64,000 nucleotides of DNA from the NCBI RefSeq assembly GCF_013408175.1, contig NZ_JACBYW010000012.1, positions 1 to 64,000 of the forward strand, read 5' to 3'. This DNA is from Actinopolyspora biskrensis. GTDB taxonomy: Bacteria; Actinomycetota; Actinomycetes; Mycobacteriales; Pseudonocardiaceae. The notes below the pieces were generated by a model. The model had not been told where the DNA came from. It made no database searches and worked only from the letters and a program-made list of their open reading frames with translations. Each line of letters opens with the position of its first letter. Positions within the stretch are counted from its first letter, which is position 1. A program made the translations under genes and the position numbers. Positions 1 to 64,000 of this stretch are shown piece by piece.

Positions 1-1
1 G

Positions 2-82
2 GAAACCCGCGACGACATGCACCAAGCCCTCCTCCAACTCGCCCACTGCATGATCCTCGCCCGCAAACACCCCGCATTCTGA
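2..82 (+). CDS. Partial ORF, probable C-terminus of a transposase
   Basis: An open frame enters from the left edge and ends at a TGA at 80-82, giving 26 residues that begin ETRDDMHQALLQLAH. Pattern and position (acidic pair, then a Leu/Ala-rich helix with Cys, then a short basic tail) resemble the end of IS5-type DDE transposases of actinomycetes, which commonly finish RRDDIHxAxLxLAC. The call rests on this short tail alone and the rest of the gene lies outside the window. If right, it marks a mobile element or its remnant just upstream of asnB, at a point where conserved gene order breaks. Confidence 0.4.
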   Translation, partial: ETRDDMHQALLQLAHCMILARKHPAF

Positions 83-123
83 AAGCACCCCTAAGGAAAT
101 ATTCCCTGCGGACGGAGCGCACC

Positions 124-1962
124 ATGTGCGGTATCTGCGGCTGGGTGGACTTCCGGGGCCACCTGGACCAACAACGCGAAACCCTCGACGCCATGTGCGA
201 GACCATGGCCTGCCGGGGCCCCGACGCCGGGGGAACGAGCTTCCACCGCAATGCGGCCCTGGCACACCGCAGGCTGGCGATCATCGACCTCCCCGGGGGG
301 AACCAGCCCATGACCACCGAGACCCCCGACGGGAAGGTCTCCCTGGTCTACAGCGGCGAAACCTACAACTTCACCGAGCTGCGCAGCGAGCTGCGCACCC
401 GTGGACACCGCTTCGACACCGACAGCGACACCGAAGTGGTGCTGAACGGCTACCTCGAATGGGGCGAGGGCGTGGCCGAGCGGCTCAACGGCATGTACGC
501 CTTCGCCATCTGGGACGCGAGGTCGGACAAGCTCGTCCTGATCAGGGACAGAATGGGCATCAAACCGCTGTACTACTACCCGACCGAGCACGGCGTGCTG
601 TTCGGCTCCGAACCGAAGGCCATACTGGCCAACCCGCTGGCCGAGAAGGTCGTCGGCACCGACGGTCTGCGCGAGATGTTCGCCATGACCAAGAAACCGG
701 GGCACGCGGTCTGGTCGGGCATGGCCGAGGTGGAGCCGGGTACCGTGCTGACCGTCGACCGCGACGGCACACACCAGCACACCTACTGGAAGCTCGAGGC
801 CCGGGAGCACACCGCCGACGCGGCGGAGACCAGCGAGCACGTTCGCGAGCTGCTCGACGACATCGTCGCCCGCCAGCTGATCTCGGACGTCCCGCGCTGT
901 GTGCTGTTGTCCGGAGGACTCGATTCGAGTGTCATAACCGCGCTCGCGGCCAAGCAGCTCGAGTCGTCCGGAGAGCGGGTTCGCAGCTTCGCGGTGGACT
1001 TCCTGGGACAGACCGAGAACTTCGTCGCCGACTCGCTGCGGGACACACCCGACGGTCCCTACGTGCACGACGTCGCCCAGCACGTGGACTCGCAGCATCG
1101 GGACATCGTGCTGGATCCCCGGACACTGGCCGATCCGGCCGTACGGCGCGCGGCGGTCGGCGCACGGGACATCCCGCTCGGCCTGGGCGACATGGACAAC
1201 TCGCTGTACCTGTTGTTCAAGTCCATTCGTGAGCACTCCACGGTCGCCCTGTCCGGCGAGTCGGCGGACGAGATCTTCGGGGGCTACAAGTGGTTCTTCG
1301 ACCAGCGGGCCCGCGAGGCGGACACCTTCCCGTGGCTGGCCGCGCTCGGAGAGGAGCACCCCGGCGGGGAGAGCGTGCTGGACCCCTCCCTGGCCAAGAC
1401 TCTCGACCTGCCCGAGTACGTCGACGCGGAGTACCGGAACGCCGTGCGCGACCTCCCGGAGCTCGCCGGGGAGAGCTCGTTCGAACGCAAGATGCGCGAG
1501 ATGAACCACCTGCACCTGACCCGGTTCGTCCGCATGCTCCTGGACCGCAAGGACCGGATGAGCATGGCCGTGGGACTCGAGGTCCGCGTGCCGTTCTGCG
1601 ACCACCGGCTGGTGGAGTACGTGTTCAACGCGCCCTGGTCACTCAAGACCCACGACGGCAGGGAGAAGAGCCTGCTGCGGCGGGCCACGTCCGACGTGCT
1701 GCCGCGCTCGGTTTCCGAAAGGGTGAAGAGTCCCTACCCGTCCACCCAGGACCCGAACTACGCGGCCGAACTGCAACGCCAGTCCAAGGAGCTGCTCACC
1801 GCGAACGACCCCGCGGTCGACCTGCTCAACGGGGATTGGCTCAGGAAGGTCGTGGATCAGCCGGCCGAACAGGTGGACACGAACATGCGCAACTCGCTCG
1901 AACGCCTGCTGGACGTCTCGATCTGGATGCAGCAGCACAACCCGACGATCAAGGTCCAGTAG
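124..1962 (+). CDS. asnB: Asparagine synthetase B, glutamine-hydrolysing
   Basis: Cytoplasmic enzyme that amidates aspartate to asparagine with glutamine and ATP. The N-terminal Ntn amidotransferase domain (about 1-200) starts Met-Cys-Gly, so Cys2 is the expected nucleophile. The C-terminal synthetase domain carries the PP-loop SGGLDSS at 263-269 and, further on, GESADEIFGG. At 612 aa it has the usual length. The ATG follows GGAG by 6 nt. Odd point: the amidotransferase segment usually read NGEIYN is SGETYN at 77-82, so the Asn that helps form the oxyanion hole in E. coli AsnB is Ser here. It is convergent with mutM and follows a transposase-like fragment. No peptide or glycan cluster is visible to suggest a specialised substrate, so a housekeeping role is likeliest. 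Confidence 0.93.
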   Translation: MCGICGWVDFRGHLDQQRETLDAMCETMACRGPDAGGTSFHRNAALAHRRLAIIDLPGGNQPMTTETPDGKVSLVYSGETYNFTELRSELRTRGHRFDTDSDTEVVLNGYLEWGEGVAERLNGMYAFAIWDARSDKLVLIRDRMGIKPLYYYPTEHGVLFGSEPKAILANPLAEKVVGTDGLREMFAMTKKPGHAVWSGMAEVEPGTVLTVDRDGTHQHTYWKLEAREHTADAAETSEHVRELLDDIVARQLISDVPRCVLLSGGLDSSVITALAAKQLESSGERVRSFAVDFLGQTENFVADSLRDTPDGPYVHDVAQHVDSQHRDIVLDPRTLADPAVRRAAVGARDIPLGLGDMDNSLYLLFKSIREHSTVALSGESADEIFGGYKWFFDQRAREADTFPWLAALGEEHPGGESVLDPSLAKTLDLPEYVDAEYRNAVRDLPELAGESSFERKMREMNHLHLTRFVRMLLDRKDRMSMAVGLEVRVPFCDHRLVEYVFNAPWSLKTHDGREKSLLRRATSDVLPRSVSERVKSPYPSTQDPNYAAELQRQSKELLTANDPAVDLLNGDWLRKVVDQPAEQVDTNMRNSLERLLDVSIWMQQHNPTIKVQ

Positions 1963-1973
1963 CACTTCGCCCT

Positions 1974-2017
1974 CCCGGCGGCGGGCCCGGCTCCGAGGGG
2001 TCGGGCCCGCCGCCGGG
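1974..2017. terminator. Bidirectional terminator between asnB and mutM
   Basis: Perfect 16-bp inverted repeat (arms 1974-1989 and 2002-2017, 12-nt loop) made only of G and C, lying in the 62-bp gap between two convergent genes. There is no T tract, as is usual for GC-rich actinomycetes. Confidence 0.8.
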
Positions 2018-2024
2018 TCCCGTC

Positions 2025-2939
2025 TCACCAGTGCGGTGCGGCGGGAAGGGGCTGGCAACCGGGGCAGGAGTACGCCGAACGCTTCATGAACACGTCCCTG
2101 CGAATCGCGGCACCACAGCGCGAACAGGGTGAACCGGTTCGTCCGTACACCGCCAACGAACGACCGAAGTAGCCGGACCGCCCGTTGACGTTCACGTAGA
2201 GCGCGTCGAAGGAGGTTCCGCCCGCGTCGAGGGCGTCCCGCATGACCTCGCCGACGGCCTCCAGCAGGGCACTCCCGTCCTCACGAGCGAGTTTCCCCGT
2301 GGACTGTGCCCAGTGCAGCCCGGCCCGCCAGAGCGCCTCGTCCGCGTAGATGTTGCCGACCCCGGAAACCAGGCTCTGGTCGAGCAGCGCCCGCTTGATC
2401 CCGGTCCTGCGGGAGCGTATGAGCTCGACCACGGCGTCCCTGTCGAACGCGGGTTCCATGGGGTCGGCGGCTATGTGCCCGATGGGGTCGGGAACGAGGG
2501 CTCCGCTGGACCGCACGAGATCGGTGAGGCTCAAACCGCCGAAAGTGCGCTGATCGACGAAGCGGAGCTCGGGGCCGCCGTCGTCGAATACGAATCTGAC
2601 TCGCAGGTGTTTCTCGTCCGGCGCCGAGGGAGGCTGCACCAGCAACTGGCCGCTCATCCCGAGATGCGCGAGCACCGCCTGTTCCGAACGGGCCGACTCA
2701 CCCTCGGGGCGGGAGACCTCCGTGGAACGCGCTTCCCCCAGGTCCAACCACAGGTACTTCCCCCGCCTGCGGACGTCCAGGAACACGCGCCCGCTCAACT
2801 CGGACTCGAAGTGCTCCGCTCCGCGATCGTGCTTGCGCACGGCACGCGGATGCAGCACTTCGACCTTCGAGAGAGCACGGCCACGCACGTACTCGACCAG
2901 ACCGCTACGGATTACCTCGACTTCGGGTAGTTCGGGCAC
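2025..2939 (-). CDS. mutM: Formamidopyrimidine-DNA glycosylase (Fpg/MutM)
   Basis: Base-excision repair enzyme that removes 8-oxoguanine and formamidopyrimidines and nicks the abasic site. I start it at the GTG at 2939 because the mature protein must begin with the catalytic proline: the sequence reads V-PELPEVE, whereas the open frame extends six codons further upstream. Seen: the PELPEVE N-terminus, the HLGMSGQL segment, a helix-two-turn-helix region with [10 protein letters not shown], and a C-terminal zinc finger with two Cys pairs (CSRC and CPGC). 304 aa, normal for the family. It is the last gene of the minus-strand run DUF177-rpmF-rnc-mutM, 54 nt after rnc, an arrangement common in actinobacteria. 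Confidence 0.96.
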
Positions 2940-2993
2940 CCGACCATCCTCGAACACGCCTCGCGGAACACGTGCACGGGGCCACCCGTGGAG

Positions 2994-3758
2994 TCACTCC
3001 TCGGAAGTGGAGCCACCCGAATCCGCGGAACCACTGTTGAGCTGTTCGGAAAGGGCCCGCCAAGCCGTCTGCGCGGCCTTCTGCTCCGCGTCCTTCTTCG
3101 TACCGCCGTCCCCCTGGCCGAAGACCTCACCGTTGATGACGGCGTAGGCGCTGAACTCCTTGCGGTGATCCGGGCCCTGTTCCTCGACACGGTAGTCGGG
3201 AACCCCGAGACCGGCCGAGGCGGTCAGTTCCTGCAGACTCGTCTTCCAGTCGAGGCCCGCACCGAGCATCGGAGCCTCGGTGAGCAACGAATCGAACAGC
3301 CGGTGAATCACCCGGCTGGCCGTTTCCACTCCGTGCTGCAGATAAACAGCACCGAGAACGGCCTCGAGCGAGTCGGCCAGGATGCTGGCCTTGTCCCGAC
3401 CTCCGGTCAGTTCCTCCCCGCGTCCGAGCAACAAGTACTGGCCGAGTCCGCCCTCGCCCAGTTCACGAGCCACTCCGGCGAGAGCGTGCATGTTGACCAC
3501 GCTCGCCCGCAGCTTCGCGAGCTGCCCTTCCGGCAGGTCCGGATGATCCCGGTAGAGACGATCGGTAACGACCAGCCCGAGCACGGCGTCACCGAGGAAC
3601 TCCAGCCGCTCGTTGGGTTCGAGGCCACCGTTCTCGTACGCGTACGAGCGGTGCGTCAGAGCAAGCGTGAGCATCTCGGCGTCGAAGTCGACGCCGAGTG
3701 CCTCAACCAACGAAGACCGGTCCGACGTGCGGCCTCGGGACTGCTGCTTTCCCCCCAC
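2994..3758 (-). CDS. rnc: Ribonuclease III
   Basis: Double-strand-specific endoribonuclease that processes rRNA precursors and structured mRNAs. The catalytic signature [10 protein letters not shown] lies at 49-58, and a second conserved acidic stretch (DSLEAVLGA) follows near 125-135. The C-terminal double-stranded-RNA-binding domain occupies about 180-245 and contains [12 protein letters not shown]. 254 aa, normal length, GTG start. It lies 12 nt downstream of rpmF and 54 nt upstream of mutM, so these are probably one transcript. Confidence 0.96.
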
Positions 3759-3770
3759 GGCCGACGCCTA

Positions 3771-3953
3771 TCAGGCAGGGCTGACGATCTGACGACCGCC
3801 GTACTGTCCGCAAGAGGGGCAGACCACGTGCGGCGGCTTCTTCTCACTGCAAGCCCGGTTGGGGCACGCCACCAGTGTCGGCGCGGACGCCTTCCACTGC
3901 GAACGACGCGTACGGGTGTTCGACCGGGAAACCTTGTGCTTGGGGACAGCCAC
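3771..3953 (-). CDS. rpmF: 50S ribosomal protein L32
   Basis: Small large-subunit ribosomal protein of 60 aa. The basic N-terminus MAVPKHKVSRSNTRTRR is characteristic. Four cysteines in two pairs (C-x4-C and CPSC) form the zinc ribbon, so this is the zinc-containing paralogue type. GTG start. It begins 2 nt after the DUF177 gene, the classic bacterial yceD-rpmF pairing, and is followed closely by rnc. Confidence 0.96.
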   Translation of the reverse strand: MAVPKHKVSRSNTRTRRSQWKASAPTLVACPNRACSEKKPPHVVCPSCGQYGGRQIVSPA

Positions 3954-3955
3954 GA

Positions 3956-4531
3956 CTACTTCTCCTCCTCGGTCCCACCGAACCGCTCACGCAACGCGGC
4001 CCAGCGAGGGTCAATCGTCTCATGATGGTGCTCCGGGTCGAGCTCGACCCACTTGGCACCGCATCCGGGACACAGCCCCGGACAATCCGGCGAGCACAGC
4101 GGAGCGGTGGACAACGACGTCAGCACCGTATCCCGAACCACCGGTTCGAGATCGATCAGATCACCGGAAACACGGCTGACCTCGTCCTCATCGGTGCTGC
4201 TGTCGGTAGCGCTGTCCGGATAGGCGAACAACTCCCGAAACTCGACGTCGGCCTCCTCGGAAACCGGGTCGAGACACCGCGCGCACTCACCGCTGGCTTT
4301 CACCCTGACGGTACCGGATACCAGCACACCCTCGACCACTGCCTCCAGCAGCAGATCGAGTTCGAGTGGCTCACCCTCGGGCACCCGGATCATATCGAGA
4401 CCGAAACCGGCGGGAGCCGGAGGGTGGAGGGTGTAGCTGCGGCTGCTGCCCGGACTACGACCGAACTCGCGAGTATCGATCACCCAGGGGCTGTCCCCGG
4501 AAGGCTGCGCAACTTCTTGTTTCTGAGACAT
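3956..4531 (-). CDS. DUF177 (YceD-family) protein
   Basis: Member of the DUF177/YceD family, which in bacteria is almost always encoded just before rpmF and in plants is linked to 23S rRNA maturation; the molecular function is not settled. Seen: the core beginning near PWVIDTREFGR, a first Cys pair GECARCLD, and a second cysteine-rich segment C-x3-C-x3-C-x2-C near residues 150-160 that could bind zinc. The C-terminus is acidic and ends EEEK. I chose ATG at 4531 (191 aa); an in-frame GTG at 4573 would add 14 residues and neither has a convincing ribosome site. Homologous to M. tuberculosis Rv2926c by position and sequence type. Confidence 0.9.
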   Translation of the reverse strand: MSQKQEVAQPSGDSPWVIDTREFGRSPGSSRSYTLHPPAPAGFGLDMIRVPEGEPLELDLLLEAVVEGVLVSGTVRVKASGECARCLDPVSEEADVEFRELFAYPDSATDSSTDEDEVSRVSGDLIDLEPVVRDTVLTSLSTAPLCSPDCPGLCPGCGAKWVELDPEHHHETIDPRWAALRERFGGTEEEK

Positions 4532-4748
4532 CTGTGGTTTCGGCTCGGCATTCCACGGTTGACGGGCCTGCACACCCGACCGGAAGGTTCACGCCACCGG
4601 CCGCCCGCCGCAACGGACCCCGACGAACGAACGGCAGCGCATCACGTGATCGTACTTCGCGGCTCTGGCGCGCCGACGAGTACGGAACCAGGCAGGCCAC
4701 CCTCTCCAGGCTACGCGACCACCGGAACGAGGACGAAACCGCGCCGAG

Positions 4749-4788
4749 GAGCCCCGCCCCTCGGAGCGGAACCGCGCGGCCGGGGCTC
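4749..4788 (-). terminator. Putative terminator after sepIVA
   Basis: Inverted repeat GAGCCCCG/CGGGGCTC (arms 4749-4756 and 4781-4788, 24-nt loop) that starts directly at the sepIVA stop codon. The loop is long and there is no T tract, so support is moderate. Confidence 0.45.
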
Positions 4789-5532
4789 TCAGTGCTCGCC
4801 CGCGGGCGAACCGTTCTCCGAGGGCTGCCACTCCTCGTAGTCGAACGGCGCGCTGATGGGGCGACGCAGCTGCTGCCTGCCCTTCCCCACGGTACGCAGC
4901 GTCCGACCGAGCAACTCCTCGAAATCGGCCAACCGCGAGTCGACGTAGGCGTCGCAGTCACCGCGCAAACGCTCCGCCTCCTCCTTGGCCTCCTCGACCA
5001 GACGCCTGGCCTCGTGCTGGGACTGCTGCACCACCTCGGTCTCGGAAACCAACCGCGCCTGCTCCGAACGCCCCTCGTGGAGCGACTGGTCGTAGGCGGC
5101 ACGCCCCGCCTGGACCATTCGGTCGGACTCGGACTGCGCTCTGGCCACGTACTCCTCGTACTCACGCCGCGCGTTGTTGATGGTCTGCTCGGCCTCGGAA
5201 CGAGCCTGCGCGATGATCTCGTCGGCACGCTCCCGCGCGTCGGCGAGCATCTTCTCCGCCTCGGCACGCGCCTCGGAGGAGGTCTTGTCGGCCTCCGAAC
5301 GCGCGCTGCTCAAACTCTGATCGGCCTCTGTCTTGGCCTTGTTGACCAGTTCGTCCCGGTGATCGAGCACGTCCTGAGCATCGTCGAGCTCGGAGGGGTA
5401 CGAATCCCGCACCTCGTCGAGCAGCTCCAGGACGTCGCCACGCGGCACGACGCATCCAGAGGTCATCGGAACACTTCGCGCTTCCTCAACGATCGTGACG
5501 AGCTCGTCGAGCGCCTCGAACACCCGGTACAC
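4789..5532 (-). CDS. sepIVA: SepIVA-like DivIVA-domain coiled-coil septation protein
   Basis: 247-residue, strongly charged protein with an N-terminal DivIVA-like segment (about 1-50: MYRVFEALDELVTIVEEARS, then a Gly-Cys-containing turn) followed by a long heptad-rich coiled coil from about 55 to 205 made of Ala/Glu/Arg/Ser repeats such as ARSEADKTSSEARAEAEKML. The C-terminus is short and probably disordered. By sequence type and by its place next to the DUF177/rnc block it corresponds to M. tuberculosis Rv2927c (SepIVA), an essential divisome and cell-envelope regulator in mycobacteria. GTG start, preceded by a good GGGAGA ribosome site. No enzymatic motif. Confidence 0.87.
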   Translation of the reverse strand: MYRVFEALDELVTIVEEARSVPMTSGCVVPRGDVLELLDEVRDSYPSELDDAQDVLDHRDELVNKAKTEADQSLSSARSEADKTSSEARAEAEKMLADARERADEIIAQARSEAEQTINNARREYEEYVARAQSESDRMVQAGRAAYDQSLHEGRSEQARLVSETEVVQQSQHEARRLVEEAKEEAERLRGDCDAYVDSRLADFEELLGRTLRTVGKGRQQLRRPISAPFDYEEWQPSENGSPAGEH

Positions 5533-5832
5533 GTCGATCTCCCTGCAGTTGTGTTCACCCGAAGGATACTTGCCCGGCCGGGTCAGCTTCTCAGAGCAAG
5601 CGGCACCTGTCGTGGATCACCCCGGAACCGGGCGTTTCGAACCGGTCACCGCGGGTTCCGACTCGCGATCCAGTCTGCCCGGCTGAGCAGCCGGTACGCG
5701 GGATATGGGACACCGCGTGTCCACGGTCCGCGGGTATCGTCCCCTCCCGGGCCGGAACGCGCCGAAGGCCACGCGCCCGGCCCACGGCATCGCAACTCTC
5801 CCCGATGAGGACCGCTGATCCCGGAGGTCGGC

Positions 5833-6873
5833 TTGTACACCGTGCTGTTCCGCCTGCTGCAGCGCTTCGTCGGCATTCGTTCGTGGGCCACCCCCGCCGT
5901 CGTGATCGTCTTCGTGTTCTTCACGAGCTGGCCGCTGATGGCACTGTTCGAACCCGCCGACAGCGCGCTCGTTCGGCCGGCCAACTACTGGTGGTGGTTC
6001 CTGGTCACCACGTCCACCGTGGGCTACGGGGACTTCTATCCGGAGACCACCGGAGGGCACATCGTCGGCGTGTACGTGATCGTCGGAGGGATCGCGACGT
6101 TGACGACCCTGTTCACGCATCTGGCGACGAAACTGGAAACGGCTAGGGGCAAGCGAATGAGCGGGACCGCCACGCTGCACGTGTCCGGACACGTGCTGAT
6201 GCTGGGATATCACTCGGGGCGCAGTGAACGCATCCTCGACGAACTGCTGGCCGACGGACGTCACTCGGTCGTGCTCGCCGCCTGGGACGAAGTGGACAGG
6301 AACCCCGTGCCGGACCGCGGTATCGGCTTCGTCCGCGGTGACATCAGCACCGACGAAGTGCTGCACCGAGCGGGACTGCAACGAGCCCGTTCGGTCCTCA
6401 TCGACGCCCACGACGACAACGAGGCACTCGCCATAGCCGTCACCGTCGACCACGTCAATCCCGAGCTGGCCCCCGTGGTCGCCCTGCGGGACATGAGCAG
6501 GGCCGAGCACCTGCGCTACGTGAACAGCTCCATCAGGTGCGTCCAGTGGCACACCCCGCAGATGATCACCGAGGAGCTGCTGGACCCCGGGATCACCCAG
6601 GTCTACGCCGAACTCGCCACCCACGGCGGTGGGAACACCTACTCGTGCCGGCTGCCCGACTCGCTCGACAGGGCGACCTACGGCGAGTGCCAGGTCGCCC
6701 TGGGCAGGCGGTACGGCGCGACGGTACTGGCCGTCCGCACCCAGAACGACCTGTTGATCAGCCCGTCGTGGGAAACCCGGCTACCCGCGGGCAGCACGCT
6801 GTACTACATCGCCAGGCAACGGGTCTCCCCGGACAGGATCGCCCGCGCGATCCGCGAGGAGGAGAACGCGTGA
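5833..6873 (+). CDS. Two-helix potassium channel with RCK/TrkA-N domain
   Basis: Membrane K+ channel subunit. TM1 spans about 20-38. The pore helix and selectivity filter TVGYGD follow at 62-67, and TM2 spans about 75-98. A cytoplasmic RCK (TrkA-N-like) domain from about 115 onward contains GHVLMLGYHSGRSERILDEL and a D-x5-RGD element, and regulates gating by nucleotides or Ca2+ in related channels. The C-terminal part (about 260-346) looks like a TrkA-C-type domain. TTG start with GGAGG 8 nt upstream. The gene is alone on the plus strand between sepIVA and the RNase, in a patch that is not part of the conserved core order. A role in ion balance fits a salt-exposed organism; that is inference. 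Confidence 0.9.
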   Translation: MYTVLFRLLQRFVGIRSWATPAVVIVFVFFTSWPLMALFEPADSALVRPANYWWWFLVTTSTVGYGDFYPETTGGHIVGVYVIVGGIATLTTLFTHLATKLETARGKRMSGTATLHVSGHVLMLGYHSGRSERILDELLADGRHSVVLAAWDEVDRNPVPDRGIGFVRGDISTDEVLHRAGLQRARSVLIDAHDDNEALAIAVTVDHVNPELAPVVALRDMSRAEHLRYVNSSIRCVQWHTPQMITEELLDPGITQVYAELATHGGGNTYSCRLPDSLDRATYGECQVALGRRYGATVLAVRTQNDLLISPSWETRLPAGSTLYYIARQRVSPDRIARAIREEENA

Positions 6874-6880
6874 CCGCCCC

Positions 6881-6910
6881 GCTCCCACCGCGGGGAGCGG
6901 CGGTGGGAGC
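6881..6910. terminator. Bidirectional terminator between K+ channel and RNase genes
   Basis: Perfect 11-bp inverted repeat GCTCCCACCGC/GCGGTGGGAGC (arms 6881-6891 and 6900-6910, 8-nt loop) 7 nt after the channel stop codon and 43 nt from the convergent RNase stop. Confidence 0.75.
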
Positions 6911-6953
6911 ACCGTTCCCGCGCGGAGGAACCGGTCGTCGAACGACCCGCTGC

Positions 6954-7397
6954 TCAGGAGTTGATGTCGGTGAGCCGGAAACTCTCGTAGTGGTCGTCGG
7001 TGTAGAAGTACTCGCCCTCGGAGCCGACCACGAAGCGCCGGGCACCCCTGTGATCGACTCCCGGGGTGTCGACGGTGTACTCGTGGTAGTAGCCCTCCGA
7101 GCAGTCGGGCAGAATGCCTTCCCAGTTGTGGAAGACCCCGCCGTCCTCGGGGTACGGGTAGGGCCCTCCCTGCTGGATCAACCGCACGGTGTCGGTCGCC
7201 TCGGGAGGAAGATCGGACAGTGCGACCCGTTCGAAACCGGAGGTGTTGCCGCACTCGGCGGGCAGGGCGGCCGAGCTCCCCACCGAGTGCGACGGGGCGG
7301 GCTCCGCCGAGGCGACCGTGGCGGGAACCAGCAGTCCCAGCACGGCGAACAGACCGGCCAGCAACGCCTTCGGGGTTTTCGCAGTGTGTTCGCGCAT
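6954..7397 (-). CDS. Secreted guanyl-specific ribonuclease (RNase Sa/T1-N1 type)
   Basis: 147-residue exported RNase. A signal peptide occupies about 1-32 (basic N-terminus, Leu/Ala core, ASA-E cleavage-like site). The mature part contains LPPEATDTVRLI, GPYPYPEDGGVF, a catalytic Glu in WEGILP, YYHEYTV, basic residues in HRGARRF, and the catalytic His in DDHYESF, matching Streptomyces RNase Sa closely. The two mature cysteines (in PAEC and PDC) are not at the RNase Sa disulphide positions, where Ala and Ser stand instead, so a different disulphide is expected. I start at ATG 7397 because the signal peptide begins there. No barstar-like inhibitor is visible nearby; an exported enzyme may not need one. 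Confidence 0.9.
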   Translation of the reverse strand: MREHTAKTPKALLAGLFAVLGLLVPATVASAEPAPSHSVGSSAALPAECGNTSGFERVALSDLPPEATDTVRLIQQGGPYPYPEDGGVFHNWEGILPDCSEGYYHEYTVDTPGVDHRGARRFVVGSEGEYFYTDDHYESFRLTDINS

Positions 7398-7505
7398 GAT
7401 CGCCACGTTAAATCCGACACGTGGCCGCGGGCTAGCGTTTCCGTTAATCCCCGGTGGCGAGCTGTTCCACGCTGAGGCAACGGGAACCGCTCCACTGATC
7501 GCCCG

Positions 7506-7851
7506 ATGGACGACGTGGGCGGCGAAGTGAGCTTCCGCCGCGCGACGCCGACCCGAACCAGCTGCTGATCGTCGCGGAGCGGGCGGGGAGATCGTCGGCC
7601 CCCTGCAGCCGAGCCTGATCGCGGGCCTGGCGCACCTCGGCACCGAACGGGCCCGGCTCGAGGCGGTTCGGGTGCGTTCGGACCTGCGCGGCCCGGAGCT
7701 CAGAACGCATGCGCGAACCGGCGATCTCCGCGGCGCGGCAGCGCGGTGCCGGACAGCTCCAGCCGACCTCCGAGCGCGGCCGCGCCGACGCGCACCGCCT
7801 CCACGAGGGACTCGGGTTCAGAGCCGCTCACGCGGGCACGAAGATGCTCCG
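7506..7851 (+). pseudogene. Degraded GNAT-family N-acetyltransferase
   Basis: Pieces of one acetyltransferase appear in order but in three frames. An N-terminal piece MDDVGGEVSFRRATP starts at 7506. A piece DADPNQLLIVAERAG lies near 7547-7588, with about 30-40 residues missing between them. One base then appears lost in a G run at about 7585-7588, after which EIVGPLQPSLIAGL and EAVRVRSDLRG (the acetyl-CoA-binding region) continue in the next frame. A further shift near 7705 leads to ISAARQRGAGQL, RADAHRLHEGLGF and HAGTKML, the usual C-terminal strand of this family. At least two frameshifts and one internal deletion make it non-functional. The last frame lacks a nearby stop and runs into coaD. 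Boundaries are approximate. Confidence 0.75.
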
Positions 7852-7899
7852 GACCGGCTCCTCCCGCCCCTTCGCCGCGCGACGCCGCGGAGGCCGGCC

Positions 7900-8385
7900 T
7901 CACTCGGCCGTTTCGGCCAACCGGTCCAGCAAGCGCCGCTCGATCTTGGGGGGAAGCAGGTTGGACACGTCGCCGCCGTAGGTGGCCACCTCCTTGACCA
8001 GGGAGCTGGCCAGGAAGCTGTACAGCGGGTTGGTCGACATGAAAAGCGTCTCGACTCCCGAGAGCCGCTGGTTCATCTGAGCCATCTGCAACTCGTAGTC
8101 GAAGTCGCTGACGGCGCGCAGTCCCTTGACGATGGCGCCGATACCGTTCGCCTTGCAGTAGTCCACCAGCAGACCGTGCCAGGAATCCACGACCACGTTC
8201 GGCCACGGCTTGCTGACCTCGCGCAGCATCTCGATTCGCTCGTCGACGTCGAACAGGCTCTTCTTGCTCTTGTTCACGAGGACGGCGACGGTCACCTCGT
8301 CGAACAGACCGGCAGCTCGCTCGATTATGTCCAAATGGCCATTGGTGACCGGATCATAAGAGCCTGGACAGACGGCACGCCTCAT
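7900..8385 (-). CDS. coaD: Phosphopantetheine adenylyltransferase
   Basis: Penultimate enzyme of coenzyme A synthesis: adenylates 4-phosphopantetheine to dephospho-CoA. Seen: the N-terminal nucleotidyltransferase motif [18 protein letters not shown], the [19 protein letters not shown] substrate segment, and the C-terminal [15 protein letters not shown] loop. 161 aa from ATG 8385, as usual. An in-frame TTG three codons upstream (8394) has GGAGG about 11 nt before it and cannot be excluded as start. It follows rsmD on the same strand, a near-universal bacterial pairing. Confidence 0.96.
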
Positions 8386-8513
8386 GAGCGGCAACTTAGC
8401 AGTATCCTCCGGAGGGACTCAGGTCGAGGTGGCGTGATTCACCGCGCCCGCCGGGCAGCATCCCGGTGCCCGGCGGCTCGGGCGAGTGCTCACCTGCGCG
8501 GACGTCGCGGCCT

Positions 8514-9077
8514 TCACTGCCGCACGACGTGTTCGGCCCAGTACACGGCCGCGTCGCCGTAACGCTTGCTCCGCAGCGGTTCCAGCCCTCGCGGCCACTC
8601 CGGAGCCGGGGTGTTCCAGAACCTCTCGACTATGACCAGCCCGTCCGTGCTCAACCACTGGTTGAGCACCAGCGCCGTCCAGCACTCGTCCAGCTCGGCA
8701 GGGTCCATCGCGAAGGGCGGATCGGCGAAAACCAGGTCATAGGGTTCACGTGGTGTGCCGGACAACACCGAACGCACCGGGGCCTGGCGCACTTCGAAGG
8801 AGTCGAACCCCAGCCCCGCCGCGTTGCGGCGCAGCACTGCGGCGGCCTTCCGGTCCGACTCGACGAACGTGGTGTGCGCAGCCCCCCGGGACAGGGCCTC
8901 GAAGCCGAATCCGCCGGACCCGGAGAACAGGTCCAGCACGCGCATGCCGGACAGATCGGTCATCGCCTCTAGCGCGCTGAACAAGGCCTCCCGCACCCGT
9001 TCGGTGACTGGCCTCGTCCCGCGCTGCGGAACCTCGATCCGACGTCCACCGGCGCTTCCCGCAACGATTCTGGTCAC
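8514..9077 (-). CDS. rsmD: 16S rRNA (guanine-966-N2)-methyltransferase RsmD
   Basis: Class I SAM-dependent methyltransferase acting on helix 31 of 16S rRNA. Seen: the N-terminal TRIVAGSAGGRRI, the RPVTERVREALFSAL segment, SAM motif I VLDLFSGSGGFGFEAL at about 45-60, and the catalytic DPPF. About 187 aa from the GTG at 9077, which has a GAGG 8 nt upstream and gives the usual (M)TRIVAG start; an ATG at 9095 would add six residues. Its end is 128 nt from coaD. Confidence 0.94.
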   Translation of the reverse strand: MTRIVAGSAGGRRIEVPQRGTRPVTERVREALFSALEAMTDLSGMRVLDLFSGSGGFGFEALSRGAAHTTFVESDRKAAAVLRRNAAGLGFDSFEVRQAPVRSVLSGTPREPYDLVFADPPFAMDPAELDECWTALVLNQWLSTDGLVIVERFWNTPAPEWPRGLEPLRSKRYGDAAVYWAEHVVRQ

Positions 9078-9182
9078 CGCTCCATCCTCGCCCATTCGGG
9101 CGTACCGCGAACACGGAGGGTGGGCCGCGAGGACGACACGCGCTCCCGGCCGGTCCGCCGACCCGCTTCGTCCCTCCGGTCG

Positions 9183-9202
9183 GGCCCCTCCGGGGAGGGG
9201 CC
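9183..9202 (-). terminator. Putative terminator after pyc
   Basis: Near-perfect GC hairpin GGCCCCTC/GAGGGGCC with a 4-nt loop, 61 nt downstream of the pyc stop codon. Confidence 0.5.
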
Positions 9203-9263
9203 GGGCAGCGGTTCCCGCACCGACCGCCCGGCCACCCGCACGGAGTCGCTCGGGAAGAGCCGT

Positions 9264-12200
9264 TCAGCCGAGCTCGATGATCAGGTCACCGCCTTCGACC
9301 TGTTGGATCGAGCCGATCGCCACGCGTTTGACCGTCCCGCTCCGCTGCGCGGTGATCGCGGCCTCCATCTTCATCGCCTCGATCGTGGCGACCGTCTGCC
9401 CGCTCTCGACCGCGTCGCCCTCGGAGGCGGACAGCGTGACCACTCCGGAGAACGGGGCCGCCACGTGGTCGGGGTTCGTGCGCTCGGCCTTCTCCGCCAC
9501 GGGCAGTTCGGAGGCGACCGACCTGTCCCGAACCTGGATCGGACGCATCTGACCGTTCAGGATCGCCATGACGGTGCGCACGCCGCGTTCGTCGGCCTCG
9601 CTGATGGCCTCCACCCCGATCAGCAGCCGCACGCCCTGGTCCAGGTCCACCGCGTACTCCTCGCCGGGACGCAGACCGTAGAAGAAGTCCTTGCTGCTCA
9701 GCAGCGAGGTGTCGCCGTAGGCGTGGCGGTGTTCGGCGAAGTTCTTGGTCGGTTTGGCGAACAGCAAGCGGTTCAACGTGGCGCGCCGCTCCGTGACCAG
9801 GCCCTTGCGGTCCTCCTCGGAGAGGTCGACCAGGTGCCTTCCCTCGGAGCGCCCCTGCAGCGCACGGGTGCGGAACGGCTCCGGCCACCCCGCGGGCGGA
9901 TCCCCGAGCTCGCCCTGCAGGAATCCGATGACCGAGTCCGGGATGTCGAACTTGTGCGGCTCGGCCTCGAACTCGGCCGGATCCACACCGGCACCCACCA
10001 GGTGCAGCGCGAGATCGCCGACCACCTTCGAGGAGGGGGTCACCTTGACCAGCCGCCCCAGCATCCGGTCCGCCGCGGCGTACATCGCCTCGATCTCCTC
10101 GAACTTGTCGCCGAGTCCGAGAGCGACGGCCTGGGTGCGCAGATTGGACAGCTGTCCACCGGGGATCTCGTGCCGGTAGACGCGTCCGGTGGGAGCGGCG
10201 AGCCCCGCCTCGAAGGGCTTGTAGATCTTGCGGACCGACTCCCAGTAGGGCTCCAGGTCGCAGACGGAGTCCAGGTCGAGCCCGGTTTCCCGCTCGGTGT
10301 GGTCCGTGGCCGCCACGATCGAGGAGAGAGCGGGCTGCGAGGTGGTTCCGGCCAGCGAGGCGGAGGCGCCGTCCACCGCGTCCACTCCGGCCCCGATCGC
10401 GGCGTGGTAGGTCGCCAGCTGTCCGCCGGGGGTGTCGTGGGTGTGCAGGTGCACGGGCAGGTCGAACTCGCTCCGCAGGGCGGAGACGAGCCGTTCGGCG
10501 GCCGGTGGCCGCAACAGCCCGGCCATGTCCTTGATGGCCAGCACGTGCGCCCCCGCCTCGACGATCCGTTCCGCCAGGCGCAGGTAGTAGTCCAGCGTGT
10601 ACACCTGCTCGTCCGGATCGGACAGATCACCCGTGTAGCAGAGCGCCACTTCGGCGACCGAACGGCCGGTGTTCCGGACGGCCTCGATCGCCGGACGCAT
10701 CTGTTCGACGTCGTTGAGCGCGTCGAAGATGCGGAAGATGTCGATCCCGGTGTCGGTGGCCTCCGCGACGAAGTGCTCGGTCACCTCGGTGGGATAGGGC
10801 GTGTATCCGACGGTGTTGCGTCCGCGCAGCAACATCTGCAGGCAGATGTTCGGCACGGCGGCCCGGAGCGCGGCCAGCCGCTCCCAGGGGTCCTCGGCCA
10901 GAAAGCGCAGCGCCACGTCGTAGGTCGCCCCGCCCCAGCACTCCAGGGACAGCATCTCCGGGGTGGTGCGGGCCACGTGCGGCGCGACCGCGGTGAGGTC
11001 CTTGGTGCGCACCCGGGTGGCCAGCAGGGACTGGTGCGCGTCCCTGAAGGTGGTCTCGGTGACCCCGACCGCGTCGGATTCGCGCAGCCACTTCGCGAAC
11101 CCTTCCGGCCCCAGCCGGTCCAGCCTGTCCTTCGACCCGGCCGGCGGCGGAGTCCCGAGGTCGGCGGAGGGCAGCTTCTCCCGCGGCTCGGGCGTGGCGG
11201 GACGCTCTCCGTAGGGACGGTTGACGGTCACATCGGCGAGATAGCTCAGCAACCGGGTTCCCCGGTCGGCCGAGTGGCGCGCCGTCAGCAGCTGCGGGCG
11301 CTCGTCGATGAAGGATGTGGTGATCCTTCCCGCGCCGAAGTCGGGATCGTCGAGCACGGCCTGCAGGAAGGGGATGTTCGTGGCGACCCCTCGGATGCGG
11401 AACTCGGCCACGGCACGCCGCGCCCGTGCCACGGCCGTCCCGAAGTCGCGTCCGCGGCAGGTGAGTTTCACCAGCATCGAGTCGAAGTGGGCGCTGACGC
11501 TGGTCCCCGCGAAGGAGGTTCCCCCGTCCAGCCGGACTCCCGCGCCTCCGGGTGAGCGGTAGGCGCTGATCATCCCGGTGTCCGGCCGGAAACCGTTGGC
11601 CGGGTCCTCGGTGGTGATTCGGCACTGCAGAGCGGCACCGCGCAGCCCGATGTTGTCCTGGGACATGCCGAGTTCGCCGAGCGTTTCCCCCGCCGCGATG
11701 CGCACCTGGGACTGGACCAGGTCGGCGTCGGTCACTTCCTCGGTGACCGTGTGCTCCACCTGGATGCGCGGGTTCATCTCGATGAAGACGTGGTTTCCGT
11801 TCTCGTCGACGAGGAACTCCACGGTGCCCGCGTTGGCGTAGCCGATCTGTTCGGCGAACGCGACGGCGTCGGCGCAGATCCGCTCGCGCAGGTCCGGATC
11901 CAGGCTCGGGGCCGGCGCGATCTCGATGACCTTCTGGTGCCTGCGCTGCAGCGAGCAGTCGCGCTCGTAGAGGTGTACGACGTTGCCCGTCGAGTCCGCG
12001 AGGATCTGCACCTCGATGTGGCGCGGGTTGACCACGGCCTGTTCCAGGAAGACCGTGGGATCGCCGAAGGCCGACTCCGCCTCGCGCATCGCCGCTTCGA
12101 GGGCCTCGCGCAGGGAGTCGAGCTCGTTGACCCTGCGCATACCACGACCGCCGCCCCCGGCCACGGCTTTGACGAACACGGGGAAGGTCATGTCCGCCGC

Positions 12201-12641
12201 TGTTGCCAGCAGCTCGTCGATGTGGCTGGACGGGGCCGAGGACTCCAGCACCGGAACTCCCGCGGAGCGGGCGGCCTGGACGGCGCTGGCCTTGTTCCCG
12301 GTGAGCTGGAGGATCTCGTGCGAGGGGCCGATGAACGTGATGCCCGCCTGCTGGCACGCCTCGGCGAGGTCGGGGTTCTCGGAGAGAAAGCCGTAACCGG
12401 GGTAGATCGCATCGGCACCGGCCGTTCTGGCCGCCCGGATGATTTCCTCGACGGACAGGTAGGCGCGGACCGGGTGTCCCGGTTCGCCGATCTCGTAGGA
12501 CTCGTCCGCCTTGAGCCGGTGCAGTGAGTTGCGATCCTCGTGGGGGAACACGGCGACGGTTTTCGCGCCGAGTTCGTATCCGGCGCGGAACGCGCGGATC
12601 GCGATCTCGCCGCGGTTGGCGACGAGGACCTTGCGGAACAT
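9264..12641 (-). CDS. pyc: Pyruvate carboxylase
   Basis: Biotin-dependent anaplerotic enzyme that carboxylates pyruvate to oxaloacetate. 1125 aa, the length of single-chain pyruvate carboxylases. Domains in order: biotin carboxylase (about 1-455; FRKVLVANRGEIAIRAFRA at the start, glycine-rich ATP loop KAVAGGGGRGMRRV, EMNPRIQVEHTVTEE), carboxyltransferase (about 530-800; TTFRDAHQSLLATR, then HTHDTPGGQLATY), PYC tetramerisation region, and a C-terminal biotinyl domain whose EAMKMEA motif places the biotinylated lysine at 1091. ATG preceded by AGGAGGTAGCC. Transcribed alone with a long AT-rich upstream region. Supplies oxaloacetate for the TCA cycle and aspartate-family amino acids. Confidence 0.98.
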   Translation of the reverse strand: MFRKVLVANRGEIAIRAFRAGYELGAKTVAVFPHEDRNSLHRLKADESYEIGEPGHPVRAYLSVEEIIRAARTAGADAIYPGYGFLSENPDLAEACQQAGITFIGPSHEILQLTGNKASAVQAARSAGVPVLESSAPSSHIDELLATAADMTFPVFVKAVAGGGGRGMRRVNELDSLREALEAAMREAESAFGDPTVFLEQAVVNPRHIEVQILADSTGNVVHLYERDCSLQRRHQKVIEIAPAPSLDPDLRERICADAVAFAEQIGYANAGTVEFLVDENGNHVFIEMNPRIQVEHTVTEEVTDADLVQSQVRIAAGETLGELGMSQDNIGLRGAALQCRITTEDPANGFRPDTGMISAYRSPGGAGVRLDGGTSFAGTSVSAHFDSMLVKLTCRGRDFGTAVARARRAVAEFRIRGVATNIPFLQAVLDDPDFGAGRITTSFIDERPQLLTARHSADRGTRLLSYLADVTVNRPYGERPATPEPREKLPSADLGTPPPAGSKDRLDRLGPEGFAKWLRESDAVGVTETTFRDAHQSLLATRVRTKDLTAVAPHVARTTPEMLSLECWGGATYDVALRFLAEDPWERLAALRAAVPNICLQMLLRGRNTVGYTPYPTEVTEHFVAEATDTGIDIFRIFDALNDVEQMRPAIEAVRNTGRSVAEVALCYTGDLSDPDEQVYTLDYYLRLAERIVEAGAHVLAIKDMAGLLRPPAAERLVSALRSEFDLPVHLHTHDTPGGQLATYHAAIGAGVDAVDGASASLAGTTSQPALSSIVAATDHTERETGLDLDSVCDLEPYWESVRKIYKPFEAGLAAPTGRVYRHEIPGGQLSNLRTQAVALGLGDKFEEIEAMYAAADRMLGRLVKVTPSSKVVGDLALHLVGAGVDPAEFEAEPHKFDIPDSVIGFLQGELGDPPAGWPEPFRTRALQGRSEGRHLVDLSEEDRKGLVTERRATLNRLLFAKPTKNFAEHRHAYGDTSLLSSKDFFYGLRPGEEYAVDLDQGVRLLIGVEAISEADERGVRTVMAILNGQMRPIQVRDRSVASELPVAEKAERTNPDHVAAPFSGVVTLSASEGDAVESGQTVATIEAMKMEAAITAQRSGTVKRVAIGSIQQVEGGDLIIELG

Positions 12642-12769
12642 GCCGGCTACCTCCTGGGGCAGGTGTCGGATCGCCTGCGAACACTACCCCGAAAATTCTC
12701 CTCTTCGGGAGCTCCTCCCGCGTGATGGAACTCATGATCACCCAGTGAGGCGCGGGTGACCTGCTCGTT

Positions 12770-12860
12770 CGAAAGTTCACGACAAGGATCGACCAAAAGA
12801 AATAATACAAAATTTCACGAAAGTGGCTTCCGGGTGATTTTTTCTTTCGGTCAGGCGGTA
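12770..12860. promoter_or_regulatory. AT-rich patch upstream of pyc, probable promoter region
   Basis: This stretch is far richer in A and T than anything around it (for example AAAAGAAATAATACAAAAT on the plus strand). Read toward pyc on the minus strand it offers TATTAT as a -10-like element, and CGAAAG/CTTTCG occurs as an inverted pair around ATTTTTT. It lies 130-220 nt from the pyc start. I cannot fix a transcription start; a regulator site is possible. Confidence 0.4.
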
Positions 12861-12914
12861 CCCCTCCCCGCCGGAGGCCTTGACCGACCTCACCCGCACC
12901 CCGCATGACGAGTG

Positions 12915-13163
12915 TCACACACGGCACAGCACCTCGCCGTGCAGCAGGACGAGCCAGCCGTCCGGATGGCTCGCCCGCTCCCGCCACGCCTCGGGGATCT
13001 CCCCCAGCTCCTCCGGGGTGGCGTGCCCACCGTCGACCGCCTGCTCCGCGGTCCGCGAGTCCGTGACGCGTTCGGCCCGCACTTCCCGTCAGGCACGTTC
13101 CTCGGGGGTCACGTGGCACCACACCGAGTTGTCCACAACACGCCAGTACTGCGAACGGACCAC
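12915..13163 (-). pseudogene. Small unknown gene interrupted by an in-frame TGA
   Basis: On the minus strand one reading frame runs from a GTG at 13163 (reading VVRSQYWRVVDNSVWCHV) to a TGA at 12915, but is cut by a single in-frame TGA at 13089-13091. Upstream of the stop it ends TPEERA. Two codons after the stop a GTG at 13082 could restart translation of a 55-residue product containing HATPEELGEIPEAWRERA and ending in LLHGEVLCRV. Both halves have protein-like composition and read as one small protein of about 82 residues. I do not recognise the family. A nonsense mutation is likeliest; recoding, separate translation of the second half or a sequencing error are alternatives. Confidence 0.45.
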
Positions 13164-13454
13164 GCCCTCCGCGTGCCCCTTCCCGCATTCCGCTTCGCCG
13201 GATCCCACGGGGAGAGCCAGGCCGTTCTTCCCACTGTGTGCAAAATTTTCCTCACGAAACGGGAGACTCTCGATGGGAACGGGCAACGAGTGACGGTGAA
13301 CAACGCTGATCAGCGCGACGACGACAGCCGTCGAACAGCCCACGAACGGGAAACGCGTTCCTCCGGGGCGTCGAACGAGGTGAGGCGAGGAGGCGAAACC
13401 CCCGTGAGCACCTGACCGATGTTTTCCGGCCGGAGGGGCGAACGAGACCCCAGG

Positions 13455-15644
13455 TCAGGCCTTCTCCAGGAAGTCGGCCCGCTCCTCGGCCACCAGATCG
13501 GCGACCATCGCGGCCAGCCCCGGGTACGAGTTCAGTTCGGGATCCTCCCGGACGAACTCCTCCGCCTCCGCCCTCGCCCGAGCGATCAGCTCCTCGTCGT
13601 GCACCAGGGACAGCACACGCAGCGTGGACTTCTTGCCGGACTGCGCCGCCCCGAGCACGTCACCCTCCCTGCGCTGCTGCAGGTCCAGTCGAGCCAGTTC
13701 GAACCCGTCCGTCGTGGACGCGACCGCTTCGAGCCGGTTCCGCGCCGGTGTCTGCGACACGGCCTCGCTGACCAGCAAGCACAGCCCCGGGGAAGCGCCA
13801 CGTCCGACCCTGCCCCGCAGCTGGTGCAGCTGACTCGTGCCGAAGCGGTCCGCGTCCATGATCACCATCATCGTGGCGTTCGGGACGTCCACCCCGACCT
13901 CCACGACGGTCGTGGCGACCAGAACGTCGATCTCGGCCGCGGCGAAGCTGCGCATGACCGAGTCCTTGTCCTCGGAGGCGAGCCTGCCGTGCAGCGCACC
14001 GATCCGGAGTCCCTCCAAGGGGCCGCCCCTCAACTCCTCGGCGAGTTCCAGGACCGCGACGGGAGACCGCTGCTCGCCGTCCTCCCCGCTCGTGGTCTCC
14101 TCCCGAGAGCCCGAGTTCGACTCGTCCCCCACCCTCGAACAGACGACGTAGACCTGGTGGCCCGCGTCGACCTCCTCGCGAACGCGCTGCCAGGCGCGTT
14201 CCAACCAGGCCGGCTTCTCGGCGGTGGGCACCACCGTGGTGCTGATCGGGGAACGCCCGTTGGGCAACTCGCGCAGCGCGGACGTGCGCAGATCCCCGAA
14301 AACCGTCATGGCCACCGTGCGCGGTATGGGAGTGGCCGTCATCACCAGCAAGTGAGGGCAGCTTCGCTCCCCGGCACGAACGCGCAACGCGTCCCGCTGC
14401 TCGACGCCGAACCTGTGCTGCTCGTCCACCACCACCATCCCGAGATCCGCGAACGAGACCCCGTCCTGGATCAGGGCGTGCGTACCGACGACTACGCCCG
14501 CGGCACCGGAGGCAACGTCCAGCAGAGCCTGTTTGCGCTGCGCCGCGGAAAGCGATCCGGTCAACAGGGTGACCTTCGTCGCCCGGTCGGACGCCCCCAG
14601 CTCACCGGCTCCGGCGAACTCACCCAGCAGCTCCCGCAGGGAGCGCGCGTGCTGGGCCGCCAGCACCTCGGTGGGGGCGAGCATCGCCGCCTGCCTTCCC
14701 GAATCGATCACCTGCAGCATCGCCCGGAGCGCGACGACGGTCTTGCCCGAACCGACCTCGCCCTGCACCAGTCGGTTCATCGGGTGCTCGTGGGCCAGGT
14801 CCTCCGCGATCCGCTCCCCCACCTCGAGCTGTCCCGCGGTCAGCGTGAAGGGCAGGTCGGCCTCGAAGGCCGCGCCCAATCCGTCCTGCCTGCGCGGACA
14901 GGCCGGGGCCGGGCGCGTGCCGCGCTGCTCGCGCGACTGCGCCAGCGACAACTGCACCCCCAGGGCCTCGTCCCACTTCAGCCGGTGCTTGGCCCGTTCC
15001 ACCTGGGCGAGGTCCTCCGGCTGGTGAATCCGGCGCAACGCCTCGTCCAACCCGAGCGCGTCGATCCGCTCGCGCAACGACTCGGGCAGCGGATCCACGA
15101 CCCCGTCCCAGCCGCTCAGGACCTGATCGACACAACGCGCCAGCGACCACGAGGGGACCCCCTGGGAAGCCGGGTAAACCGGGATGAGCGCGCCGGCGAA
15201 CTCCCGCGCGGCACCCTGCTCGTCGGAGTCCTCGTCCTCGGTGAACAGCTGGTACTCGGGATGCGCCAGTTGCAACTCGCTGCGGTAGGCGGTCACCTTG
15301 CCCGCGAACATCCCTCTCCGGCCGGGCAGCAACTCCCGCTCACGCCAAGCCTGGTTGAAGAACGTGCAGGACATGGAACGCGTGCCGTCGGTGATGCGCG
15401 CCTGCAGGATCGTCCCCTTCCGCGAGCGCATCCTGCGCTTGCTGACGCGTTCCACCCGGGCGAGCACCGTGGCGTGCTCCCCGGTCTCCAGTCCGCCGAT
15501 CGGAGTGAGCTCACCGCGCTCGGCGTAACGCCGTGGGTAGTGCCGCAGCAGGTCGCCCACTGTGGTCATACCGAATGCGCCGTTCAGCGCCTTGGCCGTT
15601 TTGGCCCCGAGCACTCGGTCGAGTTCGCTGTCCCAGCCGGTCAT
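13455..15644 (-). CDS. recG: ATP-dependent DNA helicase RecG
   Basis: Superfamily 2 helicase that remodels stalled replication forks and Holliday junctions. About 729 aa from the ATG at 15644 ([13 protein letters not shown]); the open frame continues upstream, but that extension is low-complexity and unlike the family. Seen: an N-terminal wedge/OB region (about 55-200), Walker A GEVGSGKT near 310, the DEQH box in [10 protein letters not shown], motif [11 protein letters not shown], and the C-terminal motifs [16 protein letters not shown] and QLRGRVGRG. It lies downstream of the DhaL/FakA-like gene on the same strand, 226 nt apart, the usual actinobacterial order. Confidence 0.96.
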
Positions 15645-15870
15645 CGCTTCACCAGTCGCGCCACGGCGGTGTGGTCGCTGTTCGTCGACATCGGGCGAGC
15701 CGTCCGCACCGCCGTTGCCCGCGCCTTCCCTCGCCCGGAAGAGCTCACCCCTCCCGGAAGCGCGGGCACACCCGTGGCCGAAGGACTCGGGGGTCAAGTT
15801 ATCCGACCCCTCCGACGGCCCCGTTCCGGGTCGGCTCCACGCACGCGACCCGCTCACGCGGACGGGACAG

Positions 15871-17511
15871 TCACTCCACACCCAGCATCAGCTCGGTGGA
15901 GGACTCCCCACAGGGGTAGCAGGTCAGCTCCACCTCGGGATGGGTGCGCCGCAGGTGCTCGGCCAGGCTCTCGGGCAACGCCGCCGGGGCGTGCTCCGGC
16001 ACGAGCGCCGTCACCAACTCACCACCGGCCGAGAGCATGCGGTCGGCGAGGTCGCGAGCGGCTTTCGCGCGGTCGCTGCCGATCAGCACGACCTCGCCGT
16101 CGAGCATCCCGAGCAGATCACCTCCACGACAGCGCCCCGCCCACGTGAGCGCCTCCCCCGAAGCCACGACCAGTTCACCGCGCCGCGTCGCCGCGGCCGC
16201 CTCCGCGAGGGCGACCGTGTCCTCCGCGGTACGCCTCTCCGGGTCGTGCACGGCCAGCGCGGCCAGCCCCTGGACGGGGGCGGCGGTCGGGATCACCACG
16301 GCGTCGATGCCCGCCCGAACGGCCGCGGCCGCGGCGTTGTCGGCCTCCTCCACGAGCCGCTCGTCGTTGGGCAGCAACAGTACGTCCCGCCGGCCGGTCC
16401 CCAGGACCGCTTCCAGCATCTCCCGTGCGCCGGGATGTTCCGCACCGTCGATCGTGAGGACCCCGGCCCCTTCCGCGCGGAACAGCTCCGCCAGTTCGGT
16501 TCCACGAACGATCGCGAGCACCGCTCGCCCGGCCGGGACGGAGCCCTCCGCTCCGTACTGCTGGACGTCTCCCCGGCCACGTCCCTCGTCGAGCTGATCG
16601 GCGAAACGGGTGACCCGAATTCCGTGGACCCGCCCGACCTCGACCCCGGACTCGATCGCGGCACCGATGTCATCGCAGTGCACATGCACTGCCCAGGTAG
16701 TTCCCCCGGCGTCTCGCCCGTCCTCGCCCGCATCCGCGACGGAGACGCAGTCACCGATGCCGACCAACCGTTCGCGCAGTTCACGGGCGACGGAGAAGGG
16801 CGCCCCCGACAACAGGTACATGACCTCGTAGTCGTAGCCGGAGTCGTGTCGCGGGAACGGCGCGCCCTCCCCGGCCGGTTCCTCCGGAACCTCGGGGACG
16901 AGCCGCTGACCGTCGCAGACGACGGCGTACAGCGCGTCCAGTATCAACACCACGCCGCGCCCACCCGCGTCCACCACACCGGCCGAGGCCAGTTCGGGAC
17001 GCTGCGCCGTCGTGGCGCTCAGGGCCGTGACGGCCGCGAACGTGGCGGCGTGCACGGCGTCGGGAAGCTCCGCCTGCTCGCGGCAGGCACCGGCTGCCGC
17101 CCGCAGAACCGTGAGCATGGTCCCTTCCGCCGGTTCGGCGACCGCACCCGCGGCCAGCTCGCATCCGCGTTCCAACGCACCCCCGAAGCACCGTCCGGAC
17201 ATGCGCTGCCCCGCACCCGCGTGCTGGGCCATGCCGCGCAGCATCTGCGACAGCAGCAGCCCCGAATTGCCCGCGGCGCCGTGCAGCGCTCCCTCGGAGA
17301 GCGCGGTCAGCACGACGTGCGCCTCCGCCGCGCGCACGCGATCGGCCGCTTCCAGCGCGGAACGCATGGTCTGCAGCAGGTTCGTACCGGTGTCGTTGTC
17401 CGCGACCGGGTACACGTTGATGCGATCGATCGCCGCGCGGTTCGCTGTCAACGCGAGCACGGAGACCTCGCCCCACCTGCGTGCGGCGGATCCGTCCAGC
17501 GCATGCAGCAC
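15871..17511 (-). CDS. DAK2/DhaL-domain kinase-like protein (FakA family)
   Basis: 546-residue cytoplasmic protein with an N-terminal DhaL (DAK2) ATP-binding domain. The metal-nucleotide-binding aspartates lie in [10 protein letters not shown] at about 36-44, with [13 protein letters not shown] following. Middle and C-terminal FakA-type domains follow, including the stretch [18 protein letters not shown]. In Firmicutes the family member FakA phosphorylates fatty acids held by FakB/DegV proteins; whether that applies here is unknown. The GTG at 17511 is chosen because the family starts LDGxxxRRW and GGAGG stands 4 nt upstream. Divergent from rpmB and upstream of recG, as in M. tuberculosis Rv2974c-Rv2975c and in Streptomyces. 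Confidence 0.88.
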
Positions 17512-17841
17512 GGTTCCTCCAAAGACTCGGCCACCTCGCCGCGAGTGCCGTCGAGAATAGCCCCCGCCTCGGAAAGACCCCGCAAGGGCGCGGCACCCGA
17601 GGTGAGCGCGGCCTGTCACACTCGGTGGGTTAGACTGTGGCGGTTCCCGGAGGTCGTGTACCGATTCACCGGGTCGGTGGGTGCCGCCGGAAGAGCGGTG
17701 CACAGGCACGCAGTCACCCCTGGGTGGACGGCTTCACCAACGTGGGGTCGCCGCGTGGCCTCTCAGCGCTGTCACCGCACGAGCATGGCCCGCGCCGGGC
17801 GGCGCGGGGTGGACATTCGAGCGAAGTTAGGGGTGTCTGAC
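17512..17841. other. Divergent intergenic region between the DhaL-type gene and rpmB
   Basis: 330 bp without a supported gene. It must hold the divergent promoters. TAGACT at about 17632-17637 could serve as a -10 element for rpmB, but I see no matching -35 and no hairpin worth naming. Open frames here have no protein-like content. Confidence 0.4.
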
Positions 17842-18033
17842 GTGGCTGCCGTCTGCGACGTCTGCAACAAGGGACCGGGTTTCGGTATGGCTGTCTCGCA
17901 CTCGCATCGGCGTACCAAGCGCCGGTGGAACCCGAACATCCAGACCGTACGCGCCAAGGTCAGCTCGACCCAGCGCAAGCGGCTGAATGTGTGCACCTCC
18001 TGCCTGAAGGCGGGCAAGGTCGCACGTGGCTGA
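17842..18033 (+). CDS. rpmB: 50S ribosomal protein L28
   Basis: 63-residue large-subunit ribosomal protein. Two CxxC pairs (CDVC near the start, CTSC near the end) show the zinc-binding form. [16 protein letters not shown] and [10 protein letters not shown]-type segments are typical; here the latter reads [18 protein letters not shown] start at 17842. The strong terminator follows 36 nt after the stop. Confidence 0.95.
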
Positions 18034-18069
18034 GTCGGCCCTGCCAGCCGACGGGTCCCCGTGACCCTA

Positions 18070-18105
18070 CGAACGCTCGGCCGGACGATCCCGGCCGAGC
18101 GTTCG
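18070..18105. terminator. Strong terminator between rpmB and ung
   Basis: Perfect 15-bp inverted repeat CGAACGCTCGGCCGG/CCGGCCGAGCGTTCG (arms 18070-18084 and 18091-18105, 6-nt loop) between two convergent genes. Confidence 0.85.
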
Positions 18106-18209
18106 TGTTCGAAGGGCGATCCGCACCACGGAGTGCGCGAAAACGAAAAACCGGGGCGAGCTCCCGCGTGGAACTCGTCCCCGGCGAGGTCATCCTCCCG
18201 ACCGAACGA

Positions 18210-18887
18210 TCAGGACAGTTTCCAGTCGATCGGTTCCGCGCCGCGCTCGCGCAGCATCTCGTTCGTCCTGCTGAAGGGGCGCGAGCCGAAAAAGCCGCGG
18301 TCCGCCGACATCGGGCTCGGGTGGGGCGACTCGACGCATCCCACACCGGGCATCAGTTGGCGCAGGCTCCGAGCGTCCCTTCCCCACAGGATCGCCACCA
18401 TCGGCTGGGAGCGTTGGGCCAGAGCCCTGATGGCCTGGTCCGTGATCACCTCCCAACCCTTGCCGCGGTGCGAGGCCGACTTGCCCGGCTGCACCGTGAG
18501 CACGCGGTTCAACAGCAGCACACCGCGTTCGGCCCACGGGGTCAGGTCACCGTTCGACGGCTGCGGAAGCCCGAGATCGTCGCTGTACTCCCGGAAGATG
18601 TTGGTCAAACTCCGCGGAACCGGGTCGACGTCCGGAGCGACCGAGAAACTCAACCCCACGGGATGTCCCGGCGTGGGATACGGATCCTGGCCGACTATGA
18701 GCACCCGCACGTCCTCGAACGGTTGCTGAAACGCGCGCAGCACGTGCTCTCCCGCAGGCAAGTACTCGCGCCCCGCGGCGACTTCCGAACGCAGAAAGTC
18801 ACCCATAGTGGCTATCTGGTCCGCCACCGGCGCGAGCGCTTCGGCCCAGCCTGGTTCCACAATCTCATTCAACGGGCTCCTGGTCAC
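18210..18887 (-). CDS. ung: Uracil-DNA glycosylase, family 1
   Basis: Removes uracil from DNA after cytosine deamination or dUMP incorporation. The water-activating loop GQDPYP is at 66-71 (catalytic Asp68), and the second catalytic motif HPSPMS starts at His189. The [14 protein letters not shown] segment near the C-terminus is also conserved. 225 aa, standard. GTG start. It lies 98 nt downstream of thiL on the same strand, as in M. tuberculosis. Confidence 0.97.
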
Positions 18888-18985
18888 GGACCATGACCCT
18901 AGCTACCGCCTTGATCAACGATGCCGACCCCCTGACCGGACGAGCGTGTGGTGCTCACGGCCCGGTCCGCTCCGCGATGCCCGGA

Positions 18986-19951
18986 TCACTGTCTCCAGTG
19001 CTGCCAGCCGGACTGCTGTTCGTACTCGGCTCCGTCCACGGTCACTCCCGTTCCCTCGCCTGTCCGGCCCACAGCACGCCACCCCGCGGGGACGGCCCCC
19101 TCGGGGAAGGTCGCCACCAGGGCCTGGTCCTCCCCTCCGGTCAGCACCCACTGCCACGGGTTCGCCCCGAGTGCGGAGGCGACCTCCGAGAGCCGCTGGG
19201 GCACCTCCAACCAGTCGGTGCGCACGTCGACGGAGACCCCGGAGGACTCGGCGATGTGGCCGAGATCGGCCAGCAGCCCGTCCGACACGTCGATCATCGA
19301 GGTGGCCCCTGCCTCCGCCGCCTCCGGCCCAGCCGAGTAGGGCGGTTCGGGCACCCGGTGCGCCCCGACCACGGCCAGGGGGGAGCGGAAACCGCGGGCG
19401 AGCACTGCCAGCCCCGCCGCCGACCACCCCAACCTGCCCGCACAGGCCACGACGTCCCCCGGGGCGGCCCCGCTCCTCGTGACGGGGGGACGCCCCTGGA
19501 GATCGCCCAGCGCGGTCACGGAGATCGTCAGGGTCGGCGAGGTCGCCATGTCGCCACCGGCCAGGTCGATCCCGACCGTTTCGGCCTCCTCCCACATGCC
19601 CGCCGCCAGACCGTCGACCAGCTCGGCGGAGGCATCGGGCGCGCACCCCAGCCCGACGAGCAGACCGGTGGGCACCGCGCCCATGGCCGCTATGTCGGAG
19701 AGGTTCACCGCCACCGCCTTGCGTCCCACCTGATGTGGGCTGGACCAGTCCAGCCGGAAGTGCACGTCCTGAACGAGGACGTCGGTGGTGGCCACCACCC
19801 GGTTGTCCGGCGCCGAGAGAACGGCCGCATCGTCCCCCGGCCCGAGCAGTGTGTTCCTCGCCCGAGAACCGCCTTCGGTGACCCGCCGAATGAGGCCGAA
19901 CTCACCGAGCTCGGAGACGGTCCGCCCGTCCTGTCTCTGCTCGGGATCCAA
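18986..19951 (-). CDS. thiL: Thiamine-monophosphate kinase
   Basis: Last step of thiamine diphosphate synthesis: phosphorylates thiamine monophosphate with ATP. 321 aa. Seen: GPGDDAAVL near residue 37, VATTDVLVQDVHF, AVAVNLSDIAAMGA, DLAGGDMATSP, MIDVSDGLLADLGHIA, and TGGEDQALVATFP, in the order expected for the PurM-like fold. ThDP made here is the cofactor of the IlvB enzyme encoded further right. Followed by ung. Confidence 0.95.
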   Translation of the reverse strand: MDPEQRQDGRTVSELGEFGLIRRVTEGGSRARNTLLGPGDDAAVLSAPDNRVVATTDVLVQDVHFRLDWSSPHQVGRKAVAVNLSDIAAMGAVPTGLLVGLGCAPDASAELVDGLAAGMWEEAETVGIDLAGGDMATSPTLTISVTALGDLQGRPPVTRSGAAPGDVVACAGRLGWSAAGLAVLARGFRSPLAVVGAHRVPEPPYSAGPEAAEAGATSMIDVSDGLLADLGHIAESSGVSVDVRTDWLEVPQRLSEVASALGANPWQWVLTGGEDQALVATFPEGAVPAGWRAVGRTGEGTGVTVDGAEYEQQSGWQHWRQ

Positions 19952-20051
19952 TGGACCTTCCTTTCCTGAGCGTCAGCTCGGGACAATGCGGTAACTTGCC
20001 CGTTTAGTTTCCTATGCCGGGCGCACTCGACCAGACGAAGGGGCGATCCTC

Positions 20052-20285
20052 GTGGTTCAGGCTTACATCCTCATCCAGACCGAAGTCGGCAAAGCCGCCG
20101 CCGTCGCCGGTGAGATCTCCGGCGGCACCGGCATCATCAGCGCCGAGGACGTTACGGGGCCGTACGACGTCATCGTGCGTGCCGAGGCCGAGAACGTGGA
20201 CCAGCTGGGAAAGATGGTGGTGGCCAACATCCAGAACGTCGAGGGGATCACCCGCACACTCACCTGTCCCGTCGTGCACCTCTGA
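20052..20285 (+). CDS. Stand-alone Lrp/AsnC ligand-binding (RAM) domain protein
   Basis: 77-residue protein equal to the C-terminal alpha-beta ligand-binding domain of Lrp/AsnC regulators, with no DNA-binding domain. It reads MVQAYILIQTEVGKAA, then VTGPYDVIVRAEAENVDQL and IQNVEGITRTLTCPVV. Such proteins usually form dimers or octamers that bind amino acids and may modulate full-length Lrp proteins. GTG start, with AAGGGG upstream. Divergent from thiL. A short 6-bp hairpin (20284-20301) overlaps its stop codon. Confidence 0.88.
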   Translation: MVQAYILIQTEVGKAAAVAGEISGGTGIISAEDVTGPYDVIVRAEAENVDQLGKMVVANIQNVEGITRTLTCPVVHL

Positions 20286-20376
20286 GCGGTGCTTTCCGCT
20301 CTCCCCCTCCGTGGGGACCGCCTGGCGGGCCGGACCCGTTGCGGCGGCGGAACCAGTCCGTGCTGTAGTTGGTGAC

Positions 20377-20967
20377 GTGCAGAAACAATCCGGTTCAGGA
20401 GGCCTGCCCAAGGGTGTGCTGATCGTGGCCGTCTCACTGGGTGTCCTGTTGGCGCTCGGGGTCGCCACCCTCGGCGTGCTCCGCGGAGGGACCACGTCCG
20501 AAACGGGACGGGCAGGCGCGGACACCTCGGCGAACAGCGCACGGGCCGGGAACGGACCGGTCGCCCTGCCCCCGGTCAAGGCGCCGGACGCCGAGTCCTC
20601 CGCGTGCCGGAAGGTCCTCGACGCCCTTCCCGACGAGCTGAGCGTCGACGACACTCCCGTACCGCGTCGCGAACTGGCCCGGCCCGCGCCTCCCGGAACC
20701 GTCGCGTGGGGGGATGCCGAGCACAACCCGATCACCGTGCGCTGCGGGATCACGGCTCCGGCCGAGTTGACGAAGACGTCCGAGCTGATGAACGTCTCCG
20801 GGGTCGACTGGTTGCCGATCAACAGCGGTGACGACACGAGCTGGATAGCGGTCGATCGCCCCGTGTACGTGGCGCTCTCCGCTTCGGAGACGATCGGTCT
20901 CGGGCCCGTGCAGAGGCTGTCCGAGACACTGCGCGGCACCCTTCCCAAGCAGGAGGTCTCCCCCTGA
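20377..20967 (+). CDS. DUF3515 membrane-anchored protein
   Basis: 196-residue protein of actinobacterial family DUF3515. A short basic N-terminus is followed by one hydrophobic helix (about 15-35, GVLIVAVSLGVLLALGVATL), a disordered linker rich in Gly/Ala/Thr, and an extracytoplasmic domain with two cysteines (SACRKVL and VRCGITAP) that may form a disulphide. Function unknown. GTG start at 20377. It is convergent with ddl, the same neighbourhood as M. tuberculosis Rv2980 next to ddlA, so a link to cell-wall synthesis is conceivable but not shown. Confidence 0.85.
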   Translation: MQKQSGSGGLPKGVLIVAVSLGVLLALGVATLGVLRGGTTSETGRAGADTSANSARAGNGPVALPPVKAPDAESSACRKVLDALPDELSVDDTPVPRRELARPAPPGTVAWGDAEHNPITVRCGITAPAELTKTSELMNVSGVDWLPINSGDDTSWIAVDRPVYVALSASETIGLGPVQRLSETLRGTLPKQEVSP

Positions 20968-21137
20968 CCGGTGTCTCTCGCCCTCTCCCGGCTCGGGTGG
21001 TCGCTGAGCGGAACCTCCGCGACCTCGCGAGCGGGCACCCCGGCATCGGGCAGGCACCTGCCGGTACGCCCCGCTCGGCTGCGCACTCCAGCCGCGGCGG
21101 GCGTTCCGGAAGCCCCTGCTCGGAGCGGTTCGCTCGC

Positions 21138-22229
21138 TCAGCGCAGACCGGTACCGCGCGCCAGCGCCGTGTCGATCAACGTGCTCAGCAGTTCGGAGTA
21201 CTCGATCCCCGAATGGGCCCACATCCTCGGGTACAGCGAGATCGGGGTGAATCCCGGCATGGTGTTCACCTCGTTGACGATCACCCGGCCCTGCTCCGTG
21301 AGGAAGACGTCGACCCTGGCCAGGCCCTGGCAGTCCAACGCGCGGAAGGCCGTTACCGCTGCCTCGCGCAGTCGTTCCGTCTCCTCGTCGGAAGCCTTGG
21401 CGGGGATGTCGAACTCCGTGACGTCGTCGAGGTACTTCGACTCGAAGTCGTACCACCCGGTTCCACCGTCGACACGGAGTTCCGCGGGTTCGGAAGCGGC
21501 TACACGGCCGTCGGGGAACTCCAGCACGCCGCACTCGATCTCGCGGCCGGAAACGGCCGACTCGACTATCACCTTGGGATCGATCTTCCGTGCCTCGGCG
21601 ACGGCCTCGTCGAGGTCGGCGAAGTCGGTCACCTTCGTGATCCCGAGCGAGGAACCGGCGCGGGCCGGTTTGACGAACACGGGCAGACCGAGCCGCTGCC
21701 TGCGTGACTCGTCCAGGGTCTCCTCGTCGCGCCGGAGCACCTCGTAGTCGCCCACGGCAAGCCCCTCGGCGGTGAGGAGTTTCTTCGCGAACTCCTTGTC
21801 CATGGCCACGGAACTCGCCAGCACCCCGGGACCCGCGTAGGGCAGCCCGGCCATCTCCAGCAGCCCCTGGATGGTGCCGTCCTCGCCGTAGGCACCGTGC
21901 AACATCGGCAGCACGACGTCGACCGCGGACAGCCCCTCCCCCACGCTGCCTGCCTGCAGGGAGATCAGTTCGTTGCGTACCGGGTCGGCGGGCAGCGTCA
22001 GGGCCGCACCGTCCGTGATCTCGGGCTCCTGCCTGTCCCGGATCCGCAGCTGCTCGGAGTCCTCCGGGCCCAGCACCCAGCTGCCTTCGCGGGTGATCCC
22101 CACCGGGACCACCTCGAAACGCTCCCGATCCAGATGGGCCAGCGCACTCCCCCCTGACACGCAGGAGATGCCGTGCTCGTTGTTCCGCCCGCCGAAAACG
22201 ACGGCCACCCGGATCTTGCGTTCTGCCAT
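21138..22229 (-). CDS. ddl: D-alanine--D-alanine ligase
   Basis: ATP-grasp enzyme that makes the D-Ala-D-Ala dipeptide of peptidoglycan. 363 aa. Seen: [20 protein letters not shown] at the N-terminus, the substrate loop [20 protein letters not shown] near 110-130, [17 protein letters not shown], and the metal-binding [16 protein letters not shown] near the C-terminus. Nothing suggests a vancomycin-resistance type ligase and no vanH/vanX neighbours are present. Follows the MocR regulator gene's coding strand but is separated from it by 46 nt. Confidence 0.95.
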
Positions 22230-22275
22230 ACGCAGACGATACCTCTTCGGAACCGCTCACGCGGCGGGCGGCCGA

Positions 22276-23688
22276 TCACTCCCCGCCCAGTTCCCGCACC
22301 AGCGTCGGAAGCGTCGCGCGCAGTTCCTCCCGGGAACACGCCGCGTAACCGAGCGCCACCCCGTACCACTGCTGCTCGAACCGATGGTGCCTGCTCAGGC
22401 CGTCGACCAGCACCCCACGGGCACGCAGTCTCGCCAGCACCTCGCGTTCGGAGTCGGCACCGCCCAGCGGGACCAGGATGTGCGCACCGGCCCGGTCGCC
22501 GGCCGATTCGATCCCCGCCCCGGCCAGGGTCGCCACGAGCAGTTCCCTGCGTCCGGAAAGCTCACGGCGCAGCCTGCGCAGATGCCGTCCCAGGTCCCCG
22601 TTCCTGGCGAGTTCGGTGAGCAACCACTGCCCCGCTGGCGCAGGCCGGGTCCCGGTCAGCTCGCGGTACTCCAGGATCGCCTGGCTCACCCACTCGGGGG
22701 CCAGCAGCCACCCCACTCCGAGGGTGGGGGTGAGGATCTTGCTGGTGGTCCCGAGGTGGACCACCACATCCGGTGCCATCGAGGCCAGCACCGGCAACGG
22801 GGACACGTCGTAGCGCAGTTCGCCGTCGTAGTCGTCCTCCACGATCAGCCAGCCCGCCGCACGGGCGCGTTCGATCAACGCGATCCGGCGTTGAGCGGGC
22901 AGCCTGCCACCGATCGGGTACTGGTGGGCCGGTGAGCAGTAGAGGGCGCTGACGTGCTCGGGAATGCTGTCCACCACGACTCCGGAGTAGTCCACCGGCG
23001 CGGGGACGACCTCGAGTCCGGAGGCGTGCAACGCTTCCACGGCACGCTGGTACCCCGGTTCCTCCACCGCCACCGCGGCTCCCCTCGGCAGCACGGAAGC
23101 GGCGAGCTCGGCCAGAGCGCTCGTGGTTCCCCCCGTGGCCAGCACCGAGTTCTCCGCGGGCCCCTCGACGACCAGTCCGCGGTGCCGAAGCAGGTGCTCC
23201 ACCACGGCGGCACGGTACTCGGGGACGCCGGCGCGGTGGGGCAGGGTCGCCGGAGCGTTGTCCCCAGCGGCTCGCCAGGCACGCCGCCACGCGGCGCGGT
23301 CGATGCCTTCGGCCCAGGGCGCCCCCGGAGTCAACAACGTCCCCCGGAAGGAGGCCGACTCGTCCTCGTGCACCTCTCCGCCCCTGGAGACACCTTCGGC
23401 ACCCGGCGGGGCCGCCGTCACATAGGTTCCGGAACCGTGACGGCCCGCTATCCATCCCTCGGCGTGCAGTTGCTCGTAGGCGGCCGCGGTGACCGTACGA
23501 CTGACGGCCAGGTGCCGCGCCAGGGCACGCGTGGAAGGCAGTCGGTCACCACGGCGCAACTGCCCGCGCGTGGCCGCGAGCCGCAACGCGTCCGCGAGCT
23601 GCACGGCCAGGGGCCTGGGGCCCGTTCGATCGAGTTCGATCGCCAGCTCCAGCAGTGGGGAGGCCGGGCCGGGAATACTGGGTGGCAT
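22276..23688 (-). CDS. MocR-type GntR regulator with aminotransferase domain
   Basis: 470-residue PLP-dependent transcription regulator. The N-terminal winged helix-turn-helix (about 15-85) contains RGDRLPSTRALARHLAVSR and a typical GntR wing YEQLHAEGWIAGRHGSGTYV. The rest is a fold-type I aminotransferase-like domain, with the PLP-binding lysine in GTTSKILTPTLGVGW and a VEDDYDGELRYD segment. The family senses PLP or amino acids. With no pdxS/pdxT next to it I do not call it PdxR. ATG at 23688 chosen because upstream sequence is non-protein-like. Divergent from an acetyltransferase gene, its most likely target. Confidence 0.9.
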   Translation of the reverse strand: MPPSIPGPASPLLELAIELDRTGPRPLAVQLADALRLAATRGQLRRGDRLPSTRALARHLAVSRTVTAAAYEQLHAEGWIAGRHGSGTYVTAAPPGAEGVSRGGEVHEDESASFRGTLLTPGAPWAEGIDRAAWRRAWRAAGDNAPATLPHRAGVPEYRAAVVEHLLRHRGLVVEGPAENSVLATGGTTSALAELAASVLPRGAAVAVEEPGYQRAVEALHASGLEVVPAPVDYSGVVVDSIPEHVSALYCSPAHQYPIGGRLPAQRRIALIERARAAGWLIVEDDYDGELRYDVSPLPVLASMAPDVVVHLGTTSKILTPTLGVGWLLAPEWVSQAILEYRELTGTRPAPAGQWLLTELARNGDLGRHLRRLRRELSGRRELLVATLAGAGIESAGDRAGAHILVPLGGADSEREVLARLRARGVLVDGLSRHHRFEQQWYGVALGYAACSREELRATLPTLVRELGGE

Positions 23689-23854
23689 CTCGAAACACTC
23701 CCTGATTGGACCTTCAATACTGCCAGTTCGGGAGCGATCTTGAACGTGTGACCCACGGACACCCTGGCCGGGCCGAGCGCGGCACGGTGCCGCGCGGAGC
23801 CGGACGTCCCACCGGGTGTCCCCGTCCCGAACACGTCGGCGCACGGAGACCACT

Positions 23855-24277
23855 TTGAACGTACGGGAACTCGGGCGGGAGGAGCTCCGGAGAGCCTATC
23901 CGGTGCTGCGCGAGCTGCGCCCGCACCTGACCTCGGTAACGGCTTTCCTCGAGGCGTTGGAACCCCAGCTCGACCAGGGATACCGGCTGATCGGCGCACT
24001 CGCTGCCGACGACGAGGCCCGCGCGGTCCTCGGTTTCCGCGTGGCCGACTGCCTGGCCTGGGGACGGCATCTGTACATCGACGACCTGTGCACCCTTCCG
24101 AGCGCTCGCGGGAACGGCTACGCCACCCTCCTGCTGGAGTGGGTCGAGCACGAGGCCCTCCGGCTCGGAGCACGGCAGATCCACCTCGACTCGGGGCTGG
24201 GACGCCGTTCCGCGCACCGGCTCTACGCGAGTGCCGGGTTCACCACGCCCTCGCTGCACTTCGCCAAGAAGCTCTGA
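23855..24277 (+). CDS. GNAT-family N-acetyltransferase
   Basis: 140-residue acetyltransferase of unknown substrate. The acetyl-CoA pyrophosphate-binding signature is in LPSARGNGYATLLLEWVE (about 86-103), preceded by the strand LYIDDLCTL and followed by RRSAHRLYASAGF, the common GNAT C-terminal helix-strand. TTG start at 23855 with GGAG 7 nt upstream; an ATG 39 nt earlier is also in frame. Divergent from the MocR regulator, suggesting that the pair is co-regulated. A small membrane ORF may follow it. Confidence 0.85.
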   Translation: MNVRELGREELRRAYPVLRELRPHLTSVTAFLEALEPQLDQGYRLIGALAADDEARAVLGFRVADCLAWGRHLYIDDLCTLPSARGNGYATLLLEWVEHEALRLGARQIHLDSGLGRRSAHRLYASAGFTTPSLHFAKKL

Positions 24278-24345
24278 GCGGATTCCCTACTCCCGGAAGC
24301 GAGGAACGGCCGGGACCGGACGCGGCGCACCGAGCGAACGAGGAG

Positions 24346-24546
24346 GTGTTGCCGCCGCGCTGGCGCTCGACCGGTATCGGCGCGGCGTCCACGGCGTTCG
24401 TGGCACTGCACTCCACGCTGGGCCCCTGCTGCAAGCACGTTCCGGTCTTGGCCACCGACGCCATCCTGCTGGTGCGGCTGGCCGGACTGCTGGTGATCTC
24501 GGCGGTCCTGGTCGCCGCCAGCTCTTCCCACCCAGCACGCGACTGA
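24346..24546 (+). CDS. Possible small membrane protein
   Basis: Open frame of 66 residues with one predicted membrane helix near the C-terminus (AILLVRLAGLLVISAVLVAA) and a Cys-Cys pair in GPCCKHVP. The sequence AGGAGG overlaps the proposed GTG, so the initiation site is unclear and a TTG one codon later is possible. No family recognised. It follows the acetyltransferase by 68 nt and ends 31 nt before a hairpin. It could be a chance frame. Confidence 0.3.
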   Translation: MLPPRWRSTGIGAASTAFVALHSTLGPCCKHVPVLATDAILLVRLAGLLVISAVLVAASSSHPARD

Positions 24547-24577
24547 GCACTCCGTCGGGAACAGGAGAGCCGGGAGA

Positions 24578-24595
24578 GGACTCCGACAGGAGTCC
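24578..24595. terminator. Putative terminator between acetyltransferase side and cysteine dioxygenase
   Basis: Hairpin GGACTCC/GGAGTCC with loop GACA in the gap between convergent transcription units. Confidence 0.5.
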
Positions 24596-24633
24596 CCTGT
24601 CCCCTCGCGGGCTTCTCAGCGTCGGCCGGCCGT

Positions 24634-25080
24634 TCAGGAGGACGGGTTGACCGCGCGCCACGGCCGGTACACGTGGATGCTTATCGCCGGATCGGGGCCC
24701 TCGTTGTGCACCTGGTGGGCGTAGTTCGGACCGAAAACCCTGGACTGCCCCGCGACGAGGGTGTGCAGCGCCTCGGCCGGGTGGTGCCCCGAATCGGAGC
24801 GCACGGCTCGTTCGTTCAGCACACCGGAGACCACGGTGAAGGCCCCGTCGGCTCCGCCGTGGTCGTGCAGCTCGGTGTGCTGGCCCGGCAACCAGCTCAG
24901 TATCCAGACCTCGTAATCGGCGGTGCGGCGCAACAGCACGGCCCAGCGCCGCTCCCTGTCGTAGCGCACCAGATGTGCCCAGGAACGGCGGGTGTACGCC
25001 GTCTCGCGGGCGATTCGTACGGGATGCGCCCGAGCGAGGTCGGACGCGTTCGCGACAGTATTGGGTGGCACGGCGAACAA
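24634..25080 (-). CDS. Cysteine dioxygenase type I
   Basis: Cupin-fold iron enzyme that oxidises L-cysteine to cysteine sulphinate. Seen: SWLPGQHTELHDHGG with the HxH iron ligands, followed by DGAFTVVSGVLNERAV, and the third histidine in NYAHQVHNEG. About 148 aa from a TTG at 25080, which follows AAGGA by 11 nt; this start is uncertain and an in-frame GTG at 25071 is an alternative. As in other bacterial members there is Gly near the position of the cross-link cysteine of the mammalian enzyme. Next to a Cys/Met-metabolism PLP lyase, consistent with sulphur amino acid breakdown. Confidence 0.88.
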   Translation of the reverse strand: MFAVPPNTVANASDLARAHPVRIARETAYTRRSWAHLVRYDRERRWAVLLRRTADYEVWILSWLPGQHTELHDHGGADGAFTVVSGVLNERAVRSDSGHHPAEALHTLVAGQSRVFGPNYAHQVHNEGPDPAISIHVYRPWRAVNPSS

Positions 25081-25418
25081 CGGTTGAACAGTCCTTCGTG
25101 ATCGAACGAGCGGAAAACGACACGCGACGGAAGCGATCAACGACCTTTTCGATCGCCGACCGGGAGAGCCTTCAGCACGACGGACACAACGCGCTGGCCA
25201 CCAGGCGCAGTTCGACGTGGCGACGCGGGCCACGAGATGCCCGGACCGTCGCCGACAAAGTCTTCACAGCGCGCAACAACACGATTCCGAGTCAAGCAAC
25301 GCTGCTCAGCACCGTCAAGCCCCGTACCAGTGGGAAGGCAAGATCTCACACGGTCGTGGTCACCGCCGCGGGTCACGCCTCGTGCGCGCTCTCCGCACCA
25401 CCCGGGCCGGACACGCGC
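25081..25418. other. Intergenic region between cysteine dioxygenase and gamma-lyase genes
   Basis: 338 bp with no supported gene on either strand. Frames present here lack protein-like composition. It presumably carries the promoter of the dioxygenase gene; I see no clear hairpin or repeat. Confidence 0.5.
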
Positions 25419-26519
25419 TCAGTCCAGGGCACCGAGAACGTCCGCCACCAGATCGGCGGTGTCCTCGCAGCCCGCGGAGAACCGTACGAACCCCTCGGGA
25501 ACCGGGTCCCCCCACTGCGCCCGTCGATCGGCCGTGCTGTGCACCCCTCCGAAACTGGTGGTTCCCGAAACCAACCGGCTGCGTTCCAGCAGCCGCCGCA
25601 CGGCTTCCGCGTCCCGCAGCTCGAACCGCAGCACTCCACCCCAGCGCCGCATCTGCCGACTCGCCGGCCCATGGGCGGGGTCGGAGGACGCCCCCGGCCA
25701 ACGCAGCCCCGAAACGGCGGTGTGCTCAGCCAGCGCCTCGGCCAGCGCGGCCGCGTTGGCGGCCTGCCTCTCCAACCGGAGATCCAGGGTGGCCAGACTC
25801 CGATGCGCCAACCAGGTTTCGAACGGCGCGGGTATGGCGCCCGAGAGAGTGCGGGTCCCGGTCAGTCGTCGTGCCAGTTCCTCGTCGGCGGTACTGACGT
25901 GCCCGAGCAGCAGATCGCTGTGTCCGCAAACCGCCTTGGTGTCACTGGCGACCACCGCGTCGGCGCCCAGCTCCAGCGGACGCTGCCCGAGCGGTGTGGC
26001 GGTCGTGTTGTCGACGGCGACCAGCGCACCCGCGGCGTGGGCGCGCTCGGCCAGCTCCGCGATGTCGCAGACGTCCAACCCCGGATTGGACGGGGTCTCC
26101 AACAGCACCAGACGCGCGTCGTCGAACACCTCCGGCGGAAACGGCCCCGAAGTGGGCACCTCGCGAACGTCGAGGTTCAGCTCGGACAGCTCCGTGCGGA
26201 CGAGGTCCCGCGTGGCGTAGTAGCCGTCCGAGGGGAGCACGAGCGCGTCCCCCGCGTGCAACACCGTCCGCAGCAGCGTGCCGATGGCGGCCATTCCGGA
26301 CGGCAGCAGCACACAGTGGCCGCCGTCCAGTTCACCGAGAGCCCGTTCCAGAGCACGCCATCCCGGGTTCCCGGCCCGTCCGTAGAAGTCCGCGTCCCCC
26401 ACCCGGTCGGCACCGCCCAGGTGGTACGGCGCGGCGAACACCGGTCCCGGCATGAGCGGCTCGGCCACAGCCGGTTCCGACTCACCGCCGTGCACACAAC
26501 GCGTACCGTCACCGAGCAA
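25419..26519 (-). CDS. Cystathionine gamma-lyase-like PLP enzyme
   Basis: 366-residue fold-type I PLP enzyme of the Cys/Met metabolism family. Seen: VHGG near the N-terminus, PGPVFAAPYHLGG, YGRAGNPGWRALE, LPSGMAAI, VDNTTATPLGQRPLELGAD, the PLP lysine in SDTKAVCGHSD, and FGGVHSTADRRAQWGD. The actinobacterial members are annotated as cystathionine gamma-lyases that release cysteine from cystathionine; activity on homocysteine or methionine cannot be excluded from sequence. TTG start at 26519 chosen because AAGGAG stands 8 nt upstream and the preceding residues are unlike the family. Lies upstream of cysteine dioxygenase on the same strand. Confidence 0.85.
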   Translation of the reverse strand: MLGDGTRCVHGGESEPAVAEPLMPGPVFAAPYHLGGADRVGDADFYGRAGNPGWRALERALGELDGGHCVLLPSGMAAIGTLLRTVLHAGDALVLPSDGYYATRDLVRTELSELNLDVREVPTSGPFPPEVFDDARLVLLETPSNPGLDVCDIAELAERAHAAGALVAVDNTTATPLGQRPLELGADAVVASDTKAVCGHSDLLLGHVSTADEELARRLTGTRTLSGAIPAPFETWLAHRSLATLDLRLERQAANAAALAEALAEHTAVSGLRWPGASSDPAHGPASRQMRRWGGVLRFELRDAEAVRRLLERSRLVSGTTSFGGVHSTADRRAQWGDPVPEGFVRFSAGCEDTADLVADVLGALD

Positions 26520-26653
26520 GGAAGAGCTCCTTCTTCGCGATCCGTTCGTTCGTCCTCGTTCCGGGCCCCACCGGCCCTTTCGGAAGCCGCATCCGTGCAC
26601 CGCTGCGGGCCGGACTCACGAGGAGCAGGCACGAAAGCGGGCACCGAGGCGAC

Positions 26654-27691
26654 TCATTCGGGCTTGCGCTCCCGCCCCAGCAGCTCGACAGCGGCGGGAA
26701 CGGGTTCCAGGCCCTCGTGGCACACGCGGTGGACGATCTCCGCGATCGGCATCTCCACCCCGTGCCTCTTCGCGAGCTCGCGCAGCGCGGTACAGGACTT
26801 GACCCCCTCCGCGACCTGTCCGTGCGCGGCCCGCTGCGCCTCGGTGATCGATTCCCCCCGGCCCAGTCGTTCCCCGAAAGTGCGGTTGCGCGACAGCGGT
26901 GAGATGCAGGTGGCCGCCAGATCCCCCATGCCTGCCAGCCCCGCGAAGGTCATGGGCTCCGCGTCGAGAGCCGCTCCCAGCCTGGTCGTCTCGGCAAGAC
27001 CTCTGGTGATCAGGGTGGACATCGTGTTGGATCCGTATCCCAGACCGGACGCCACGCCGCAGGCGAGGGCGATCACGTTCTTGCAGGCACCGGCCACCTC
27101 CACCCCGACGAGATCGGTGTTGGTGTACGGCCGGAAGTACCCGGTGGAGCAGGCCCGCTGCAGCGCGACGGCCCTGTCGTGGTCGGAACACGCGACGACC
27201 GTGGCCGTCGGTTGCTCGACGGCTATCTCCTTGGCGAGATTGGGGCCGGAGACGACGGCCACCCGGTCGTCGGCCACATCGGCCACTTCAGCGACGACCT
27301 GGCTCATCCGCTTCAGCGTGCTCAGCTCCACCCCCTTGGCGAGGCTGACCAGGGTCGCCCCCTCGGGGAGCAGCGGTCGCCAGCCGGCGAGGTTCTCCCG
27401 CAGCGTCTGGCTGGGCACCGCGAGCACGACGGCATCGGCGCCGCTCAGGGCCTCGGCGGAGTCGTCCGTGGCCTTGAGGGGCCCGGGAAGGGTGATCCCC
27501 GGCAGGTACTCCTCGTTGACCCGTTTCCGCTCCACCGCCTCGGCCACGTGCGCCCGCCTGGCCCAGAGGCACACCTCGGTGCCCGCATCGGCCAGGACCT
27601 TCGCGAAGGTGGTTCCCCAGGAACCGGCCCCCAGCACGGCCACCCTTTCGATCCTCCGCCCCCCGGACGCCGTGACGAGCCGCTCAGACAT
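26654..27691 (-). CDS. gpsA: NAD(P)-dependent glycerol-3-phosphate dehydrogenase
   Basis: Makes sn-glycerol-3-phosphate from dihydroxyacetone phosphate for phospholipid synthesis. 345 aa. Rossmann motif [19 protein letters not shown] near 17-35. Conserved KGVE and SGPNLAKEI segments follow, then the catalytic lysine in [12 protein letters not shown], and [13 protein letters not shown] further on. Its ATG overlaps the end of plsC by 8 nt (ATGTCTGA), implying translational coupling. Together they supply and acylate glycerol-3-phosphate. Corresponds to M. tuberculosis gpdA2 (Rv2982c). Confidence 0.96.
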
Positions 27692-28463
27692 GGTCCTCTT
27701 TTCCGCTCGCGCGTTTCCGACCCGAGTAGAACGAAACCGGCGGTTGCTCGCCCCGCACCTCCCCGAGCAGATCGCGCACGCGCGACATGACCAGTTCGGT
27801 CACCTCCCGCAGTGTCCGGTTGTCCACCTCGCGGTCGCGGTACTCGGACAGGTCGACCGGCTCGCCGAAGCTCAGGGTGACCTGTTTGCGCGGCAGGGGG
27901 CGGAAGCGCTTGTTGTAACCGTCGTAGATCTCCCTGGTGCCCCAGCGAGCCACCGGGATCACCGGAACGTCGTGTTCCAGCGCCAACCGCGCCACCCCGA
28001 TCTTGGGGGTCATGGGCCAACCGTCGGGATCCCTGGTGATGGTCCCGTCCGGGTAGATCAGCACGATCTTGCCGTTCTCGAGGGCCTCGTGCGCCTCGCG
28101 CAGGCTCTTCCGCGCGTCCACCGTCCCCCGGTAGACCGGTATCTGCTCGACGCCGCGCAGGACACCGCGCAACACCGGAACGTTCCAGAGCGTGTTCTTG
28201 GCGAGGAAGCGCGGGAGCCTTCCCGCGCGGTGCACCGCCACGGCGTCGTAGACCGGGTCGAGATGCGACACGTGGTTCAACACCAACAGCGCGGAACCCT
28301 CGGCCGGGACGTTGCGCAGCCCGACCAGGCGAGTGCGGGCCAGCAGTGCCTTGATCGGGTAGAACACGGCCACGGCGGTCCCCAGCCAGATCCTGCCCAG
28401 TACACCACGTCCGCGTTCCCTCGTTCCGCTGCGAGAACGCCGCAGGCTCTTCGGATCGGACAC
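27684..28463 (-). CDS. plsC: 1-acyl-sn-glycerol-3-phosphate acyltransferase (PlsC family)
   Basis: Membrane-associated acyltransferase that converts lysophosphatidate to phosphatidate. The catalytic HX4D motif is NHVSHLDP with His64 and Asp69, and the substrate motif is [10 protein letters not shown] hydrophobic segment at about 21-42 ([20 protein letters not shown]) may attach it to the membrane. 259 aa from a GTG at 28463 with AAGGAG just upstream. Overlaps gpsA by 8 nt. Divergent from fbiD. Confidence 0.92.
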
Positions 28464-28572
28464 CCCAACTCCTTTTCGTTTCCGGCGACAGCCAACATAC
28501 CCCTTGCCGTGATTCGACCGGGAACGACCGGCAGCGTGGCAAAACATCGTTCCGGGGGCGCAACATGGTGGA

Positions 28573-29229
28573 GTGACACCCGGAGTTCAGCTGCTCGTCC
28601 CGATCAAGCCGTTGCACCTGGCCAAGACCCGCCTTCGCGGCGTGAGCGAACCCGAGGAGCGCCACTCCGAACTGGTAGCGGCACTGGCTTCGGACACGGT
28701 CGTCGCCGCGATCTCCGCCACACACGCGGTGGAAGTCGTCGTAGTCACCTCGGACGCCGAGCTGGCCGCCCGGTTCCGCGGACGCGGTGTGGAAGTTCTC
28801 GACGATTCTCCCGTCGCGGGACTCAACGCGGCCCTGCGGTACGGCGACCAGGTGCTGCGGCGGCGGAACCCCGAAGCTCGGGTGGGCGCTCTGCAGGCCG
28901 ACCTCCCCGCGCTGAGACCCGCTGATCTGGACACGGCGATTTCCGAGGCCGGCACCGACCGGGCCTTCTGCTCCGACGGGCAGGGCACCGGAACGACCCT
29001 GCTGCTCGCACGTCGGGGAAGCGCGTTGCGCCCGGAGTTCGGCCCCGAATCGGCGCGGGCGCACCGGAACGGCGGCGCCCGTGAACTGCGCGCCCCGCTG
29101 GAGTCCCTGCGTCGCGACGTGGACCTGCCGGCCGATCTGGAGGCGGCGGCGGCACTGGGCCTGGGGGCGCACACGAGCACGCACGTCCGTGAGGCCGAGA
29201 GCCCGGAATCCGTCCGCGGCCCCGTCTGA
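28573..29229 (+). CDS. fbiD: Phosphoenolpyruvate/2-phospholactate guanylyltransferase (FbiD/CofC)
   Basis: Makes the guanylylated three-carbon precursor of coenzyme F420; in mycobacteria FbiD uses phosphoenolpyruvate. 218 aa, nucleotidyltransferase fold. N-terminal LLVPIKPLHLAKTRLRG, then VVVVTSDAELAA, GLNAALRYGD, a GALQADLPALRPADL acidic motif, and C-terminal FGPESARAHRNGGARE. GTG start at 28573. Divergent from plsC/gpsA, as in M. tuberculosis Rv2983. Indicates that the organism uses F420. Confidence 0.92.
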   Translation: MTPGVQLLVPIKPLHLAKTRLRGVSEPEERHSELVAALASDTVVAAISATHAVEVVVVTSDAELAARFRGRGVEVLDDSPVAGLNAALRYGDQVLRRRNPEARVGALQADLPALRPADLDTAISEAGTDRAFCSDGQGTGTTLLLARRGSALRPEFGPESARAHRNGGARELRAPLESLRRDVDLPADLEAAAALGLGAHTSTHVREAESPESVRGPV

Positions 29230-29499
29230 TCGAGGTTGCCCGTTCGGGGCGGCGGGGTTCGTCGGCCGGTATCTCCAGCCCGCACCCGCCCGACGAGCCC
29301 GCCGACGGGAGCCGCCCCGGCAACGTTCCGCAAAACTCGAGCGCACCCGAATGACCGGGCGGGCACTCCCCACGATCGCGAATGCCCGGCCGAGAGCCTC
29401 CGTTACCCGTTCAGCAACCGATCGGAGGACGAGCGAAATCACATGGCAGGCATCCGATCGGGTGAGCGTTTCCCCTGCTCCATGGGTGAGAATGGGGGC

Positions 29500-31797
29500 G
29501 TGAGCACGGACGGCGACGATCGGCTTTTCGGGACGGTCCCACAGCAAGGCAACGAAGACGGCCCCCATCGGCCGCGGCAACAAGGGCCGTCCGACGGAAG
29601 CGCGGAGGAGACCAGCCACTCCTCCACGCCTTCGGAAGCCCCCACCGAATCGGCCGAGCAGCGCACTCGCCCGGACGGGGCACCGGAAGGAGCACGCGTT
29701 CCCGCCGCCCCACCCGCCGTGACCAGAGCCGCCGCGAGCACCGACCTGCCGGAGAACCGCTACCTCAACCGCGAGCTGTCCTGGCTGGATTTCAACGCGC
29801 GAGTTCTGGCCGTTGCCGAGGACCAGTCCCAGCCTCCCCTGGAACGAGCCAAGTTCCTGGCCATCTTCGCCTCGAACCTGGACGAGTTCTACATGGTGCG
29901 CGTGGCGGGCCTCAAAAGACGTGAGGAAACCGGGCTGTCCGTGCGCAGCACGGACGGACTCACGCCGCACGAACAGCTCGCGCGCATCGCGGCACGGAAC
30001 CAGGACCTGGTGGAGAAGCTCGACCGTGTGCTGTTGGACGAGCTCCTCCCCGAGTTCGAGTCCAACGGCATCCGGATTCTGCGCTGGGCCCAGCTCGACG
30101 ACGCGGACAAGGCCAAGCTCACCCGCTATTTCCAGGACCACGTCTTTCCGGTACTGACCCCGCTCGCGGTCGATCCCGCGCACCCGTTCCCCTACATCTC
30201 CGGGCTGTCGCTGAATCTCGCGGTGATGGTCACCGATCCGGACGCCGGGATCAAACGGTTCGCACGGGTCAAGGTGCCGGACAACGTGTCCAGACTGATC
30301 CGGGTGGAGGAGGAACGCGATCAGCAGCGCATCACGTTCGTGCCGCTCGAGGAGATCATAGCCGCCCACCTGGACAAGCTCTTCCCCGGCATGGAGGTCA
30401 CCGAGCACCACATCTTCCGCGTGACGCGCAATGCCGACCTCGAGGTCGAGGAGGACCGCGACGAGGACCTGCTCCAGGCGATGGAACGTGAGCTCTCCCG
30501 TCGTCGCTTCGGCCCTCCGGTGCGGCTCGAGATAGCCGACACGATGAGTCGCACCATGCTCGAACTGCTGCTGCGCGAACTCGACGTCGATCCCCACGAC
30601 GTGGTCGAGGTGCGCGGACTGCTCGACGTGTCCTGCCTGTTCCAGCTCGAAAAGCTGCAGCGCCCCGATCTGAAGGGGGGCCCGTTCGTCCCCGCCACGC
30701 ACCCGGCCTTCGCCGAGGGCAACACTTCCAAGAGCATCTTCGCCACCCTCCGCGAGGGGGACGTGCTGGTGCATCACCCGTACCACGCCTTCTCCACCTC
30801 GGTGCAGAAGTTCGTCGAGCAGGCGGCACTGGACCCGCAGGTGCTGGCGATCAAGCAGACCCTCTACCGCACCTCGGGGGACTCCCCGGTCGTCAACTCG
30901 CTGATAGACGCGGCCGAAGCGGGCAAGCAGGTGGTGGCCCTGGTCGAGCTCAAGGCTCGCTTCGACGAGCAGGCGAACATTCAGTGGGCACGTGCGCTGG
31001 AACGTTCCGGTGTCCACGTGGTTTACGGCCTGGTGGGCCTGAAGACGCACTGCAAAACCGCGTTGGTGGTGCGCCAGGAGGGTTCCACGTTACGCCGCTA
31101 CTGCCACCTCGGGACGGGCAACTACAACCCGAAAACCGCCCGCATGTACGAGGACCTCGGCCTGCTCACAGCCGACGACGACATAGGTGCCGACCTCACC
31201 GACCTGTTCAACGTGCTCACCGGATACGCCAGGCACGACACCTACCGCCGCGTCCTGGTTTCGCCCCAGGGGATCCGCACCGGGATCGTCGAGCGGATCG
31301 AGGCGGAGATCGCCCTGGCCCGGGCGGGCAGACAGGCCGGCATCCGGATGAAGGTGAACTCGCTGGTCGACGAACAGATCATCGACGCGCTCTACCGGGC
31401 TTCGCTCGCGGGCGTGCGGGTTCGGATCGTGGTCCGCGGGATCTGCGCCCTGCAGGCGGGAGTACGAGGTCTCAGCGAGAACATCGAGGTCAGGTCGATT
31501 CTCGGCCGTTTCCTGGAGCATTCGCGGGTGTTCCACTTCCGGGGCACGGACGAACATTGGATCGGCAGCGCCGATATGATGCACCGTAACCTCGATCGAC
31601 GCATCGAGGCACAGGTACAGGTGACCGACCCCAGGCTGACCGCCGAGTTGGACGCGTTGCTGGATTCCGCGCTGCACCCGCAAACCCGCTGTTGGGTGCT
31701 CAACGAGAAGGGCGACTGGGAGGCCTCTCCTCGTCAGGACCAGCACGTCAAGGACCACCAGGTGGAGATGCTTCGGCAGCACGGCGCGAAGGTGTGA
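29500..31797 (+). CDS. ppk: Polyphosphate kinase 1
   Basis: Reversibly polymerises ATP gamma-phosphates into polyphosphate. Core starts at [20 protein letters not shown] and runs to the end. Seen: [40 protein letters not shown], the autophosphorylated histidine region [15 protein letters not shown], and the second conserved histidine near [16 protein letters not shown] disordered acidic N-terminal extension of about 85 residues precedes the core. The start is uncertain: GTG 29500 is chosen (765 aa); ATG codons at 29482 and 29443 are in frame. MutT1 follows after 6 nt, so the two are one operon, as Rv2984-Rv2985. Confidence 0.95.
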
Positions 31798-31803
31798 GGT
31801 GAG

Positions 31804-32871
31804 ATGCCCCGCGGCGAATCGGACTCCGATACCGGATTCGCGAGTTTTTCGACGGTGCCGACCACTGCCCCCGACGACACCGTGAACGACGCTCGGGACG
31901 CGACCCCGGCCGACCACCTGGTCGACGAACAGGCGCCCACGGTTCACGCGGCCGGAACGGTGCTGTGGCGTGCGGCGCGGGAGGGGGACCCGGAGGTCGC
32001 CGTGGTTCACCGCCCCCGTTACGGGGACTGGTCGCTACCGAAGGGCAAGCTCGACCCGGGCGAAACGCCGGCCCACGCAGCGGCGCGCGAGGTCTCCGAG
32101 GAGACCGGGTTGGACTCCGTGCTGTCCCGGCACCTGCGCCGGATCAGTTACACGGTCCCCACCTCCGACGGAGGCCGGGCTCGCAAGTTCGTCCACTACT
32201 TCGCCGCGCGAGCCCGCCCCGGCGAGTTCGTCGCCAACGAAGAAGTGGACCGGATGCACTGGGTCCCCGTCACCCAGGCTCACGAATGGCTCACCTACAC
32301 TGACGACAACAGCGTGCTGGACTCCTTTCGGAGCCTTCCCCCCTCGTTGAGCACCGTGCTGTTGGTACGGCACGCCAGGGCGGGCAAGCGTGCGGACTTC
32401 GAGGAGGACGACAGCCTGCGGCCGCTGAGCGGCCAGGGGTGGGTCCAACAGCACGCGTTGCACTCCCTGCTGTCGCTGTTCGGCCCCGAAAGGGTGCACT
32501 CCGCTCCACGAGTCCGGTGCGAACAGACCGTGGCTTCCGTCGCGGAGGAGCTCGGAGAACGTGTGGAGTCCGAGCCCGCGCTGTCCGAGGAAACCTACCG
32601 CGCCGATCCGGAAGCCGGGAGGCAACGCCTGCTGCGGATCGCTTCCGCGGGCGAGACCGCCGTCGTGTGCAGCCAGGGCGGTGTGATTCCCGATCTGATC
32701 GGCCGACTGGCGAAATCAGCGGGAGTCGATCTCGGTGAGGTCAACAGCCGCAAGGCCAGCGTCTGGGTGCTCTCCTTCCTCCCCGGAACGCATGAGGGCA
32801 ACGGGACCGGTCCCACACCACGGCTGGTCGCGGCGGACTACTTTCCCGAGCCGGCCCCGGAGGCCGCCTGA
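31804..32871 (+). CDS. mutT1: MutT1-type Nudix hydrolase with C-terminal histidine phosphatase domain
   Basis: Two-domain sanitising enzyme. The N-terminal Nudix domain has a complete Nudix box at 81-103 (G81, E87, R95, E96, E99, E100, G102). The C-terminal domain belongs to the histidine phosphatase superfamily, with LLVRHARAG near 185-193. In mycobacteria MutT1 degrades 8-oxo-dGTP/8-oxo-GTP and diadenosine polyphosphates. 355 aa including a disordered N-terminal 45 residues. ATG preceded by GAGGTGAG and only 6 nt after ppk. Convergent with the HU gene. Confidence 0.94.
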   Translation: MPRGESDSDTGFASFSTVPTTAPDDTVNDARDATPADHLVDEQAPTVHAAGTVLWRAAREGDPEVAVVHRPRYGDWSLPKGKLDPGETPAHAAAREVSEETGLDSVLSRHLRRISYTVPTSDGGRARKFVHYFAARARPGEFVANEEVDRMHWVPVTQAHEWLTYTDDNSVLDSFRSLPPSLSTVLLVRHARAGKRADFEEDDSLRPLSGQGWVQQHALHSLLSLFGPERVHSAPRVRCEQTVASVAEELGERVESEPALSEETYRADPEAGRQRLLRIASAGETAVVCSQGGVIPDLIGRLAKSAGVDLGEVNSRKASVWVLSFLPGTHEGNGTGPTPRLVAADYFPEPAPEAA

Positions 32872-32972
32872 ACACGACAACCGCCGGATTCGTTCCCTTC
32901 GGCCGACTACTCGGGCCGTCTCCGAACCGCCCGGCAGGCAGCTGGTCACGACCGTGCGGACGGCCTGACGCG

Positions 32973-34064
32973 TCACTTCTTGGTTCCACGCCCGGTGGTG
33001 GACTTGCGGCTCGAAGCGGTGGAACTCTTGCCGCTCGCCGCTTTGCTCGTGCCGCTCTTCTCGGTGCCGCGTGAGGTGCCACCGGTGCTCGTCTTCGACG
33101 AAGCCGACTTGCTCGTCCCCGACTTGGACGCCGCCCCACCGGACTTGGTGGCCGTGCCGCCCGACTTGGTGGCCGCCCCACCGGACTTGGACGCCGTGGT
33201 CCCCGTCGACCGCGAAGTACGCGACTTCGTACCGGCGGAAGCCGTGGCACGACTCGTCGTGGTGCTCGCGGCAGCCGTCTTGCCGGTGCCGCGTGAGGTG
33301 CCACCGGTGCTCGTCTTCGACGAAGCCGACTTGCTCGTCCCCGACTTGGACGCCGCCCCACCGGACTTGGTGGCCGTGCCGCCCGACTTGGTGGCCGCCC
33401 CACCGGACTTGGACGCCGTGGTGGTCGACTTGGACGCCGTCCCACCGGACTTGGTGGCCGCCCCACCGGACTTGGACGCCGTGGTGGTCGACTTGGACGC
33501 CGTCCCACCGGACTTGGTGGCCGCCCCACCGGACTTGGACGCCGTGGTGGTCGACTTGGTGGCCGTGCCGCCCGACTTGGTGGCCGCCCCACCGGACTTG
33601 GACGCCGTGGTCCCCGTCGACCGCGAAGTACGCGACTTCGTACCGGCTGCGGGGGCCGACGACTTCGCGGTGGCGCGAGCGCCACCCGTCGCCGTCGTGC
33701 GTGTGCTTCCGGAGCCGCTCTTCGCGGTGGTGGAAGTCCCTCGGCTCGCGGTGGTCCCCGCCCTGGCGGAACCGGCCCTGGGAAGTTTCCGCTGTCCTCC
33801 CACGACTTCCTTGAACTGGGTCCCCGCCCGGAAAGCAGGCACGTTCGTCTTCTTGACCCGCACCGCCTCGCCGGTGCGGGGGTTGCGCGCCGTGCGGGCG
33901 GCGCGGGCACGTTTCTCGAAAACGCCGAAGCCGGTAATGTTCACCTTCTCGCCCTTGTTGACGTTGCGGACGATAAGGTCGACGACGTTGTCCACTGCCT
34001 GACTCGCGGTCTTTTTGTCACCGAGGCGTTCGGCCAGTTCCTCGATTAGTTGCGCCTTGTTCAC
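32973..34064 (-). CDS. hup: HU-family nucleoid protein with a very long Ser/Thr/Gly/Lys repeat tail
   Basis: Histone-like DNA-binding protein. The HU domain occupies about 1-92 ([15 protein letters not shown] at the start, [20 protein letters not shown], and the DNA-binding arm). It is followed by about 270 disordered residues made of SKSGG, TKSGG and SKSTTT units. Mycobacterial HupB (214 aa) has a PAKKA-type tail; here proline is nearly absent and Ser/Thr/Gly dominate, with a Lys about every five residues. At 363 aa it is unusually long. GTG at 34064 with GGAGG 7 nt upstream. The gene contains exact internal duplications. Lys and Ser/Thr residues could be modification sites, but that is inference. 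Confidence 0.93.
33062..33200 (+). repeat. 139-bp direct repeat, copy 1, in the HU tail
   Basis: Matches 33284-33422 base for base (offset 222 bp) as far as I can read. It encodes the [14 protein letters not shown] and KSGG-unit part of the tail on the minus strand. Confidence 0.85.
33284..33422 (+). repeat. 139-bp direct repeat, copy 2, in the HU tail
   Basis: Second copy of the 139-bp block at 33062-33200. A further 40-odd-bp match links 33194-33237 with 33604-33647 (GTCGACCGCGAAGTACGCG region). Confidence 0.85.
33415..33603 (+). repeat. Three tandem 63-bp units in the HU tail
   Basis: Unit starts GCCGTGGTGGTCGACTTGG; copies at 33415-33477 and 33478-33540 are identical, and the third (33541-33603) is a variant. 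Each encodes 21 residues of the form [21 protein letters not shown] minus its last residues in register. The array keeps the frame. Confidence 0.85.
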
Positions 34065-34224
34065 GTCAGTCCCTCCCAGGACAACTACGGCCCGTCGGGC
34101 CGACTCAAGGGCCACGGTAAATCTCCGCACCAGCCGATGCCATTCGCCACGCCCGTTTTCCCCACGGCGCCGCGCCGTTGCCTCCGGGAGGAGCGGACTA
34201 CGAGGTGTCCGCGCTCCTACTTCC

Positions 34225-34269
34225 CGTGGGCGCGTTTTCCCGGAAAGCACCGACGAAAACGCGCCCACG
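34225..34269 (-). terminator. Terminator after leuD
   Basis: Perfect 14-bp inverted repeat CGTGGGCGCGTTTT/AAAACGCGCCCACG (arms 34225-34238 and 34256-34269, 17-nt loop), 10 nt downstream of the leuD stop codon. Confidence 0.75.
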
Positions 34270-34278
34270 AAGAAGGGG

Positions 34279-34881
34279 TCATGCCGTCGGAGCGGACAGA
34301 GTGCGTGGCAAAAAGCCCGGCCTGGAACGCTCGAAGGTCTCGATGGCCTCCTCCGAACGCATCGTCAGACCGATGTCGTCCAGCCCCTCCAGCAGACGCC
34401 AACGCGTGTAGTCGTCCACCTCGAAACCGATGGTCAGGTCCTTGGCCTGCACCGTCCGGGCGCTCAAATCCACCGTGACCTCGGTTCCGGGCTCGGATTC
34501 GAGCAGCTTCCACAGCAACTCCACATCGGACTGTTCGCACTGCGCCGCCAACAATCCCTGCTTACCCGCGTTGCCGCGGAATATATCGGCGAACCGCGAA
34601 GAAATGATCACGCGGAACCCGTAGTCCTTCAACGCCCAGACGGCGTGTTCCCGTGACGAACCGGTACCGAAGTCGGGGCCGGCCACCAGCACGCTTCCCC
34701 GATCGAACGGCTCGGTGTTCAGAATGAAATTCTCATCGGAACGCCAGGCGGCGAACAACGCGTCCTCGAATCCGGTACGCGCGACCCGCTTGAGGTAAAC
34801 GGCCGGAATGATCTGATCCGTATCCACGTTGGACCGCCGCAACGGCACGCCGATGCCGGTGTGTGTGGTGAACGGTTCCAT
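34279..34881 (-). CDS. leuD: 3-isopropylmalate dehydratase small subunit
   Basis: Swivel-domain subunit of isopropylmalate isomerase in leucine synthesis. 200 aa. Seen: [20 protein letters not shown] near the N-terminus, [17 protein letters not shown], and [14 protein letters not shown] with GGAG 7 nt upstream. It works with LeuC, encoded on the same strand but 301 nt upstream, a much longer gap than the usual few bases. Confidence 0.96.
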
Positions 34882-35182
34882 GTTTGGCTCCCTGTGTCGC
34901 GAGACCGCGAGCTACGCGGCCGGAGGACTTCTCGGGTACGTTCTCGAGTTCGACGGACGGGGTCACGTGCCCGGACCGCCGGTCCCCGCACCGGAAGACC
35001 GGGGCCTCACCCGGTCACTCACCGATGCTCTCCTGTCGTGTTGGTGATCGGTGTGGCGCTTCGGCGCCCCGGCAGCGCCGAAACGGCCCCACGTCGTGTG
35101 GCACCCGCCCGACGTCGAGGCACCAGCTCGCGAGAGGTTCCGCCGAGCAACCACCTCGTCAAGAGCGGGCGGAAGACCTCGA
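34882..35182. other. Long intergenic gap between leuC and leuD
   Basis: 301 bp with no supported gene. It holds a small hairpin (TTCGGCGC/GCGCCGAA, 35060-35082) and, on the minus strand, a 19-codon frame with an AGGAG site (starting near 35019) that I could not support further. leuD may have its own promoter here. Confidence 0.4.
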
Positions 35183-36583
35183 TCAGAGGTCCTCCGGCGA
35201 GGACAGCGTGCCCCGCACCGCTGTCGCGGCCGCGACCACGGGCGAGACCAGATGAGTGCGTCCCCCCTTGCCCTGGCGCCCCTCGAAGTTGCGGTTGGAC
35301 GTCGAGGCCGCGCGCTCCCCGGGGCTCAGCTGATCGGGATTCATGCCCAGGCACATGGAGCACCCGGCGGAACGCCACTCGGCTCCCGCTGCGGTGAACA
35401 CCTCGTTCAGCCCCTCTTCCTCCGCCTGTTGGCGCACCCGCATCGATCCGGGGACCACGAGCATCCGCACGTCCGAGGACACCTCGCGGTCCCGCAGGAG
35501 CTCGGCGGCGCTGCGCAGGTCCTCGATCCTGCCGTTGGTGCAGGAGCCGAGGAAGACCGTGTCCACTGCCACGTCGCGCAGCGGGGTTCCGGCGGTGAGG
35601 TCCATGTACTCCAGGGCCTTCTCCGTCGCCGCCCTCGCCTCCTCGTCGGCGATCTCCTCGGGATCGGGCACCCGCTCCCCGAGCGGGACGCCCTGCCCCG
35701 GGTTGGTCCCCCAGGTCACGAACGGGGTGAGCGTGTCCGCGTCGATCGTCACCTCCGCGTCGTAGACGGCGTCCGAGTCGGTGCGCAACGACTTCCAGTA
35801 CTCGACGGCCGCGTCCCAGTCTGCGTCCCGCGGCGCGTGGGACCTGCCCTTGAGGTATTCGAAGGTGGTCTCGTCCGGCGCTATCATCCCCGCGCGCGCA
35901 CCGGCCTCGATCGACATGTTGCACATGGTCATCCGGGCTTCCATGCTCATGGACTCCACCGCGGAACCGCGGTACTCGAGCACGTAGCCCTGTCCGCCAC
36001 CGGTGCCGATCCGGGAGATGACGGCGAGGATGACGTCCTTGCTCGTCACGCCGGGGCGCAGAGTTCCCTCCACATTGATGGCCATGGTGCGGAAGGGGCG
36101 CAGCGGCAACGTCTGGGTGGCGAGCACGTGCTCGACCTCCGAAGTGCCGATGCCGAAGGCCAGCGCCCCGAACGCCCCGTGCGTGGAAGTGTGGCTGTCC
36201 CCGCAGACAACGGTGGTCCCCGGTTGGGTCAGTCCGAGCTGTGGTCCCACGACGTGCACGATGCCCTGCTCGGTGTCGCCCATCGAGTGCAGGCGTACCC
36301 CGAATTCGGCGCAGTTCTTGCGCAGGGTGTCCACCTGGGTCCGTGAGACCGGATCCGCGATGGGGAGTTCGGCCCCCTCCGTGGGAACGTTGTGGTCCTC
36401 GGTGGCCAGGGTCAGATCGGGACGACGCACTTCCCGACCCGCGAGTCGCAGTCCCTCGAACGCCTGGGGACTGGTCACCTCGTGCACGAGGTGAAGGTCG
36501 ATGTAGAGCAGATCGGGCTCGTGTCCGGTCCCACGACGCACCAGGTGCTCGTTCCATACCTTCTCGGCGAGCGTGCTACCCAT
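35183..36583 (-). CDS. leuC: 3-isopropylmalate dehydratase large subunit
   Basis: Catalytic [4Fe-4S] aconitase-family subunit that isomerises 2- to 3-isopropylmalate. 466 aa. Cluster ligands are the Cys in [13 protein letters not shown] and the pair in CSMCLGMN. Other hallmarks are [12 protein letters not shown] at the start, ATEDHNVPT and [24 protein letters not shown] at 36583 with GGAGG just upstream. Divergent from ndgR, the regulator that controls leuCD in Streptomyces and corynebacteria. Confidence 0.97.
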
Positions 36584-36633
36584 CGCTCCTCCCCTCGTGG
36601 ACGTGGGACCCGAGTGGCACGGCTCCCACTTTG

Positions 36634-36669
36634 TGGACATCCCATATGACGGGACGTTAATATCGCCCC
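36634..36669 (+). promoter_or_regulatory. Leaderless ndgR promoter with inverted repeat
   Basis: TGGACA (36634-36639), 18-bp spacer, TAATAT (36658-36663), then 6 nt to the GTG of ndgR, so transcription should start at or next to the start codon. An imperfect inverted repeat ACATCCC-n7-GGGACGT (36637-36657) lies between the two elements, a good place for autoregulation and control of divergent leuC. Confidence 0.6.
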
Positions 36670-37371
36670 GTGGGAGAGCATAGCGGTATAGGTGTTCTGG
36701 ACAAAGCAGTGGCCGTCCTTCAGGCGGCCGCCGAGGAACCGTGCGGCCTCGCCGAACTCTGCGAGCGTACGGGTTTGCCCAGGGCAACGGCACACAGACT
36801 GGCAGTGGGACTGGAAACGCACCGGATGCTGCGGCGCGGTTCGGACGGCCGCTGGCGCTCCGGGCCCGCCCTCGGAGAACTCGCGGGAGGCGCCGTCGAT
36901 CCGCTCCTGGAAGCGGCCGCTGCCGTGCTGCCCAAACTCCGCGACATCACCGGGGAGAGCGTGCAGCTCTACCGGCGCGACGGCATGCAGCGCACCTGCG
37001 TGGCCACGGCCGAACCGCCCAGCGGGCTGCGCGACACCGTCCCCGTCAACACGGCGCTTCCCATGACAGCGGGATCCGGCGCGAAGGTTCTCGCCTCATG
37101 GGCCGACTCGTCCACGCAGCGAGCCGTGCTGGCCGAGGCCGTCTTCGGCGAACGAACCCTGATGGAGGTACGGCGCCGTGGCTGGGCGCAGAGTGTCGCC
37201 GAACGCGAGTCCGGGGTGGCGAGCGTGTCCGCTCCGGTGCGGGACTCCGCGGGCACCGTAGTGGCGGCCATCTCGGTCTCCGGCCCCATCGACCGCATGG
37301 GGCGCCGCCCGGGAAGCAGATGGGCCGCGGACCTGCTCGCCGCGGCCGACGGCCTGCAAAACAGGCTGTGA
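36670..37371 (+). CDS. ndgR: IclR-family regulator of amino acid metabolism (NdgR type)
   Basis: 233-residue regulator. The N-terminal winged helix-turn-helix (about 8-60) contains [22 protein letters not shown]; the C-terminal IclR effector domain (about 75-230) contains [22 protein letters not shown] and [25 protein letters not shown]. Position divergent to leuC identifies it as the NdgR/LtbR orthologue, which controls leucine synthesis and other amino acid genes in actinobacteria. GTG start with no ribosome site but a -10 element 6 nt upstream, so the mRNA is probably leaderless. Equivalent to M. tuberculosis Rv2989. Confidence 0.9.
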
Positions 37372-37571
37372 GCGGACTCGCGCCCGCCGCGGCCCTCGAG
37401 CCCCTCCCGCGCCGGTAGGATCCCGGCGCGGGGGAGTCTCCCGAACCATGCCCATGACCGGACTTCGCCAAGCTCCCGTGCACCCGTTCGGCTGCGGCAC
37501 CCCGGCCGACGCCCTTCGGCACCGGCAGCGCCGAAACGACCACCCACGCGAACCGGGTCGACAAAGTACCG

Positions 37572-38351
37572 ATGAGTGAGCCACACGGAACGCACTTCGT
37601 CCGATCGGCCGAGAAGACGCTGGCCGTGCTGCGCGCCTTCACTCCCGAGCAGCAGGAACTGACCCTCAGCGAGGTCGTCCAACGCACCGGTCTCGACCGC
37701 TCCGGAGCCCGCCGCTTCCTGCTCACCCTCGTGGACCTCGGCTACGTCTCCCACGACGGGCGGCTGTTCACGCTGACACCCCGGGTCCTCGAATTCGGCT
37801 ACTCCTACCTGTCCGGCAGGTCCCTGCCCGAACTCGCACGTCCCCACCTGCGCAAACTCACCGAGCAGCTGGGGGAGATGACCGCCGTGGCGGTACTCGA
37901 CGGCGACGACATCCGCTACGTCCTGCGGGTTCCGAGTCCGAAGCTGCTCTCGGTCGCGATTCCGGTGGGGGCCCGCTTCCCCGCCCACGCCACTTCGATG
38001 GGCAAAGTACTGCTGGCCGGGTTTCCACCCGAGCAGCTGGAGGCACGTCTCGGCTCCATGACACTGCGCAGGCTCACCGAGAGCACGACCGCCTCCAGGG
38101 AGGCCCTGCGCGCCGAGCTGACCGAGATCCGCAACCGGGGGTTCGTCGTATGCGACGACGAGCTCGAAGCAGGGCTGCGGGGGGTGGCCGCCCCGCTGCG
38201 GGACGCAGCGGGCGAGGTCCACGCGGCCGTCAACGTTTCGCTGGACGCACGCGGAACCACCCCCGGGACGGCGCGGGAGAGGATCGTACCTCCGCTGCTC
38301 ACGACGGCCGCGCGCATAGAGTCCGACCTGCGGCTGAAAAGCGGGGGCTGA
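37572..38351 (+). CDS. IclR-family transcriptional regulator, PcaR/PobR-like
   Basis: 259 aa. Helix-turn-helix part includes LSEVVQRTGLDRSGARRFLLTLVDLGYV. The effector domain has VLRVPSPKLLSVAIPVGARFPAHATSMGKVLLAGF and GVAAPLRDAAGEVHAAVNVS. This sub-type usually controls beta-ketoadipate or other aromatic pathways. No such genes are nearby except possibly the FAH-family and flavin monooxygenase genes 5-7 kb away, so the target is unknown. It follows ndgR by 200 nt on the same strand. ATG start with a weak ribosome site. Confidence 0.87.
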   Translation: MSEPHGTHFVRSAEKTLAVLRAFTPEQQELTLSEVVQRTGLDRSGARRFLLTLVDLGYVSHDGRLFTLTPRVLEFGYSYLSGRSLPELARPHLRKLTEQLGEMTAVAVLDGDDIRYVLRVPSPKLLSVAIPVGARFPAHATSMGKVLLAGFPPEQLEARLGSMTLRRLTESTTASREALRAELTEIRNRGFVVCDDELEAGLRGVAAPLRDAAGEVHAAVNVSLDARGTTPGTARERIVPPLLTTAARIESDLRLKSGG

Positions 38352-38685
38352 CGCTCGGGCCCCGCTCCGCGCGGGAACCCCGCACCCCGGTACACACCTC
38401 CTCGTCCCGGACAGGGGCAGGACAGGACAGCTCCGACGAAAGGCTTCGTCCGACCCGGGTGCTCAGCCCACGCGGAGCGCGTGGATCGGAGCGCGTGAGT
38501 CGGATGCGTCGCGAGGCGGCAGGGCACGCGGCGTGCCGCTGCTCTACACGCCCCAACGCTGCCGAGGCACCGACTCACGTGACTGACCGGCCCCTGGGCA
38601 GAGCTCCGTTGCGAGTCCCAGGAACGGTTCCCGCCCCGCGGACCGGGTCCCTCCTGCCCGCGGGGCGGGTCAGCGGTACCAGCCG
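38352..38685. other. Intergenic region between the IclR regulator and the betaine methyltransferase gene
   Basis: 334 bp between convergent genes. Apart from the terminator at 38630-38669 I see no gene, repeat or RNA feature in it. Confidence 0.5.
38630..38669 (-). terminator. Terminator after the betaine methyltransferase gene
   Basis: Perfect 12-bp inverted repeat CCCGCCCCGCGG/CCGCGGGGCGGG (arms 38630-38641 and 38658-38669, 16-nt loop), 17 nt beyond the stop codon. Confidence 0.7.
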
Positions 38686-39555
38686 TCACTCGTCGACCGG
38701 ATCGAGCTCGTCTTCTTCCCGGTACAGCTTCTCCGCCACGTGGATGAAGAAGTCCGGTTCCGAATCGGCGTAGCTCGCCTGGAAGTCCCCGAAGGTCTCC
38801 AACCGCTGGAACCCCACGTCCCGCAGCAGACCACGCATGTAGTTCTTGCGCAGCGGGTACATGTTCAGGAAGTACTCGCTTTCGTCCGGGAAGGTGTACT
38901 TGTAGCGGGCGAGCCCCTGATCGACGTGATCGGGCTCGGCGGCGACCTGGGCGCCACAGTAGTAATAGGTGTGGCTGTTGGAGGACTCCCCGTCGAGGAG
39001 CGCGTCGTAATTGCGCTGATCGATGATCAGAACACCGTCGTAGCGCAGCTTGGCGTAGAACTCGGCCAACGCCTTGCGGCGGTCGTGCTCGGAGAACAGG
39101 TGTGTGAAGGAATTCCCGAGGCAGATGATCGCGTCGAACTCACCGTGGACATCACGGTTGAGCCAGCGCCAGTCGGCGTTCACCACCCGCAGGACGTGCC
39201 CGCCGTAGTCGAACCCGTTCCGGAAGGCCCGCGCCAACATCTGCGGACTTCCGTCCGCGCTCACGGTGTCGAATCCCTCTTCGAGCAAACGCACGGAGTG
39301 GAAGCCCGTCCCGGTCGCCACATCCAGCACGGTGCGGGCCGAACGAGCACGCAGCTGTTCCGTGAAGAAGCGCCCCTCCGTCTCGTAGCGCTTGCTCCAG
39401 TCGATCAGCTCGTCCCACTTGTCCACCAGGCCGCCGACGTACTCCCTGGTGTAGTGGTCGGTGTCGCGAACCTCGGTCGGATTGTCCCCGAACACCTGTT
39501 GATCCAGCATCGCCGGTTCCCGTTCGTCCCGCGTCGTTCCCGCATCGGCCGTCAT
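38686..39555 (-). CDS. Glycine/sarcosine N-methyltransferase (betaine synthesis)
   Basis: SAM-dependent enzyme that methylates glycine to sarcosine and sarcosine to dimethylglycine, the first steps of de novo glycine betaine synthesis in halophiles. 289 aa. SAM motif I VLDVATGTGFHSVRLLEEGF lies near 76-95. Family hallmarks are TDHYTREYVGGLVDKWDELI, ICLGNSFTHLF, LIIDQRNYDALLDG and SHTYYYCGAQV, very close to Ectothiorhodospira and Actinopolyspora GSMT. The ATG at 39555 follows AGAGGTGAGG. Only this half is present: the second enzyme (sarcosine/dimethylglycine methyltransferase), fused or adjacent in several halophiles, is not in the window. Confidence 0.9.
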   Translation of the reverse strand: MTADAGTTRDEREPAMLDQQVFGDNPTEVRDTDHYTREYVGGLVDKWDELIDWSKRYETEGRFFTEQLRARSARTVLDVATGTGFHSVRLLEEGFDTVSADGSPQMLARAFRNGFDYGGHVLRVVNADWRWLNRDVHGEFDAIICLGNSFTHLFSEHDRRKALAEFYAKLRYDGVLIIDQRNYDALLDGESSNSHTYYYCGAQVAAEPDHVDQGLARYKYTFPDESEYFLNMYPLRKNYMRGLLRDVGFQRLETFGDFQASYADSEPDFFIHVAEKLYREEDELDPVDE

Positions 39556-39969
39556 GGTCCTCACCTCTCGTTCGTCGATGCCACGTTCGGCGCTCCTGCA
39601 CCGCACCCGGGGGACGCTAGGCACTTCCCCCCGGAAATCAAGTACCGAGATCGAGGCCCGCTTCGACCGGTTCCGGCCCCAGCGCGGCGAGCTCCCGAAA
39701 AACACCCCTCCCCACCAGGAAGTTCACGAACGCCCGCCGAGCGGGGCGGGGTGTGAACGGGCACGGAGGACGGCCACGTCACATGTTCACCATGCGACCA
39801 CGCGGTTCACGTGGTGCTCGGCACGCTGTCCCGAACCGGTGGACGGACGAGCCGCCGTGAGACGGACGTCCGACCGGCACCGCCTCCTCGCCGCAGCCCG
39901 AAAGCTCCCCGGAGCACTCCCCACGGCCGAAGCACGGGCCCGCCGCGGTTCGGCACGGAAGCACGTGGG
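39556..39969. other. Upstream region of the betaine methyltransferase gene
   Basis: About 410 bp without a supported gene. It contains an inverted repeat ACCACG-n7-CGTGGT at 39797-39815 that could be a regulator site. Frames here are low-complexity Arg/Pro/Gly sequence. Confidence 0.4.
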
Positions 39970-40006
39970 GAAAAGAAAAAGCCGATGTGCGAACGCACAT
40001 CGGCTT
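39970..40006 (-). terminator. Intrinsic terminator of the tRNA operon
   Basis: On the minus strand a 12- to 13-bp perfect stem (arms 39979-39991 and 39994-40006) is followed by TTTTTCTTTT. It lies 11 nt after the last tRNA-Glu and is one of the few T-tailed terminators here. Confidence 0.9.
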
Positions 40007-40016
40007 GGTTTCGGAG

Positions 40017-40089
40017 TAGTCCCGATGGGATTCGAACCCACGTTACCGCCTTGAGAGGGCGGCGTCCTAGGCCTCTAGACGACGGGACC
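40017..40089 (-). tRNA. tRNA-Glu (CTC), distal copy
   Basis: 73-nt cloverleaf read on the minus strand: acceptor GGTCCCG pairs with CGGGACT, anticodon stem CCGCC/GGCGG encloses loop CTCTCAA with anticodon CTC, T-loop GGTTCGAATCC-type. Discriminator A, CCA not encoded. Identical to the copy at 40187-40259. Serves both Glu-tRNA and tetrapyrrole synthesis. Confidence 0.97.
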
Positions 40090-40186
40090 GCACTTTTCGA
40101 ATGATTATTCTAGTAAACCCGGAGACCACTGTGCAGTCCCCATGTTCGCACGGATGAGAACTCCCGTGGAGTTCCACCCGATTTCG

Positions 40187-40259
40187 TAGTCCCGATGGGA
40201 TTCGAACCCACGTTACCGCCTTGAGAGGGCGGCGTCCTAGGCCTCTAGACGACGGGACC
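40187..40259 (-). tRNA. tRNA-Glu (CTC), proximal copy
   Basis: Identical 73-nt gene, 97 nt upstream of the other copy. The spacer between them (40090-40186) contains a GAACTCC/GGAGTTC hairpin and a TAGAAT box, so the distal copy may be transcribed separately as well. Confidence 0.97.
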
Positions 40260-40300
40260 GGGCGAAGACTCCCACTTCATGACTGAAGCGGGTCTTCCAG

Positions 40301-40372
40301 CTGGGGTACCAGGATTCGAACCTAGACTAACTGAACCAGAATCAGTCGTGCTGCCGATTACACCATACCCCA
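40301..40372 (-). tRNA. tRNA-Gln (CTG)
   Basis: 72-nt cloverleaf on the minus strand: acceptor TGGGGTA/TACCCCA, discriminator G, anticodon stem ACTGA/TCAGT around TTCTGGT, anticodon CTG. CCA not encoded. First gene of the Gln-Glu-Glu array, 41 nt before tRNA-Glu. Its charging needs GluRS plus GatCAB, both encoded in this window. Confidence 0.97.
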
Positions 40373-40528
40373 TCGGCACCGCTGAACATCGTATCACCCT
40401 ACGAAGTTCCCCGAAGCCCCGGGGTCCTTCACTTGATGACCTCTGTTCATCGCGTTGGTTAATATACTAGACCATGCCCGCGCCCCCTTTGAAACCACCC
40501 CCCGATCACGACGATTTCGCAGGTGAAA

Positions 40529-40564
40529 GCGGCGGGACCCCGAAAGCGGGAACAGCCCCGCCGC
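40529..40564 (-). terminator. Putative terminator after the HAD hydrolase gene
   Basis: Inverted repeat GCGGCGGG/CCCGCCGC (arms 40529-40536 and 40557-40564) 11 nt downstream of the stop codon. Confidence 0.5.
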
Positions 40565-40574
40565 ACTTTCCCGA

Positions 40575-41366
40575 TCAGCCGGACCCGGCGAGGCTGTCAC
40601 ACCGCGCGGAAACCCCGACCTCACCGCCGAGGTAAGGCAGGTCACACACCAGCAGCTCCGGCAGCTCGTACAGGTTCGCGATCACCGAAACCGGATCACC
40701 GGAGACGGAGAGCCCGGCGCTCGCACGCGCCTCCCTGTCCAACCACACCCCGTGCATCCCGGCCCGAGCGGCCCCCTCCGCGTCCACGTCCAAGCTGTTA
40801 CCCACGTGTGCCACTTCGTGCGGCGCGAGGTCCAGGGCCGCGCAGGCGGCGTAGAAGATCCCCTCCGACGGTTTGGAGACACCGCACTCACCCGAGATCA
40901 ACATCGCGTCGAACGTGTCCGCCAGCCCCACGGCCGCGAGTTTGTGCCGTTGGTACGCCCCCGGTGCGTTGGTGATGACCGCCACTGCCAGACCGCTGGC
41001 CCGCAACCAGTCCAGGCAATCGGTGACGTCGTCGAAAAGCTCCCAGGAGTCCCGCATCGCACTCATGCGCCGCCGTTCACGAGCGCGGACCTCGTCCTCA
41101 CCCAAGTGCTCCCCGAAAGCCGCGAAGAAGTCACGCGTCCGGCTGAGGCACATCGTCTCGAAGTCGATCTCTCCCGCCATCATGCGCGCGTGGTACTCGG
41201 CCGTTATCCGCTGCCACATCGGCCACGCGGCGTCGTTGCCGGTCAGCGCCATGAAAGCGCGCCTGGCGGAGCGCTGACTGTCCAACAGGGTGTCGTCGAT
41301 GTCCAGGCAGACGGCTTTGATCCTGCGAAATTCACCGGGTATCGGTACCTCACGTGCGGATGTCAC
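40575..41366 (-). CDS. HAD-family hydrolase
   Basis: 263-residue haloacid dehalogenase-type phosphatase. Motif I is CLDIDDTLLD (about 20-29) with the nucleophilic Asp, motif II is VITNAPG, motif III lies in GVSKPSEGIFYAAC, and motif IV in HVGNSLDVDAEGAARAGMHGVWLD. A helical cap follows motif I, so it is a class I member resembling phosphoglycolate- or nucleotidase-type enzymes. Substrate unknown. GTG start at 41366 with no good ribosome site; a leaderless or later start is possible. Lies between gltX and the tRNA array on the same strand. Confidence 0.87.
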   Translation of the reverse strand: MTSAREVPIPGEFRRIKAVCLDIDDTLLDSQRSARRAFMALTGNDAAWPMWQRITAEYHARMMAGEIDFETMCLSRTRDFFAAFGEHLGEDEVRARERRRMSAMRDSWELFDDVTDCLDWLRASGLAVAVITNAPGAYQRHKLAAVGLADTFDAMLISGECGVSKPSEGIFYAACAALDLAPHEVAHVGNSLDVDAEGAARAGMHGVWLDREARASAGLSVSGDPVSVIANLYELPELLVCDLPYLGGEVGVSARCDSLAGSG

Positions 41367-41474
41367 CCCGTGAGGCTAGGCCCCCACCCGGAGTGGCCGA
41401 CTCGACCAATTTGGTGATACTTAAATCACTGTCGCGATTCAGCTCGCGCGTGCATCAGCACATGAACCCGACCA

Positions 41475-41507
41475 CCGTGTCGGTTTCGCCGGACGAAACC
41501 GACACGG
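41475..41507 (-). terminator. Terminator after gltX
   Basis: Perfect 14-bp inverted repeat CCGTGTCGGTTTCG/CGAAACCGACACGG (arms 41475-41488 and 41494-41507, 5-nt loop), 47 nt after the gltX stop codon. Confidence 0.8.
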
Positions 41508-41553
41508 TTCGGGCGTTCTACCCCGCTCCCCGGCGGGAACACGCGCTCCGGGC

Positions 41554-43068
41554 TCACCGCTCGGAGCCGTACTCCAGAGCGGTACGCAGCCTGCGGAGGC
41601 TGGTCTGCCTGCCGAGCAGCTCCATGGACTCGAACAGCGGCGGTGAAACGGTACGGCCGGTGATCGCCACGCGCACGGGCGTGAAGGCCTTGCGGGGTTT
41701 GATCCCCAGCCCCTCCACGATCGCCGCCTTCAACGCGTTCTCGATCTCCGAAGTCACCCATTCGGTGACACCTTCGAGCGCTTCGACGGCCGCGGAGAGC
41801 ACGGGGGCCGCATCGGCGCCGAGGGCCTTCTCCGCCGCGGCCTGCTCCGGAGCGAACTCGGAGCCCGCGAACAGGAAGCCCATCATGCCCACGGCGTCCG
41901 ACAGGACCACCACCCTCTCCTGAACCAGCGGCGCGGCCTGCCGCACGAGTTCCCGCTGCTCCGCGCTGGGCTGCTCGGGCAGCACCCCGCCGCGCACCAG
42001 GTGGGGAACGACCCTGTCGACGAAGTCGTCCAACGAGAGGGCACGCAGGTGCGCTGCGTTTATGGCGTCCGCCTTCTTCTGGTCGAACCGGGCCGGGTTG
42101 GCGCTGACCCTGCCGATGTCGAAGGCACGCACCATCTCGTCGATGCCGAAGACGTCCCGGTCCTCCGCGATGGACCACCCGAGCAGGGCCAGGTAGTTGA
42201 GCAACCCCTCGGGGATGAAACCGCGCTCCCTGTGGTGGAACACGTCGGACTGCGGATCACGCTTGGACAGCTTCTTGTTGCCCTCGCCCATCACGAAGGG
42301 AAGGTGTCCGAAGCGGGGGGTGGCATCGGTGATGCCGACACGCTGCAGCGCCTCGTAGAGCGCGATCTGACGCGGGGTGGAGGACAGCAGGTCCTCGCCG
42401 CGCAGCACATGCGTGATCCCCATCAGGGCGTCGTCGACCGGATTGGTCAACGTGTACAGCGCATCACCGCTGCCGCGCACCAGCACCGGATCCGGCACAC
42501 TCCCCGCGGGGAAGGTGACCTCCCCACGGATGAGGTCGGTGAACCCTATGTCCCGTTCCGGCATGCGCAGCCGCAGCACCGGGCTGCGTCCCTCCGCGCG
42601 CAGTTCGGACTTGCGCTGTTCCGTCAGCTCGCGGTCCGCGTTGTCGTACCCCAGCTTGGGGTCGCGGCCCGCGTCCCTGTGACGCTGCTCCACCTCCTGA
42701 GGAGTGGAGAACGACTCGTACAGTTCCCCCGCTTCCAGGAGCCTGCGCGCCACATCGGCGTAGATCTCGCTGCGCAGGCTCTGCCGGTAGGGCCCGTGGG
42801 ACCCGCCCACGTCGGGGCCCTCGTCCCAGTCGAGCCCCAACCAGCGGAGCGCTTCCAGCAGCGCCTGGTAGGAGTCCTCGCTGTCCCTGCTCGCATCGGT
42901 GTCCTCGAGCCGAAAGATCAGGGATCCGTTGTTGTGTCTGGCGAACGCCCAGTTGAACAGGGCGGTGCGAATCAGTCCGACATGCGGTGTCCCCGTGGGC
43001 GACGGGCAGAAGCGGGCGCGCACGGGACGGTCGGACTCGGCGGCTGTGGTGACATCTGGCGTGCTCAT
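41554..43068 (-). CDS. gltX: Glutamyl-tRNA synthetase, probably non-discriminating
   Basis: Class I synthetase that charges tRNA-Glu. 504 aa. Class I signature [20 protein letters not shown] near 22-41 (HIGH box as PHVG), the KMSKS-type motif NKKLSKRD near 265, and typical [15 protein letters not shown] and [12 protein letters not shown]-like elements (here [16 protein letters not shown]). No GlnRS is visible and GatCAB is present. It therefore presumably also mischarges tRNA-Gln with Glu for later amidation; this is family knowledge, not seen in the sequence. ATG start. Followed by a HAD hydrolase and the Gln/Glu tRNA array. Confidence 0.96.
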
Positions 43069-43136
43069 GACAGGTTCAGCTTATCCATCGTGTTCCGCGG
43101 GTTGACCGGCGCGTCCACTCCGCGCATGCTGAAGTT

Positions 43137-43154
43137 ATTCAACGGTTGTTGAAT
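43137..43154. promoter_or_regulatory. Operator-like palindrome ATTCAAC-GGTT-GTTGAAT
   Basis: Perfect 7-bp arms with a 4-bp centre, 18 bp in all, ending 18 bp before the flavin monooxygenase start and inside the gltX/monooxygenase divergent region. Its size and AT-rich arms suit a TetR- or MarR-type repressor. No such repressor gene is adjacent. Confidence 0.55.
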
Positions 43155-43172
43155 TTTGCTAGGAGGGTCGTG

Positions 43173-44405
43173 ATGAGGCGAACCACCTGTTGCATCGTCG
43201 GGGGCGGCCCCGCGGGCATGGTCCTCGGCCTGCTGCTGGCACGCTCCGGCGTGAGCGTGACCGTGCTGGAGAAGCACTCCGACTTCCTGCGCGACTTCCG
43301 GGGTGACACGGTGCATCCCACGACCATGGCCCTGCTGGACGACCTGGGCCTGGCCGAACGGTTCGCGGAGCTCCCGCAGAACAGGCTCGACACGGTACGG
43401 CTCCCCGTCGGCCCCGACGGGGAGCTCCACACCGTGGGAGACTTCCGACGACTGCCGATCAAGTACAACTACATCGCCATGGTCCCGCAGTGGGACCTGC
43501 TCGATCTGCTCGCGGACGAGGGACGGCGGGAACCGAGCTTCACGCTGCTGACGGACGCCGAGGTGACGGGGCCGGTCCGGGAGCACGGCAGAGTGACCGG
43601 CGTCGAGTACCGCTCCCCCGACGGAAGCACGGAACGGCTGCTGGCTACCGTGACCGTCGCCTGCGACGGGAGGAACTCCTTCGCACGCGGAATTCCCGAA
43701 CTGGTTCCGCGCGACTTCCCCACACCGATGGACGTCCAGTGGTTCCGCCTGCCGAAAACGGCGCGGGACCCGGCCGGAGCCTTCGGAACGATCCGCAGCG
43801 GCTCGTTCACCGTCCTGCTCGACCGGGGGGACTACTACCAGGCCGCCTCGATAATCGCCAAGGGCACCGACGCGGCCGAACGCGCCCGGGGCGTCGAGAA
43901 CTTCAACCGCGACCTGCGACGACGCCTGCCCTGGCTGGACGACGGGCGGCAGCTCGTACGGAGCTGGGAGGACGTGAAGCTGCTGCACGTCAGCCTGGAC
44001 CGGATGCGCAAGTGGCACATCCCCGGGCTGCTCTGCATCGGTGACGCCGCACACGCGATGTCACCGGTGGGTGGAATCGGCATCAACCTCGCGGTTCAGG
44101 ACGCCGTGGCCACGGCACGGCACCTCGCCGGCCCCCTGCGCGCGGGAAGGCTGCGCAGGCACCACGTGGCCGCGGTACAGCGCCGCCGGAAACCGGTCAC
44201 CGCGCTGCTGCAGCGGCTCCAGCGCACCGTCCACGAAGACGTGATCGAACCCGCACTGCGCGGAAGCATCGACTTCGAGGACCGGGCGAGACTACCGCTA
44301 CCGCTGAGGCTGCCGCCGAAGGTCCCGTGGCTGCGTGCGATACCGCCGTACGTCTTCGCCTACGGAGCCTTCCGGGAACGACCGCCGAGGAGCGCCGTTC
44401 ACTGA
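43173..44405 (+). CDS. FAD-dependent monooxygenase, PHBH fold
   Basis: 410-residue group A flavoprotein monooxygenase/oxidoreductase. FAD-binding GxGxxG in CIVGGGPAGMVLGLLLA (about 7-23), the DG motif in VACDGRNSFARGIP, and the GD motif in LCIGDAAHAMSPVGGIGINLAVQDA. The substrate is unknown; related enzymes act on aromatics or polyketide-like rings. ATG at 43173 with AGGAGG 6 nt upstream. It is divergent from gltX and just downstream of a perfect 18-bp palindrome, so inducible expression is likely. It is not part of the core order and may be acquired. Confidence 0.88.
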   Translation: MRRTTCCIVGGGPAGMVLGLLLARSGVSVTVLEKHSDFLRDFRGDTVHPTTMALLDDLGLAERFAELPQNRLDTVRLPVGPDGELHTVGDFRRLPIKYNYIAMVPQWDLLDLLADEGRREPSFTLLTDAEVTGPVREHGRVTGVEYRSPDGSTERLLATVTVACDGRNSFARGIPELVPRDFPTPMDVQWFRLPKTARDPAGAFGTIRSGSFTVLLDRGDYYQAASIIAKGTDAAERARGVENFNRDLRRRLPWLDDGRQLVRSWEDVKLLHVSLDRMRKWHIPGLLCIGDAAHAMSPVGGIGINLAVQDAVATARHLAGPLRAGRLRRHHVAAVQRRRKPVTALLQRLQRTVHEDVIEPALRGSIDFEDRARLPLPLRLPPKVPWLRAIPPYVFAYGAFRERPPRSAVH

Positions 44406-44640
44406 CGCCCGCGGCGACCGTTCCCACACCCCGGTACCCGACCGGATCCGGGACGGCTCACCGACGTCTTCCCGTCGAGTTGTCGGCCGGTGCGGGTTTT
44501 CCCTCGACGCGGGCAGCGTCGGGACGCACCACCCGAGCAACCGGCGCCGCGGGTTCTCCCGTGCTGCTCCCACGAGGACGGTCCCGAGGTCGTGCAGGTG
44601 GCCACCCGGTACCGGGGCACCCGCTCACGAGGCCGCGGGA

Positions 44641-44657
44641 GGTTCCGCCACGGAACC
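44641..44657 (-). terminator. Small hairpin after the FAH-family gene
   Basis: GGTTCCG-CCA-CGGAACC, 7-bp stem with a 3-nt loop, about 30 nt beyond the stop codon of the FAH-family gene. The rest of the 282-bp gap to the monooxygenase holds nothing I can support. Confidence 0.4.
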
Positions 44658-44687
44658 ATCCGCGGCGACCCGAGCAGCGAAAACCGG

Positions 44688-45470
44688 TCAGGCCTGCTGC
44701 ACCGGATTGGTGAGAGTTCCCAGCCCGTCGATGGAAACCGAGACCTTCTGCCCCGGCTGCAGCGGACCGACCCCCGAAGGAGTTCCGGTCAGGATCACAT
44801 CGCCGGGCAGCAAGGTCATGACGCGGGAGATGTACGAAACCAGACCGGCCACGTCGTGTACCAGCAAAGAGGTCCGCGACTCCTGCACCGGTTCGCGGTC
44901 CAGTTCCGTGCGCAGCGCCAGGTCCGAGGCATCCGCGGCCGTGTCGATCCACGGTCCGAGCGGGCAGAAGGTGTCGTAGCTCTTGGAACGCGTCCACTGC
45001 CCGTCGGCCTGCTGCTGGTCCCGTGCGGTCACGTCGTTGGCGATCGTGTAGCCGAGCACGACCTCGGTGCCGCGGGCCTCCGGAACGTCCTTGCAGGGCT
45101 GTCCGATCACCGCCGCGAGCTCACCCTCGTAGTCCACCCGCTCGGAATCGGGCGGCATCTTGATCGGCGCGCTCGGACCGACGACCGCCGTGGACGGTTT
45201 CATGAACAGAACCGGGTTCGGCGGCACCTCCGATCCCATCTCCCGTGCGTGTTCGGCGTAGTTCTTCCCCACGCACAGCACCTTGGTCGGCAGGATCGGC
45301 GCCAGCAGCCGCACATCGGCCATCGGCCATTTGCGGCCGGTGAACGTCGGCTCCCCGAACGGGTGCTGGTCGATCTCGACGGCGAGCACCTTCTCACCGG
45401 GGGACTTGGGATCCGGCTCCAGAGCGACGAACGAGACCCCTTCGGGTTGAGCAACACGTGCCAGGCGCAA
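44688..45470 (-). CDS. Fumarylacetoacetate hydrolase-family protein
   Basis: 260-residue FAH-fold enzyme. Seen: the core YAEHAREMGSEVPPNPVLFMKPSTAVVGP-type region (split by me), the metal-binding acidic motif RVDYEGELAAVIG, GYTIANDVTARDQQ, and GDVILTGTPSGVG. The family includes 2-hydroxyhepta-2,4-diene-1,7-dioate isomerase, acylpyruvases and oxaloacetate decarboxylases. The exact activity cannot be assigned. TTG start at 45470 with GGAGG 6 nt upstream. Conserved neighbour of gltX in actinobacteria (M. tuberculosis Rv2993c), so a housekeeping role such as acylpyruvate clearance is plausible. Confidence 0.88.
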   Translation of the reverse strand: MRLARVAQPEGVSFVALEPDPKSPGEKVLAVEIDQHPFGEPTFTGRKWPMADVRLLAPILPTKVLCVGKNYAEHAREMGSEVPPNPVLFMKPSTAVVGPSAPIKMPPDSERVDYEGELAAVIGQPCKDVPEARGTEVVLGYTIANDVTARDQQQADGQWTRSKSYDTFCPLGPWIDTAADASDLALRTELDREPVQESRTSLLVHDVAGLVSYISRVMTLLPGDVILTGTPSGVGPLQPGQKVSVSIDGLGTLTNPVQQA

Positions 45471-45536
45471 GCGAAACCTCCGTTATCTACTTTCCCCGGA
45501 CAGCCTACGTGCCGCGCACCCGAACAACTCGCCTGG

Positions 45537-47225
45537 TCACCCGCTGCCCGGCAGGCTCACCTCGCCGATCCCGGCCCGCCGTATCGCCTTGTGGGCGAAC
45601 GCGTCACGCAGCGCGTACCAGCTGGCCTCGACGATGTTGCCGTGGACTCCCACGGTGGTCCACTCGAGGGAATCGTCCCGCGATTCGACGAGCACCCGGG
45701 TGACCGCGTCCGTACCCGAGGTGTCGGTGAGGATCCGCACCTTGTAGTCCACCAGCTCGACCTCGTCGAGCCAGGGGAGCCGCGGAACCAGCCCGGCGCG
45801 GAGCGCCGCGTCCAACGCGTTGACCGGGCCGTTCCCCTCGGCCGTGGCGATGACCCGCTCACCGTCCACGTGCAACTTGACCGTCACCTCGGACACGACC
45901 TGCCCGTCCGGACGGTGGTCGAGCGAGACCCGGTAGGACTCCAGCTCGAAGGGAGCTCCGAACGAGGCCCCGACGGAGGTCTCCGGCTTCCCCTCGCGGA
46001 CATCTCCTCCCCCGGCGATCGCGAGTTCACGACGCAGCAGCAGCTCCAGCGAGGCGTCAGCCCCCTCGAACGACCACCCGTGGGCTTCCAGCTCCTTCAC
46101 CCTGCGCACCGCGCCGGTCACCGCATCGGGCGAACCGCTCAGGTCCAGCCCGAGCTCGGCCGCCTTGAGTTCCAGGCTCGCGCGTCCGGCCATCTCGGTG
46201 ACCAGCACGCGCATTCCGTTGCCCACCCGTTCCGGATCGATGTGGTTGTACAGCTCCGGGTCCACCTTGATCGCGCTGGCGTGCAGTCCCGCCTTGTGGG
46301 CGAAGGTGGAGGTGCCCACATAGGCCTGGTGCGTGTCCGGGGCGAGATTGGCGATCTCGGCCAGCGCGTGCGAAACGCGGCTGAGCTCGGCGAGGTTGCC
46401 CTCGGGAAGCACCGGGATGTCGAGCTTGGTCTCCAGGTTGCCGATCACGGAGAACAGATCGGCGTTTCCCGCGCGCTCGCCGTACCCGTTGGCCGTGCAC
46501 TGGACGTGACTCGCCCCCGCCTGAACCGCGGCCAGCGTGTTCGCCACGGCACACCCGGTGTCGTCCTGGCAGTGGATTCCCACTCGGAAACCGGTGCGCC
46601 GAACGACCTCCTCGACCGTTCGCGCCAGACCGGTGGGCAGCTGTCCGCCGTTGGTGTCGCAGAGGCAGACCAGATCGGCCCCCGCGTGCACGGCCGACTC
46701 CAGCACGCGCAGCGCCGTGTCGGGGTCGTGGGCGTACCCGTCGAAGAAGTGCTCGGCATCCAGGAACACGCGCCGCCCGTGTTCGACGAGGTGGCGCACG
46801 GTGTCCGCCACCATCGCGCAGTTCTCCGCCACGTCGGTGCGCAACGCGTGCTCGATGTGCCTGCTGTCGGACTTCGCGACCAGGGTCACCACGGGCGCCC
46901 GGGATTCGAGCAGCGCCGCCACCTGCGCGTCCTCCCGCACGGAGGCGCCGGGCCTGCGCGTGGAGCCGAAGGCTGTGAGTACGGAGTGCCTGAGTTCGAG
47001 CTCGCCCTCCGCCGCTCGTTGGAAGAACTCGGTGTCCTTGGGCAGCGCCCCGGGCCAGCCTCCCTCGATGAACCCCACGCCGAGGGCGTCCAACGTGCTC
47101 GCGACGGCGAGCTTGTCCGACACCGAGTAGGAGATACCTTCACGTTGGGCTCCGTCACGCAGTGTGGTGTCGTAGACGTGAAAAGCGTCCGCGGACGGAG
47201 TTCCTGCCGGGCTGGTGCGGGTCAC
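45537..47225 (-). CDS. cimA: (R)-citramalate synthase
   Basis: Condenses pyruvate with acetyl-CoA to citramalate, providing 2-ketobutyrate for isoleucine without threonine deaminase. 562 aa, homologue of isopropylmalate synthase. N-terminal TIM barrel (about 10-280) has YDTTLRDGAQREGISYSV, HCQDDTGCAVANTLAAVQAG and QCTANGYGERAGNADL. The C-terminal regulatory domain (about 400-550) contains VDYKVRILTDTSGTDAVTRV and resembles the LeuA allosteric domain. GTG start with GGAGG 4 nt upstream. Preceded by a leader ORF and a T-tailed terminator, and located beside leuB. TIGR00977-type CimA rather than LeuA judged by the GYGERAG and DDTGCAVAN elements. Confidence 0.9.
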   Translation of the reverse strand: MTRTSPAGTPSADAFHVYDTTLRDGAQREGISYSVSDKLAVASTLDALGVGFIEGGWPGALPKDTEFFQRAAEGELELRHSVLTAFGSTRRPGASVREDAQVAALLESRAPVVTLVAKSDSRHIEHALRTDVAENCAMVADTVRHLVEHGRRVFLDAEHFFDGYAHDPDTALRVLESAVHAGADLVCLCDTNGGQLPTGLARTVEEVVRRTGFRVGIHCQDDTGCAVANTLAAVQAGASHVQCTANGYGERAGNADLFSVIGNLETKLDIPVLPEGNLAELSRVSHALAEIANLAPDTHQAYVGTSTFAHKAGLHASAIKVDPELYNHIDPERVGNGMRVLVTEMAGRASLELKAAELGLDLSGSPDAVTGAVRRVKELEAHGWSFEGADASLELLLRRELAIAGGGDVREGKPETSVGASFGAPFELESYRVSLDHRPDGQVVSEVTVKLHVDGERVIATAEGNGPVNALDAALRAGLVPRLPWLDEVELVDYKVRILTDTSGTDAVTRVLVESRDDSLEWTTVGVHGNIVEASWYALRDAFAHKAIRRAGIGEVSLPGSG

Positions 47226-47293
47226 TGTCCCTCCAAAGGACGATGTTCGGTTGGTCCGGAACGTGCTGTGGACGCTTGGCGGATCCACTGGGA

Positions 47294-47366
47294 AACAAAA
47301 AAAGACCCCTCGCGGATGCGAGAGGTCTGCGCGTCGGGCGAAAGGAACTCGATTCACCCGACGCGC
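47294..47366 (-). promoter_or_regulatory. Candidate isoleucine attenuator upstream of cimA
   Basis: On the minus strand, reading toward cimA: a perfect 10-bp hairpin GCGCGTCGGG/CCCGACGCGC (arms 47357-47366 and 47329-47338) overlaps the stop codon of the leader ORF. A second hairpin follows (arms 47318-47328 and 47303-47313, 11 bp including one G-T pair, loop of 4) and is trailed by TTTTTTTGTTT. The second is a typical intrinsic terminator, 69 nt before the cimA GTG. The layout parallels the ilvB leader. I could not identify an antiterminator pairing by eye. It could instead simply end leuB transcription. Confidence 0.65.
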
Positions 47367-47416
47367 TTGCCAATAATGTCCTTCACGTGGCGGAACACGC
47401 GGCCATGCTCGCACAC
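47354..47416 (-). CDS. Candidate cimA leader peptide
   Basis: 20-codon frame from GTG 47416 to TGA 47354, with GGAG about 10 nt upstream. It reads VCEHGRVFRHVKDIIGKRVG. Its two isoleucines are consecutive ATT codons (47372-47377), rare in this GC-rich genome where ATC is the norm, and lie 5 nt before the first arm of the downstream hairpin. The end DIIGKRV resembles DILVLPGRV of the ilvB leader. Another GTG one frame over gives an unrelated 11-residue peptide. Confidence 0.5.
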   Translation of the reverse strand: MCEHGRVFRHVKDIIGKRVG

Positions 47417-47505
47417 ACCGCTTTCGCTCCACTCACTGGGCCCTTTTTCCCATGATCCGGACACGAGGAGGCGTGTCGACGTTCCGCCGGACGAACCGCG
47501 CCCGG

Positions 47506-48549
47506 TCAGGTCTGCTGCACGACCTCCCTGGAGGAAACGAGCGCGGCCAGCCGGTCCCCGATGGCGTGAGTGGCCCCGGGGGCGGAATGGTCCCGGGTCG
47601 CCAGATCGAACGACACGGAGGCCTGGACCCGGCGCGCCGCCTCGGTGTAGCCCACGTGGTCGAGCAGCAGCGCCACGGAGAGCACCGCGGCGGTCGGGTC
47701 GGCGGTCCCCTGCCCGGCGATGTCGGGCGCACTGCCGTGCACTGGCTCGAACATGCTCGGGTTCCGCCTCGTGGCGTCGATGTTTCCGCTGGCGGCCCGA
47801 CCGATACCGCCCGTCACCGCCCCCGCGAGATCGGTGATGATGTCGCCGAACAGATTGTCGGTGACGATCACGTCGAACCTGCTCGGGTCCTGGACCAGGT
47901 GGATCGTCGTCGCGTCGACGTGCTCGTAGGCCACGGTGACGTCCGGGTACTGCAGCGAGAGCTCCTCGACGACACGCGACCACAAGGATCCGGCGTGACT
48001 GAGCACGTTGGTCTTGTGCACCAGGGTCAGGTGCTTGCGCGGACGGGACGAAGCCCTGGCGAAAGCATCCCTGACCACGCGCTCGACACCGAACGCGGTG
48101 TTCAGGCTCACCTCGGTGGCGACTTCCTGGGGGGTGTCCTTGCGCAGCAGGCCGCCGTTTCCCGCGTAGGGCCCCTCGGTGCCCTCCCGCACGACCACCA
48201 TGTCGATGTCGCCCGGTTCGGCGATCGGACTCTGGACTCCCGGATACAACCGCGCGGGACGCAGGTTCACGTGGTGGTCGAGCTCGAAACGCAACCGCAG
48301 CAACAGCCCGCGTTCGAGGATTCCGCTGGGCACCGACGGGTCCCCCACCGCACCGAGCAGGATGCCGTCCTGCTCCCGCATCTCCCCCAGCACGGATTCG
48401 GGCAGTAGTTCCCCGGTGTTGTGCCAGCGAGCAGCGCCCAGATCGTACCGCGTGATCTCCGTTTCGGGCACCACTTCTCCGAGTACCTTCAGAGCCTCGG
48501 CCACCACTTCCGGCCCGATCCCGTCACCTGGGATCACAGCGAGCCGCAT
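47506..48549 (-). CDS. leuB: 3-isopropylmalate dehydrogenase
   Basis: NAD-dependent oxidative decarboxylation of 3-isopropylmalate in leucine synthesis. 347 aa, the shorter actinobacterial form. Seen: [64 protein letters not shown] (metal-binding aspartates), and [23 protein letters not shown] at 48549 with GAGGTG upstream; a GTG two codons earlier is possible. It lies between serA and cimA on the same strand, separated from serA by a terminator. Confidence 0.96.
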
Positions 48550-48775
48550 GCACACACCTCCCGAGTACTGCCCCGACCTGGGACTGAAACGTCGCCCCGC
48601 AGACTACCGTCCTTCGATCACGCCGCGGCACGCCGGACCCTTCAAGTGGACAGCACTTCCCGCGCAGTGGGACACCCGAATGGGTGAGTATCCACCGTTC
48701 AAGCGAGGGCAGCACCCCTGTCCCACCTTTCGGCATCCGATCAGCCACGCGGGGTGGCACCCCCGGTTCCGCAAA

Positions 48776-48806
48776 GAGGGGCCGCCGCTGCGCGCGACGG
48801 CCCCTC
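48776..48806 (-). terminator. Terminator after serA
   Basis: GC-rich hairpin GAGGGGCCG/CGGCCCCTC (arms 48776-48784 and 48798-48806, 13-nt loop), 44 nt beyond the serA stop codon and followed on the minus strand by TTTGC. Confidence 0.7.
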
Positions 48807-48849
48807 CGGGAACGAGCGGTGTGGATCCCACCGGATCACACCCGAGGAC

Positions 48850-50445
48850 TCACTCGAAGCTGACGGTGCGCACCGTCTTGGCCCCAACCGCGGCTCCGAT
48901 GGGCTCGAGGACGCCCGCGTCCACCGGACGATCCACGCGCAGCAACATGATCGCGTCCGAGCCGTCGTAGGTCTGGCTGATCTGCGCGGCCTCGATGTTG
49001 ATCCCGACCTCGCCGAGCAGCGTGCCGACCTTGCCCATGACGCCCGGGCGGTCCGGGTACTCGAGCAGCAGGACGCTGCCCTCGGCCCGCAGGTCGAAGT
49101 GCCTGCCGTTGACCTCGACCAGCTTCTCGACCTGCTCCGGCCCGTCCAGAGCACCCGAGACCACGCCGGTACGGCCGTCGGACAGCACCGCGCGCACCGA
49201 CACGACGCTGCGGTGGCTCGCGCTCTCCGGAGAGGTCTTCACGTCGATGTCCACTCCGAGGTCCTCGGCGAGCTGCGGAGCGTTCACGAAGGTGACCTGG
49301 CTCTCCACCGCACCGGCGAACACCCCGCGCAGCGCCGCCAGCGGCAGCACGGACACGTCCTCCTCGGCGAGCTCGCCGCGGGCCTCGACCGTGACCGAGG
49401 TCGGGGTCGACCCCAGCACGGCAGCGAGCAGGGAGCCGAGCTTCTGCGTCAGGGGCAGGTACGGGCGCACCTCCTCGCCGACGGCCCCTCCCTGGACGTT
49501 GACCGCGTCGGGGACGAACTCTCCGCGCAGCGCCTGCAGCGTGGAGTGGGCGACATCGGTGCCCGCGCGGTCCTGGGCCTCGGCCGTGGAAGCCCCGAGG
49601 TGCGGGGTGGCGACCACGTTGGAGAGCTCGAACAGCGGGCTGGAGGTGTTGGGCTCGGTGCTGTAGACGTCGATGCCTGCGCCACCGAGGTGACCGCTGC
49701 GCAGGGCGTCGGCCAACGCGTCCTCGTCGATGAGCCCACCGCGGGCGGCGTTGATGACGATGGCGCCCTGCTTGCACTTCTTGAGTTCCTCGGCACCGAT
49801 GAGTCCGAGGGTCTCCGCCGTCTTGGGCAGGTGGATGGACATCGCGTCGGCGCGCTGCAGCAGCTCGTCGAGGCTGACCAGTTCGATGCCGAGCTGGGCC
49901 GCGCGGGCCGCGGAGACGTAGGGGTCGTAGGCGATCAGCTTCGCACCGAACGCCTCGAGTCGCTGCGCGACGAGCTGACCGATCTTGCCGAGACCGATGA
50001 CACCGAAGGTCTTGCCGTTGAGCTCCACACCGCTGAAGGCGCTGCGCTTCCACTCGCCCTCGCGCAGGCTCGCGTCCGCGACTGCGACGTTGCGGGCGAC
50101 GGCCAGCAGCAGCGCGATGGCGTGCTCGGCGGCCGAAACGATGTTGGAGGTGGGGGCGTTGACCACCATGATGCCGCGTTCGGTCGCGGCGGGAACCTCG
50201 ACGTTGTCCAGTCCCACGCCCGCACGGGCGACGATCTTCAACCGCGTGCTCGCGGAGTAAACCTCGGTGTCGACCTTCGTCGCCGAACGGACCAGCAGCG
50301 CGTCGGCGTCGGCGACGGCCTCGAGTAGGGCGGGGCGATCGGTACCGTCGACGTGGCGGATCTCGACCTCGTCTCCGAATGCTTCCAGCACCGAAGGAGC
50401 CAGCTTCTCAGCGATCAGGACGACAGGACGGCTTGCGTTGGTCAC
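48850..50445 (-). CDS. serA: D-3-phosphoglycerate dehydrogenase
   Basis: First committed step of serine synthesis. 531 aa, the long form with an intervening (ASB) domain and a C-terminal ACT domain for serine feedback. Seen: VLIAEKLAPSVLEAFG, ARAGVGLDNVEVPAATERGI, NAD-binding FGVIGLGKIGQLVAQRLEAFG, NAARGGLIDEDALADAL, catalytic His region TPHLGASTAEAQ, and ACT segment LLLEYPDRPGVMGKVGTLLGE. GTG at 50445 with GGAG 7 nt upstream. The frame stays open 16 codons further to an ATG at 50493, adding a Cys-rich MACLCFDPDLCYW segment that I judge to be outside the protein. Confidence 0.96.
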   Translation of the reverse strand: MTNASRPVVLIAEKLAPSVLEAFGDEVEIRHVDGTDRPALLEAVADADALLVRSATKVDTEVYSASTRLKIVARAGVGLDNVEVPAATERGIMVVNAPTSNIVSAAEHAIALLLAVARNVAVADASLREGEWKRSAFSGVELNGKTFGVIGLGKIGQLVAQRLEAFGAKLIAYDPYVSAARAAQLGIELVSLDELLQRADAMSIHLPKTAETLGLIGAEELKKCKQGAIVINAARGGLIDEDALADALRSGHLGGAGIDVYSTEPNTSSPLFELSNVVATPHLGASTAEAQDRAGTDVAHSTLQALRGEFVPDAVNVQGGAVGEEVRPYLPLTQKLGSLLAAVLGSTPTSVTVEARGELAEEDVSVLPLAALRGVFAGAVESQVTFVNAPQLAEDLGVDIDVKTSPESASHRSVVSVRAVLSDGRTGVVSGALDGPEQVEKLVEVNGRHFDLRAEGSVLLLEYPDRPGVMGKVGTLLGEVGINIEAAQISQTYDGSDAIMLLRVDRPVDAGVLEPIGAAVGAKTVRTVSFE

Positions 50446-50645
50446 GGGCGCGCTCCAGTAACAGAGATCAGGGTCGAAGCAAAGGCACGCCATTGTGCCG
50501 GACGGTGCAGCAGTTTAACGCCGATATGAGAATCCGTTCACACAAGTGTTGGACGTATCACCGTAACGCCGTCTTCGGACTTTCCGGTCGAAAACGACAT
50601 CGAACAATGAAACCGCAGCACACAGCTTCGCGGACAGTGCGGTGC

Positions 50646-50672
50646 ACCTGCCCGTCACCATCACGGGCAGGT
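50646..50672 (-). terminator. Terminator after the DUF397 gene
   Basis: Perfect 10-bp inverted repeat ACCTGCCCGT/ACGGGCAGGT (arms 50646-50655 and 50663-50672, 7-nt loop), 13 nt after the stop codon. Confidence 0.65.
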
Positions 50673-50685
50673 TACGGTGGAGGAT

Positions 50686-50931
50686 TCACGGTTCGTCGAA
50701 CTCGCCGTCCTTGGCGCCCGCGACGAACGCGTCCCACTCCTCAGGAGTGAACACGAGCACCGGCCCCTCCGGGTCCGCACCGTTGCGCATGCCTATGTAG
50801 CCGTCCACGAAGGCGATCTCCACCCCGGGCTCGTCATCGTCGTCGGTACTGGTGATCCACTCGGCCGTGCTGAAGTCGAGCTGATCCCTGATGTGCGCTT
50901 TGTCGTCGACCGGCTGCGTTTCCTCGCTCAC
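50686..50931 (-). CDS. DUF397 protein
   Basis: 81-residue protein with the actinobacterial DUF397 pattern: DFSTAEWITSTDDDD at the front, VEIAFVDGYIGMRNGADPEG in the middle, and the hallmark VLVFTPEEWDAFVAGAKDGEFD at the end. These small proteins usually sit next to an XRE-family regulator gene and modulate it; here none is adjacent. GTG start at 50931, with TATTAT (50939-50944 on the minus strand) ending 7 nt before it, which suggests a leaderless mRNA. The very acidic DDDDE run is notable. It interrupts the serA/ilvC neighbourhood and may be an insertion. Confidence 0.88.
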   Translation of the reverse strand: MSEETQPVDDKAHIRDQLDFSTAEWITSTDDDDEPGVEIAFVDGYIGMRNGADPEGPVLVFTPEEWDAFVAGAKDGEFDEP

Positions 50932-51163
50932 GGAGCGGATAATACCGATCCGGGCCACTCCCCCGACAGGAAGGGCGCTTCTCCCCGCGCGAGAACGGGT
51001 CGCCCGCCCGGAGCGACACCGGACGGACGGCCCGCCGGACCGCTCGGACTCACTGGTGCTCGCTGTTCGCCCTCGTCGCAGGCGCCCGGGTGGTGCGCCC
51101 CGGCGCCATCGGCACCGAGGGGAGAACCCCGCCCCCACCAACAAGTCCGCCGGAAAGCACCGG

Positions 51164-52201
<1,038 letters not shown>

Positions 52202-52708
52202 TCACCGCACTGCGGTTGCCGTGATCGAACGTGCTCCTCGGCCGATGGCGACCATTCCCGACTGGACCATCTCGCGAACGCCGTAGGGCTCGAGCATCCG
52301 CAGCAGCGCGTCCAGCTTGTCCGAATCGCCGGTGGCCTCGATGGTCAGCGCCTCCGGAGAAGCGTCGACCACCTTCGCCCTGAACAGCTGCACCGTCTCG
52401 AGGACCTGGCTGCGCACCGAGGCATCGGCCCGCACCTTCACCAACAACAGCTCGCGCTGCACCGACGAGTCCGGGTCCAGCTCGACGATCTTGATGATGT
52501 TGACCAGCTTGTTGAGCTGTTTGGTCACCTGTTCCAGCGGCTGCTCCTCCACCGAGACCACGATCGTCATCCGCGAGATCTCGGGGTGTTCCGTCGGCCC
52601 GACGGCCAGGGATTCGATGTTGAAGCTGCGCCGGGAGAACAACCCCGACACCCTGGCGAGCACACCGGGAACGTTCTCCACCAGCACGCTGAGTGTGTGT
52701 CGGCTCAT
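52202..52708 (-). CDS. ilvN: Acetolactate synthase regulatory subunit
   Basis: Small subunit that activates IlvB and confers valine feedback. 168 aa with an N-terminal ACT domain (MSRHTLSVLVENVPGVLARV, FSRRSFNIESLAVGPTE) and a C-terminal small-subunit domain (about 85-160). ATG at 52708 follows GAGGGGTGAG and lies 8 nt after ilvB; a GTG at 52720 overlapping the ilvB stop (GTGA) is an alternative. Either way translation is coupled to ilvB. Confidence 0.96.
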   Translation of the reverse strand: MSRHTLSVLVENVPGVLARVSGLFSRRSFNIESLAVGPTEHPEISRMTIVVSVEEQPLEQVTKQLNKLVNIIKIVELDPDSSVQRELLLVKVRADASVRSQVLETVQLFRAKVVDASPEALTIEATGDSDKLDALLRMLEPYGVREMVQSGMVAIGRGARSITATAVR

Positions 52709-52716
52709 CGACGCGC

Positions 52717-54549
52717 TCACCCCTCGTCGTCGTCGAACAGCGGGCGGATTCCGCGCGCCGCCATGATTTCGTCGTTTCCGGTTCCGGCGGCCACCATCGG
52801 CCACACTTGCGCGTCCTTGCCCACCACGAAATCGATGACCACGGGTCGGTCGTCGATCTCCATCGCCCGCTCGATGACGCTGTCCACGTCGGCAGCGGAC
52901 TCGCACCTCATCCCCACGCCTCCGAGCGCCTCGGCCAGCAGCGAGAAATCGGGGATGCGGTGTCCGTGGGTGCCGAGATCACTTTGTGAGTAACGCTCGG
53001 CGTAGAAGAGGTTCTGCCACTGCCGGACCATACCGAGGTTGCCGTTGTTGATGACCGCCACCTTGATCGGCAGCCCCTCGATGGCGCAGGTGGCCAGTTC
53101 CTGGTTGGTCATCTGGAAACAGCCGTCCCCGTCGATGGCCCAGACCTGCCGGTCGGGGGCCCCTGCCTTGGCGCCCATCGCCGCGGGAACGGCGTAGCCC
53201 ATCGTTCCGAGCCCACCGGAGTTGAGCCAGCTGCCCGGACGTTGGTACTCGATGAACTGGGCCGCCCACATCTGGTGCTGCCCCACTCCCGCGCTGTAGA
53301 CCGCCTCCGGTCCCGCGAGCTGCCCGATCCGCTCGATCACGTACTCGGGCGAGAGCGTGCCGTCGGCCGGCCAGTCGTAGCCGAGGGGGAAGCGGCTGCG
53401 CCAGTCCTCCAGCTGCTCCCACCACTCGGACAGGTCACCGCGACCCCGCTCGGTGGAGGCGCTGTCCACGGCTTCGAGGAGCTCGGCCAGGACCTCCTTG
53501 CAGTCCCCCACGATCGGCACGTCGGCGACCCTGTTCTTGGAGATCTCGGCCGGATCGATGTCGGCGTGCACGACCTTGGCCTCCGGTGCGAAACCCGACA
53601 GCTGCCCGGTGACCCTGTCGTCGAAGCGGGTCCCCAGCGCGATCAGCAGATCGGACCGCTGCATCGCGGCCACCGCGGGAACCGTCCCGTGCATGCCCGG
53701 CATCCCCAGGTGCAGAGGGTGCGAGTCGGGGAACGCGCCCCGGGCCATCAGCGTGGTGACCACCGGGATCCCGGTGTGCTCGGCGAGCCTGGCCAGTTCC
53801 GCGGACGCCTCGGCCTTGAGCACCCCGCCGCCGACGTAGAGCACCGGACGCTCGGCCTCGCTCATCAGCCGCGCCGCTTCGCGAACCTGCTTGCCGTGCG
53901 GTTTGCCGACGGGCCGGTAGCCGGGCAACCGTTGTTCCGGTGGCCAGGAGAAGGACATGGTCAGCTGCTGGACGTCCTTGGGAATGTCCACCAGCACCGG
54001 TCCCGGACGACCGCTGGATGCGATGTAGAACGCCTCGGCGATGGTGCGCGGGATCTCGGCCGGATCGGTGACCAGGAAGTTGTGCTTGGTCACGGGCAGT
54101 GTGATGCCGCAGATGTCGGCTTCCTGGAAGGCGTCGGTACCGATCAGGCCGGTGCTCTGCTGCCCCGTGATCGCCACCACCGGAACCGAGTCCATGTGCG
54201 CGTCGGCCAGCGCGGTGACCAGGTTGGTCGCCCCCGGCCCCGAGGTGGCCATGCAGACTCCGGTACTTCCCGTGACCTGCGCGTATCCGGCCGCCGCGTG
54301 ACCGGCGGCCTGCTCGTGCCGAACGAGCACGTGGCGCACCTTGGTCGAGTCCAGGAGTGGGTCGTAGGTGGGAAGAATCGTTCCGCCCGGTATGCCGAAG
54401 ACCACCTCGCAGCCCACGGCTTCCAGCGAGCGGACCAATGCTTGGGCGCCGGTCGCTCTTACCGGGGCGCCGTTGGGCGGGGCCGGCTTCGGACGTTGCC
54501 CCGGGGACGCTTCCGGGGCCGGGTTCTGCCTGGTATTGGCGCTGGTCAT
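52717..54549 (-). CDS. ilvB: Acetolactate synthase large subunit
   Basis: ThDP- and FAD-dependent catalytic subunit making acetolactate or acetohydroxybutyrate. 610 aa. Seen: [14 protein letters not shown], the catalytic Glu in [35 protein letters not shown], and the ThDP/Mg-binding [17 protein letters not shown] and [12 protein letters not shown]. An N-terminal Pro/Ala-rich stretch of about 30 residues is probably disordered. ATG with GAGG 8 nt upstream. First gene of ilvBNC, preceded by a leader-peptide attenuator and a canonical promoter. Confidence 0.97.
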
Positions 54550-54587
54550 CGATTCTGCCTCGCGGTCGATGAATGGGGCCGGGCACG

Positions 54588-54660
54588 AAAAAACCCCCGC
54601 CGGCTACATAGCCGAACGAGGGTTGGCGCGTCGACGCTGCGTACTTCTCAGGCGTCGACG
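54588..54660 (-). promoter_or_regulatory. ilvBNC transcription attenuator
   Basis: On the minus strand three elements follow the control codons. CGTACTTC inside the leader can pair with GAAGTACG just after its stop. GCGCGTCGACGC can pair with GCGTCGACGCGC, a perfect 12 bp that excludes the first pairing. A terminator stem (arms 54610-54624 and 54592-54605) then ends in six Ts (54588-54593). It lies 39 nt before ilvB. Leader-peptide attenuation of ilv operons is established in actinobacteria. Confidence 0.85.
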
Positions 54661-54698
54661 CGCCCGGGAAGTACGAGAATGTCGTTGATGCGCAGCAT
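54648..54698 (-). CDS. ilvB leader peptide
   Basis: 16-residue leader MLRINDILVLPGRVDA, from ATG 54698 to TGA 54648. Control codons ATT-CTC-GTA-CTT (Ile-Leu-Val-Leu) are clustered and three of them (ATT, GTA, CTT) are rare in this genome. There is no ribosome site, and the -10 element ends 7 nt upstream, so the mRNA probably starts at the ATG. Ribosome position on these codons would choose between the two alternative hairpins. Confidence 0.85.
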   Translation of the reverse strand: MLRINDILVLPGRVDA

Positions 54699-54705
54699 GG
54701 TTCGG

Positions 54706-54734
54706 AGATTAGTCCCACCGGGCACGGAAGTCAA
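54706..54734 (-). promoter_or_regulatory. ilvB promoter
   Basis: On the minus strand TTGACT (54729-54734), a 17-bp spacer and TAATCT (54706-54711), with the leader-peptide ATG 7 nt further on. This is the best match to a housekeeping sigma promoter in the window. Confidence 0.8.
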
Positions 54735-54858
54735 ACCAACGGGAAAGCTCTCCCGCATCGTGGACCACGAGGGAACGGGACTCCCCGGTCGCGCGGCGCG
54801 AGCGCTGCCGCGCACGCTCCGGTGAGAACATCGGCTGCGCAGGTGAGACCATCGAGGG

Positions 54859-55497
54859 GTGAGTGAGACCCGCGATGAGACCACGGAACCGGACACCGCG
54901 ACTTCCTCCGGAAGCCGCACGGCGGACGAGCAGACCTCCTCCTCGGGAGGCGAAACCGGTACCGCGCCCGCCGACTCACGGGAGGGGCCCGCGGTCGAGG
55001 CATCCGACCCGACCCCGCCAACGGGTACCCCGGAGGACACCCCCTCCGGGGAAGGCCCCTCCGAGGAGAGCCGTGCGGACGGCGGCACCGCGCGAGCACC
55101 GCGGCTGGTTTTCCGCTTCACCCGCGTGAGCCTGCTCGTGCTCCTGATCGTGGCGATCTGCATCAGCCCGGTCGCCGCGTCGATCCCCTGGCTCTCGCTG
55201 CTGTACCTGGTTCCGCTCGGCCTGCTCTACTGGGTGATCCGCATGCGGACGGTCGCGGGCCCCTCCGGACTGACCACCCGTTCGCTGTTCCGGACCGAAT
55301 CCCTGGAATGGACGGAGATCAAGGCGCTGCGGCTCGACGAGCGCCGCTGGGTCCGCGCGATCACGCACTCGGGCCGGGAGATCCCCCTCCCCGTCGTCCG
55401 GGTCCGGGACGTGCCACGGCTGGCCGCCACGAGCGGAGGACGGTTGCGCGACCCGCTCGCTCCGACCGACAACGACGGAGAGCACGCCCGGGAGTGA
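54859..55497 (+). CDS. PH-domain membrane protein (Cfp6-like)
   Basis: 212-residue protein. Residues 1-80 are a disordered, acidic Ser/Thr/Pro/Glu-rich region. Two membrane helices follow at about 92-109 and 113-128 (VSLLVLLIVAICISPVAA and LSLLYLVPLGLLYWVI). A bacterial PH-like domain follows at about 132-195 with GLTTRSLFRTESLEWTEIKAL. Function unknown. Position next to ilvB matches M. tuberculosis Rv3004 (Cfp6), although the disordered extension is longer here. GTG start at 54859, divergent from ilvB. Confidence 0.85.
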   Translation: MSETRDETTEPDTATSSGSRTADEQTSSSGGETGTAPADSREGPAVEASDPTPPTGTPEDTPSGEGPSEESRADGGTARAPRLVFRFTRVSLLVLLIVAICISPVAASIPWLSLLYLVPLGLLYWVIRMRTVAGPSGLTTRSLFRTESLEWTEIKALRLDERRWVRAITHSGREIPLPVVRVRDVPRLAATSGGRLRDPLAPTDNDGEHARE

Positions 55498-55684
55498 CCC
55501 CTACCGGGCCCCGCCCGAGATCGTCCGCTTTTATCTCACCAAGTGGGAACAAACCCGGCGGAGGCCGCTCCATATCCACACGAAGGCCGGAGTAGGCTCG
55601 TGTTCACCGCTGATGCCCGGCGTCCACAAGGCGCGGCCCGTTCTCCGCCTCAGGCGGTATCCCACGAAGTGAGAGCTTACAATC

Positions 55685-57529
55685 ATGCCCGAGTTGCGCT
55701 CCCGAACCACGACGCACGGTCGCAACGCCGCGGGCGCCCGCTCGCTGTGGCGCGCCACCGGCATGACCGACAGCGACTTCGGCAAGCCGATCGTGGCCAT
55801 CGCCAACTCCTACACCCAGTTCGTGCCGGGACATGTTCACCTGCGCGACCTGGGCGAGGTGATCGCGGACACCGTTCGAGCCGAAGGCGGCGTCCCACGC
55901 GAGTTCCACACCGTCGCGATCGACGACGGCATCGCGATGGGCCACCACGGGATGCTGTACTCGCTCCCCTCGCGTGAGCTCATCGCGGACTCGGTGGAGT
56001 ACATGGTCAACGGCCACCGGGCGGACGCGCTGGTGTGCCTGTCGAACTGCGACAAGATCACCCCGGGGATGCTCAACGCGGCCATGCGGCTCAACATCCC
56101 GACCGTGTTCGTCTCGGGCGGACCGATGGAGGCGGGCAAGGCCGTGGTGGTCGACGGTGTGGCCCACGCTCCCACCGACCTGGTCACCACGATCGCCGCT
56201 TCGGCGAGCTCCCTGGTCGACGAGGACGGGCTGAACGAGGTGGAACGCTCGGCGTGCCCCACCTGCGGCTCGTGCTCGGGAATGTTCACCGCGAACTCGA
56301 TGAACTGCCTGACGGAGGCGCTGGGACTGGCGCTGCCGGGCAACGGCTCGACGCTGGCCACCCACCGCAAGCGCAGGGAACTGTTCGAAAGGGCGGGGCG
56401 CACGGTCGTCCAGCTGGCACAGCGCTGGTACGAGCACGACGATCCCACGGCGCTGCCACGCTCGATAGCCGGCAGAAAAGCCTTCGAGAACGCGCTCGCC
56501 CTCGACGTGGCCATGGGCGGATCCACGAACACCGTGCTGCACACCCTCGCCGCGGCCCGCGAGGGGGAGATCGACTTCACGCTCTCCGACATCGAGGAGA
56601 TCAGCAGGAAGGTTCCCTGCCTGGCCAAGGTCAGCCCGAACTCCTCGTACCACATGGAGGACGTCCACCGAGCGGGCGGAATCACGGCGATCCTCGGCGA
56701 ACTCGACCGGGGCGGTCTGCTGCACCGCGAGGTTCGCCCGGTGCACAGCACGAGCCTGTCCTCCTGGTTGTCCGAATGGGACGTTCGTGGTGCCGATCCG
56801 GCTCCGCACGCCGTCGAGCTCTTCCACGCCGCCCCCGGAGGAGTTCGCACCACGGAGGCGTTCTCCACCGACAACCGCTGGTCCGGCCTGGACACGGATT
56901 CCGAGGGAGGGTGCATCCGCGCCGTCCCGCACGCCTACACGGCCGACGGTGGTCTGGCCGTGCTCCGGGGCAACCTCGCCACGGACGGAGCTGTCGTCAA
57001 AACGGCGGGCGTGGACGAGGAGCTCCAGCGCTTCCACGGAACCGCACGAGTGCTGGAAAGCCAGGAGCAGGCCGTCTCCGCCATCCTCAACAGGGAGATC
57101 CGTTCCGGTGACGTGCTGGTCATCCGCTACGAAGGCCCCTCGGGGGGTCCGGGTATGCAGGAGATGCTGCACCCCACGGCGTTCCTGAAGGGCGCCGGGA
57201 TGGACCGGGAGTGCGCACTGATCACCGACGGGAGGTTCTCCGGAGGAACCTCGGGTCTGTCCATCGGGCACATCTCCCCCGAGGCCGCCAACGGCGGAAC
57301 CATCGGCCTGGTGCACGACGGCGACGGGATTCTCGTCGACGTCGCCGAGCGCAAGCTGGAGCTCCTCGTCGACGAGGAGACGTTGGCCGAGCGGCGCGCC
57401 GAGATGGAAAGCTCCGAACACCCGTGGCAGCCGAACGCCAGGGGCCGGGAGGTGAGCACCGCTCTGCGCGCTTACGCGAGCCTGGCGACCTCGGCCTCGT
57501 TCGGCGCGGTACGCGCTCTCGGGAACTGA
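55685..57529 (+). CDS. ilvD: Dihydroxy-acid dehydratase
   Basis: Third shared step of branched-chain amino acid synthesis: dehydrates dihydroxyisovalerate and dihydroxymethylvalerate. 614 aa, E. coli-like length. Fe-S ligands are the Cys in [10 protein letters not shown] (near 122) and in [17 protein letters not shown] (near 190). A C-terminal swivel domain includes [25 protein letters not shown] at 55685 with a weak GAGAG site. It completes the ilv set beside ilvBNC. In M. tuberculosis ilvD lies elsewhere (Rv0189c), so this linkage differs. Confidence 0.97.
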
Positions 57530-57533
57530 TCGG

Positions 57534-57575
57534 GTCCGCGTTCCGCGGGTGCCGCGGCACCCGCGGAACGCGGAC
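57534..57575. terminator. Perfect 20-bp terminator between ilvD and doxX
   Basis: Inverted repeat with arms 57534-57553 and 57556-57575, perfectly complementary over 20 bp with only two bases between, filling the 49-bp gap between convergent genes. Confidence 0.9.
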
Positions 57576-57578
57576 TTG

Positions 57579-58334
57579 TCAACGCATGCCCAGCAACACC
57601 ACCGCGGAAGCGGCCACGGCGATCAGCAGTCCGATGCTCGCGCTGAGAACCGGGCGCCGGAACCACGCCCTGCCCTTGTCCGCGGCCACCCTGCCCGGAC
57701 CGGTGAACAGCAGAGCCAGCGCGGCGGCCCCCAGCACGGCCGGGTACTCGATCCCCCCGCCGTCGAGAAAAAAGCCGGCATCCGCCCCGAGCACCACGGC
57801 GTTGGCCATCACGCCGAGCAGTCCCGCGGCGGCCAGCGGGGTGAACAGGCCGAGAGCGACCAGGATCCCCGCCGCGAATTCGGTACCTCCGGTCAGCGGA
57901 GCCAGAACCTGGGTCTGACGGAACCCCATCGTGGCGAGCATGTCGGCCGTGCCGTCCAGCCCGGATCCGCCGAAAGCGCCGAAGAGCTTCTGGGCACCGT
58001 GCGCGACGAACACGAATCCCAGAGCCAGTCGCAGCATCAGCAGCCCGAAGTCCGCTCCCCGGTGCCAGCGCGCCGCTTCGACCGAGTCCGGAAACTCGTC
58101 GTAGAAGTCCAGGTCACGCCGCAACGCACCCTCGCCCGACCCGCCGTAGGCCTCGTCGTCGTAGTAATCGAGCTCCCCGGTGACAGCGTACTGACGCGTA
58201 CCGGGCTCACCTCCTCCGACAGTGGAATCTTCCGGTGAGGTCGTCCACCCGTGCTCTTCGGGCCGGAAATCACGGTGAGAGCGGTCATCGGGATAGCCGC
58301 CCGCGGCATCGGGCCGATCATCGTGGATTCGCAC
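57579..58334 (-). CDS. DoxX-family membrane protein
   Basis: 251 aa. An N-terminal cytoplasmic-type region of about 85 residues is rich in Asp, Glu, Tyr and Gly. A DoxX domain with four hydrophobic helices follows (FGLLMLRLALGFVFVAHGAQKLF, then helices near 135-155, 160-180 and 225-245) and includes the hallmark AHGAQKLFGAFGG. In M. tuberculosis the counterpart Rv3005c (DoxX) joins SodA and SseA in a membrane oxidoreductase complex against oxidative stress. GTG at 58334 without a ribosome site but with TAGCCT ending 7 nt before it, again suggesting a leaderless mRNA. Divergent from the lppZ-like gene. Confidence 0.87.
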   Translation of the reverse strand: MRIHDDRPDAAGGYPDDRSHRDFRPEEHGWTTSPEDSTVGGGEPGTRQYAVTGELDYYDDEAYGGSGEGALRRDLDFYDEFPDSVEAARWHRGADFGLLMLRLALGFVFVAHGAQKLFGAFGGSGLDGTADMLATMGFRQTQVLAPLTGGTEFAAGILVALGLFTPLAAAGLLGVMANAVVLGADAGFFLDGGGIEYPAVLGAAALALLFTGPGRVAADKGRAWFRRPVLSASIGLLIAVAASAVVLLGMR

Positions 58335-58501
58335 GGACGAAAGGCTAGGACATCGGCAACCGGCTGTGCGACCGTTTCGGAAAATCCGAATTATTTTCCC
58401 GGATGTGCCGCCCACACCGGACGGGGAGAAACGGCGACGCCGCGCCCCGTCTCCACGCCTCTCACCTCGTGTTCACCGCGAAGAGGATATGGTCGGCGAC
58501 T

Positions 58502-59692
58502 GTGGTGGTCCCTCCGGTCAATCGACGTTCCCTCGGCCGAGTTCCGCGCAGGAGCACGGCGATCGGTGCGGTGCTGGCCGCCGTCGCCCTGGTCAGCGGA
58601 TGTGCCGATTTCCCGGAACAACACACCCAGGACTGGCGCGAGCAGCCGTCGTTGCGCCCGCAGGCGGGCCCGGAACCCCGGGTGGAGGGCCAGGAGGAAC
58701 CGCCTCCCTCCGGAAAGCGCTCCTCCTCCCGGGAACCCGAGCAGCCGGAGGGGTGTTCGGACCCCGACCCCGCCGTGATCGCCACCTGCCTCGATCCGGT
58801 CGGAGCCGTTGCCGCGCTCCCCGGAGGGAACTCCGCGCTCGTGGGCGAACGCGACACCGGCCGCGTCCTGCGGGTGAGCGACGGGAAACAACCCGAGGAA
58901 ATAGCCCGGGTCCGAGTCGATCCCACGGGCGGCGGTGGACTGACCGGGCTCACCCTGTCCCCGAGCTACGCGGAGGACGGGCTGGCCTACGCCTACGTCA
59001 CCACCCCCGCGGACAACCGGGTGGTCCGTATCGCGCCCGGCGATCCCCCCGACCCCGTCCTCACCGGTATTCCGCGCGGCTCCAGCGGAAACGCGGGGGC
59101 CATCACCGCCGACGGGTCGAACTCCCTGGTCGTCGCCACCGGAAACGCCGGGTCCGCGGCGCAGGCGGCCGACCGTTCGGTCCTGGCCGGAAAAGTACTG
59201 CGGATCGATCCGTTCGGAGACCCCGCCGAAGACAACCCCGATCCGGGGTCACCGGTGATCTCGACGGGACTGAGCTCCCCGGGCGGAGTGTGCGCGTCGA
59301 ACCGGGACGACGCCTTCTGGGTCACCGACCGGAGAGCGGAACGGGAAGTGCTCCACCGCGTCGCCCCCGGCAGGCAGGCGGACGTTCCCGCGTGGAGCTG
59401 GAACGGCCACCCGGGGGTTTCCGGTTGTGCGGCCGCCGGGGGCACGCTGATCGTCGCGCTGACCGAGGAAGCCGCCGTCTACACCATGCGACCGGGGCCG
59501 CGAGGTACGTTCACCGGCGAACCGCAACCCGCCATGGAGGACACCTACGGACGTTTCTCCGCGGCGACGAGCGACCCGAACGGACTGTTGTGGCTGGGCA
59601 CCTCGAACAGGACGGGCGGGGATCCGGTTTCCAGCGACGACAGGGTGATCCGCGTCGAACCTCCCTCGGGAGGGGCCGCGGGCAAGGAGTGA
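58502..59692 (+). CDS. lppZ: LppZ-like lipoprotein with sugar/sorbosone dehydrogenase-type propeller
   Basis: Predicted exported lipoprotein of about 396 aa. N-terminal basic residues, a hydrophobic stretch and the lipobox LVSGC near residue 35. A Pro/Glu-rich linker follows, and then a six-bladed PQQ-dehydrogenase-like propeller with LPGGNSALVGERDTGRVLRV, NAGAITADGSNSLVVATGNAG and GKVLRIDPFGDP. Whether it binds PQQ or oxidises sugars is unknown. The start is uncertain: GTG 58502 is chosen because TATGGT ends 8 nt upstream and no ribosome site exists. Orthologous in position to Rv3006 (LppZ), divergent from doxX. Confidence 0.85.
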   Translation: MVVPPVNRRSLGRVPRRSTAIGAVLAAVALVSGCADFPEQHTQDWREQPSLRPQAGPEPRVEGQEEPPPSGKRSSSREPEQPEGCSDPDPAVIATCLDPVGAVAALPGGNSALVGERDTGRVLRVSDGKQPEEIARVRVDPTGGGGLTGLTLSPSYAEDGLAYAYVTTPADNRVVRIAPGDPPDPVLTGIPRGSSGNAGAITADGSNSLVVATGNAGSAAQAADRSVLAGKVLRIDPFGDPAEDNPDPGSPVISTGLSSPGGVCASNRDDAFWVTDRRAEREVLHRVAPGRQADVPAWSWNGHPGVSGCAAAGGTLIVALTEEAAVYTMRPGPRGTFTGEPQPAMEDTYGRFSAATSDPNGLLWLGTSNRTGGDPVSSDDRVIRVEPPSGGAAGKE

Positions 59693-59763
59693 GCGTCCGT
59701 CCTCACGTCCGCGGGAAACCACCGCACCCGCGGGCCCGTCCCGAGGGGTTTCCAGCCGAATGC

Positions 59764-59783
59764 CGGGGCGGCGGACCGCCCCG
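59764..59783. terminator. Terminator between lppZ-like gene and gatB
   Basis: Perfect 8-bp GC stem CGGGGCGG/CCGCCCCG with a 4-nt loop, between convergent genes. Confidence 0.65.
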
Positions 59784-59794
59784 ACCCGACCACC

Positions 59795-61303
59795 TCACTG
59801 CTGTCCGCACGCGGCCAGCACCAGCTCGCGAACTCGTTTCGCGTCGGCTTGCCCCTGAGTGGCCTTCATGACGGCACCGACGATCGCCCCGGCGGCCTGG
59901 ACCTTGCCGCCCCGGATCTTCTCGGCCGCGTCGGGCTGAGCGGCCAGGGCCTCGTCCACGGCGGCCTGAAGGGAGGAGTCGTCGGAGACCACCTCCAGCT
60001 CGTCGGCCGCGATGACCTCGTCCGGCCCCCCGCGGCCGTCCAGCACGCCGTCCACGACCTGCCGGGCGAGCTTGTGCGTGAGCTTGCCCTCGTTCACGAG
60101 CTCGATGACCCGTGCGACCTGTTCCGGAGTGATCGGCAGGGAGGCCAGCTCGCCACCGCGTTCGTTGGCCCGCTGCGTCAGGTAGGCGACCCACCAGGAC
60201 CGTGCCTCCGAGGGCGAGGCCCCCGCGTCCACCGTCGCGGCGATGAGATCCAGCGCCCCCGCGTTGACCAGATCGCGCAGCTCCTCGTCGGACAGCTCCC
60301 ACTGCTCCTGAGCGCGCCTGCGCCGCTCCCACGGCATCTCGGGAAGAGTGCCGCGCAGCTGTTCCACCCAGTCGCGTGAAGGTGCGATGGGGACGAGATC
60401 CGGCTCGGGGAAGTACCGGTAGTCCTCGGCCTCCTCCTTGCGCCTGCCCGAGGAGGTCTCCCCGGAGGACTCGTCGAAGTGCCTCGTTTCCTGGACTATC
60501 TCGGCACCCTCGTTCAACAGCGCCGCGTGCCTGCGCATCTCGAAACGCACCGCACGCTCGATGCTGCGGAACGAGTTGACGTTCTTCGTCTCGGTCCGCG
60601 TTCCGAACCGGGTACTGCCCTTGGGCGTCAACGAGACGTTCGCGTCACAACGCAGCGACCCCTGGTCCATCCGGACGTCGGAGACCCCCATGGAACGCAG
60701 CAGGTCGCGCAGGGCCGTGACGTAGGCCCGCGCCACCTCGGGGGCGCGTTCCCCCGCGTCGGTGATCGGCTTGGTGACGATCTCGATCAGCGGAACACCT
60801 GCCCTGTTGTAGTCGAGCAGCGAGTGCTCGGCGCCGTGGATGCGTCCCGCGGCACCTCCCACGTGCGAGGACTTGCCGGTGTCCTCCTCCATGTGCGCGC
60901 GCTCGATGCCCACGCGGAAGGTCTCCCCGTCGTCGAGCACGACGTCGAGATGGCCGTCGAAGACGATCGGTTCGTCGTACTGCGAGGTCTGGAAGTTCTT
61001 CGGCATGTCCGGGTAGAAGTAGTTCTTCCTCGCGAACCTGCACCACTCCGCCACCTGGCAGTTCAGCGCCAGGCCGATCCGGATGGCCGACTCCACCGCC
61101 GTACCGTTGACCACGGGCAGCGCGCCGGGCATCCCCAGGCACACCGGGCACACCCGCGTGTTCGGCTCAGCACCGAACTCGTTGGCACAACCACAGAACA
61201 TCTTGGTTGCCGTGGACAACTCGACGTGTACTTCCAGCCCCAGTACCGGGTCGAAATTCCGCAGGACCTCGTCGTAGTCCATGATCTCGGCGACCGCTGT
61301 CAT
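59795..61303 (-). CDS. gatB: Asp/Glu-tRNA amidotransferase subunit B
   Basis: tRNA-binding and kinase subunit of GatCAB, which converts Glu-tRNA(Gln) to Gln-tRNA(Gln) (and possibly Asp-tRNA(Asn)). 502 aa. Seen: [19 protein letters not shown] with a zinc-type Cys set completed by [53 protein letters not shown], and a C-terminal YqeY-like tail domain. ATG overlaps the preceding 64-residue gene by 4 nt (ATGA). Last gene of the operon. Confidence 0.97.
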
Positions 61304-61494
61304 TCCTGTCCCGCCTTACGTACCTCGCGGACCGCCAGCGCCACCCCGGTGATCAGCCCGAGGACGGTGACGATCGCGTCGGCCATCACCAGTCGATCGT
61401 TGTCCCTGCGTGCCTGGCGAATCTTGCCACGAAGGCCGATTCCCCTGGACAATTCCGCTCCGACGGCGATCATTGCCCGTACCTTCGGATTCAT
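61300..61494 (-). CDS. Small protein translationally coupled between gatA and gatB
   Basis: 64-residue protein. It starts [18 protein letters not shown], has a basic middle ([12 protein letters not shown]) and one hydrophobic helix (about 36-55, [20 protein letters not shown]), and ends KAGQE. Its ATG overlaps the gatA stop by 4 nt and its TGA overlaps the gatB ATG by 4 nt, so it is certainly in the operon and probably expressed at similar levels. I recognise no family. M. tuberculosis has pfkA between gatA and gatB instead. It could anchor or tune the amidotransferase, or be an unrelated small membrane protein. Confidence 0.75.
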
Positions 61495-63041
61495 CGGGCC
61501 ACCTCCAACTGCGGAATGCGGTCGACCAGGGAACTGCCGGAAGCGGCGTCCCGAGCGGTTTCGTAGGCGGCACCCACCCGGTACAGCCGGTCGTCGGCCA
61601 TGGCGGGAGCCATGATCTGCAGCCCGACCGGCAGACCGTCCTCCGCCGAAACCCCGGAGGGCACGCTCATGGAAGCGTTCCCGGCGAGATTGCTGGGGAT
61701 CGTGCACAGATCGGCCAGGTACATGGCCATCGGATCATCGGCGCGTTCGCCGATCCGGAAGGCCGTGGTCGGGGTGGTCGGCGAGACGAGCACGTCAACC
61801 TGCTCGAAGGCGGAGGCGAAATCCCTGCTGATCAGGGTGCGCACCTTCTGGGCCTGACCGTAGTAGGCGTCGTAGTACCCGGAGGACAGCGCGTAGGTCC
61901 CGAGCATGATCCGCCGCTTGACCTCGGCGCCGAAGCCCTGCTCCCTCGTGAGGGACATGACTTCCTCCGTGTTGTGCTCCCCGTCGTCACCGACGCGCAG
62001 CCCGTAGCGCATGGCGTCGAAACGGGCCAGGTTCGAGGAGCACTCGCTCGGCGCGATCAGGTAGTAGGCGCCGAGAGCGTACTCGAAGTGCGGGCAGGAG
62101 ACCTCGACGACCTCGGCCCCCAGCGAGGTGAGCGTGTCCACGGCCGCGTTGAAGGAATCCAGCACTCCCCGCTGGTACCCCTCTCCCGCGAACTCGCGGA
62201 CGACGCCCACGCGCATTCCCCTGAGGTCGCCCGCGGCCCCTTCCCGCGCGGCCGCGGTGACCTGGGGGACAGGCGCGTCGATCGAGGTCGAGTCCATCCG
62301 GTCGTGCCCGGCTATGACCTCGTGCAGCATCGCCGCGTCCAGCACGGTGCGTCCGCACGGGCCCGCCTGGTCCAGCGAGGAGGAGAAAGCGACCAGTCCG
62401 TACCGTGATACCCCGCCGTAAGTCGGTTTGACCCCGACGGTTCCGGTGACGGCGGCGGGCTGCCTGATGGAACCGCCCGTGTCGGTCCCGATCGCGAGGG
62501 GGGCCTCGAAAGCCGCCAGGGCCGCCGAGGAACCACCTCCGGAGCCCCCGGGGACGCGCTCCAGGTCCCAGGGGTTGTGCGTGGGCCCGAAGGCCGAGTT
62601 CTCGGTCGAGGACCCCATGGCGAACTCGTCCATGTTGGTCTTGCCGAGGATCACCACTCCCGCTTCGCGGAGACGGCCCGCCACCGTCGAGTCGTACGGC
62701 GGAGTCCAGTCCTCCAACATCCTCGACCCGCAGGTGGTCGGCATGTCGGTCGTGGTGAACACGTCCTTCAGCGCGAGGGGAACCCCGGCCAGCGGCGAGG
62801 CCGCCCTGCCGTTCGCTCGGTCCTCGTCGGCCCGACGCGCCGCTTCGAGGGCCTCCTGCCCGTTCACGTGCAGGAAGGCGTGCACATCGGGTTCGACCGC
62901 CTCGATGCGGTCGAGGTGCGCACGGGTGACCTCCTCGGCGGAGACCTCACCCGCGGTGATCTTCGCTGCCAGTTCGGAGGCCGTCAGACCGGTGAGCTCG
63001 GTCGGTCCCGACCCCTCTGGACCGGACGTAGTCGAGGTCAT
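61491..63041 (-). CDS. gatA: Asp/Glu-tRNA amidotransferase subunit A
   Basis: Glutaminase subunit of GatCAB and member of the amidase-signature family. 516 aa. The Ser-cisSer-Lys triad is Lys92 (LALKDV), Ser167 ([11 protein letters not shown]) and Ser191 ([10 protein letters not shown]). ATG at 63041 overlaps the gatC stop (TGATG) and has GAGGAGG upstream; a GTG one codon earlier is also possible. Supplies ammonia to GatB through a channel. Confidence 0.97.
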
Positions 63042-63340
63042 CACGCCTCCTCGTTCAAAATTCGTGGTACGCGGAACCTGTTCTCCTCCGTGGCGGGCGC
63101 ACTCCGCAGCGCCTGCTCACGGGACAGTCCCTCCCGCACCTCGTCGTTCCGGAAGACGTTGGTCACCGGAACCGCGTGCGACGTGGGCGGTATCTCATCG
63201 GCGGCGACCTCACCCACCCTGGCCACCGCATCGAGGATCACATCGAGCTGGCCGGAGAACTTCTCGAGTTCCTCCTCGGAAACGGCCAGCCGGGCAAGTC
63301 CGGCGAGGTGCGCCACCTCGTCACGGGAGATCGTGGACAA
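63041..63340 (-). CDS. gatC: Asp/Glu-tRNA amidotransferase subunit C
   Basis: 99-residue belt subunit that wraps GatA and GatB together. Seen: [22 protein letters not shown] at the start and [13 protein letters not shown] near the end. TTG start at 63340, with AAGGGG 9 nt upstream. First gene of gatC-gatA-orf64-gatB. Confidence 0.95.
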
Positions 63341-63688
63341 TGCGCGGGCCCCTTATCATGTCCGGTTCGTTCGGGTATCCGGTCGTTCGCGGCTACCACA
63401 CGTGTTCGAGGTATTGAGGTGCCTTCGAGTCTATGAGAGCGCACCGACCGGGCTGCGCGGCGGTACCGCCGGCAGGCGTCCCGCGGGGACCGCGCCACGG
63501 GCCCGACCGGCCCCACGACCGCGGAAGCGGACGGGCAGGACCCCATCAGGCCGCACCCGTCCCGGACCCTTCCACATCTGCCACAATTTGTCCGGTCTGC
63601 TCCACGCACGGCGGTCGCGAACCGCACGTGAACCGGTCAGGCGCGGACGGCGAGGTGCCGCGCACGATGCTGGAGGCGTGAAAAACCG
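63341..63688. other. Divergent intergenic region between gatC and the ACT-domain gene
   Basis: 348 bp with no supported gene. It must hold promoters for both directions. Frames here are low-complexity Arg/Pro/Gly sequence. I see no clear -10/-35 pair or hairpin. Confidence 0.4.
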
Positions 63689-64000
63689 GTGTCCTTCCTC
63701 ATCCGGGTCCAGGTCCCGGACCGGCCCGGCGTCCTCGGGGCGGTGGCGAGCGCGCTGGGCGAGCTCGGAGCCGACATTCTCGGTGTGGACGTGGTCGAGC
63801 GAAGCAGTGAAGCCGCCGTGGACGACCTGGTGGTCGAGCTGCCCCCGGGCAGGCTTCCGGACGTGCTGATCACCGCGGCCGAGTCGGTGGACGGGGTCCG
63901 GGTGGACGCGGTCCGCCCCTACGCGGGGGTGCTGGACACGCACCGTGAGCTGGAGCTGGTCGAGGAGATCGCGGCGGAGCCGGGCAAGGGGCTGGAGCTG
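63689..64000 (+). CDS. ACT-domain protein, truncated by the window end
   Basis: First 104 residues of a protein starting with an ACT domain: SFLIRVQVPDRPGVLGAVAS, LGELGADILGVDVVERS, DDLVVELPPGRLPDVLITAA, then GVRVDAVRPYAGVLDTHREL. It matches the type of M. tuberculosis Rv3013, which lies in the same place beside gatC. ACT domains usually bind amino acids, so a sensing role is possible. GTG at 63689 with GGAGG about 13 nt upstream. The C-terminal part is not in the window. Confidence 0.85.
   Translation, partial: MSFLIRVQVPDRPGVLGAVASALGELGADILGVDVVERSSEAAVDDLVVELPPGRLPDVLITAAESVDGVRVDAVRPYAGVLDTHRELELVEEIAAEPGKGLEL

Follow-up and report, generated by a model that had tools for sequence, protein, structure and literature searches.

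A candidate isoleucine-responsive leader-peptide attenuator upstream of the citramalate synthase gene cimA in Actinopolyspora biskrensis and its relatives

The leuB-cimA intergenic region

The sequence analysed (hereafter the window) is a stretch of 64,000 nucleotides from Actinopolyspora biskrensis (contig NZ_JACBYW010000012.1, positions 1 to 64,000), in which leuB and cimA are separated on the minus strand by an intergenic region holding a short open reading frame (ORF), then a hairpin over its stop codon (H1) and then a terminator (H2). The features of this region are listed below from 5' to 3'.

47508-47506, minus strand: leuB stop codon, 280 nt upstream of cimA
47427-47432, minus strand: putative -35-like hexamer GTGGAG, read from the sequence and placed by eye against relatives; presumed promoter function
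47405-47410, minus strand: putative -10-like hexamer GAGCAT, 16-nt spacer, 6 nt upstream of the start codon; presumed promoter function
47354-47398, minus strand: leader ORF of 14 codons, GTG (at 47398) to TGA, encoding MFRHVKDIIGKRVG and probably leaderless
47372-47377, minus strand: regulatory codons ATT-ATT, 11 and 8 nt 5' of H1
47329-47366, minus strand: hairpin H1, 14 pairs, 5' arm 47366-47353 over the stop codon and 3' arm 47342-47329
47303-47328, minus strand: hairpin H2, the 11-pair stem of an intrinsic terminator, 47328-47318 with 47313-47303
47297-47303, minus strand: seven-T run, the terminator tract, whose first T closes the H2 stem
45537-47225, minus strand: cimA, citramalate synthase (TIGR00977), GTG start at 47225

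The cimA product scored 574 bits against the TIGR00977 citramalate synthase model (cut-off 450), and its five best named relatives were from Actinopolyspora species. The original prediction, an isoleucine-responsive attenuator in front of cimA, was made from the sequence letters and had described tandem ATT-ATT codons, five bases between these and a perfect 10-bp hairpin overlapping the leader stop codon, and an 11-bp hairpin with seven Ts ahead of the cimA start. All of these were recovered: the tandem codons lie at 47377-47372 on the minus strand, the five bases are GGCAA, the 10-bp hairpin is the perfect part of H1, which lies over the TGA and is extended by four more pairs (one of them G-U), and the 11-bp hairpin is H2, with a gap of 0 nt to H1. 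It had also been stated that the genome otherwise writes isoleucine as ATC, and the six coding genes of the window agreed with this (91 ATC, 1 ATT and 3 ATA).

A 195-nt fold of the leader region gave a z-score of -5.2 against shuffles. No T-box, ppGpp or other Rfam riboswitch was matched at gathering score: the top-scoring Rfam model in 47150-47560 reached 16.6 bits where 74 would be required, and the Rfam matches in 40000-60000 were three tRNAs only. Three consecutive tRNA genes are located at 40017-40372 on the minus strand.

Conservation of the element upstream of cimA

Upstream regions were compared at loci from 80 named contigs (L001-L080), which were the best 80 of 417 relatives by cimA similarity and are therefore tilted towards near kin, at 30 loci from whole genomes, and in a further 19 genomes that represent other families of the order (L130, from a genome with a weak cimA match, was not counted). 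The comparison comprised 118 rows, namely 99 distinct upstream regions including the window and the 19 other-family genomes. The leader ORF, Ile codons and terminator were found upstream of cimA at 98 of 98 distinct near-relative loci, and the same element was found before cimA in 14 of the 19 other-family genomes, with a short ORF containing at least one Ile codon in 14 of 14; the conservation of ORF, Ile codons and hairpins, by which the prediction could be checked, was thus observed both in near relatives and in other families. An Ile codon together with an Ile or Val codon lay before the CGC arm and inside the ORF in all 99 distinct regions, and the terminator pattern stood behind a GCGC-type arm in 113 of the 118 rows. 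cimA was without the element in five of the 19 other-family genomes (L111, L113, L118, L123 and L126). By eye, leuB was seen to end within about 40 nt of cimA at three of these five loci.

Over 47 non-redundant leaders, 96.1% of the stem pairs of H1 and H2 were kept. Changes on both sides were observed at 9 pairs and in 53 cells, against 4.3 and 14.1 in shuffles, while an alignment in which the partner column was shifted by 1-3 positions gave at most 8 both-sided cells. The 5' arm of H2 keeps U-G wobbles opposite a G-run, which an optimal terminator would not need; in H2, columns 96 and 117 of alignment A1 held 33 U-G, 13 U-A and 1 C-G pairs over the 47 leaders. No conserved partner for the H2 G-run was found.

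The original prediction had conceded that the terminator may simply end leuB, and a plain leuB terminator (H1 and H2 together, with the ORF incidental) would fit the end of leuB 280 nt before cimA in the window. However, no leuB was present in at least 2.5 kb upstream at 31 of the 98 element-bearing loci, and at 25 more it was further off or otherwise placed (56 of 98 in sum); the element also precedes four other gene types. Since the element stays with cimA at loci lacking leuB, this explanation is considered refuted, with next to no probability left to it.

Occurrence of the element upstream of other branched-chain amino acid genes

Searches were performed with two models: R1, a covariance model for which cimA leaders alone were used, and R2, a wider model. 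R1 matched the leader of the window's own ilvB gene (54694-54581, E 1.5e-5), as well as ilvB and leuA leaders in other genomes.

54581-54694, minus strand: sister ilvB leader encoding MLRINDILVLPGRVDA (read by eye, up to the stop codon), with two hairpins and a T-run; matched by R1 and R2

R2 gave two matches in the genome of the window at E up to 1, at cimA and ilvB. Irrespective of the downstream gene, R1 gave matches in 60 of 396 genomes of the phylum and R2 in 280 of 394 genomes of the class. In 40 genomes picked from those with at least two matches there were 92 R2 matches, 91 of which were read; 85 preceded a branched-chain amino acid (BCAA) gene (cimA 36, ilvB 36, leuS 11, leuA 1, threonine dehydratase 1), and six did not (L208, L246 twice, L267, L268 and L272). 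All 173 classified matches, with downstream genes assigned by best tblastn match and only representatives checked against NCBIfam, were distributed as cimA 80, ilvB 53, threonine dehydratase 20, leuS 11, leuA 2 and none 7. In the NCBIfam check both leuA stretches exceeded a LeuA cut-off, an incomplete leuS stretch reached 523 bits, just under the LeuS cut-off of 548, and three tested threonine dehydratases fell below the cut-off of threonine ammonia-lyase models, the C-terminal part being absent.

The 20 threonine dehydratase leaders (L269, L280, L282-L294, L298, L300, L301, L303 and L304) all belong to family f104, which was searched on purpose. They mostly end in LM[A/V/G]IT and have an Ile codon some 8 nt upstream of H1; threonine dehydratase, which is likewise an isoleucine-entry gene, would thus be controlled in a similar way to cimA. 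At L208 (1501-1599) an element with an III leader was observed which is followed by no BCAA gene on its strand and whose opposite-strand neighbour matches acyl-CoA synthetase models; it is possibly an orphan copy.

Leader codons and the downstream gene

Leader codons were counted over 256 distinct elements (281 rows were reduced to 276, of which 272 had a T-run and 267 were parsed, and 11 repeats were removed). L246 (twice), L267, L268 and L272, which have no BCAA gene, were left out before these counts, while L154 and L208 were retained as unassigned; a readable ORF was absent from two cimA rows and from one ilvB row, the window's own, which was read by eye. The frame of each leader was set by the longest run of I/L/V codons, a choice that favours BCAA codons generally but not any one of the three. 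Among the 170 distinct cimA leaders, 159 had Ile-Ile anywhere in -27 to -4 relative to H1, and 157 had it in the longest run; Ile-Ile occurred in 1 of 50 leaders for ilvB, 2 of 19 for threonine dehydratase and 0 of 10 for leuS. The codon at -11 (±1) was Ile in 164 of the 170 distinct cimA leaders, its third base varying between T and C. Codons -11 and -8 were both Leu in the leuS (10/10) and leuA (2/2) leaders, and an Ile codon was found at -8 in 17 of 19 threonine dehydratase leaders.

As a control for kinship, cimA and ilvB leaders were compared within the same genome, and the cimA run was the Ile-richer of the two in 29 of 31 genomes from 22 families (p 4.6e-7). The exceptions were L205 (MWHTGRVLAASIIT), a VL/II tie which was scored as VL, and L211, which was judged by eye to be misframed. 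Of the 415 Ile codons lying no more than 20 nt from H1 in cimA leaders, 236 were the rare ATT, which made up 1 of 95 in the six window genes and 48 of 1091 in the cimA genes of relatives; likewise, 52 of the 85 Val codons this close to H1 in ilvB leaders were GTA, against 3 of 256 in the six window genes. Rare codons seem to be chosen at the sensing positions.

The claim of an isoleucine-specific leader-peptide attenuator of cimA is supported by its conservation and by the codon contrast with ilvB in the same genomes. The ORF of the element is short and carries codons for the amino acid made by the pathway of the downstream gene, and a hairpin over its end is followed by a T-run terminator. 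Because one model matches both cimA and ilvB leaders and the codons follow the gene, the cimA element belongs, as judged from sequence, to the leader-peptide attenuators of actinobacteria, with cimA as a new target. A single family would link the leaders of cimA, ilvB, leuA, leuS and threonine dehydratase, with codons swapped per gene.

Leader start and putative promoter

The original prediction had placed a 20-codon ORF behind a GGAG Shine-Dalgarno site, and both points required revision. The frame is open (47416-47354), yet an ATG or GTG was present 20 codons from the stop in only 22 of 99 distinct leaders, and this start is therefore not the conserved one; an ATG or GTG was located 14 codons from the stop in 91 of the 99 and 13 codons from it in seven, the exception being L105. 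The GGAG (47430-47427) sits at the -35 position. A -10-like hexamer (CAGCAT, GAGCAT, CACCAT and similar) usually lies 6-7 nt before the conserved start, and in many relatives TTGGTA- or TTGGAG-like hexamers were seen by eye 16-18 nt upstream of it, in the place of the -35-like box. A Shine-Dalgarno-like motif at -14 to -5 was found in 10 of 134 non-redundant cimA leaders. The cimA leader transcript is probably leaderless, with ribosomes loading on its bare 5' end, and IlvL of Streptomyces lividans has been described as leaderless (PMC8079986). A sigma-70-like site at 47479-47452 was also considered as promoter and was passed over in favour of the boxes at 47432-47405, because the latter are at the conserved place.

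Geometry of the leader and folding under ribosome masking

In the cimA leaders the first regulatory Ile codon was located at -14 in 81 of 167 cases and at -11 in 46 (distance to H1). The last regulatory codon was at -8 in 109 of 167 cimA, 22 of 50 ilvB, 14 of 18 threonine dehydratase and 10 of 10 leuS leaders, being the last Leu codon in all ten of these. The stop codon of the cimA leaders ranged from -6 to +35 relative to H1, and the gap between H1 and H2 was 0 nt in 200 of 256 elements and at most 2 nt in 254. The footprint of a ribosome extends about 13 nt downstream from its A-site codon. With the first Ile codon mostly 14 or 11 nt before H1, a ribosome stalled there should therefore leave most of H1 free, and the earlier proposal that stalling masks the first arm is doubtful; a ribosome at the stop codon, on the other hand, should cover the 5' arm of H1. 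For Mycobacterium tuberculosis ilvB1 a 26-nt occlusion centred on the codon was used (PMC13236596).

The effect of masking on folding, put forward as a check of the prediction, was on average confined to the first hairpin. When the 5' part of the cimA leaders was removed, the mean probability of H1, P(H1), decreased from 0.95 at edge -1 to 0.76 at +2, 0.45 at +5 and 0.10 at +11, while mean P(H2) was 0.97-0.98 under every mask. P(H2) was below 0.8 in only 1 to 3 of 170 cimA rows per mask; individual rows fell to 0.01 at edge +5 (the lowest for cimA) and, for L093 in the stop state, to 0.12. As mean P(H2) is unmoved by the masks, thermodynamics alone gives no switch.

In the unmasked RNA, 12 loci had a low P(H2) (0.005 to 0.84), namely L007-L009, L011, L014-L016 and L019-L023, which comprise 11 of the 15 Saccharopolyspora loci (L007-L017 and L020-L023) plus L019. 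At these loci the leader region can pair with parts of the terminator, and a lack of translation might cause readthrough.

Alternative explanations and proposed mechanism

No antiterminator had been seen by eye in the original prediction, and none clearly emerged from the computations on masks, arm pairing and loop pairing. A classical antiterminator brought about by masking was rejected, as removal of the 5' part did not lower H2 on average. A pairing between the H1 3' arm and the H2 5' arm (2:3 pairing) would correspond to the textbook trp design, but the two arms touch in nearly all elements (gap counts above), and therefore there is no loop for full-length 2:3 pairing; the arms also paired more weakly than shuffled arms, by 1.31 ± 0.09 kcal/mol for cimA, 1.43 ± 0.23 for ilvB, 1.81 ± 0.51 for leuS and 1.44 ± 0.27 for ilvA. 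An exclusive antiterminator of the trp type, made of these two arms, was not found, and such a design is thought very improbable here.

An antiterminator formed upon stalling between the H1 loop and the H2 3' arm was proposed for the Corynebacterium ilvB-II motif (PMC10272879). The apical loops of H1 are indeed C-rich (0.445 C, 0.165 G) and the 3' arm of H2 is often a G-run, this pairing reached -11.3 kcal/mol in the window, and with apical loops only the gain over shuffles for cimA was -0.51 ± 0.12 kcal/mol. When the whole region inside the outer nine pairs was considered, however, the difference from shuffles was -0.28 ± 0.19 for cimA, +0.64 ± 0.36 for ilvB and +0.83 ± 0.44 for ilvA, and loops swapped between leaders paired about as well as the leaders' own (cimA -9.32 swapped and -9.53 own, with a standard deviation of swapped means of 0.12; ilvB -10.55 swapped and -9.78 own), so that a loop-based antiterminator, although feasible in the window, lacks clear backing across the family and appears rather unlikely. 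It could also be that the leader senses translation or growth state generally, with H1 as a pause hairpin and the codons mattering little, in line with codon changes that were without effect in Streptomyces coelicolor ilvB (PMC1262725). Leader codons nevertheless track the pathway of the downstream gene across families, which is hard to explain without codon-specific sensing, and a general sensor is judged distinctly improbable.

Ribosome-mediated attenuation in response to isoleucyl-tRNA, with H1 as the variable part, is therefore favoured, and we consider with good confidence that the region is an isoleucine-responsive transcription attenuator of cimA. The parts that the comparison of sequences supports are the ORF, the Ile codons, the distance from codon to H1, H1, H2 and their abutment. 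Under this attenuator model, transcription would begin at or beside the leader GTG, so that ribosomes would load on the bare 5' end of the leader RNA. With plentiful isoleucyl-tRNA the ribosome would reach the stop codon and sit over the 5' arm of H1; H1 would be blocked, and H2 would end transcription. When isoleucyl-tRNA is short, the ribosome would halt at the first Ile codons, which lie 14-11 nt short of H1, and leave H1 free to form. The folded H1 may then keep the abutting H2 from completing in the exit channel of the polymerase, with readthrough into cimA. This coupling of H1 to H2 is the least certain step, and it is the constant abutment of the two hairpins which suggests that folded H1 stops H2 from closing.

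Attenuation of M. tuberculosis ilvB1 is documented by reporter and end-mapping evidence (PMC13236596), and that of the Corynebacterium ilvB leader by reporter evidence in Bacillus subtilis, where one codon change had no effect (PMC10272879). In S. coelicolor ilvB, the lack of effect of altered leader codons (PMC1262725) argues against simple codon sensing, whereas the comparative codon data argue for it.

A broader interpretation, which is put forward tentatively and as a whole, is that of a modular actinobacterial attenuator chassis with codons swapped per gene and switching without competing base pairs. Its layout would be a leaderless ORF of mostly 8-16 codons, a codon run that stops about 8 nt short of H1, and H2 set directly behind H1; it would carry Ile codons before cimA and threonine dehydratase, Leu/Val/Ile codons before ilvB, and Leu codons before leuA and leuS; and its switch would be folded H1 at the foot of H2, preventing termination purely by position.

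Comparison with known systems

In the trp and ilv attenuators of Escherichia coli a leader peptide with codons for the product of the pathway and a terminator precede the first gene. The cimA element differs in that its stems abut, which makes a full 2:3 antiterminator impossible. It resembles the actinobacterial ilvB leaders, in which a short Ile/Val/Leu-rich ORF runs over a hairpin and is followed by a T-run terminator (PMC1262725, PMC8079986), and differs from them in its target, cimA, and in regulatory codons that are Ile only. Leaders of this type have been published for ilvB and leuS (PMC1262725, PMC8079986), and for ilvB also in PMC10272879 and PMC13236596. The end of S. lividans IlvL, GKRVG before the stop codon, is also the end of the window's cimA leader (PMC8079986), and locus L276 encodes the published IlvL peptide, MRTRILVLGKRVG.

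The Corynebacterium ilvB-II motif likewise has two stems, P1 and P2, with an upstream ORF (uORF) across most of P1 and P2 as the terminator, and its reporter was low in rich and high in minimal medium; it differs in lying before ilvB, in one genus, and in its P1-loop antiterminator, which was not found conserved here (PMC10272879). M. tuberculosis ilvB1 is similar in its uORF with BCAA codons, and shows a short terminated leader RNA and induction on inhibition of the pathway; similar, too, is the model proposed for it, in which a ribosome at the stop codon prevents, and a stalled ribosome permits, an antiterminator. It differs in controlling an ilvB operon through LVVI codons (PMC13236596). 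leuS leaders have been described in Streptomyces (PMC1262725, PMC8079986); the leuS leaders matched by R2 have their Leu codons at the same distance from H1 as the Ile codons of the cimA leaders, and differ in the amino acid, leucine, and in the target, a tRNA synthetase.

cimA is not named in the first two of the three parts of PMC1262725, neither cimA nor citramalate occurs in the main text of PMC8079986, whose table of eight leaders includes none for cimA, and cimA does not occur in the main text of PMC13236596. A search of openly available papers by title and abstract gave no description of a leader for cimA (or citramalate), for threonine dehydratase or for SCO5529, the single paper with SCO5529 being on Lon protease; this agrees with the original statement that no such control of cimA was known, although absence is not thereby proven. 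The citramalate route to isoleucine begins with cimA, and this gene would have an isoleucine-specific RNA switch in the element. The element also bears on the question raised in 2005 of actinobacterial attenuation without a visible antiterminator (PMC1262725). Relative to these systems the design is known, and what appears to be new is the target gene cimA, a codon set of a single amino acid, and a coupling between hairpins outside the textbook form.
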